From: Pigmentiphaga sp. NML030171
GTDB taxonomy: Bacteria > Pseudomonadota > Gammaproteobacteria > Burkholderiales > Burkholderiaceae_B
Direction: 5' to 3'
DNA: 32,883 nucleotides
Assembly (NCBI RefSeq): GCF_002188635.1
Contig: NZ_NINX01000008.1
Coordinates: forward strand, 1-32,883
The first letter of the stretch is position 1. Each line of letters opens with the position of its first letter. The notes under the pieces were generated by a model. It was not told the origin of the DNA and made no database searches. It saw only the letters and a program-made list of their open reading frames with translations. Both the position numbers and the translations under genes were made by a program. This document shows, one piece after another, positions 1-32,883 of this stretch.

Positions 1-52
1 TCTTCGGATAAGACCGGCGCTTACGCAACGGCACTAATTCTGTCTTTGCCAT
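1..52 (-). CDS. tnpA: IS66 family accessory protein TnpA, N-terminal fragment (cut by window edge)
   Basis: The reverse strand from the ATG at 52 reads MAKTELVPLRKRRSYPK and then leaves the window. This basic start with the RKRRSYPK motif is typical of IS66 TnpA, a small helix-turn-helix protein encoded before tnpB and the transposase tnpC. Only 17 residues are visible, so the state of the rest of the gene is unknown. The likely ribosome binding site, GGTGG, lies 5 bases before the ATG and inside a perfect hairpin (see 54-78). Confidence 0.65.
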   Translation of the reverse strand, partial: MAKTELVPLRKRRSYPK

Positions 53-53
53 G

Positions 54-78
54 GTGTCCACCAAAAAATGGTGGACAC
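54..78 (-). promoter_or_regulatory. Perfect hairpin masking the tnpA ribosome binding site
   Basis: Two 10-base arms, GTGTCCACCA (54-63) and TGGTGGACAC (69-78), pair perfectly around a 5-base loop. In the tnpA transcript (reverse strand), the arm nearest the ATG contains the only Shine-Dalgarno-like sequence, GGTGG. A transcript entering the IS from outside would fold and hide that site. Hairpins that prevent read-through translation of transposase are known in other IS families (for example IS10 and IS50). Applying that to this IS is an inference. Confidence 0.55.
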
Positions 79-126
79 TAATCGAGGACAACGCCGTGGC
101 TCAAGACGGGATCACCGGGCGCTTAC

Positions 127-207
127 GACGTAGCGGCTTTCCAGCAGACCCAGGACGCGGACATAGCGGGAGGGATGCGGTGGCGTGCCGGCGGCGGTTG
201 CATCCAT
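127..207 (-). pseudogene. 5' fragment of an unknown gene interrupted by the IS66 element
   Basis: On the reverse strand an ATG at 207 is preceded by a good ribosome binding site (GGAGA, 7 bases upstream) and opens MDATAAGTPPHPSRYVRVLG, continuing to ...ESRYVV at 127. The next codons, GTA AGC GCC CGG TGA, already belong to the IS terminal repeat and stop the frame at 112. The gene was therefore cut after 27 codons. The surviving piece is too short for me to assign a family. Its remainder should lie on the far side of the IS, outside the window. Confidence 0.5.
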
Positions 208-745
208 GGGCGTGTCTCCATGGGGCGTGATGCCCTCGTTGATTTCATGATCTGGCGCAGCGGGGGCTGCGGTGGTGTCATGAGAAGTGCAACGGGCGTG
301 CCAGCGGGGATAAGTGTTTGATTTGGTAGGGGGATTTTTTTACGCGAGGCCAGGGGTGCGGGGTTTCCTGGATGCGGAAAAGGGGAAATGGTGCGGTGCA
401 GCTTTATGAAATGGTGAAAGCGATAAGACTGATCTGATTCACCTGCCTAGAAACCTGTCAAATTGGCTGCGATAGGGATAGCTCATGCATTTTCTTGTTC
501 CTAGCAATCGTGACTCACACTCCACACAAGGCCTTAAATGATCGTGTCCAGCAAGTATTGCTTGTCCACCGTCAGCTTTCGGCCCATTGCTGTCGCTTGA
601 GTCTCGACAACCAAAACCTGCTTTGCGGCGCATTGCCGGCTCTCCGCTGTTGCGCCCGCACCTACATTGAGCGACCGCGAGAGTTTCAACCGATGATTGA
701 CACGCTGTCCGAGCGCCGTAGCGCTGAACACAAGGTGGCTTGGGC
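208..745. other. Gene-poor stretch between the interrupted gene and the GHKL-nuclease gene
   Basis: I see no convincing gene here. The short open frames (for example 495-833 forward and 439-873 reverse) lack ribosome binding sites and resemble no family. The 5' end (208-230) carries the ribosome binding site of the interrupted gene. A run of seven T occurs near 335. The reverse-strand frame ending near 534 has a somewhat protein-like tail but no credible start. Confidence 0.4.
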
Positions 746-2758
746 TCAGGCCGATGCTGCATCGGCTTCCGGCGCTGCGTCCACCTCCGGTTCCGCGTCC
801 GAATCTTCAATCTCGAACACCCCTTCGAGGTAGGCTGCGTAACGTTGCTGCAAGTATTTGAGCGACGCGTCACGATCGACTTGAACGTCTAGATGGTCCT
901 GAAAGAACTTCAACCGCGCACGGTTTTCGTCGAGCACCTGTGCCCAAGTCTTTGCATAGATGCTGACGTTTGGTTTTTCCAGAATCAGACCGGTTTCGTC
1001 CTTCACCAAATGCTCAGTATAGGGTTTTAGCTCGTCGCTGATCACCCAAAATGCCCACGTCACCCCGACTTTGGAGAAACGCGGGTCCTCCATCACGGAA
1101 AACGCGTAACCCTGAATCTGCGTCACCTCGTCCGAACCGATGGGCACCTTCGGCGCTTTCAGCTCGACGACTAGGTGCGACAAGCGGTTCGCCCGGTGCT
1201 GCTTCGTCGCCCTCGAAAGCATAAGATCCACGATGCCCCGCGTCTGTGAAATGTGCTTCACTGGCTCATCGATCATGATCTTCGGATCCAGCATCTTCTT
1301 GTGCTCAATCAGAACCTGTGTCAGCGACTGGTCATCCACCGACAAGCCGAACTCTTCTCCAAAGAGCCAGCAGTTCTGAGCGATGATGCGATGTAGCTGC
1401 GATCGTTCTTTCAGGCGCTTCTTGGGCTCCGGGTCGAAGAGCACGGCCTCCAAACCGTTGAGGAACTTCAGGCGGTCCGAGACCACCTTCGCAGCTCCGA
1501 TGATCGAAGAGAGCGTCGTGTCGCGCAGAAGTTGCGCCAGTTCTTGCTGTTGCCGTTTCGGCAGTCGAAGCACCTCGTCCAGGATGACCTGCAAGTCCTC
1601 CGGGCTACGTTCGATCGCCTGACGCAGCATTCGAAGTTGAAATGCCTTATTCTTGCTTTGCGTCGTACTGAAATCTGGCAGGTGCCGCGCCACGTTAACA
1701 GCCACGATATCAAACACCTGACGTTCGACCTTTTCGACTGCTGTCACCGGGTCGCCCGCGAACGGGTAGACCTCTTCGCTCTTCCACTCCTCCACCACCG
1801 TTCTGGCCTGCTCCGCCGCTCGGGTGCGGAAGTGATCCTTGATCGTTTGTTGCGCCTGATTAATGGCGTCAACGATTGCGGTCTGCATTTCCGCGAGATC
1901 GACCGTCCCCTCCTTCTGTGCGAGGTCGAAATACGGCGAGTATAGGTAGCCAGAAAAAGTGAAATTACCAATGTGGAAACGACGGTCTACCTGCAAGAGC
2001 GGGAAACGTTGCTGGTTGCAAAGGTACAGCGTGCGGTTGCCTGCGGCTTTCCACTCGACAACGTGCAAACGCACCCAGTGCTCCTTACCGCCGATTTCAA
2101 TATCGTCCAGGTTGAAGTTCTTGCGACCAGCAATGGCCGATGCGGGGTTGATGGATCGACCGTCCAGTAAGATCTCTGTGTTCTCCTCATAGTCTGCCAG
2201 ATATAGCGCGAAGATCTCGGTCAACTCCTGGCGACCTTCGTCCGACGTAAACGTTCGGAACTCCTTGGTGGGTTCACGGATGGTAAGCGTCACCCCCGAT
2301 TGCACATCACCATTAACCTGCACCTCATCGCTCACGTTGACATGACGGATGTCGAACGCAGTCATGCGGATAGTGTAGGACCAGAACTTGCCTCCCCGAC
2401 GGTAGACCACCGCCCATTCGGCGACGTTGCCAAGAGCGAATGCCTTGAAACGCCCACGACCTTCCTGCCCATGAAGGAACCGGCCGGACACGGTTTGTGA
2501 TTTGGACTTTTTCCATGAGCCGCCGAGGAAGCGGAAAAAGCCGGGCGCATCTGCACGGGCGATGCCTGCTCCATTGTCCTTGACGACGACGGCATCCAGC
2601 GCCCCTAGGTCGTTGTACTCGAACGAGACGTCCACAATTGTCGCGTCGGCGTCAAACGAATTCCATATCAGTTCAGCCAGCGCCGGAATGGGGCGAGCAC
2701 GCGTGATCTTCTCGAGAAAGTCAGATTGCACCTCAACTGGATACTGTTCTGCCGCCAT
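746..2758 (-). CDS. GHKL (MORC/MutL-like) ATPase fused to a PD-(D/E)XK-type nuclease; candidate defence protein
   Basis: The product is 670 residues when started at the internal ATG at 2758, which has an AGGAGA site 5 bases upstream. An upstream in-frame ATG at 2860 would add 34 residues with no good site. Residues 28-40 (ELIWNSFDADA) form the Bergerat N-box that binds ATP/Mg. Residues 60-66 (KDNGAGI) form the second ATP-binding motif, and 96-107 (glycine-rich, GQEGRGRF) form the lid. The C-terminal third (about 455-600) has D511 in GIVDLML and E532-x-K534 in VVELKAP, the pattern of a restriction-type nuclease similar to DUF4263/Shedu. The tail is acidic and Ala-rich. GHKL-plus-nuclease proteins related to eukaryotic MORC are known from restriction-type loci. 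The gene stands alone next to an IS66 and is lower in GC than the flanking core genes, which suggests transfer. A defence role is inferred. Confidence 0.72.
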   Translation of the reverse strand: MAAEQYPVEVQSDFLEKITRARPIPALAELIWNSFDADATIVDVSFEYNDLGALDAVVVKDNGAGIARADAPGFFRFLGGSWKKSKSQTVSGRFLHGQEGRGRFKAFALGNVAEWAVVYRRGGKFWSYTIRMTAFDIRHVNVSDEVQVNGDVQSGVTLTIREPTKEFRTFTSDEGRQELTEIFALYLADYEENTEILLDGRSINPASAIAGRKNFNLDDIEIGGKEHWVRLHVVEWKAAGNRTLYLCNQQRFPLLQVDRRFHIGNFTFSGYLYSPYFDLAQKEGTVDLAEMQTAIVDAINQAQQTIKDHFRTRAAEQARTVVEEWKSEEVYPFAGDPVTAVEKVERQVFDIVAVNVARHLPDFSTTQSKNKAFQLRMLRQAIERSPEDLQVILDEVLRLPKRQQQELAQLLRDTTLSSIIGAAKVVSDRLKFLNGLEAVLFDPEPKKRLKERSQLHRIIAQNCWLFGEEFGLSVDDQSLTQVLIEHKKMLDPKIMIDEPVKHISQTRGIVDLMLSRATKQHRANRLSHLVVELKAPKVPIGSDEVTQIQGYAFSVMEDPRFSKVGVTWAFWVISDELKPYTEHLVKDETGLILEKPNVSIYAKTWAQVLDENRARLKFFQDHLDVQVDRDASLKYLQQRYAAYLEGVFEIEDSDAEPEVDAAPEADAASA

Positions 2759-3131
2759 GCCTTCTCCTATTGCCCGGGGCTGTCTACCGCGTCGCTTTGT
2801 ATCGCAGCATTCTACTGTCTGCGGCGCCGCAAACCCTATGTCCCTGACTTTGAATGACACTAGGTAAGTGGAGGCGACCTTGAGGCGGCGGTTCTCAGCC
2901 AGAAAGCCACCAGGGCATCGGCAGTCAGCGACTTATCCCAGCCTGAACTGGCCGCTCCAGAAAAAGCTGTCATTGCCCGTTCCTGACCGAAAAGAGACTC
3001 TTCGCGACCGCTACTTTTTAGCCCACGGTAGACTCATGGTGCTAACTAGATTCTTCAGCGCCGGACCAAGAGAGCCACGGTACTGGAGAACGCCGTTGCG
3101 TTGCTAATAACTTGAGTATGCCCGCCCCAAC
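2759..3131. other. Divergent intergenic region
   Basis: This region separates the reverse-strand GHKL-nuclease gene from the forward ABC exporter gene, so it should hold both promoters. The ribosome binding site of the former is at 2762-2769. I see a short GC palindrome (gcggcgccgc, about 2820-2829) but no convincing -35/-10 pair. The open frame 2868-3107 has no family features. A five-codon frame starts with ATG at 3118 and ends just across the exporter start codon. Confidence 0.35.
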
Positions 3132-4874
3132 GTGACTACATCCGACTCTTCACGCTACCCACCCGCCATCGGCCTAGGCACAGCCGCCCGGGACCTCTAC
3201 CGCGCCCTCTGGCGCCACGCAGCCGGCGTCCGCCCCCACCTGCTCGGCGCCGCCGGCCTGCTCTCAGCAGCCCAGCTACTCCGCCTGACCATGCCCTGGC
3301 TGGCCGCCCAAGCCATCAACGCCCTGCAGCAAGGCGACATGGCAACGGCAGGCCGCTGGATCGCCTATCTCGTCGGCGTCTATCTCCTGTCCTGGCTCCT
3401 CCACGGCCCCGGCCGCATCCTGGAACGCAACGTCGGTGTCCGAGTCCGCGAACGCCTGGCCGATCAACTCTACGCCCGCATCGCCGCCGCCCCGCTCGCC
3501 TGGCGCGACGGCCGGCACTCCGGCGAACTCCAGCACCGCATCGTCCAATCCAGCCGCGCCCTGTCCGACTTCGCGCAAAACCAATTCGGCTACCTGCAAA
3601 GCGCCTTCAACTTCGTCGGCCCGCTTGTCGCCCTGGCCTTGCTCTCGCGCACCAGCGGCACCATCGCCATCACCGGCTACGTCATCATCGCGCTGATCAT
3701 CATGCGCTTCGACCGCGCGCTAATGCAGCTTGCCCGCGCCGAGAACGACGCGGAGCGGCGCTATGCCGCCGCGCTGCTGGACTTCGTCGGCAACGCCGGC
3801 ACGGTGATCGGCCTGCGGCTGCAATCGGCCTCGCGCAAGGTGCTCGGCCGCCGCATGGAAGCGGTGATGGCGCCGCTGCGCCGCGCGGTCATGGTCACGG
3901 AAGGCAAGTGGTTCACCGTGGACATCCTCGGCATGGGGCTCACGTGGATACTGGTGGTGGTCTACGTGCTGCAATCGCGGCAGCCCGGGCAGGCGGTGAT
4001 GCTGGGCACGGTCTTCATGATCTACCAGTACGCCCAGCAGGCCGCGACGGTGGTGGGCGCGATGGCTTCAAACTTTCAGAGTTTCGCGCGCATGCATACG
4101 GACTACGGCAGCGCCGAGCCGATCTGGGAAGCGCCCAGCGATCCCGACTCCGCTGTTCCGGCCGTGGTGCCCGATGCGCCGTGGCGGACGCTGGAACTGC
4201 GCAATGCCACGTGGCGATATGCCGACGACGCACGCGGCGGATTGCATGGGATCGATCTGGAACTGAAGCGCGGAGCGCGGGTGGCGCTGATCGGCCCAAG
4301 CGGGGGTGGCAAGAGTACGCTGCTGCGCATGCTAGCGGGCCTCTATCCACCACAGCAGGGCGAATTGCTGCGTGATGGCGTGGCGGTGGACTGGTCCGAA
4401 CTACGCACGCTGGCCACGCTGATCCCGCAAGAGGCCGAGGTGTTCGAAGCCACTGTGGAAGAGAACCTGACCTTCGGCGAACCTGCCGACTCGGAGGCGC
4501 TGGAGTCCGCCGTGCATGCAGGGGTGTTCGACGAGGTACTGCAACGCCTGCCCGAGGGCTTGGCCAGTCCGCTGAACGAGCGGGGCGGCAATCTCTCCGG
4601 TGGTCAGCGGCAGCGGCTGGCCCTGTCCCGTGGTGCACTGGCGGCACAGGGGAGTTCGTTGCTGTTGCTCGATGAGCCAACCAGCGCACTCGACCCGCAG
4701 GCCGAAGGCCGGGTGTTCGACCGCATGGTCGCAGCGTTCCCATCGGCCTGCATCGTGGCCTCGGTACACCGGCCCAGCCTGCTCGAACGGTTCGACACCA
4801 TCGTGGTGATGGAGGCCGGCAAGGTGGTCGATGCCGGCCCGCGCGATCAGGTGCTGGCAAGAAGGGCTCACTGA
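3132..4874 (+). CDS. ABC exporter, fused permease and ATPase (type IV half-transporter)
   Basis: The 580-residue product has an N-terminal membrane domain (about residues 20-310, with several hydrophobic segments) followed by a nucleotide-binding domain. The ATPase half shows Walker A (GPSGGGKST, about 388), the signature LSGGQRQR (about 488), Walker B with LLLLDEPTSALD (about 511), and an H-loop histidine in ASVHRP. This is the usual half-size exporter layout (MsbA/LapB-like), which works as a homodimer in the inner membrane. The start is GTG with a weak ribosome binding site; the five-codon frame from 3118 overlaps it and could couple translation. No substrate can be told from the sequence, and no membrane-fusion partner or peptide substrate lies nearby. 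Confidence 0.85.
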   Translation: MTTSDSSRYPPAIGLGTAARDLYRALWRHAAGVRPHLLGAAGLLSAAQLLRLTMPWLAAQAINALQQGDMATAGRWIAYLVGVYLLSWLLHGPGRILERNVGVRVRERLADQLYARIAAAPLAWRDGRHSGELQHRIVQSSRALSDFAQNQFGYLQSAFNFVGPLVALALLSRTSGTIAITGYVIIALIIMRFDRALMQLARAENDAERRYAAALLDFVGNAGTVIGLRLQSASRKVLGRRMEAVMAPLRRAVMVTEGKWFTVDILGMGLTWILVVVYVLQSRQPGQAVMLGTVFMIYQYAQQAATVVGAMASNFQSFARMHTDYGSAEPIWEAPSDPDSAVPAVVPDAPWRTLELRNATWRYADDARGGLHGIDLELKRGARVALIGPSGGGKSTLLRMLAGLYPPQQGELLRDGVAVDWSELRTLATLIPQEAEVFEATVEENLTFGEPADSEALESAVHAGVFDEVLQRLPEGLASPLNERGGNLSGGQRQRLALSRGALAAQGSSLLLLDEPTSALDPQAEGRVFDRMVAAFPSACIVASVHRPSLLERFDTIVVMEAGKVVDAGPRDQVLARRAH

Positions 4875-4911
4875 TCCGGCGTATTGCCTGCCAAGCTCGT
4901 TGCCATGCCGC

Positions 4912-5047
4912 CTAACGTGCTCGATCTCCTTTAATACCTCCGCGCGTCTCTGCAGGCAGTGGGTGGAAGTTATTCACCGCATCGACCGTTGCCGCGCAGC
5001 CAACGCAGCCCTGCGAAACAGGAGCAACAGGATGGCAAGTCGTTTCA
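4912..5047 (-). pseudogene. Possible decayed small secreted-protein gene
   Basis: On the reverse strand an ATG at 5047, with GGAG 7 bases upstream, opens a signal-peptide-like start (MKRLAILLLLF). It runs into a stop after 24 codons. A neighbouring frame then reads AATVDAVNNFHPLPAE and ends at 4912, so a single frameshift would join the two into a short exported protein. I recognise no family, and chance is a real alternative. The rest of 4875-5123 shows nothing else. Confidence 0.2.
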
Positions 5048-5123
5048 TGGATCGGCTCCATGGATGACTGCACTGGCTTCGATCGCGGCGTTTCCGCCCG
5101 ACAATAGCGAACCTTCTAGGGGC

Positions 5124-5597
5124 TCAGCCTGCAACAGGCAGCGCTTTGCGCATCAGCGCGTTCTCTAGCATCACCCCTCGGCGGACCGGAAAACGTCGTT
5201 CGACGACGTGAAAACCGTGCAGAGCGAAAAAGGGCTCGGCGGTCTTGCTCACATTGGATGTCAACGCCACCAGGCCCAGGGATTTTGCCTCGTCATGAAT
5301 GCGGGCCATCAGCCGCGTCCCTATTCCTTGACGCGGGTGCAAGCCGGACACATAGAATTGGTCGATGTGGCCGTCTGATCGAACGTCCGCATAGCCCACG
5401 ACTTCGCCATCGATCTCGGCAATAAAGGGCTGGTTTTTCCGCACCCGATCTGCCCAGGCAGCCATGTCGAAGTCCGAAGGCGCCCATGCCTCGATTTGCT
5501 CGGACGAGTAATCCTTGGAGGCGACCTCGTGGATGGAGGTGAAGAATACGCGGAACAACGCGGCTTCATCACCGGAATTGAACCTGCGAATTTCCAC
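5124..5597 (-). CDS. GNAT family N-acetyltransferase
   Basis: A single-domain acetyltransferase of about 157 residues, presumably moving an acetyl group from acetyl-CoA to an unknown amine. The fold is visible as VEIRRF (strand 1), PFIAEIDGEVVGYADV (strands 2-4), the pyrophosphate loop in HPRQGIGTRLM, and a late F-ALHGF motif. The N-terminal stretch SSEQIEAWAP resembles the YafP-type branch. I chose the GTG at 5597, which has GAGG upstream and gives the normal family length. An earlier GTG at 5675 adds 26 residues without domain features and overlaps the preceding gene. The gene follows the DUF817 gene in the same direction and may share its transcript. Confidence 0.8.
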   Translation of the reverse strand: MEIRRFNSGDEAALFRVFFTSIHEVASKDYSSEQIEAWAPSDFDMAAWADRVRKNQPFIAEIDGEVVGYADVRSDGHIDQFYVSGLHPRQGIGTRLMARIHDEAKSLGLVALTSNVSKTAEPFFALHGFHVVERRFPVRRGVMLENALMRKALPVAG

Positions 5598-5655
5598 TGG
5601 ATCCTCGACATTGCGGCTGGGACGGCGAGTCTGCCATATCAGGCGCTTGTGCGGC

Positions 5656-6528
5656 TCAATCGGGCACGTGGACACGCGCCTTGATGTGCTTCAGATTCGC
5701 CACGATCGTGAAGGTCATGATGACCAGCAGCGACCAGGAACTCCATTTACCCAGGTGCACCGTGGACCACGCGCCAAGCTGGTTGGGATAGGCCCAGACG
5801 CCGAAGAACGTGCTGATGTTCTCAGCCAGCCAGATGAAGAAGCCGATTAGTACGAAAGCCAGCAGCAGCGGCATCCGTCGGTCCCGGTCCAGCGGACGGA
5901 AGATCACGGTCGTCCGGGCATAAAGGCCCAGCGCGCATGCCGCGATGTACCAGCGGTAGTCGCCGATGAAATGATGCGTGAAGAAGTTGGCGTAGATCAG
6001 CAATGCAACGAGCCAGGCCATCCAGTACGGAGGGTGATGCACCACGCGCAATTCGAACAACCGCCAGGCCTGGATGACGTAGCTTCCCACCGCGGCATAC
6101 ATGAACCCGGCAAAGAGCGGTACGCCCAGGACCTTGGTATAGGCGAAATCCGGATAGGACCAGGACTGGATTCCGCTGGACGTCTTGAACGCCTCCAGCG
6201 CAAAGCCCACCAGGTGAAAAACGGTGATCGCCTTAAGTTCGTCCAAGGTTTCGAGCTTGGCCCAGACCATCCAGGCCTGGATCGCCAGCGCGATGGCCAG
6301 CAGGGCGTCGTAGCGGGGAATGCCCCACAGGCCGGAACGCGGCACCAGGAACACCGCGCCGAAGAAAAGTCCGACGAACAGACAGGCGCGGGCTTCCTTC
6401 AGGCCGAAGTACAGGAATTCCAGCAGGAAACGGGAAATGCCCGACAGGCCGGGCCGGTCGTGGCCGAGCAGCAGATGAGCGTCGAGCGCGCTCAGGCGCA
6501 GTGACGAAGGGCGGGCTGGAAAGTTCAC
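5656..6528 (-). CDS. DUF817 family integral membrane protein
   Basis: The product is strongly hydrophobic, with about eight membrane segments. It contains the family-like motifs FGLKEARACLFVGLFF near the N-terminus and ALEAFKTSSGIQSWSYPD, FFTHHFIGDYRW and WLAENISTFFGVWAYP further on. DUF817 proteins are about 270-290 residues and have no established function. The frame is open as far as 6690, but its first 54 codons look non-coding, so I place the start at the GTG at 6528 (290 residues). It follows the racemase remnant by 67 bases on the same strand and may be the surviving part of an older operon. Confidence 0.75.
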   Translation of the reverse strand: MNFPARPSSLRLSALDAHLLLGHDRPGLSGISRFLLEFLYFGLKEARACLFVGLFFGAVFLVPRSGLWGIPRYDALLAIALAIQAWMVWAKLETLDELKAITVFHLVGFALEAFKTSSGIQSWSYPDFAYTKVLGVPLFAGFMYAAVGSYVIQAWRLFELRVVHHPPYWMAWLVALLIYANFFTHHFIGDYRWYIAACALGLYARTTVIFRPLDRDRRMPLLLAFVLIGFFIWLAENISTFFGVWAYPNQLGAWSTVHLGKWSSWSLLVIMTFTIVANLKHIKARVHVPD

Positions 6529-6595
6529 GTCTCGGCTGAATCGTACGAATCCCAGCCGGAATTGTGCCTCAACTACAGGACCGGACCGGTAGCCA

Positions 6596-6849
6596 TCATG
6601 CCAATGCCCGCCAGGCCAACTCGCGGGCGGACAACCGCCCCGGGTCATATAACCGGCATTCCGCCGGCACATCCGCCGTGCGCAATGCAAGCGGGATCTC
6701 CGTGCACGCCATTAAGAAGCCCGTCACACCGGTGCGCCTGCGCATCCGCAGCAACGCGCTGGCGAAGCAGGCCCGCCCCAGCTCGTTGTCGCCCGCCTTC
6801 ACCCCGTCGTAGATACCCCGCATGACCAGATCGAGCTCTTCCTCGTTCG
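6596..6849 (-). pseudogene. Asp/Glu racemase, 3' fragment
   Basis: The reverse-strand frame carries the C-terminal end of an aspartate/glutamate racemase: an IYDGVKAG segment, then GVTGFLMACTEIPLAL, which includes the second catalytic cysteine in the CTE motif, then an LYDP motif and the tail. The N-terminal part with the first catalytic cysteine is missing. Homology stops near 6847, where sequence from an unrelated forward gene begins. The gene was truncated by a rearrangement, and no start with a ribosome binding site is available, so it is presumably inactive. Confidence 0.7.
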
Positions 6850-7212
6850 GCCAAGGAGTTGATCGAAACCTGCTGCAAGACAATTCTCACCAAGCGTGGC
6901 GTTGCTTTCACAAAGTCCGAAGATCTTGGAGAACTGACCAAGAAGCTGACCAAGGAACTGCAGTTAGTGCCCGAGGGCATCTCCGATGAGGCAAAAGGCG
7001 CGGAGAACATTAAGCTGATACTCCGTAACCTGACCCAGCTAACAAACAACCTAGCACAACTGCGCGGGCTGTATGGAACTGGCCATGGTCGGGATGGAAA
7101 TCATCGTGGCCTTCAGCCGCGACACGCACGGCTTGCGGTTGCATCCGCAGTCGCCTTCATTGACTTCGTCTCAGAGACGTACCGACAGCGTGAAAGCACA
7201 AAGACTAAGTAG
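6850..7212 (+). pseudogene. Abi_C (abortive infection C-terminus) protein, 3' fragment
   Basis: The forward frame from the AKELIETCCKTIL segment to the stop at 7212 matches the C-terminal domain found in abortive-infection-type proteins (Pfam Abi_C). Features include a KELxE helix, NLTQLTNNLAQLRG, the GTGHGRD motif, and a final helix with AVAFIDFVSETY. All of the N-terminal part is absent, because the frame meets the racemase fragment head-on at about 6849. A TTG at 6859 could only start a partial product of 117 residues. It appears to be the relic of a phage-defence gene brought in by a mobile element. Confidence 0.7.
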
Positions 7213-7447
7213 CTAACACTCCTGCTGTCGAAGCGGCAGTACGCCCGGATTGTGTATCGCTGGTCCGCATCGATTGGCCCCGACGGTACCTCATATGGCA
7301 GCCACACTATGCGCCGTACAAAAATCTCGCTGATCTACCGCCGGACGAAGAGTCTTCGGGGCGGTCAGCTGTTGCTCGGGCATACGAATCTGGAAAGAAC
7401 TCCGCTATCTCAGCATCGAGGCCGACGATGCTCATAAGGTAGGGTAA
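7213..7447 (+). pseudogene. Phage-type tyrosine recombinase (integrase), C-terminal fragment with frameshift
   Basis: The frame from about 7213 reads a typical integrase C-terminus. It has RQYARIV, then SHTMRRTK with the second catalytic Arg, then QLLLGHTNLERT with the HxxR-type box. The sequence then loses 2 bases near 7402 and continues in another frame as RYLSIEADDAHKVG with the catalytic Tyr, ending at the stop at 7445-7447. The N-terminal and core-binding regions are gone, so the gene is dead. It lies directly after the Abi_C fragment, which suggests both came with the same integrative element. Confidence 0.72.
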
Positions 7448-7495
7448 TCCCCCTGCTATCGGACGTACTGCTATTTCATTGAATATATGCATCTT

Positions 7496-7523
7496 TTGAT
7501 GGCAGATTGCGAACCAATACAAA
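7496..7523 (+). promoter_or_regulatory. Possible promoter of the helicase gene
   Basis: TTGATG at 7496-7501 and TACAAA at 7518-7523 are separated by 16 bases in an AT-rich stretch. Each matches the sigma-70 consensus at 4 of 6 positions. Transcription would start near 7530, leaving a very short leader before the ATG at 7541, where only AGGAT is seen as a ribosome binding site. This is the best candidate in the 93-base gap but is weak. Confidence 0.3.
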
Positions 7524-7540
7524 ATTGCACGATTTAGGAT

Positions 7541-10500
7541 ATGGCCAGAAGACCGCTCATACAAAAAGGGATTGCCGAACTCGAACAGATGTTTGACAAA
7601 CAAAAGGGCGACACCGAGTTCCTCAATACTTTGATCGCCGAGCTTTCCCAGAGAAGCGTTCCGCGTGCGCGCGACCTAAAGCGGCGAGCGGCCGAGGCAG
7701 TCAAAAATCTACAGCAAAGAGATACACCAACAACGTCGCCACCGGTCAGCGATCCCAAACCGGCAGCATCGACAAGTGCCGCGCCTGTAAGCTCCCGCCC
7801 TTTCGAACGCGTGGATCGCCCAAGCGGCCCATCCACCAATTGGCCGGACGACATTCTGACGGCCTGGACGGCCATGGAAGTGCTTTCCCCCCCTTCTTAC
7901 CGACGGCCGGAAGATTTGGCAGGTGGAGACAAGTATCGTATCGCGCAATTCAACCGTGGTGCGCTGCCTTGGGAAAACGGTGGCGAGCGAAGCCGCCCCA
8001 ACCAGCGGCTCTATTATCAGCTTATTCTCGGCAGCATCGATATGGAGGCTGCCGTCAACGCGCTGCTGAAGGTCTATACCGACACGCGAGATGAGCGTCC
8101 CCAAGCCCGTGGCGAGGCCGTTCTCGCTACGATCATGCTCGATAAAAACGGCCTGCCGGTCGAGAACGAAGCCGTTTCCATCTCAAGCTTCGGCTGGGGC
8201 GTGCCTGTTGCCCTGTCGGGCCGATTGCGTGACCTTGGGCAGTGGTCTCAGGTCGAAAAGGCACTGATCGAAGAACTTACCAAACAGATCACGGCCGAGG
8301 ACAAGGACGGTAATCCGCTGCCGCTCGATCAGCGCCGCATCCAGCTTGCCTACGAATGGCTGCTTCAAAAACTGGATATCCCAGCCGAATTCGCAAAGCC
8401 GCCGGCCTTTGCCGTTCGATCGTATCAATACTTCAAGCTGCAAGACCCGCCTGAGGCGATCCTGCTCAATTCATTCTTCCTGGATGATCTGGCTACCGCA
8501 CGAGGGCACGTGGCGGCAGGCAGCGCAACTGCCAATCTGAAGCGCTATCTACAGGTTCTCAAGCCGCGCCAACGCCGCAACCTGATGAAGGACAACGCCG
8601 CTCTCGCGGATGCGCTGGAACCGCGAAAATTCCCGGCCGGCTCGTGGCCTGCGAACGGCAGACATCCGCTGGCGCTTCTTCAGCAATGCGCCGTCAACCT
8701 CGCCATTCACGATCTGAAGGATGACGGCATTCTGGCGGTCAACGGACCGCCAGGTACGGGCAAGACGACGCTGCTGCGCGATGTCATCGCAGCTCTGGTG
8801 ACCGAGCGAGCCCAGGTCTTGAGCGGTTTTGACGACCCCGAAGATGCATTCATCCATTCCGGCGAGAAGATGCGAATGGGTAATGCGTTCGTTCATCTTT
8901 ATAGTCTGGACAAGCGGGTCAAAGGCTACGAGATGATCGTAGCCTCCTCCAACAACAAGGCAGTCGAGAACGTCAGTGCGGAACTGCCCGGCATCGAGGC
9001 TATCGCGTCCGATGCTCCGGGTTTGCGCTACTTCAAAACCGTATCCGATGCGCTGTTGCAGCGGGACACATGGGGCACGGTTGCGGCCGTCCTCGGCAAC
9101 AGCAAAAACAGAAGCGATTTCCGGCAGACGTTCTGGTGGGACGATGATGCCGGCTTTCGTCGATACCTGATGCAGGCGGCCGGCCAGCCGCAGCTTTTGG
9201 TCGAAGAGACAAGCGAGGGCACCCGCCAAAGGCCGCCGCAGATCGTCGTGAAGGAAGATGCGCCGGAGGATCAAGATGAGGCTCTACGGCGCTGGAAGAG
9301 GTCACGGCAGAATCTTCAGAAAGCGGTGAGGTCCGCGAAGGCGGCGCTGGCGGATTTGCAAAAAGCCCACGACCTTCTCCGCGCGATAAGGGCCAAAGAG
9401 GCTTCGGTTTCCGGTCTTGAGGCCGAAATCGCATCGCGAGCACGTATCTTGGCCGAACTCGAAACCGCAGCGGACAACGCGGTTGGCCTGCGGGATCGGC
9501 AGCAGAAGACCGTCGATGCCTTGCTGGGCGAGCGGGACGCATTGATACGTCTTCGCCCCGGCTTCTTTAGCAGGCTACTCGGCACGACGGCATATCGTTC
9601 GTGGCAATCCTCCCACAAGCAGATTTCGTCGCGTTTGGGTCTCGAGCAAGGCTCACTTCGGCAGCTTGCGGCGCGGGCGCAGGAGACACTGTCGGGCCTT
9701 GCTTCGGAAAGAAGCAATTTGCAACACCTACGGGCTTCACTCGCTGCCGGGATGGAAGCGCTGAATCGTGATCGGACACAATACGATGCAATTGCCCGTC
9801 AGTATCCGGGTGCATTCCTTTCCGATGAGTTTTTTGCGCAGCGCCACCGCGAAAAGCAGATCAGCGCGCCATGGCTTGACGAGCAAACGGCGCGGCTACG
9901 TAACGATGTATTTGAAGCGGCGATGGCACTGCACAAGGCGTTCATCGACGCAGCGGCCAAACCAATCCGGCACAATCTCAATGTACTGCTCGACAGTTTC
10001 GGCACCCGCTCTCTCGGCAGCCCTGAAAAGGATGCCTTGATACCGGACCTTTGGTCCACGCTGTTCTTGCTGGTGCCGGTCGTCTCGACGACATTCGCCT
10101 CCGTCTCGCGCATGTTCGGCAGGATTCCGCTCGACGCGTTCGGCTGGCTTCTCGTAGATGAAGCCGGGCAGGCCTTGCCGCAAGCGGCGGTCGGCGCCCT
10201 GATGCGGACGCGCAGGGCGGTTGTTGTCGGCGATCCCATTCAGATTGAGCCGGTAGTGGTTCTTCCCGACAAACTCACGGAAGCCATGTGCAACCAATTC
10301 AGCGTCGATCCCTTGACGTTCAATGCGCCGGGCGCGTCTGTCCAGACGCTTTCTGACAGCGCGACAGAATATTACGGCACTTTCGAAACAACGTTCGGGA
10401 CGCGGGAGGTCGGGGTGCCCTTGCTCGTGCATCGACGCTGCGCGGAGCCGATGTTCAGCATTTCCAATTCGATCGCCTATGAAAACCTCATGGTGCAGGC

Positions 10501-10999
10501 AAAAGTCTCCAGGAATTCGGCGATACGTGATGTTCTTGGCCCTTCACGGTGGATCGATATCGAAGGGCGTGGGCAGGAAAAGTGGTGCCCGCAAGAAGGT
10601 GACGCGCTACTCGGGCTCGTGCAGCAGCTCCGAGAACGAGGATGCACGCCGGACTTTTATATCGTGACGCCGTTCGTTGTCGTGCAGGACCGTACCCGCG
10701 AACGTCTGCGATCGAGCGGCGTACTCGAGGGCTGGGTTGAAAACCCGTATCAGTGGATGCGGGATCGCGTGGGAACGGTGCATACCGTGCAGGGCCGGGA
10801 AGCCGAAGCCGTATTCTTCATTCTTGGCGCGCCCGATGCACAGCAAAGGGGTGCGCGCGGCTGGGCTGGCGGTCGGCCCAATCTTCTGAACGTAGCAACA
10901 ACCCGCGCGAAGGAAGCCCTCTACGTCATCGGCAATCGCTCGCTATGGAAAGCGGCGGGAGTCTTCCAGGCGCTGGACGCTTATCTCAAGGGAGCTTAA
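7541..10999 (+). CDS. Large SF1 (Upf1/Dna2-like) helicase with coiled-coil insertion; candidate defence gene
   Basis: The product has 1152 residues. The N-terminal ~390 residues are unassigned. Walker A is GPPGTGKTT at 402-410. A long charged helical insertion, probably coiled coil, spans about 577-745. Motif II is DEAGQ at 873-877, and motif III is GDPIQ at about 897-901. Motif V is TVHTVQGREAEAV (about 1078-1090) and motif VI is NVATTRAKEALYV (about 1115). These are the landmarks of an SF1B helicase or translocase on nucleic acid. No nuclease domain is obvious to me. The gene stands alone between an Abi_C/integrase relic and a gene-poor stretch, and its GC content and codon use are lower than those of the catabolic genes, which suggests transfer. 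Genes of this type are common in defence islands, but no function has been shown here. Confidence 0.8.
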   Translation: MARRPLIQKGIAELEQMFDKQKGDTEFLNTLIAELSQRSVPRARDLKRRAAEAVKNLQQRDTPTTSPPVSDPKPAASTSAAPVSSRPFERVDRPSGPSTNWPDDILTAWTAMEVLSPPSYRRPEDLAGGDKYRIAQFNRGALPWENGGERSRPNQRLYYQLILGSIDMEAAVNALLKVYTDTRDERPQARGEAVLATIMLDKNGLPVENEAVSISSFGWGVPVALSGRLRDLGQWSQVEKALIEELTKQITAEDKDGNPLPLDQRRIQLAYEWLLQKLDIPAEFAKPPAFAVRSYQYFKLQDPPEAILLNSFFLDDLATARGHVAAGSATANLKRYLQVLKPRQRRNLMKDNAALADALEPRKFPAGSWPANGRHPLALLQQCAVNLAIHDLKDDGILAVNGPPGTGKTTLLRDVIAALVTERAQVLSGFDDPEDAFIHSGEKMRMGNAFVHLYSLDKRVKGYEMIVASSNNKAVENVSAELPGIEAIASDAPGLRYFKTVSDALLQRDTWGTVAAVLGNSKNRSDFRQTFWWDDDAGFRRYLMQAAGQPQLLVEETSEGTRQRPPQIVVKEDAPEDQDEALRRWKRSRQNLQKAVRSAKAALADLQKAHDLLRAIRAKEASVSGLEAEIASRARILAELETAADNAVGLRDRQQKTVDALLGERDALIRLRPGFFSRLLGTTAYRSWQSSHKQISSRLGLEQGSLRQLAARAQETLSGLASERSNLQHLRASLAAGMEALNRDRTQYDAIARQYPGAFLSDEFFAQRHREKQISAPWLDEQTARLRNDVFEAAMALHKAFIDAAAKPIRHNLNVLLDSFGTRSLGSPEKDALIPDLWSTLFLLVPVVSTTFASVSRMFGRIPLDAFGWLLVDEAGQALPQAAVGALMRTRRAVVVGDPIQIEPVVVLPDKLTEAMCNQFSVDPLTFNAPGASVQTLSDSATEYYGTFETTFGTREVGVPLLVHRRCAEPMFSISNSIAYENLMVQAKVSRNSAIRDVLGPSRWIDIEGRGQEKWCPQEGDALLGLVQQLRERGCTPDFYIVTPFVVVQDRTRERLRSSGVLEGWVENPYQWMRDRVGTVHTVQGREAEAVFFILGAPDAQQRGARGWAGGRPNLLNVATTRAKEALYVIGNRSLWKAAGVFQALDAYLKGA

Positions 11000-11525
11000 G
11001 GACAGCCAGAGGTGGCCGATGGGTGTTCAGAGGGAGAGCAGGAATCGCCCTTTGCTCGATGGGGTTCGGGCGAGAACCGACATCTCCTCCGGCCGCCTCC
11101 ATGCGCGGGAGCATGGCGCGGGTCCATGGGGCGGCGGACGCCCCTGGTCGTGATCCATCTTCGAGAAGATGGCGCTCATCCAAACCGTGCAGCGTTGGTC
11201 ATGGGGGTGTCGGGGAGCAGGAACACTCATTGACTGGCGGTGCAGCGGCCAGACGCCCGCGAGTGATCGACCGGCGATACGGTCGGATGGCGCGGGAGGG
11301 CTCAATGCCCGATCCGCACCACGGGCCGGGGGATGCAACGGGGGTGCGCAGCGACCCCGACTGTGCTTAAGAGGTTGAATCAGGTGGATAGCGCAGCCTG
11401 ATTTCGGGCGTCTGCGAATGTCTGCTTCTGGCCGAAAGTGGTCCTTAGTCCGGCTCTTCTAGCTCACCGCGCAGTGATTGCATTTAACTTCTATCCTATA
11501 TATCAGGGGGGCTTGGCTGGCTCCC
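11000..11525. other. Gene-poor stretch after the helicase
   Basis: I find no convincing gene. The open frames on both strands (for example 10753-11370 and 11169-11378 forward, 11027-11338 reverse) lack ribosome binding sites and domain features. A 7-bp inverted repeat, AATCAGG (11378-11384) with CCTGATT (11397-11403), may be a weak terminator. The base composition changes at about 11.5 kb, where ordinary high-GC genes resume. This may therefore be the right end of the foreign segment, but I cannot define an attachment site. Confidence 0.4.
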
Positions 11526-11527
11526 CT
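11505..11527 (-). terminator. Possible hairpin terminator of the XylR/DmpR-type regulator gene
   Basis: AGGGGGGC (11505-11512) and GCTCCCCT (11520-11527) form an 8-bp stem with one G-T pair and a 7-base loop. The hairpin overlaps the stop codon of the reverse-strand regulator gene. No run of T follows on that strand, so intrinsic termination would be weak. Confidence 0.3.
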
Positions 11528-13178
11528 AAACCAAAATCCCCTCCCTCCTCAACCGATAAGCCAACTGCGCCCTAGTAATCCCCAACAATCGAGCCGCCTT
11601 ACTCAAATTCCCCCCCGCCCGCTGCATCGCCACCCGCATCATCCCCTGCTCCAACGTCCCCAGCGGCACATTCCTTTCGATCAAATCCCCACAAACCAGA
11701 TCGATCTCCCCACCTTCCCCTTCCACCACCTCCCCACCATCCGCCACGCGCCCCGCGCAATCCCCACCCGGCAACCTCTGCCCGAACAAATGTGTCGCCT
11801 CGATCGGCTCCCCATCCGGGCTCAGCAACACCGCCCGCTCGATCACGTTCTCCAGCTCGCGCACGTTCCCCGGCCAATGGTGATTCAGCAGCTCCTGCAT
11901 CGCCCGATCCGTCAGCCCGCCCGGCTTCTTGCCATATAGCGCGCCGTATTTCTGCAGAAACCGGCTGGCCAGCACCGGAATATCCGCCCGCCGCTCACGC
12001 AGTGGCGGAATAGTGATGGGAAAGGTATTCAGCCGGTAGTACAAATCCGGCCGGAAGCGCCCCTCCTGCATGGCTTTCTGCAAATCCACGTTCGTGGCCG
12101 CGACGATGCGGACGTCGACGCGCTGCGTTTTCTCGCTGCCCAGGCGCTCGATCTCGCCGCTTTGCAGCGCGCGCAGCAGCTTGACCTGGATAGCCAGGGG
12201 CAGGTCGCCGATTTCGTCCAGGAACAGGGTGCCGCCATTCGCGCGCTCGAAGCGGCCGGACCGGGCCAGATGCGCGCCGGTGTAGGCGCCCTTTTCCACG
12301 CCGAACAGTTCGGCCTCGATCAGGTCGGCGGGAATCGCGCCGCAGTTGACGGCGATGAAGGGCCCCTTGGCCCGTTCGCCGTTGTCATGCAGCCAGCGGG
12401 CGAAGACTTCCTTGCCGACGCCGGTCTCGCCTTGCAGCAGGACGGTGATGGGGCTGCCGGCCGCGCTGCGCAGCAGTTCGAATGCCGCCTGGAAGGCGGC
12501 GGACGCACCGGCCAGGGGTTGGTTGGCCGGCTTGCGGGTAGACGAGGAACGCAGGTGTTCGAGGCCGATGGAGTATTCGATCAACTGGCCGGCGAAGGGA
12601 TGGGGCGCGAAGTAGTTGAGGTAGGCTTCGTCCTGCCACGCATCGGCGGGCTGGCCGACGATGCGGCAGTGGGTATCTCCCTGGGCGCGGCACTCGATTT
12701 CCTTGTAGACGATGGGCGAGCCCATGAAGGCGCTAGAGTAGCCGGACGCATAGCCGATCTGGGTCCAGCACGCCGGGTCTTCGCCGTGGCCGTATTCCTG
12801 GACGTCGGCTTCGCATTCCCAGGAGTTGCGCCACAGGAATTCGCCGTAGAAGTGGTTCCTGGCGAGGTCGATGCTGAGTTCTATGGGTTCGACCTGGACG
12901 ACGCCTTCGACGGCGTGCAGCTTGGGGCCAAGCAGGAAGGCTTCGTTGGTCTGCATGCCGGCGCGGCGGCGCTTGACGGCGTAGGCGCCGTCGCGCATAC
13001 CGGAGGCGTAGCCCATGCGGACCAGGAGGCCCCGGGTGCGCTCCACGCCCAGGGAGTCGAACAGTTCCTTGCGCAGGGCGCCCAGGGCGCGGGCGTGCAA
13101 GAGCAGCATGCGCTCTTCGTCCAGCCAGATATGGCCGGACGCGGTGTTGAATTTGAGGGAGGACAGGGGGCTCTGCAA
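11526..13178 (-). CDS. Sigma-54-dependent XylR/DmpR/MopR-type aromatic-sensing activator
   Basis: The 550-residue product has the DmpR layout: an N-terminal aromatic-sensing XylR_N domain with the 4-vinyl-reductase (V4R) part (about 1-190), a AAA+ domain, and a C-terminal Fis-type helix-turn-helix (LSKAARLLGITRAQLAYRL). Walker A is GETGVGKE (250-257). The sigma-54 contact loop is GAYTGA (297-302) instead of GAFTGA, a tolerated variant. Walker B is GGTLFLDE (315-322). C137, E160, C163 and C171 fall at the spacing of the MopR zinc site. H88 and W116 fall where MopR binds the phenol hydroxyl. These equivalences come from my memory of MopR numbering with a constant offset of 18. A phenol-like effector is therefore likely. 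No phenol hydroxylase or -24/-12 promoter was found in the window, so the target is unknown. Confidence 0.88.
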   Translation of the reverse strand: MQSPLSSLKFNTASGHIWLDEERMLLLHARALGALRKELFDSLGVERTRGLLVRMGYASGMRDGAYAVKRRRAGMQTNEAFLLGPKLHAVEGVVQVEPIELSIDLARNHFYGEFLWRNSWECEADVQEYGHGEDPACWTQIGYASGYSSAFMGSPIVYKEIECRAQGDTHCRIVGQPADAWQDEAYLNYFAPHPFAGQLIEYSIGLEHLRSSSTRKPANQPLAGASAAFQAAFELLRSAAGSPITVLLQGETGVGKEVFARWLHDNGERAKGPFIAVNCGAIPADLIEAELFGVEKGAYTGAHLARSGRFERANGGTLFLDEIGDLPLAIQVKLLRALQSGEIERLGSEKTQRVDVRIVAATNVDLQKAMQEGRFRPDLYYRLNTFPITIPPLRERRADIPVLASRFLQKYGALYGKKPGGLTDRAMQELLNHHWPGNVRELENVIERAVLLSPDGEPIEATHLFGQRLPGGDCAGRVADGGEVVEGEGGEIDLVCGDLIERNVPLGTLEQGMMRVAMQRAGGNLSKAARLLGITRAQLAYRLRREGILV

Positions 13179-13299
13179 AATCGTCTCCTGCCGGGCTATG
13201 CCGTGGTGTTATGCCGTATTCTCGCACCCCGCGCGGGGGCGCGCATCCGGCATTCACGAGCAGGATACGAGGGTTGACCGCAAAGCCCCTTGATCTATG

Positions 13300-13566
13300 T
13301 CATCCCCGGATCCGCCCCCACAGATACGCCACCGCCGCCACCACCGCCACCGACGTGATGGGGTGCTGGCGGATGACGTCCTTGGCGCACAGCAGCGCTT
13401 CCTCCAGCGCGTCGCTGCCCTGCTCCAGGGCGTCCGAGGCGGCGTCCTTGGCGCGGTGGGCGGCGCGGGTCACCGTGTCGGCGGTGGCGTGCGCGGCCTT
13501 GTCGACGGCTTCGGCGCCGTCTTCCAGGACATCCTTGGCTTTTTCCACGTTGCGATCCGAGGCCAT
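13300..13566 (-). CDS. DUF883 family (ElaB/YqjD-like) membrane-anchored protein
   Basis: An 88-residue protein with a long charged helix rich in Ala, Asp, Glu and Lys, ending in a hydrophobic segment (HPITSVAVVAAVAYLWG) and a basic tip. This is the ElaB/YqjD layout, a C-tail-anchored inner-membrane protein that in E. coli associates with ribosomes in stationary phase. The start is the ATG at 13566 with AGGAG 7 bases upstream; the frame is open to 13614 but those 16 residues have no site. It lies 121 bases upstream of the sigma-54 activator gene on the same strand, probably without functional connection. Confidence 0.82.
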   Translation of the reverse strand: MASDRNVEKAKDVLEDGAEAVDKAAHATADTVTRAAHRAKDAASDALEQGSDALEEALLCAKDVIRQHPITSVAVVAAVAYLWGRIRG

Positions 13567-13766
13567 GTCGTGCTCCTGTCGTTGGTTGGATGGGTTCGCC
13601 TCCAGTATTCCCAACTATCCTGGAACAAGCCGCAACGGGGTGCAACAGGCGGTGCGCCCGCCACCGATACCTCGCGGGTATCGTCGCGGCAAAGCCGCCA
13701 TCTCCTCGGCCGTGCCAGGGCCTCCTAAGATCCGACGCGGATAACGACATCAAACGGAGACAGGCA

Positions 13767-15095
13767 ATGACACGACGCAAGCATGCCATTCTTGGCGCCC
13801 TTTCGGCCTTGCTGCCCATCCTTGCCGCCTGTGGCGGCGGCGGTGACGGCGGCATCGATGTGGCCGGCGGAACGGTCCTGCAGAACGCGACCGTGGTGAA
13901 CACGCGCGACGGCGCGCTGGCAGCCGGCATGAACGTCCACGTGGAGGGCGGGAAGATCCGGCGCATCACCTCGCAGCCGCTGCGCGCCACGGGCGGGGCG
14001 CAGGCCATCGACGTCTCGGGCAAGTACGTCGTGCCCGGCTACCTGGACATGCACGCGCATGCCGTGGAAAGCGCCGACCGCGATCCGCCCTATTGGCCGT
14101 TGATGATTGCCAGCGGCATCACGGGGTTCCGCGAGGAGTCGGATTCGCCGGCCAATGTGGAGCGCGGCAAGGTCCTGAACCAGGACAGCGCCGCGGGGCG
14201 GGTGCTGGCGCCGGAGGTCATTTTCCACGGCGGCGAGGCGCACCTGAATCCCGCCATCAGCGCGCGTGACGCGAGCAACGCGGGCGCGCCGTCCTTCGAT
14301 CACCTGGGCGCGGGCTGGGGCCTGTTGATGGATTGCTCGAGCGAGGAACAGACGCTGCGCGCGGCGGCCCTGGCCGGGTCGCTGAAGCCGCCCTTCCCGC
14401 CTACCTTCGTCACCAATCCACGCGCCTACGACGGCGCCCAGAACGCACCGTATTACCAGCGCATCCTGGACACCTACGATGAAGCCAGGTGCGTCGAGCT
14501 GAGCAAGGTATTCGCGAAGAACGGCACCTGGCAGACGCTGACGCTGATCCGGCTGCGCACGCAGGTCTACGGCAACGATCCGCAGTATCGCGATGACCCC
14601 AACCTGGTCTATGTCGACAAATCCACGCGGGCGATCTGGCAGCAGGTGGGCGATCAGTTCGACAAGCTGCCCGCTAGCGCGGTCACCACGCTGCGGCAGT
14701 TCTACGAATTGCAGAAGCGGGTTTCCAAGCTCATGAAGCAGAACGGCGTCAAGATCATGGCGGGTTCGGACTTCAGCGGCAACATGAGCATCTGGCTGGT
14801 GCCGGGCATCAGCCTGCACCAGGAGTTCCGCGAGCTGGCGGCGGCGGGTTTCTCGCCGCTGGAAGTCCTGCAGATGGCGACGCGGGATCCGGCGGAGTTC
14901 CTGGGGCGCCAGTCCAGCCTGGGCTCGGTGGAGGAAGGCAAGGACGCCGACCTGGTGGTGCTGGACGCCAATCCGTTAGCGGATGTGGCGAACCTGGACA
15001 GGATCCGCGCCGTGGTGCTGAAGGGCCGGTATCTTTCCAGTTCGGCGCTGGACAAGATGAAGGCCGATGCCGCCGCGGCGATCGCGCGGCAGTAG
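13767..15095 (+). CDS. Lipoprotein amidohydrolase, possibly with an internal deletion
   Basis: The 442-residue product starts with a lipoprotein signal (ALLPILAAC, then a Gly-rich linker) and should be anchored in a membrane. The amidohydrolase fold shows VVPGYLDMHAHA with the HxH metal pair, AHLNPAISARDASNAG and SFDHL with later histidines, and IMAGSDF with the catalytic Asp. Compared with the family pattern I remember, the stretch between GITGFREE and AHLNPAIS is short. It lacks the segment with the strand-4 lysine (GADxIK type). The enzyme may therefore be impaired or belong to a variant subgroup. The start is the ATG at 13767, with GGAG 9 bases upstream. The substrate is unknown; related proteins act on peptides or imide and lactone rings. 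Confidence 0.75.
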   Translation: MTRRKHAILGALSALLPILAACGGGGDGGIDVAGGTVLQNATVVNTRDGALAAGMNVHVEGGKIRRITSQPLRATGGAQAIDVSGKYVVPGYLDMHAHAVESADRDPPYWPLMIASGITGFREESDSPANVERGKVLNQDSAAGRVLAPEVIFHGGEAHLNPAISARDASNAGAPSFDHLGAGWGLLMDCSSEEQTLRAAALAGSLKPPFPPTFVTNPRAYDGAQNAPYYQRILDTYDEARCVELSKVFAKNGTWQTLTLIRLRTQVYGNDPQYRDDPNLVYVDKSTRAIWQQVGDQFDKLPASAVTTLRQFYELQKRVSKLMKQNGVKIMAGSDFSGNMSIWLVPGISLHQEFRELAAAGFSPLEVLQMATRDPAEFLGRQSSLGSVEEGKDADLVVLDANPLADVANLDRIRAVVLKGRYLSSSALDKMKADAAAAIARQ

Positions 15096-15098
15096 GGT

Positions 15099-15340
15099 TC
15101 TCGCACCCGGTTTGCTGGCAGCTAACTTGTAATCGAGCCGATTGGCACCCTTGCCGATCACTGGCCATGCCGATAGCACATCGTAGAGCGGCGTCAGTTG
15201 GTAATGCGCCTGAGGCAACAGATGAATGGAGAAATTCTTGGCATGCCCGTCCGTGGCCGCCAGCAGCCAGAACAGCAATTGGGCCTGCAACAGTGTGCGC
15301 AAGTCCGTGTCGCGGCGGTCGGAGTTGGCCAGGCCAAAAA
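15099..15340 (-). pseudogene. HipA-type kinase, internal/C-terminal fragment
   Basis: The reverse-strand frame encodes a HipA-like piece. LLFWLLAATDGHAKNFSIHL contains the catalytic loop (D-x-H-x-x-N), and LTPLYDVLSAWPVIGKG contains the metal-binding Asp. It enters from unrelated sequence near 15335 and runs without a proper end into the 3' end of the amidohydrolase gene, 4 bases from its stop codon. Both the N-terminal half and the C-terminal helices are missing, and no hipB lies nearby. It is the dead remnant of a HipBA toxin-antitoxin locus or a stand-alone HipA kinase. Confidence 0.72.
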
Positions 15341-15388
15341 ATCGACAACACCGATAATCCTGAAATATCGATAGTGCCGATACTACGT

Positions 15389-15420
15389 AAAAAAGCCCGG
15401 AATGGAAAACCATCCCGGGC
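15389..15420 (-). terminator. Rho-independent terminator of mhpFE
   Basis: On the reverse strand, GCCCGGGATGG and CCATTCCGGGC form an 11-bp stem with one mismatch around a TTTT loop, followed at once by six T. The hairpin occupies 15395-15420 and the T run 15389-15394. It lies 75 bases after the mhpE stop codon and is a textbook intrinsic terminator. Confidence 0.9.
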
Positions 15421-15494
15421 TACCAAAGCGCCCTTCGGCGCCACGTGCTAACTACTACTCAAACACCGCGGCGGCCGTCGCAACGGCCTGCCGA

Positions 15495-16502
15495 TTACTT
15501 CTTCAGGTCCAGCGCCACGTCGACGATCATGTCTTCCTGGCCGCCCACCATTTTCCGGCGGCCCAGCTCGACCAGGATGTCCACGGTCTTCAGGTCGTAC
15601 TTGGCGGCGGCGGCTTCGGCGTGGCGCAGGAAGCTGGAGTACACGCCGGCGTAGCCCAGGGCCAGGGTCTCGCGGTCGACGCGGACGGGGCGGTCCTGCA
15701 GCGGACGGACGATGTCGTCGGCGGCGTCCATGAGCTTGTACAGGTCGCAGCCGTGGTTCCAGCCCATGCGCTCGGCGGCGGCGATGAACACTTCCAGCGG
15801 CGCGTTGCCGGCGCCCGCGCCCATGCCGGCCAGGCTGGCGTCGATGCGGTCGCAGCCTTCTTCCACGGCGACGATGGAGTTGGCCACGCCCAGGCTCAGG
15901 TTGTGGTGGGCATGGATGCCGGTTTGCGTTTCGGGCTTGAGCACGTCCTTGAACGCGCGGAAGCGGTCGCGCACGTCGTTCATGTTCAGGGCGCCGCCCG
16001 AGTCGACGACGTAGACGCACGAGGCGCCGTAGCTTTCCATCAGCTTGGCCTGCTCGGCCAGCTTCTGGGGCGTGTTCATGTGACTCATCATCAGGAAGCC
16101 GACGGCGTCCATGCCCAGGTTGCGGGCGTATTCGATGTGCTGCTTGGAGACGTCGGCCTCGGTGCAGTGGGTGGCCACGCGCACCACGCGGGCGCCGGCG
16201 TCATAGGCGTTGCGCAGGTCGTGCACGGTGCCCACGCCGGGGATCAGCAGGGTGGCGACCTTGGCGTGCTTCAGGGTGTCGGCCACGGCCTCGATCCATT
16301 CGAGGTCGGTATGCGCGCCGAAGCCGTAGTTGAAGCTGGAGCCCGACAGGCCGTCGCCGTGAGCGACTTCCAGGCTGTCGACCTTGGCTTCGTCCAGCGC
16401 CTTGGCGATGTCGCGGACGTTCTTGATGCTGTACTGGTGGCGGATGGCGTGGCTGCCGTCGCGCAGCGTGACGTCGGAGATGTAGAGTTTCTTGTTGCTC
16501 AT
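15495..16502 (-). CDS. mhpE: 4-hydroxy-2-oxovalerate aldolase (MhpE/DmpG)
   Basis: This enzyme splits 4-hydroxy-2-oxovalerate (HOPA) into pyruvate and acetaldehyde at the end of meta-cleavage pathways. The 335-residue protein has the HMGL-like TIM barrel with [12 protein letters not shown] near the N-terminus (Arg and Asp of the active site), the metal-binding [11 protein letters not shown], and the C-terminal DmpG communication domain ([14 protein letters not shown]). Length and motifs match DmpG/BphI closely. The gene follows mhpF after 10 bases with GAGGA upstream. The two proteins form a complex in which acetaldehyde is channelled to the dehydrogenase. A strong terminator follows. Confidence 0.95.
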
Positions 16503-16512
16503 GGTGATGTCC

Positions 16513-17463
16513 TCAGGCGGCTTCGACCAGGTGGGTCTGCGCGAAGCGCTCGGCGCACGCCAGGGCGGCCGAAGTCATGATGTCCAGGTTGCCGGCGTAG
16601 GCGGGCAGGTAATGCGCGGCGCCTTCGACTTCCAGGAACACCGAGGTCTTCAGGCCGGACAGCTTGCCCAGGCCGGGAACGTTCAGCGGCGCGCTGGCGG
16701 GGATCTCGTCGAACTGCACGCGCTGCTTCAGGCGGTAGCCGGGCACGTAGCTCTGCACCTTGGCGACCATCTCGGCGATGCTTTCCTCGATGGCCTTGGT
16801 GTCGGCCATTTCCGACAGCGTGAACACGGTGTCGCGCATGATGAGCGGCGGCTCGGCCGGGTTCAGGATGATGATGGCCTTGCCGCGGGCGGCGCCGCCG
16901 ATCACTTCGATGGCCTTGGAGGTGGTCTCGGTGAACTCGTCGATGTTGGCGCGCGTGCCGGGGCCCGCCGACTTGCTGGCGATGGACGCGATGATCTCGC
17001 CGTAGTGCACCTTGGCCACGCGCGAGACGGCCTTGACCATCGGAATGGTGGCCTGGCCGCCGCAGGTGACCATGTTGATGTTGGGCGAGTCGAGGTGCTC
17101 GTCGATGTTGATCGCGGGGATCACGTAGGGACCGATGGCGGCGGGCGTCAGGTCGATGACCTGCACGCCCTTGGCCTGCAGCAGTTCATTGTGGCGCTTG
17201 TGGGCGCCGGCCGAGGTCGCGTCGAAGGCAATGCGGATCTCGTTGAAATTGGGCATGGACAGGAGGCCGTCGATGCCGCCCGCCGTGGTGGGCACGCCCA
17301 GGCGCTCGGCGCGCGCCAGGCCGTCGGATTTCGGGTCGATGCCGACCATGGCGCCCATTTGCAGGTGCTTGCCATAGCGCATGATCTTGATCATCAGGTC
17401 GGTGCCGATGTTGCCCGAGCCGATGATCGCCACTTTGGATTTGTTGTCGTCTTGCCGCCCCAT
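16513..17463 (-). CDS. mhpF: Acetaldehyde dehydrogenase, acylating (MhpF/DmpF)
   Basis: The enzyme oxidises acetaldehyde to acetyl-CoA with NAD and CoA, using acetaldehyde channelled from MhpE. The 316-residue protein has the NAD-binding start [14 protein letters not shown] and the catalytic cysteine C134 in [11 protein letters not shown]. It also has the conserved [16 protein letters not shown] and [12 protein letters not shown] segments of the family. The ATG at 17463 with CAGGAG 6 bases upstream was chosen; an open extension to 17598 lacks a site and homology. It is first in a two-gene operon with mhpE. A dyad at 17565-17583 lies about 100 bases upstream and may control it. Confidence 0.95.
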
Positions 17464-17564
17464 GAGCCGCTCCTGAGTGTGGTGATGCTGATACGGATTC
17501 GACCGATAGTATCTTCCAGCCGGGCGGAAATAGCCTTGCTTTTTTTGGGCATTCCACCGCTCTT

Positions 17565-17583
17565 GAAAGAAGATTCTTCCTTC
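17565..17583. promoter_or_regulatory. Dyad operator-like site between mhpF and the GGDEF gene
   Basis: Centred on T17574, the arms GAAAGAAGA and TCTTCCTTC pair at 8 of 9 positions. The core AGAAGATTCTT (17568-17578) recurs exactly at 18875-18885, just before the Lrp/AsnC gene. Lrp-family boxes have AT-centred dyads of about this size, so binding by the neighbouring regulator is a reasonable guess. A further 7-bp inverted repeat, CTTCCTT (17576-17582) with AAGGAAG (17597-17603), overlaps it. Confidence 0.4.
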
Positions 17584-17684
17584 CAGAAGTCCTTTCAAGG
17601 AAGAAATCCCTAGACGGGCGCACGGGCACCCGAAAAGGCCCCGGAAACCCCATCAGGGCTACACTGGCGGGGACAGACCCTCCC

Positions 17685-18905
17685 ATGTCCCATACCGATA
17701 CGCTCCTCGCGCTTTCCCACCCTCTCGTGGCGCTGCTGATCGCCGCGCTGCTGGGCGGCGCGTGGCGATTCATGGGGCGTCCCGCGCACCTGCTGTATTT
17801 CATCGGCGCCTTCGCCAGCTATGCGACGGCGCTGATCCTGCAGATCACGCTCTGGCCCGCCAACCTGACCGTCAACATCGCCGCGACGGGCGTGCTGTAC
17901 GGCGCCGGGGCCTTCCTGTTCGCCGGCGGCATCGCGCAACTGGAACGCCAGCGCCTGCCATCCTGGCCGTCGGCGCTGATCCTGGCGGCCATGCTGGCCG
18001 TGCGCCTGTGGAGCATCCGCGATCCGGCCTGGTCCGGCCTGCGCATCGGCGCGCTGTACACGGCGGTGACCCTGCTGTTCCTGCTCGCGCTGTGGCGAAT
18101 CCGGCATCTTGCGCGGGGGACGGCGCTGGAGCGGCTGCTGTTCGGCTTCCTGCTGCTGGGCACCCTGAGCCTGCTGCCCCGCGTCCTGCTGACCATGAAC
18201 GCCAAGACCCTGGACTATGGCTACGACGGCGGCATGTACTGGGTGCTGACCCAGCTCAGCTTCTATCTTTTCAGCGTCGGCGCGGCGGTGCTGCTGGTGC
18301 TGTTGACGGCATTCCGCACCATCGCCCATTTCAGCCTGGTGTCCGAACGCGATGCGCTGACCGGCCTGCGCAACCGGAACAGCCTGCTCGATTTCCTGGC
18401 CAGGAGCCGCGGCACGGCGGAGCGCTACGGCCTCGTCATCCTGGACGCGGATCACTTCAAGCAGATCAACGACCACTACGGCCACCCCGTGGGCGACGCG
18501 GTGCTGCAGGCCATGGCGGGCGTCCTGGCGCAGCACGTGCGCAAAATGGACGCCCTGGGCCGCATAGGCGGCGAGGAGTTCATGCTGGTCCTGCCGGGGG
18601 CGACGCTGGAGGAAACCGAGCAGGCCGCGGTGCGGTTGCAGGCGGCCCTGGCACAGCACGATTTCTCTTCCATCGTGCCCGGGCTGCGCTGCACGGCCAG
18701 CTTCGGCATAGGCAGCTTCGAGGGGGACGTGCCTTTCGAAGCATCCTACGCCCACGTCGACCGGCTGCTGGCGCTGGCCAAGCGGCAGGGCCGCAACCGC
18801 ATCGGCAAGGACGCCACCCAACCCGCCGAGGCGGTCGTCACGCAGGCAATGCCCCCGTTGGCTGCCTTTACAGGAGAAGATTCTTTTTCTACGATGAATC
18901 AATGA
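17685..18905 (+). CDS. Membrane diguanylate cyclase (GGDEF domain)
   Basis: The 406-residue protein has a membrane region of about seven hydrophobic segments (about 1-215) followed by a GGDEF domain that makes cyclic di-GMP from two GTP. The active site is the GGEEF variant in RIGGEEFMLVLPG. Upstream signs of the domain are DALTGLRNRNSL, LVILDADHFKQINDHYGH and GDAVL. RKMD precedes GGEEF by five residues, so the inhibitory I-site (RxxD) is present and product feedback is expected. It has no EAL domain. The end overlaps the Lrp gene start by 4 bases (ATGA), so the two are probably co-transcribed. Confidence 0.9.
   Translation: MSHTDTLLALSHPLVALLIAALLGGAWRFMGRPAHLLYFIGAFASYATALILQITLWPANLTVNIAATGVLYGAGAFLFAGGIAQLERQRLPSWPSALILAAMLAVRLWSIRDPAWSGLRIGALYTAVTLLFLLALWRIRHLARGTALERLLFGFLLLGTLSLLPRVLLTMNAKTLDYGYDGGMYWVLTQLSFYLFSVGAAVLLVLLTAFRTIAHFSLVSERDALTGLRNRNSLLDFLARSRGTAERYGLVILDADHFKQINDHYGHPVGDAVLQAMAGVLAQHVRKMDALGRIGGEEFMLVLPGATLEETEQAAVRLQAALAQHDFSSIVPGLRCTASFGIGSFEGDVPFEASYAHVDRLLALAKRQGRNRIGKDATQPAEAVVTQAMPPLAAFTGEDSFSTMNQ
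18875..18885. promoter_or_regulatory. Second copy of the AGAAGATTCTT motif, before the Lrp/AsnC gene
   Basis: The 11-base sequence AGAAGATTCTT repeats the core of the dyad at 17565-17583. It lies 17 bases before the ATG of the Lrp/AsnC gene and inside the end of the GGDEF gene. Its flanks are not palindromic, so it is a weaker site. The position suits autoregulation by the Lrp-type protein. Confidence 0.35.
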
Positions 18906-19387
18906 AAAAGAATGCTCCAACCGAATCCCTGGACCAGACCGACCTGCAGCTGATGCGCCACCTGCAGGAAGACGGCCGCCTGTCCAACGCCAAGCTGGCC
19001 CAGCGCGTGGCGCTGAGCGAGACCCCCTGCTGGCACCGGCTGCGCAAGCTGGAATCCGAAGGCTATATCCAGGGCTACCAGGCCATGCTGGACCGGCGCA
19101 AGCTGGGGCTGGGCGAACTGGCCTTCATCAGCCTGAATTTTTCGCCGCACACGGCGCAAGCCTTCGAGGCGCTGGAGCAACTGGTGGCGGCGAACGACCA
19201 GGTGCTGACCTGCCACCGCGTCACCGGCGAGGCCGACTTCGTGATGATGGTGGTGGCCGAGGACCTGGACTCGGTGCGCGACTTCATCGACAAGGTGCTG
19301 CGCACGCTGCCCAACGTGGCCACGGTGCGCACCAGCCTGTCGCTAAGGGAAGTGAAGTTCTCGAGCAAGCTGCCGCTGCCTGCGTGA
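18902..19387 (+). CDS. Lrp/AsnC family transcriptional regulator
   Basis: A 161-residue regulator with an N-terminal winged helix (about 10-60: LDQTDLQLMRHLQEDGRLSN, AKLAQRVALSE, CWHRLRKLESEGYIQGYQA) and a C-terminal RAM domain (VTGEADFVMMVVAEDLDSV) that forms dimers and octamers and often binds an amino acid. The ATG at 18902 overlaps the stop codon of the GGDEF gene (ATGA), so translation is probably coupled. Length and motifs match the Lrp branch without change. Its effector and targets are unknown; two copies of a dyad motif nearby are possible sites. Confidence 0.92.
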   Translation: MKKNAPTESLDQTDLQLMRHLQEDGRLSNAKLAQRVALSETPCWHRLRKLESEGYIQGYQAMLDRRKLGLGELAFISLNFSPHTAQAFEALEQLVAANDQVLTCHRVTGEADFVMMVVAEDLDSVRDFIDKVLRTLPNVATVRTSLSLREVKFSSKLPLPA

Positions 19388-19391
19388 AACT

Positions 19392-20060
19392 TCAGCCTCC
19401 GCGCAGTCGTGCCGCCGTGGCCTCGTCCGCCGGCTTGGCCAGCAGGCCGCCGCGGTCGTTGAACAACACTTCGTAGCGCGCGCCGTCGAACATGGGCATG
19501 AAGGTGGCGCTGCCGTACTCGGCATCGACGTAGGGCAGCCAGCGCGAGAATTCGCGTTTCAGCACCCACAGGTCTGGCAGGCGCCGGTCGTCGTCCAACG
19601 CGTACATGGTGCGCAGGACGCTGCGTTCGCGCTCGATGTCGTCATAGCGCCCGCCGATGCGGTCCAGGCGGTACAGCGAAGGCACCCCGGCCAGCGCCGC
19701 CGGCAGCCGCCAGCGCAGCACGCGCGCATCGATCTGCCACGCGTCGCCCGACAGCACGAACTGCCGCTCGCCCTGGGGCGCGCCGGCCGGCCCGGGCGGC
19801 AGCGCGACAGTGACGCGGTAGCGCTGCGGGCCTTCCTGCTTGAGCTCGATGGTGGCCACCTGCCGGTCTTCGAACAATTGCAGGTAGCGATGGACCGTGA
19901 AGGCCAGCAACCCCGAGACCAGGCTCAGGGCAACCAGCGCCAGGCCAAGCAGGCGCCGCAATGGCCGCAGCCCGCGCGACCCGAAGGCCATGCCGAGTCC
20001 GGGAACGGCAAGAATGATCGCCGCCACGGCGATCCAGAGAGAAGGGCTCAGCGCATCCAC
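19392..20060 (-). CDS. Membrane protein of unknown function
   Basis: A 222-residue protein with two hydrophobic segments near the N-terminus (about 7-27 and 37-57), then a soluble domain of about 160 residues. The latter is probably periplasmic and has many charged residues and an LYRLDRIGGRYDDIERE motif. It resembles conserved Burkholderiales proteins that are often labelled loosely as efflux-pump related; I would not infer transport. The start is GTG at 20060 with GGAGG 6 bases upstream. It converges on the Lrp gene with a 4-base gap. Confidence 0.72.
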   Translation of the reverse strand: MDALSPSLWIAVAAIILAVPGLGMAFGSRGLRPLRRLLGLALVALSLVSGLLAFTVHRYLQLFEDRQVATIELKQEGPQRYRVTVALPPGPAGAPQGERQFVLSGDAWQIDARVLRWRLPAALAGVPSLYRLDRIGGRYDDIERERSVLRTMYALDDDRRLPDLWVLKREFSRWLPYVDAEYGSATFMPMFDGARYEVLFNDRGGLLAKPADEATAARLRGG

Positions 20061-20194
20061 CCGGGGCCTCCATGTGTATTCCGGGCATCATGCTCGCACA
20101 AACCGGGGGAACGCGTATGTTACGGGTTACCACCGGAGGCTCCGGGCCGGGAGCGCCCGCTGGGGCTGGCCCTGGCTTTTCGAGGCCGTGGCGT

Positions 20195-20290
20195 TCATCC
20201 GCAGGACGACAGCGGGGCGTTGTCCACGATCCTGCGCGCCAGGGTCCCGGCTTCTTTCGCCAGCTGGTCGGGGTCGCAGATGCGGTTGAT
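20195..20290 (-). pseudogene. Enoyl-CoA hydratase/isomerase fragment
   Basis: About 30 reverse-strand codons (INRICDPDQLAKEAGTLARR, then IVDNAPLS) match the region of crotonase-fold enzymes where a helix follows the active-site half. They end at a stop at 20195. Neither the catalytic N-terminal half nor the C-terminus is present. The fragment overlaps the start of the forward Bug fragment near 20275, so this is a junction between two broken genes. The piece is short, hence the limited confidence. Confidence 0.45.
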
Positions 20291-20468
20291 CGCCACCTTG
20301 AACGAGCAGATCAACGCGGTCCTGGGCGAAGCGGCCACCAAGCGGCGCATGCAGGAACTGGGCGTGGCGCCCAGCCCCGACACGCCCGAGGACATGGCGG
20401 CCTTCATGAACACCGAGGGGCGGCGGTGGCAGGCGACGGTGCAATCGGCGAACGTCAGCTTGCAATGA
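20271..20468 (+). pseudogene. Bug-family solute receptor, C-terminal fragment
   Basis: The forward frame reads LIATLNEQINAVLGEAATKR, RMQELGVAPSPDTPEDMAAF and then TEGRRWQATVQSANVSLQ before a stop. This is the invariant C-terminal end of Bug/TctC-type periplasmic receptors (N-x-x-I-N-x-x-L helix, then TPE and ExxRW). About 80 percent of the gene, including the signal peptide and binding lobes, is gone. It is unrelated in position to the intact Bug gene at 24314. Confidence 0.72.
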
Positions 20469-20470
20469 CG

Positions 20471-20494
20471 AAAGAGGCGGCCCCGCGCCGCCCC
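20471..20494 (-). terminator. Probable terminator of mhpBC
   Basis: On the reverse strand, GGGGCGGC and GCCGCCTC form an 8-bp stem with one G-T pair around a 5-base loop, followed by TTTCG. It lies 8 bases after the mhpC stop codon. The stem is strong but the T run is short. Confidence 0.5.
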
Positions 20495-20501
20495 TTCCTG
20501 C

Positions 20502-21371
20502 TCAGTCGTCCAGGAACTCCCGCACCATCCTATTGAACTTTTCAGCGTGCTCCCACTGCGCCCAGTGCCCGCAGCGGCTGAACACGTGCAGTTCGGCATC
20601 GGGCAGCCCCCACAGCAGCCGCAGCCCGACGTCCATGGGTACGAAGCGATCATCGCGCCCCCAGATGACCAGGGTCCGGGCCTTGATCTCTCCCAGGCGA
20701 TGGCCCAGGTCCGGGTACTGCTTGGGATTCACTTCCGAACTCTTCACGAAATTCCGCAAATGCTCGCGACGGGCCAGCATGTTGTCCAGGCGCGCCTGGA
20801 ACAATTCTTCCGTCAGGCTGCCGGGATCATAGACGAACACGTTCATCATGCGCTTGAGATTCTCGATGGTCGGATCGCGATACAGAGCGCCGATCAACTT
20901 GAGTCCCTCGGTGGGCATGGGCACGAATTGGCTGGGACCGCCGGTACCACCGCCCATCAGTACCAGCTTGCCGGTGCGCGCGGGATTGCTCAACGCGAAG
21001 GCTACCGCGCTGTGCGCTCCCATGGAGTTGCCAATGATGTGCGCCTTGTCCAGGCCAATGGCGTCCATCATGCCCTTGAGCGCCTGGGCATTGAGGTCCG
21101 AGCGCGAGCCGGTGCTGACGACGGGGTCGCTCTTGCTCCAGCCGGGGAAGTCCAGCAGGATGACCCGGTAGCCGGCCTCAACCAGCGGCTCGATATTGCG
21201 GTTGAAGTTGGCCCAGCCGCTGGCGCCCGGCCCCGACCCATGCAGCATGACCACGGTCTCGCCGCCGCTGCCGACGTCGTTGTAGTGCAGTTGCAGCTTC
21301 TGGTCGCCAGTATCGATGCGGACGAACCTGCTGGTGGAGGCCTCGCTGAAGACGGGGGTTGGCGTGGACAT
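20502..21371 (-). CDS. mhpC: 2-hydroxy-6-oxonona-2,4-dienedioate hydrolase (MhpC)
   Basis: This alpha/beta hydrolase cleaves the C-C bond of the ring-fission product of 3-(2,3-dihydroxyphenyl)propionate, giving 2-hydroxypenta-2,4-dienoate and succinate. The 289-residue protein matches E. coli MhpC (288) along its length. It has the oxyanion loop [13 protein letters not shown], nucleophile S116 in GNSMGA, Asp in WGRDDRFVP and His in [10 protein letters not shown]. The ATG at 21371 with GAGGAG 6 bases upstream aligns with the E. coli start. An ATG at 21401, overlapping the mhpB stop (ATGA), would add 10 residues. It is second in an mhpBC operon. Confidence 0.94.
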
Positions 21372-21397
21372 GATGTCGATCTCCTCGGGTCGATGGG

Positions 21398-22342
21398 TCA
21401 TTTGTCCTGCATGAACAGGATGCCGTAGCCGGCGATGAGTTCCGGGATGGCCTGGTAGTGCCTCAGCCCACAGGGCAGCGGCCGGGATGGCAGGGCCGCG
21501 CGGGCGACCAGCCAGGTCTTGGATTCATGGGCGGACAAGCCTGCCTCGCAGGCGATGGCATCTTCATTCCAGGCCGCCAGGGCTTGCAGGTCTCCCCCGG
21601 CCAGTGCGTCCATCCAGCGAGCATCCCACTCCGGGTTGAGCGGTTTCATGTCCGGCGCGCCGCCTGCCAGGGCCATACCAGCAGCCATCACGCGCGCGGT
21701 CTTGGCGTCACGCTCAGCGGACGTGGGCTCCTGCCGGACGATGATGCGTTCGCGCACCGCGGGATCGGGATGCGCCAGGGTCGGAACCGGCGGCTCGTGC
21801 GAAAGGCCGCCCGATCCGATCAGCAAGGTTCGACGCGGCAGCGCGTCCAGGAAGCGGCCAAGCTCCTGGCCCAGCTGCAAGCAACGGCGCAGACGTGGAA
21901 TGCCCGGCTGGGCGACAGCGTTCAGGAACAAGGGGACGACCGGCGGTGTATCCAGGTCGCCCCACAGGAACTGCAACGCCTGCACGAAACCGTGGTCAAC
22001 CTGCATGCGACGAGACAGCGCGATGTCGAAACCCGCATCCATCAAGTGATCCGCCAGTGCCAACACGGTGGATTCGTCGACATTCAGTGCGCCGGCCGGC
22101 GTCAGATAGTCGCCCACCGAGCGCGCAGCGCTGCCCAGGCAGAACGGCGGCATTAATTCATTGAAGAAGCCGTTGTAGTGATCGGGCCCGGCCAGCACCA
22201 CCAGCTGAGGATCGAAGGCGCGCACCAGTTCGCGGGCCTGGGCGATGGCCGCATCCAGCGTCCTCTGGACATCGCTGGCCAGCGGGTTCAATCCGAACAA
22301 CGGGGTGTGCGACATCCCAAGGAAAGCTCGCGTCGCAGTCAC
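21398..22342 (-). CDS. mhpB: 2,3-dihydroxyphenylpropionate 1,2-dioxygenase (MhpB)
   Basis: A class III extradiol ring-cleavage dioxygenase with an Fe(II) site, opening 3-(2,3-dihydroxyphenyl)propionate or the cinnamate analogue. The 314-residue length equals that of E. coli MhpB. Shared features are GMSHTPL near the N-terminus, [27 protein letters not shown], the [14 protein letters not shown] block, and the late HESKTW and GYG motifs. The start is GTG at 22342 with GAGGTG 7 bases upstream. The gene is the first of the leftward mhpBC pair, divergent from the ring-hydroxylase operon across an MhpR-type operator. Confidence 0.94.
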
Positions 22343-22402
22343 TCGATCACCTCATGCTTTATCCGCAAAGCCTGGACTTTAAGGACTCGAAGCGCCCATA
22401 GG

Positions 22403-22419
22403 GGTGCACATTGTGCACC
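22403..22419. promoter_or_regulatory. MhpR-type operator, perfect 17-bp palindrome
   Basis: GGTGCACATTGTGCACC has two perfect 8-base arms around a central T. It resembles the E. coli MhpR operator, which as I recall contains the same GGTGCAC half-sites and lies about 58 bases before the start. Here the centre is about 60 bases before the predicted start of the rightward promoter. A third GTGCAC follows at 22423-22428 inside an 8-bp palindrome (CGTGCACG), 10 bases further on. The MhpR-like gene lies at 26428. Confidence 0.75.
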
Positions 22420-22435
22420 TTCGTGCACGTGATCG

Positions 22436-22464
22436 TTGATGTCCGCAACAGCCACCCATAGGAT
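22436..22464 (+). promoter_or_regulatory. Predicted promoter of the ring-hydroxylase operon
   Basis: TTGATG (22436-22441) and TAGGAT (22459-22464) are separated by 17 bases and each match the sigma-70 consensus at 4 of 6 positions. That is a weak promoter, as expected for one needing an activator. The start would be about 22471. The palindrome at 22403-22419 then sits near -60, the place for an IclR-type activator. Confidence 0.5.
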
Positions 22465-22492
22465 GCGCCGGTCCAGAAGTAGGAGTAGAAAT

Positions 22493-23761
22493 ATGAATGT
22501 CCGGCTGGAATCCCGTCCGTTCGCCAGCATGGTGGACGAACAGCCCAACGAGTTCCGCGTCGCCACCGCGGCGTACCGCGGTCCGGAGATCTTCGAGCAA
22601 GAAATGGAGAAGATTTTCTACCGGACCTGGATCTACCTTTGCCATGAAAGCGAAATCGCCGAGCCCGGCGATTTCAAGTCGACCCAGATCGGTACACGGC
22701 CGGTCGTCGTCGCGCGCGGCCGCGAAGGTGGCGTGCACGCGTTCCTGAATGCCTGTGCGCACCGCGGCGCCACGCTGTGCCGCGAGGAAAAGGGCAATAC
22801 CCGGTCTTTCGTCTGCCCGTATCACGGCTGGTCTTTCCGTCCGTCGGGCGAACTGCTCGGTATTCCGGACGAAGCGCGCTATCCGACTGGCTTCGACAAA
22901 TCCGACAAGAACCTCAGGCCCGTTCCCCGCATCGCATCCTACGGAGGCCTGATCTTCGGCTCCTTCAATCCTGGCGTGGAAGACCTGGAGACATTCCTGG
23001 GCGGTGCCCGGCGGCACATCGACATCTGGCTCAAGCGCGCCGCAGGCAGCCGCTACCGCCTGGCCACTTCGCACAAGTACGGCTTCAACGGCAACTGGAA
23101 ATTCCAAGCCGAGAACGTCCACGACGGCTACCATCCGGGCTTCGTCCACAAGTCGGCGTTCAATACGGTACGCAAATTCGACGGATCGTTCGAGAACCGG
23201 GAACTCAAGGCTTCGGTGCGCCAGCAAGGCCACACGCGAGGCTATCCCGAAGGGCACGGCACGCTGGAGGCGGGGGCACCGCTGGAGTCGGGCGGGATCG
23301 ATCCGCGCGTGCGGCAGGCCTACAACGACCAGTTGAAGACCTTGTACGGCGAGGATGAGACCGCCGAGATCCTGACCAACCGTCAATTCCTGATCTTCCC
23401 CAACCTGGTGATCTTCGATTTCAACATTCGCGTGGTCCAGCCCATCGCGCACGATCGAACCGAGGTCTATTCCTATCCGGTGATGATCGAGGACGCGCAT
23501 GAGCAGCTCAATGCCAATCGCATGCTGGACGCCCAGACCAGGGTGGGTACGGCGGGCATCCTGTCGGCCGACGATATCGATGTGTTCGCGGGTAACCAGA
23601 ACGCGCTGAAGGCCAACTGCTTCGACTGGATCACACTCAGCCGCGGGCTGGACAAGGAGGAGATCCTGCCGTGCGGCGAGCACGTCGGCGTCTATAGCGA
23701 CGAAACGCCTCAGCGCGCGTTCTGGCGTGCCTGGCGCTCGAAGATGGCATCAGCCCGCTGA
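22493..23761 (+). CDS. Aromatic ring-hydroxylating oxygenase, alpha (catalytic) subunit
   Basis: The 422-residue protein has a Rieske [2Fe-2S] site with C88-x-H90 and C108-x-x-H111 (CAHRGATLC and CPYHGWSF). Its catalytic domain has D211, H214 and H219 in NVHDGYHPGFVH, the electron-bridging Asp and the iron-binding histidines. Size and the pairing with a 160-residue beta subunit fit the benzoate / terephthalate / salicylate-5-hydroxylase group better than naphthalene or biphenyl dioxygenases. The exact substrate cannot be read off. With mhpB and an MhpR-type regulator next to it, a phenylpropanoid or similar ring acid is the likeliest guess. The start is the ATG at 22493 with AGGAG 8 bases upstream. 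No ferredoxin or reductase gene is in the window. Confidence 0.9.
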   Translation: MNVRLESRPFASMVDEQPNEFRVATAAYRGPEIFEQEMEKIFYRTWIYLCHESEIAEPGDFKSTQIGTRPVVVARGREGGVHAFLNACAHRGATLCREEKGNTRSFVCPYHGWSFRPSGELLGIPDEARYPTGFDKSDKNLRPVPRIASYGGLIFGSFNPGVEDLETFLGGARRHIDIWLKRAAGSRYRLATSHKYGFNGNWKFQAENVHDGYHPGFVHKSAFNTVRKFDGSFENRELKASVRQQGHTRGYPEGHGTLEAGAPLESGGIDPRVRQAYNDQLKTLYGEDETAEILTNRQFLIFPNLVIFDFNIRVVQPIAHDRTEVYSYPVMIEDAHEQLNANRMLDAQTRVGTAGILSADDIDVFAGNQNALKANCFDWITLSRGLDKEEILPCGEHVGVYSDETPQRAFWRAWRSKMASAR

Positions 23762-23782
23762 ACAATCCCGCCCGGAGCATCC

Positions 23783-24265
23783 ATGTCCCATCCCATCCAT
23801 CGACTCATACATCAAGAAGCGCGTCTGCTGGACGAGGGCCGGCTCGACGACTGGCTCGCGCTGTACGCCGACGACGCCACCTATTGGGTGCCGATCGACG
23901 AACACGCCGACCCGTTGAAGGATTCATCGGTCATCTACGACGACCGCCTGCGCCTGGCCATGCGCGTCGAGCAGATCATGCGCCAATCCCGCGTGGCGCA
24001 GTCGCCGGCATCCAATACCTTGCGCATGATCACCAACGTGGACGTGGCCGAGAACGGCGACCTGGCCTCCGCGACATTCGCCCTGCTGCTGACTGAAGTG
24101 CGTTCTGGCGACTGGCGCCAGAACGGCCTCGGAGAAACCCGGCTCTTTCCCGCCCATTGCACGATGACGTGCAGCCGGACCGCGGACGGCTGGAAGATCC
24201 AGCACAAGAAGATCGTGCTGCTGCATCGCAGACAGCCGATCGTGGGCCTGTCGTTCATCATCTAG
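23783..24265 (+). CDS. Aromatic ring-hydroxylating oxygenase, beta subunit
   Basis: The 160-residue protein has the SnoaL/NTF2-like fold of small oxygenase subunits: HRLIHQEARLLDEGRLDDWL, ADDATYWVPIDEHADPL, SVIYDDRLRLAMRVEQI, and a C-terminal KIQHKKIVLLH strand. It has no cofactor and holds the alpha subunits in an alpha3-beta3 complex. It starts 21 bases after the alpha gene with GGAG upstream. It is the second gene of the rightward operon. Confidence 0.9.
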   Translation: MSHPIHRLIHQEARLLDEGRLDDWLALYADDATYWVPIDEHADPLKDSSVIYDDRLRLAMRVEQIMRQSRVAQSPASNTLRMITNVDVAENGDLASATFALLLTEVRSGDWRQNGLGETRLFPAHCTMTCSRTADGWKIQHKKIVLLHRRQPIVGLSFII

Positions 24266-24313
24266 CGGCCTGGCCGCGCGGAGTGCCCTCGGGCTCCCAT
24301 ATCAGGAGACATC

Positions 24314-25273
24314 ATGAAAAACTTCGTTCCCCACCTGGCCGCTGCACTGCTGCCCATGGCCGGACTGTCGGCTCACGCCGCCGGCTACCCCGACAAACCG
24401 GTGACCATCGTGGTGCCGTTCGCACCCGGAGGTTCATCCGACAGCGCCACGCGCACCCTGGCCGAACAACTGAGCCAGAAGTGGAAAAAGCCCGTGGTGG
24501 TCGAGAACAAGCCGGGCGCCTACGGCAGCATCGGTGCCGGCCATGCGGCTCGTGCAGCCGCCGACGGCTATACCATCCTGCTGGCCTCGGTATCGGTCGG
24601 CACCATCAACCTGTTCCTCAAGAACCCGGGCTTCGATCCCGTGAAGGACCTCACGCCGGTCACGCTGGTGGCCCGCGGAGACTACGTACTCGCGGTCAAC
24701 AAGATGCTGCCGGTGAACAACATGAAGGAACTGGCCGAGTATGCCCGGGCCCACCCCGACAAAGTCAACCACGGTGCCTTCGGCAGCGGCTCCATGCTGG
24801 CCTTCGAACAGTTCTCGGAGTCCATGAACTTCAAGGCGCAAAACGTCAACTATCGCGGCGAGGCGATGTCGCTCAACGCCTTGATGGCAGGCGATGTCCA
24901 GGTCATGCTTGCGACGCTGAGCGCCGCACGCCCATTCATCGAGGCCGGCCGGGTCCGTCCGCTGGCCATCCTGGCACGCGAGCGCTCGCCCATCGCCCCG
25001 GGCGTGCCCTCGGCGGACGAAAGCGGAGGTCGAGGCTTCTACGTCGACTTCTGGTTCGGTTTCATGGTACCCAACGGCACGCCCGACGCCGTCAGGAAGC
25101 AGATTGCCGCCGACACCGCGGACATCCTGAAGAAGGACAACGTCCGGAAGAAGCTGTACTCGCTCGGCCTCGTCGCCACCTCGTCCACCCCCGACGAGTT
25201 CGGCAAACTGATCCAGTTCGAATCGACCCGCTGGATAGAGACTGCCCGGCGCACCGGCCTGCAGGCGGAATGA
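24314..25273 (+). CDS. Bug-family (TctC-like) periplasmic solute receptor
   Basis: The 319-residue protein has a signal peptide cut after SAHA and then the usual Bug landmarks: YPDKPVTIVVPFAPGGSSD, KKPVVVENKPGAYGSIGAG, FDPVKDLTPVTLVARGDYVL, VNYRG and a TPDEF-x-x-x-x-FE-x-x-RW end. Bug receptors catch small acids in the periplasm, either for tripartite TctAB carriers or for sensing. No tctAB genes are here. In the Comamonas terephthalate cluster a Bug protein (TphC) is coded with the oxygenase, so this one probably binds the substrate of the neighbouring oxygenase. It has a strong AGGAG site and lies 48 bases after the beta gene. Confidence 0.92.
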   Translation: MKNFVPHLAAALLPMAGLSAHAAGYPDKPVTIVVPFAPGGSSDSATRTLAEQLSQKWKKPVVVENKPGAYGSIGAGHAARAAADGYTILLASVSVGTINLFLKNPGFDPVKDLTPVTLVARGDYVLAVNKMLPVNNMKELAEYARAHPDKVNHGAFGSGSMLAFEQFSESMNFKAQNVNYRGEAMSLNALMAGDVQVMLATLSAARPFIEAGRVRPLAILARERSPIAPGVPSADESGGRGFYVDFWFGFMVPNGTPDAVRKQIAADTADILKKDNVRKKLYSLGLVATSSTPDEFGKLIQFESTRWIETARRTGLQAE

Positions 25274-25289
25274 ACGGCAGGAGCGAGCA

Positions 25290-26321
25290 ATGCTGTCTTT
25301 GAATAAGATACAGCCAGGCCTGAACGGGCTGGCAGTGCTGGACCGGGACGTACGCGCGCCGGATGCAGGCGAGATGCTGGTCAAGGTGCACGCAGCGGGC
25401 GTCTGCGGCACGGACATGCAGCTCTATGGTGGCGCCGGCGCATTCGCCCAGCGGCTGAAATTTCCCACCGTCCTTGGCCACGAGATGTGCGGAACGGTGG
25501 TCGAGACCGGCGCCGGTGTCGTCCACGTCAAGGTGGGTGACCTGGTCAGCCTGGAAAGCCACATTCCCTGCTGGACCTGCCGCGCCTGCCGCACCGGCCG
25601 CGCCCATGTCTGCCCCCACACGCGCTATCCCGGCATCGACATCGATGGCACCTTCGCCGAGTACGTCACGGTGCCGGCCGCGATTGCATGGGTCAACCCG
25701 CCAGACGTATCCCGCGAAAAGGCCGCGCTGTTGGAACCTCTGGGCATCGCCGTCCATGCCACGCTGGAGGGTGGCGGAGTTTCTGGCCGCGCAGTGGCGG
25801 TAAACGGCTGCGGCCCCATCGGCCTGATGAACGTCGCGGTCGCACGCTACTTCGGCGCACACACGGTGATTGCGGTCGATCCGAATCCAAAGCGGCGAGA
25901 GGCCGCGCTGCGCATGGGCGCGGACCGTGCCATCGATCCAGCCGCCGAGTCCGCGGCCACGGCCGTACGAGACATGACCCGGAGAGAAGGGGCGGACGTC
26001 GTGATCGAGTACACGGGTCACCCCGATGGTGTGCACAATTGCTTCGCCATGGTGGGCATGCTGGGCGAAGTGCGCTGGTGCGCGACCCCTGGCAGGTCGA
26101 TGGAGTTCGATTTCGGCGCATGGCGCAAGAGTCGCCCCACCATCCGCAACATCCACGGCCGCAGGCTGTGGGAAACGTGGGAGGCCGCCGCGCCGCTCGT
26201 CTACGGAAACCGGATAGACCTGGACCCCGTCATCAGCCATCGAATTCCCCTGGCCGAGGCACCTCGCGCCTTCGAGCTGATCCTGGCGGGCCAGGCGGTC
26301 AAGCCGCTCATCCTGTGCTGA
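25290..26321 (+). CDS. Zinc-dependent alcohol dehydrogenase (MDR family)
   Basis: The 343-residue protein has the catalytic zinc ligands in VCGTDMQLYG and GHEMCGTVVE and the four-cysteine structural zinc loop in CWTCRACRTGRAHVC. The Rossmann fold is visible as AVNGCGPIGLMNVAVARYFG ending in VIAVDPNPKRR. It resembles the threonine / sorbitol dehydrogenase branch and would oxidise an alcohol with NAD(P). In this operon it stands where a dihydrodiol dehydrogenase is expected, but those are normally of the short-chain or PdxA-like families, so the role is open. It starts 16 bases after the Bug gene with AGGAG. Confidence 0.88.
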   Translation: MLSLNKIQPGLNGLAVLDRDVRAPDAGEMLVKVHAAGVCGTDMQLYGGAGAFAQRLKFPTVLGHEMCGTVVETGAGVVHVKVGDLVSLESHIPCWTCRACRTGRAHVCPHTRYPGIDIDGTFAEYVTVPAAIAWVNPPDVSREKAALLEPLGIAVHATLEGGGVSGRAVAVNGCGPIGLMNVAVARYFGAHTVIAVDPNPKRREAALRMGADRAIDPAAESAATAVRDMTRREGADVVIEYTGHPDGVHNCFAMVGMLGEVRWCATPGRSMEFDFGAWRKSRPTIRNIHGRRLWETWEAAAPLVYGNRIDLDPVISHRIPLAEAPRAFELILAGQAVKPLILC

Positions 26322-26427
26322 AAGCAGGCGCTTGCCCTTGACCGCGGGGTCACGCCGGTCGGCCCGGGACCGGACGCCATCTATCGTAAGATCGACGCAT
26401 CGTTCCCCGATCACGAAATCTGCACAG

Positions 26428-27237
26428 ATGGCGCGAAACCTCGACGGCGGCTACCGGCTCTGCCAATCTCTGGTGAAGGGCCTGGACATCCTGGCTGCGC
26501 TCAACCGCAGTTCCGGCGGCTCGGCCTCCATCGCCGAACTGACCCGCACCACCGGCATGCACCGGACCACCATCAAGCGCCTTCTGGAGACGCTGCGCGA
26601 GGCCGGCTATCTGGAATGGGACCCGGCCACGAACCTGTACCGGCTGACATTCCGGGTGCACCAGTTGAGCTATGGGTTTCGTGACAACGTCGCGATCACC
26701 GAAGTCGCCTGGCCCATGATGCGCGCGTTATCCAGAGCCATCGTCTGGCCCTGCTCCATCGTGTCGCTGGAAGGCGATGAGATGATCGTTCGGGCATCCA
26801 CGCGCTCATACAGCCCTCTGTCCTTTCATCCCGGCATGCCCGGCCGCCGGCTACCCATCCTGACCACCGCTGCCGGCCGCGCCTACCTGGCTTACGCACA
26901 GCTGGAAGAACTGGCAGCCATCCTGGACCTGCTGCAGGGCCGGACCGACGACTACGCCAGGCTGGCGGCCGACGACCGTTTCGTCCAGACGCTGATCGCC
27001 CAGACCCGTGAGCGCGGCTATGCCTTGAACCAGGGCGAATGGACGGACGAGCCGAAATTCGGCGGCGTCGCGGTGCCACTGCGCTTCCAGGATCGGGCCG
27101 TGTCCTCGCTGAACGTGATCTTCCTGTCGCGGGGAGTGAAGGACGACGCGGCGCGACGCAAGATCGTGGACCATCTGTTCGAAGCGCAAAGGGAAATCGA
27201 GGAACGATTCGCGGCGCATAGGCAGCAGATGGGCTAG
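26428..27237 (+). CDS. mhpR: IclR family regulator, MhpR-like
   Basis: The 269-residue protein has an N-terminal winged helix (LVKGLDILAALNRSSG, SIAELTRTTGMHRTTIKRLL, GYLEWDPATNLYRLTFRV) and a C-terminal effector domain with GRRLPILTTAAGRAYLA and GYALNQGEW. The YRLCQSLVKGLDIL opening and length are close to E. coli MhpR (277), an activator responding to 3-hydroxyphenylpropionate. The neighbouring mhpBC genes and the GTGCAC palindrome at 22403 support this. The ATG at 26428 was chosen because homology begins there; no strong ribosome binding site is seen, and the frame is open from 26332. It is last in the rightward cluster. Confidence 0.82.
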   Translation: MARNLDGGYRLCQSLVKGLDILAALNRSSGGSASIAELTRTTGMHRTTIKRLLETLREAGYLEWDPATNLYRLTFRVHQLSYGFRDNVAITEVAWPMMRALSRAIVWPCSIVSLEGDEMIVRASTRSYSPLSFHPGMPGRRLPILTTAAGRAYLAYAQLEELAAILDLLQGRTDDYARLAADDRFVQTLIAQTRERGYALNQGEWTDEPKFGGVAVPLRFQDRAVSSLNVIFLSRGVKDDAARRKIVDHLFEAQREIEERFAAHRQQMG

Positions 27238-27258
27238 GCGGCGAAATTTTCCGCCGAA

Positions 27259-27288
27259 GGGAATATTGGACGGCCCGCCCCCGTATAC
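27259..27288 (+). promoter_or_regulatory. Candidate ECF-sigma promoter
   Basis: GGGAATATT (27259-27267) and CGTATACC (27282-27289) are spaced so that GGAATA and CGTATA are 16 bases apart. This GGAAT...CGT layout is typical of promoters read by ECF sigma factors. It lies about 40 bases before the secreted-protein gene that heads an operon with its own ECF sigma gene, so autoregulation is likely. Confidence 0.5.
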
Positions 27289-27326
27289 CGTTCAAGCACC
27301 CTTCATCAACCACCAAGGAGCATCCC

Positions 27327-27713
27327 ATGGTAGCCAGGAAAACATCGCTTCTGCCCTCCCTGCTGCTGGCGACGGCGGCCCTGTTCGGCGCGTCGGCCGC
27401 GCAGGCGGCCCCCGCCCAGGCAAAGGACGGCGTGCTGGCCGGCGGCAACGGCATGACGCTCTACGTGTTCGACAAAGACGTCGCCGGCAGCGGCAAGAGC
27501 GTGTGCAACGGCCCGTGCGCGACCAACTGGCCACCGCTGATGGCCACGGCCTCGGACAAGGCCGAGGGCGACTACACGGTCATCACGCGCGACGACGGCA
27601 AGGCCCAGTGGGCGTACAAGGGCAAGCCGCTGTACTTCTGGGTCAAGGACCAGAAGCCGGGCGACAAGACCGGCGACGGCGTCAACAACGTCTGGCACGT
27701 CGCCAAGCCCTGA
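27327..27713 (+). CDS. Secreted COG4315 (lipoprotein_15 repeat) protein
   Basis: The 128-residue protein has a signal peptide cleaved after AQA (about residue 27) and then two copies of a short repeat. The repeats have GGNGMTLYVFDKD, CNGPCATNWPPL and KGKPLYFWVKDQKPGDKTGDG, ending NVWHVAKP. This is the secreted repeat family of unknown function often coded with ECF sigma factors. The two Cys in CNGPC could form a disulphide or bind a ligand. It has an AAGGAG site 7 bases upstream. It lies 12 bases before the ECF sigma gene and is probably its target. Confidence 0.88.
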   Translation: MVARKTSLLPSLLLATAALFGASAAQAAPAQAKDGVLAGGNGMTLYVFDKDVAGSGKSVCNGPCATNWPPLMATASDKAEGDYTVITRDDGKAQWAYKGKPLYFWVKDQKPGDKTGDGVNNVWHVAKP

Positions 27714-27725
27714 CCTGACCGGCCC

Positions 27726-28229
27726 ATGGACAGCCGCGCGGTGACCGCCCTGCTTCCGCGTCTGCGGCGCTATGCCCGCGCGCTGGCGGGCGATCGCGCG
27801 GCGGCCGACGATCTCGTGCAGGACACCCTGGAACGCGCGTGGGCGCGCCTGCACACGTGGCACATCGGGCGCGACCTGGGCGCGTGGCTGCTGTCCATCA
27901 TGCACAACCTGCGCGTGGACCAGTTGCGGGGACAGCGGTTGAACACCGTGCCGTGGAACGAAGCCCTGGACGACATGCCGTCGCGGCCCACGCAGGCGGA
28001 CGGCATCGAGCTCGAGGACCTGGAGCATGCGCTGGCGCAGTTGCCGGAGGAACAGCGGGCGGTCCTGCTGCTGGTCGCGCTGGAAGGCATGCGCTACACG
28101 GAGGTCGCGGACACTCTGGGCATCCCGCTGGGGACCGTCATGTCCCGGCTGTCGCGGGGGCGGGAGCGCCTGCGGCAGATCCTGGACGGACAGCCGCCCG
28201 CGGCCGGAACACTGCGGATGATCAAGTGA
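27726..28229 (+). CDS. ECF (group 4) sigma factor
   Basis: The 167-residue protein has region 2 (LRRYARALAGDRAAADDLVQ, then DTLERAWARLHTW) for -10 recognition and region 4 (LPEEQRAVLLLVALEGMRYT, EVADTLGIPLGTVMSRLSRG) for -35 recognition. It is short, lacks other domains, and fits the ECF family. It is coded between the secreted COG4315 gene and the anti-sigma gene with only 12 and 4 bases of gap. The ribosome binding site is weak, so translation is probably coupled to the gene before it. Confidence 0.92.
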   Translation: MDSRAVTALLPRLRRYARALAGDRAAADDLVQDTLERAWARLHTWHIGRDLGAWLLSIMHNLRVDQLRGQRLNTVPWNEALDDMPSRPTQADGIELEDLEHALAQLPEEQRAVLLLVALEGMRYTEVADTLGIPLGTVMSRLSRGRERLRQILDGQPPAAGTLRMIK

Positions 28230-28233
28230 AACC

Positions 28234-29013
28234 ATGATGCCCATCACCGAAGCCGATCTGCATGCCTACGTCGACGGCGAGCTGTCGCCCGCGCGGCGGG
28301 CCGACGTGGGGGCCCATCTGGCCGCCCATCCGGACGCCGCCGTGCGCGTGCGGGCCTGGCAGGAACAGAAGCGCGCGCTGCAACGGCTGTTCGAGCCGGT
28401 ACTGGACGAACCGATCCCGCCCGCGCTGGAAGCCGCGGCGGTCCCGCCAGGCGCCCGGCGCAGTCGCCCGCCGTGGCCCGCCCTGCGCATTGCCGCCGGC
28501 CTCATGCTGGCCCTGCTGGGCGGCATGGCGGGCTGGTGGGGACACGGCCGCTACCAGGCCTCGGCCCTGGCCGACGCGCGGCCGTCGTTGCCCCAGCAGG
28601 CCGCCATCGCCCACGCAGTCTATAGTCCGGACGTGCGCCGGCCGGTCGAGATCGGCGCGGACCAGGAAGCCCAGCTCGTCACCTGGCTGTCGCGGCGGTT
28701 GGGCCGGGACGTGCGGGCGCCCAAGCTGGGCGGCCTGGGCTTTGAACTGGTCGGCGGCCGCCTGCTGCCCGGCAGCGAAGGCCCCGTGGCCCAGTTCATG
28801 TACCAGGACGCCGGCGGGCAGCGCCTGACCCTGTACGTCAGCACCGAGCGCGACGGCAATCCGGACACGGCCTTCCGCTTCGCGCGCGAGGGCGGCATCA
28901 ATGTCTTCTACTGGATAGACGGGCCCTTCGGCTATGCGCTGTCGGCGGGGGTTTCCAAGGACGAGCTGGCGCGGGTGGCGTCGGCCGTGTACGACCAGTT
29001 GGATAAGCGGTAG
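28234..29013 (+). CDS. Transmembrane anti-sigma factor
   Basis: The 259-residue protein starts with an anti-sigma N-terminal helix (ITEADLHAYVDGELSPARRA, then DVGAHLAAHPDA). It has one membrane segment (about 88-105, IAAGLMLALLGGMAGWW) and a periplasmic domain of about 150 residues with a YVSTERDGNPDTAFRFAREG motif. It should hold the co-encoded sigma factor at the inner membrane. The usual zinc motif HxxxCxxC is absent, with H-L-x-x-H-P instead, as in many RsiW/RskA-type proteins without zinc. The family is commonly called anti-sigma factor RsiW-like or DUF in annotation. Confidence 0.85.
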   Translation: MMPITEADLHAYVDGELSPARRADVGAHLAAHPDAAVRVRAWQEQKRALQRLFEPVLDEPIPPALEAAAVPPGARRSRPPWPALRIAAGLMLALLGGMAGWWGHGRYQASALADARPSLPQQAAIAHAVYSPDVRRPVEIGADQEAQLVTWLSRRLGRDVRAPKLGGLGFELVGGRLLPGSEGPVAQFMYQDAGGQRLTLYVSTERDGNPDTAFRFAREGGINVFYWIDGPFGYALSAGVSKDELARVASAVYDQLDKR

Positions 29014-29060
29014 GTATCGCGGGCTGTTGCCAGGGCATGCCGATTCAAGCATCCCTACTT

Positions 29061-29089
29061 TTGATTTGTACGGCAATTTGCCGTATGAT
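29061..29089 (+). promoter_or_regulatory. Promoter with embedded operator of the toxin-antitoxin operon
   Basis: TTGATT (29061-29066) and TATGAT (29084-29089) are 17 bases apart; the -10 matches the consensus at 5 of 6 positions. Between them lies a perfect 17-bp palindrome, TACGGCAATTTGCCGTA (29069-29085), filling the spacer. A repressor bound there would block RNA polymerase. TacA-type antitoxins repress their own operons in this way. Confidence 0.75.
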
Positions 29090-29109
29090 CGAAATAGGAG
29101 GACAGCACC

Positions 29110-29391
29110 ATGTCTACAGCCGTTTCCACCGCTCGTCTCGAAGCTCGAATCAGTACCGACCTGCATTCGATGCTCAAACGCGCCGCCGAACTCCAGGGCA
29201 GGACCATGACTGATTTCATCGTTGCCGCGGTTCAGGATGCCGCTCAGCGGGCTATCGAACAGGCCGAGGTCATTCGTTTGTCGCTGGCCGACCAAGAGTG
29301 TTTTGCTCAGGCTTTGATGGAGCCCCCGCCCCCCACCCCGGCCTTGAAGCGCGCAATGGCTCGTCGCCGCAAACTCTTGCGTGCTGAATGA
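29110..29391 (+). CDS. tacA: TacA-type antitoxin (DUF1778, ribbon-helix-helix)
   Basis: The 93-residue protein has an N-terminal ribbon-helix-helix (ARLEARISTDLHSMLKRAAE, LQGRTMTDFIVAAV) that dimerises and binds the palindrome upstream. Its C-terminal tail (LSLADQECFAQALMEPPPPT, then a basic end) is the part that wraps the toxin. This is the standard DUF1778 layout; the LxxxDQExFxxAL motif is characteristic. A strong AGGAGG lies 9 bases before the ATG. The stop overlaps the toxin start (ATGA). Confidence 0.92.
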   Translation: MSTAVSTARLEARISTDLHSMLKRAAELQGRTMTDFIVAAVQDAAQRAIEQAEVIRLSLADQECFAQALMEPPPPTPALKRAMARRRKLLRAE

Positions 29392-29891
29392 GGAATGCGC
29401 CTTTCCTGGTCGGATCCCTCGATGCGACTCATGACCGTACAGCATTCAATTGCGATTCGGAGCCTCTGAATCGCTACCTGCGAGAACAAGTGTCGCAGGA
29501 TGTCCGCCGCCGAGTGGCGGCCTGTTTCGTGGCCATGGCCGATGGGCAGCGCATCGCGGGCTACTACACATTGGCCTCGGCCAGTCTGCTGCTGACGGAT
29601 CTGCCAGCTAGTGTCGGCAAGAAACTGCCCCGCTATCCGACCGTACCCGCCGTTCGCATGGGACGCCTGGCCGTGGATCAGACATTCAAGGGCCAGGGCC
29701 TAGGCGGCGCGCTGCTAGCCGATGCGCTTGACCGGGCCGCCCGTTCGGAAGTCGCCGCCTACGCGCTGATGGTGGACGCCAAGGACGAGGCAGCGGCGGC
29801 TTTCTACCGATACCATGGATTCATCGCTTTGCCGGACTCGCCGCGCACACTCTTCCTGCCACTGGCTACCGTACGTACGTCCCGAAGCTGA
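29388..29891 (+). CDS. tacT: TacT-type GNAT toxin
   Basis: The 167-residue protein has the GNAT toxin layout: FNCDSEPLNRYLREQ near the start, GYYTLASAS, the acetyl-CoA loop RMGRLAVDQTFKGQGLGGAL, and YALMVDAKDEAAAAFYRYHG with the Tyr of the active site. These toxins acetylate aminoacyl-tRNA and stop translation. It overlaps the antitoxin by 4 bases. Its stop lies 4 bases from the stop of the oppositely directed permease gene. All family landmarks are intact, so the pair is probably active. Confidence 0.92.
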   Translation: MRNAPFLVGSLDATHDRTAFNCDSEPLNRYLREQVSQDVRRRVAACFVAMADGQRIAGYYTLASASLLLTDLPASVGKKLPRYPTVPAVRMGRLAVDQTFKGQGLGGALLADALDRAARSEVAAYALMVDAKDEAAAAFYRYHGFIALPDSPRTLFLPLATVRTSRS

Positions 29892-29895
29892 TCCG

Positions 29896-30762
29896 TCAGT
29901 GTCCGCCATTCTCCAGATCGTTCTGGCCACGCGTCGCCCACGTCGTGGTGCGCTTTTCGATGGCGGCCGCGATGGTGTACATCGCGATGCCCATGACACT
30001 GGTCACGATCAACCCGGCAAATACCAGCGGCACGTCGAAACTGGCGGAAGCCGCCATCATCAAATGGCCGATCCCATGCTCGGAGGACACCGTTTCCGCG
30101 GTGATGCTGCCGACGAAGGCCACGGTGATCGCGATCTTGAGCGAGGCGAAGAAATACGGCATGGCACGCGGCAGCCCGACCTTGCGCACGATGTCCAGCG
30201 GGCGCGCGCCCAACGCGCGCAACACGTCGCGCTGCTCCGGCTCGATGGTGGCGATGCCGGTTGCGACGTTGACCACGATGGGAAAGAAGCTGATGGCAAA
30301 TGCGGTGATGATGGCGGGTACGGTATTGACGCCGAACCACAGTACCAGCACCGGCACCAGCGCGACCTTGGGAATGCTGTTGAACGCCACGAGCAGAGGA
30401 TAGAGCCCGCGGTAGACCAGCGTGGACGCCCCGATGGCGACTCCGGTGACGATGCCGAGCACGACGGCGAAAGCGAACCCTATTGTCGTGGACACCAGGG
30501 TGTGTCCGGCGTCGACCAGCAGCGGCTCCCACCACTTGATCATGCCCTGGGCGATGGCCGAGGGCGGCGGCAATACGAAATCCGCGATGCCAAGGCCGCG
30601 AACCGCAGCTTCCCAAACCAGGAAGAACCCCAGGATGACCAGCCATGGCAGCACACGCTCCAGGCGGCGCCGGCGTTTCAGCGCAGCCGCGCGCGCGGCG
30701 GCCCGGCTGCTGCGCGTGGCTCGACGCACCTCGTTGATAGGCAAGGCATTGTCACGCTGCAT
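29896..30762 (-). CDS. ABC transporter permease, NitT/TauT (SsuC-like) family
   Basis: The 288-residue protein has about six membrane segments and the permease EAA-type loop (EPEQRDVLRALGARPLDIVRKVGLPRAMPYF), typical of importers for sulfonates, nitrate, taurine or thiamine precursors. The start is the ATG at 30762 with AGAGG 8 bases upstream; it overlaps the end of the ATPase gene by 11 bases. The frame is open to 30837 without support. No binding-protein gene accompanies it here, so the substrate is unknown. Confidence 0.9.
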   Translation of the reverse strand: MQRDNALPINEVRRATRSSRAAARAAALKRRRRLERVLPWLVILGFFLVWEAAVRGLGIADFVLPPPSAIAQGMIKWWEPLLVDAGHTLVSTTIGFAFAVVLGIVTGVAIGASTLVYRGLYPLLVAFNSIPKVALVPVLVLWFGVNTVPAIITAFAISFFPIVVNVATGIATIEPEQRDVLRALGARPLDIVRKVGLPRAMPYFFASLKIAITVAFVGSITAETVSSEHGIGHLMMAASASFDVPLVFAGLIVTSVMGIAMYTIAAAIEKRTTTWATRGQNDLENGGH

Positions 30763-31591
30763 GTTCGACCTCTTCAAGACTGTCTTGCCGGCCACGCGCG
30801 ACTTCGATGGCTTCGCGCAATTCATGGACCAGGGCATTGAATTCAGGCGAGAACGTATCCTCGCGCCTGCGCGGACGGGGGAACGGCACCACGTGCTCGG
30901 CGATCACCCGGCCCGGGCGTGACGACATGACCACCACCCTGTCGGCCAGGTAGACCGCCTCCCGCAGATCGTGCGTAACCAGCATCACCGTAGGGCGCCG
31001 GGCCATCCAGACGTTCTGCAGGACCGACCACAGGTCCTCGCGCGTGAAGATATCCAGGGCGGCGAACGGTTCGTCCAGCATCAACAGCGCCGGCTCGTGG
31101 ATCAGCGCCCGGCACAGCGACGCCCGCTGCTGCATGCCGCCCGACAATTGATGCGGCAGCTTGGCGCCGAACCCGCCCAGCCCGACCAGTTCGAGCAGCT
31201 CCTGCGCCTTGGCCACGTAGTCGGCCTTGTGGGCGCGCAGGCGGCTGCGATGCCCGGTCGCGACTTCGAGCGGCAGCATGACATTGTCGAGAATCGTGCG
31301 CCACGGCAGCAGCGTGGGATTCTGGAACGCCATGCCGACGATCGACAGCGGCTGGTCCACTTCCTTGCCATCGATGATCACACCGCCGTCGGTCGGCAGC
31401 CATAGGCCGCTCATCAATCGCATCAGGGTCGACTTCCCGCATCCCGACGGCCCCACCACCGCGACCAGTTCGCCGCGGTTGACGGTCATGTTCAGATTCT
31501 CGAGTGCAAGCGTGCCGTCGACCCCGCCGTAATGCATGGAGACGTCATACAGTTCGGCAAAGGGACGGCCTTCAGGAGACGGGCTGTTCAT
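30752..31591 (-). CDS. ABC transporter ATPase, NitT/TauT (SsuB/TauB-like) family
   Basis: The 279-residue protein has Walker A (VGPSGCGKST), the Q-loop (AFQNPTLLPWRT), the signature LSGGMQQRASLCRA, Walker B (LLMLDEPFAALD) and the switch HD (VTHDLREAV). The sequence is of the SsuB/TauB type, energising the permease encoded just after it. The start is the ATG at 31591, which overlaps the end of the preceding oxidoreductase gene by 20 bases; a TTG at 31615 would add 8 residues. Confidence 0.92.
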   Translation of the reverse strand: MNSPSPEGRPFAELYDVSMHYGGVDGTLALENLNMTVNRGELVAVVGPSGCGKSTLMRLMSGLWLPTDGGVIIDGKEVDQPLSIVGMAFQNPTLLPWRTILDNVMLPLEVATGHRSRLRAHKADYVAKAQELLELVGLGGFGAKLPHQLSGGMQQRASLCRALIHEPALLMLDEPFAALDIFTREDLWSVLQNVWMARRPTVMLVTHDLREAVYLADRVVVMSSRPGRVIAEHVVPFPRPRRREDTFSPEFNALVHELREAIEVARGRQDSLEEVEHAA

Positions 31592-32720
31592 GGGTGGATG
31601 TCCTGGAAAGTTCAAGGGTTTCTTCGCGCTTCTGCAGCCACCACGCGTAGTTCTGCGGCAGCAGTTCGTGCGGCCGCGCCAGGCCCAGCTCGCGCGCCGC
31701 GTGCGCCGCCCAGTTCGGGTTCCACATCATCTCGCGCGCCAGCGCCACCAGGTCGCAGTCGCCCGCCTGCAGATAGCCTTCGGCCTGCCGCGCCTCACGG
31801 ATCAAGCCCACGGCCATGGTGGGGATGCCCACCTCCTTGCGGATGCGCCGCGCGAACGGCACGTGGTAGCCCGGCACGCGCGGCACCACATGCAGCGTGA
31901 GCGGACCGTCGATCCCGCCCGACGAGCAATCGAACATGTCCACCCCGCGCTCCTTCAGCCGGCCCGCCAGCACGATCGTGTCCTCCAGGCTCCAGATGCC
32001 GCCGCGGCCATCCACGCACGACCCGCGGAAGAACAGCGGCCGGTCGGCCGGCCACGCAGCCCGGACCGCCTCGATCAGCTCCAGGCCGAAGCGCATGCGT
32101 CCTTCGATGTCGCCGCCGTAGCCATCGGTGCGATGGTTGGTGATCGGCGACAGGAACTGCTGGATGATGTAGCCGTGCGCACCGTGTATCTCGCAGATGT
32201 CGAAGCCCGCGTCCAACGAACGCTTGGCCGCATCGACGTGCGCCTGGATCACCGCCCGGATGTCGTCGCGATCCATTTCCTTGGGCACCATCGCCCCTTC
32301 CTTGAACGGAATGGGGCTGGGAGCCAGGCCTGACCAGGGCGGGCGGCCCTGGGCGGCGTCCGCCTCCCCCAGCGGCGAGAAGCCCTCCCACGGCGCCCGC
32401 GTCGCCACCTTGCGGCCTGCATGGCCCAGCTGGATGGCGCTGACCGTACCCTGCTCGCGCAGGAAATCGGTAATGCGGCGCCAGGCCTTGGCCTGTGCAT
32501 CGGTGTAGATGCCCGGGCAGTCGTAGGTCTTGCGCGAGCGCTGGGAGACCGAGGTCTCTTCGCAGAAGACGATGCCGGCGCCGCCCAGCGCGAACTTGCC
32601 CAGGTGCACCAGGTGCCAGTCGGTGGGGCAGCCATCGACCGACTTGTACTGCGACATCGGCGACACGACGATACGGTTGCGTGCCGTCACGCCCCGCAGC
32701 GTCAAGGGTTGGAACAACAT
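31572..32720 (-). CDS. Old-yellow-enzyme family NADH:flavin oxidoreductase (YqjM-like)
   Basis: The 382-residue FMN enzyme has the YqjM/XenA layout: MLFQPLTLRGVTARNRIVVS at the start, DWHLVHLGKFALGGAGIVF, QLGHAGRK, the substrate-anion pair in EIHGAHGY, FLSPITNHRTDGYGG and FRGSC. It reduces activated C=C bonds with NAD(P)H. In YqjM/XenA a cysteine (about residue 25) in PMCxYS tunes the flavin; here it is serine in SPMSQYKS. The start is the ATG at 32720 with weak upstream support. The coding end overlaps the ABC ATPase gene start by 20 bases, so the three genes form one operon. Confidence 0.9.
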   Translation of the reverse strand: MLFQPLTLRGVTARNRIVVSPMSQYKSVDGCPTDWHLVHLGKFALGGAGIVFCEETSVSQRSRKTYDCPGIYTDAQAKAWRRITDFLREQGTVSAIQLGHAGRKVATRAPWEGFSPLGEADAAQGRPPWSGLAPSPIPFKEGAMVPKEMDRDDIRAVIQAHVDAAKRSLDAGFDICEIHGAHGYIIQQFLSPITNHRTDGYGGDIEGRMRFGLELIEAVRAAWPADRPLFFRGSCVDGRGGIWSLEDTIVLAGRLKERGVDMFDCSSGGIDGPLTLHVVPRVPGYHVPFARRIRKEVGIPTMAVGLIREARQAEGYLQAGDCDLVALAREMMWNPNWAAHAARELGLARPHELLPQNYAWWLQKREETLELSRTSTHEQPVS

Positions 32721-32745
32721 CGGAACGTCCGTGTCCGGACCTTGG

Positions 32746-32883
32746 TCAGGAGAAAGGTTTCTGTTGCTGCAGTATGCACGGCTCGTACGACGGGCTACCG
32801 GGATGGATTCCAAGGCTTTCGCACTTGTGCTGGTATTCCTCGGCGCTCCATTCGTCGAGCGTGTCGCACGCGGAGAGCAGTGC
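32746..32883 (-). CDS. Small lipoprotein, 3' part (cut by window edge)
   Basis: The reverse-strand frame enters at the right edge with ALLSACDTLDEWSAEEYQHK and continues with CESLGIHPGSPSYEPC and LQQQKPFS before the TGA at 32746. LLSAC is a lipobox, so the mature protein would start at that cysteine, and the missing part is only the signal peptide. The CxxLGIxPGSPxYxxC pattern recurs in short proteobacterial lipoproteins of unknown role. It lies 25 bases upstream of the oxidoreductase gene on the same strand. Confidence 0.65.
   Translation of the reverse strand, partial: ALLSACDTLDEWSAEEYQHKCESLGIHPGSPSYEPCILQQQKPFS

Follow-up and report, generated by a model that had tools for sequence, protein, structure and literature searches.

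What might a single gene do that joins a GHKL ATPase to a nuclease and that lies alone in an inserted segment of a bacterial genome? Such a gene occupies positions 746 to 2758, on the minus strand, of the 32,883-nucleotide stretch of Pigmentiphaga sp. NML030171 that we analyzed (the window), and it codes for a protein of 670 aa in which the open reading frame, Pfam, alignment and a structural model together delineate a GHKL ATPase, an S5-like/helical middle and a PD-(D/E)XK nuclease. We infer that this one mobile gene probably encodes an anti-phage protein of the paraMORC3/Shedu-type-I-D kind, with a nuclease gated by the GHKL domain. The GHKL-nuclease layout and its anti-phage activity are already known from the tested protein VcSduA, and the window protein looks like a distinct branch.

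The gene begins with an ATG at 2758, a start position common to most rows of an alignment of its relatives, and its stop ends at 746; the open frame continues upstream to 2860, and the stretch AGGAGAAG lies upstream of the ATG. The N-box of the protein reads E29LIWN33SFD36 and is followed by D61NGAG65, K83 and the lid G97QEG100RG102R103, while the nuclease residues are E451, D511, E532LK534, Q547 and Y551. A preliminary description had proposed the fusion of a GHKL ATPase to a C-terminal nuclease, with intact N-box, DNGxG and lid motifs; Pfam, alignment and model bear out the fusion, the motifs are kept across 88 aligned relatives, and its numbering of N33, D511, E532 and K534 is correct, the strand (minus) being absent from it. 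The lower GC that it noted is also real, the gene having 56.1% against 63.6% for the window and 65.7% for positions 15448-32883. The gene is present in a single copy in its own genome (5.86 Mb, 57 contigs).

The GHKL ATP-binding domain spans residues 25-137 (2348 to 2686, minus strand), where the single protein matches Pfam HATPase_c_3 at E 5.9e-14, an assignment that Foldseek also gives. Among PADLOC and NCBIfam models, the ATPase end further matches those of MutL, MzaB and BbrUII/HgiDII-like Type II restriction enzymes, and a family profile finds MutL and MORC2 sequences. A model of the whole protein matches TRAP1/Hsp90, MORC2 and MutL in the Foldseek rows; it has a pLDDT of 80.1 and a pTM of only 0.52, from which the predicted arrangement of the domains is uncertain, and a putative S5 domain is suggested solely by strands at about residues 195-273 of this model.

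The C-terminal region, residues 400-648 (815 to 1561, minus strand), was modelled alone from a 73-row alignment and gave a PD-(D/E)XK fold with pLDDT 92.5 and pTM 0.88. In the best 50 of 754 Foldseek matches only MspJI chains fall below E 0.001 (best 3.6e-5, probability 1.00), with a low TM-score of 0.35 as the best in the first Foldseek rows, and they are followed by AspBHI, EcoO109I, FokI and McrBC at E 0.007-0.04. The nuclease fold claimed for the C-terminus was supported by the confidence of the model and by the MspJI match, and we regard the predicted restriction-endonuclease fold, and the reading of this domain as a nuclease, as well supported. In Pfam, HSDR_N_2 matches residues 477-554 of the single protein with 22.9 bits, just below the cut-off of 25, and it matches 65 of the 73 nuclease domains; readings as Mrr, Cas4 or PDDEXK_9 were set aside, fewer members matching these. 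A profile search of PDB sequences with the nuclease gave nothing at E 1, and a search of BFVD gave no match below E 0.001. PHROG 6203, a phage protein family with no function recorded, matches the window protein at E 1.9e-61 in two stretches, the best of which is C-terminal (387-631).

The preliminary description had called this domain Shedu/DUF4263-like, which is fair as a remote relation detected between sequence profiles and not as a signature match. Aligned by hhalign against SduA_C proteins, all 32 relative rows together gave 94.4% at E 9.5e-8, and when the relatives were split the nearer rows gave 83.4% and the farther rows 86.2%. The 73 rows gave 94.3% with a score of 61.1 against ten SduA proteins, 100 column shuffles reaching at most 17.0. 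That set includes one protein (L054) that is probably in the wrong frame; a repeat with the nine proteins of checked frame, which leaves L054 out, scored 60.8 against 18.6 for shuffles, and twenty SduA proteins of checked frame gave 93.4% and 58.3 against 16.4. With the 3 SduA proteins that pass a motif filter the values were 73% and 40.1, 60 shuffles reaching at most 21.4. The nuclease is accordingly related by profile, at 93-94% and an E of about 1e-7, to canonical Shedu SduA (PDB 8ti8, 8ti9, 8tia), with which it has in common the segment E..LH.II..N.WLFG and the ExK strand. The Pfam signature of Shedu, PF14082 (SduA_C), however finds no match at E 0.1 among 32 full-length relatives and only weak ones in 10 of the 73 nuclease domains (E 0.1 or below, best 8e-5); no protein of the bacterium's own genome matches it, and the PADLOC SduA model finds 2 of 32 relatives, best at 0.0018. 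Neither Pfam with the single sequence nor Foldseek points to Shedu in particular for the window protein. A fold comparison of the C-terminus, which had been suggested as a check, gave a restriction-endonuclease fold, with no SduA chain in the best 50 of 754 Foldseek matches; the relation to SduA_C comes from the profile alignment. Unlike the window protein, the SduA proteins compared have no recognised GHKL domain.

Both active sites are conserved in the family. All 88 aligned full-length rows keep N33, D61, G63, G65, K83, G97, G100, G102 and R103 in the ATPase, and E451, W464, D511, E532, K534, Q547, Y551 and W605 in the nuclease; E29 is kept in 87 of 88 and is Q in the remaining one. These rows are 85 different sequences, with L028 and L076 being one gene counted twice. 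Partial, broken or weak matches were left out before counting (L008, L012, L015-L019, L024, L026/L030, L044, L113, L114, L142, L146, L148), as were near-duplicates (L110, L124, L132, L139, L141, and L023, the same gene as L075) and other GHKL proteins below 90 bits (L079-L090).

Relatives are found at 13 loci on genome contigs, in 2 phage records and in 49 plasmid records, of which 35 reach a cover of 80% or more. Burkholderia and Paraburkholderia hold five full-length relatives of 73-93% identity and one partial one, and others come from Rhizobium, Clostridiaceae, Flavobacterium, Marinobacterium, Fibrobacteria and Nanopelagicales, with a partial match in an archaeon. The spread is patchy: 11 of 398 genomes surveyed across the phylum have a match at E 1e-10, and 20 of 369 across the class have one at E 1e-15 with an alignment as query, the source genome being included in both counts; of the latter 20, 9 score above 570 bits and 11 below 80. 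No full-length relative was found among 10 other genomes of the genus, where weak matches in five near genomes (E 2e-7 to 3e-4) were dropped since they cover the ATPase only, and an E. coli collection held no similar DNA. IMG/VR contains 58 loci with relatives, some of them partial or near-identical, which were retrieved with an alignment query resting on one 8-residue pattern; the single protein as query found no relative there, nor did the ABC exporter.

In a quick tree a branch with support 100 sets the 88 rows apart from ten other GHKL-nuclease proteins, among which long branches were flagged and which include a BbrUII-like group and GHKL proteins matching SduA_C. By this sequence comparison the clade of the window protein is separate from those ten. 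Two short proteins of 586-589 aa (L055:184-1941 and L056:1324-3090) are GHKL proteins whose C-terminus matches SduA_C with 27.2 and 21.6 bits (cut-off 27), and judged by these matches Shedu may be closer to them than to the window protein. On a Rhizobium plasmid, a GHKL protein of another clade (L153:5953-9358, plus strand) is followed 10 bp on by a gene annotated as a Shedu immune nuclease family protein. The PADLOC 2023 models give only partial or weak matches for the clade of the window protein.

The gene is mobile and is a single-gene insert, because the sequences that flank it adjoin in three congeners and because its relatives lie on phages and plasmids. We compared window positions 126-418 and 3103/3160-4896, between which the window has 2.7 kb with the gene, and opened the joint in 5 of 10 congeners; in three of these (G007, G005 and G008) the two flanks are 77-117 bp apart, and for G002 the stretch compared showed the right flank alone. 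The inserted segment, delimited by this comparison and by GC, runs from 419 to 3122 (about 2.7 kb, 55.7% GC) and the gene is the only one recognised in it, as the preliminary description had said in stating that it stands alone. In the remaining congener (G003, L174:4617-7276) a different insert of 2.66 kb and 51.7% GC occupies the same joint, with ORFs of 339 and 137 aa that have no PADLOC match. The joint looks like a hotspot for cargo. The gene had also been placed beside an IS, and positions 1 to 125, which start at the contig edge, belong to the end of an IS66-like element: contig C42 of this genome has a stretch with 97% identity to bases 1-127, and its ORFs, read by eye, form an IS66-type transposase set. 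This much of the claim stood, but the rest of the element is outside the window; a DNA pattern for a palindrome near the left edge gave no match. Elsewhere in the window, 4.8 kb from the gene, positions 7541-10999 (plus strand) encode a 1152-aa SF1 helicase (AAA_11/AAA_12) whose residues 372-1139 match PADLOC MkoC (Mokosh) at 1.2e-61, and by this match it is a possible second defence gene.

A survey of gene neighbourhoods, which had been proposed as a check, placed relatives in phages and on plasmids, some of them near defence genes. From the 51 plasmid and phage records we chose 14 regions for variety, of which 12 are annotated and 2 are not, the plasmid tables being incomplete. A named or matched defence or restriction-modification gene lies within 12 kb in 6 of the 12 annotated regions, a raw count with no background rate: a Type ISP restriction-modification gene that overlaps the relative by 4 bp (L031), AbiJ-NTD4 (L033), Drt2 with dcm and LlaMI (L034), a Hachiman-type HamB with AbiJ (L035), a Type IIG restriction-modification gene (L039) and a helicase with a partial Type IIG match (L040). 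Four of the 12 (L032, L036, L041 and L044) have no defence gene, L036 and L041 having toxin-antitoxin and integrase genes. The other two are the genomes of Pasteurella phages Pmp3 (L037:9759-11717) and Pmp14 (L038:11986-13944), in which the relatives sit inside the tail gene cluster and are annotated as hypothetical. At five viral loci, ten chosen long ORFs each match a PHROG, including terminase, portal, tape measure and helicase/primase. Around the closest relatives, at five Burkholderiaceae loci, 1 of the 10 nearest ORFs has a strong PADLOC match, the candidate PDC-S21 (1.1e-120) at L003:12049-13047 on the minus strand beside a relative of 74% identity, and a second OR​F of that locus matches weakly. 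Next to the relative L075, in genome G091, lies a 435-aa frame with SduA_C, and copies are also found on large contigs of bacterial genomes. Neighbours vary, none being conserved across the 12 annotated regions and the five Burkholderiaceae loci. Mobility and the phage and defence context of the relatives, given as raw counts, support the earlier suggestion of a single-gene defence candidate.

That no tested system has this fusion, as the preliminary description had it, has been overtaken by VcSduA, which was tested (PMC12137116), and by the paraMORC3 layout (PMC2292703). VcSduA, from VSP-II of V. cholerae WASA, was reported in Nature Microbiology in 2025 as a GHKL ATPase with a DUF4263 nuclease (PMC12137116). 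By that account, in which it is named VC_00276 of V. cholerae A1552, it protects E. coli against Drexlerviridae phages and V. cholerae against X29 where ddmABC is deleted; protection was kept at every MOI tested; the substitutions E27A and K557A abolished the activity tested in E. coli; and proteins so organised, earlier named paraMORC3, were placed in Shedu type I-D (PMC12137116). In the literature searched, VcSduA is the only tested protein of this layout that we found, and no experiment on the 88-row clade was found. The window protein resembles VcSduA, as reported, in being the product of a single gene on mobile DNA with an N-terminal GHKL domain (E27 there, E29 here) and a C-terminal PD-(D/E)XK domain, in which we take K534 to be the counterpart of K557. 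In contrast to VcSduA, which is reported with the DUF4263 signature, its clade fails PF14082. The distance from E27 to K557 is 530 residues against 496-519 in the clade of the window protein, compared by spacing, and it falls inside the 503-539 of five BbrUII-like proteins; as a hint from this spacing only, VcSduA may belong to another clade than the window protein.

The paraMORC3 proteins were described as a GHKL domain, an S5 domain and a C-terminal restriction-endonuclease-fold domain with E-D-ExK, a subset being standalone and mainly from proteobacteria and bacteroidetes, and the MORC family proper as having the motif GhXhhpXXRhl in the S5 domain (Iyer, Abhiman and Aravind 2008; PMC2292703). 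Here E-D-ExK corresponds to E451, D511, E532 and K534 in 88 of 88 rows, and the gene is likewise standalone with no conserved neighbours. The family fits paraMORC3 by matching this description.

Several other readings were weighed against that of a separate branch of anti-phage proteins. The window protein could simply belong to the VcSduA family (Shedu type I-D) and have no feature that distinguishes it; the same domain order, the same two active sites and a standalone gene on mobile DNA speak for this, as does the reported placement in Shedu of proteins so organised and once called paraMORC3 (PMC12137116), but PF14082 goes unmatched, the residue spacing differs from that reported for VcSduA, and the 88-row clade is separate from the SduA_C-matching GHKL proteins L055, L056 and L090. 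We hold this to be a serious possibility, falling short of probable. Copies in viral contigs and on plasmids speak for a role as cargo in conflicts of phage with phage or in plasmid exclusion, whose main target would be competing mobile elements; this is possible but doubtful. It is compatible with the defence reading, and large contigs from bacterial genomes carry copies as well. A MutL-related protein of DNA repair or genome maintenance, with no part in defence, would be in keeping with the likeness of the GHKL domain to MutL, MORC2 and Hsp90, both in sequence and in fold. It would not be expected to be as patchy as 11 of 398 phylum genomes (the source genome among them) and absence from 10 congeners, nor to be carried by phages and plasmids among variable neighbours, and a MutL is already encoded in this genome, divided between two contigs; we consider this reading very improbable.

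The ATPase end raises one further alternative: like BbrUII/HgiDII, the protein could be a sequence-specific restriction enzyme, its methyltransferase having been lost or lying elsewhere. The best NCBIfam match of the window protein is NF050001 (BbrUII/HgiDII), at 34.4 bits with a cut-off of 550, PADLOC REase_II matches it at 4.7e-8, and the layout of a GHKL ATPase and a PD-(D/E)XK nuclease in one chain is common to the proteins that we call BbrUII-like, L084 and L090 (by PADLOC REase_II) and L149-L152 (by the tree). These matches, however, are confined to the ATPase end (residues 27-204 and 29-115), and the clades separate in the quick tree with support 100 and 98; the BbrUII-like rows looked at have an N-box N(A/S)(W/Y)D, against IWNxFDADA in the clade of the window protein. 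Each of the four plasmid-borne BbrUII-like genes opened, which belong to the other clade, adjoins a cytosine methyltransferase, in a sample that was not blind, some listings having already displayed the methyltransferase. The genome of the window, by contrast, has no match to PF00145, the cytosine-5 methyltransferase family (completeness 100; the search was for PF00145 only, adenine methyltransferases lying outside it), whereas 10 of 14 control genomes have one. Because of this absence we lowered an already small estimate for this alternative a little further, and now find it hard to credit. Since the genome lacks a cytosine-5 methyltransferase and no methyltransferase is a conserved partner of the gene, the cell's own DNA is probably spared by what triggers the protein and not by methylation.

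We therefore prefer the reading as a mobile anti-phage nuclease gated by a GHKL ATPase, because the ATPase and nuclease residues are invariant in 88 of 88 rows, the C-terminal model is nuclease-like and related by profile to Shedu, the gene is mobile with relatives in phages and beside Drt2, Hachiman, AbiJ and restriction-modification genes, and VcSduA, of the same layout, is reported to be anti-phage and to need both active sites. Counted against it are the unmatched PF14082, the single strong PADLOC match among 10 nearest ORFs, the 4 of 12 regions without a defence gene, TM-scores of at most 0.35 in the first Foldseek rows, the whole-protein pTM of 0.52 and the VcSduA spacing, as reported, outside the range of the clade. 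By analogy with the MutL, Hsp90 and MORC families the protein would be a dimeric ATP-gated clamp: two protomers would dimerise through their GHKL domains on ATP binding and the dimer would close over DNA. A DNA state typical of infection, such as free ends or replicating or oddly structured phage DNA, would let the clamp engage and position the C-terminal PD-(D/E)XK domains to cut the invader, which could confer phage resistance, and ATP hydrolysis would then reset the clamp.

A bolder proposal is that the 88-row clade is an anti-phage system of its own, a GHKL clamp-nuclease that is driven by ATP and has prophages and plasmids as its main carriers, which would sense the state of DNA (ends, topology or replication structure) and not methylation, and which would have arisen apart from VcSduA by the joining of a paraMORC ATPase to a Shedu/HsdR-type nuclease. 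We put this forward tentatively and consider it rather unlikely. The window protein draws attention to a large clade of GHKL-nuclease proteins, borne by phages and plasmids, that the PADLOC 2023 models match only in part or weakly. With one gene and two clear catalytic sites, it would offer a good test of how a nuclease can be controlled by a MutL/MORC-like clamp when no methylation mark is involved, and the answer would bear on the eukaryotic MORC proteins too.
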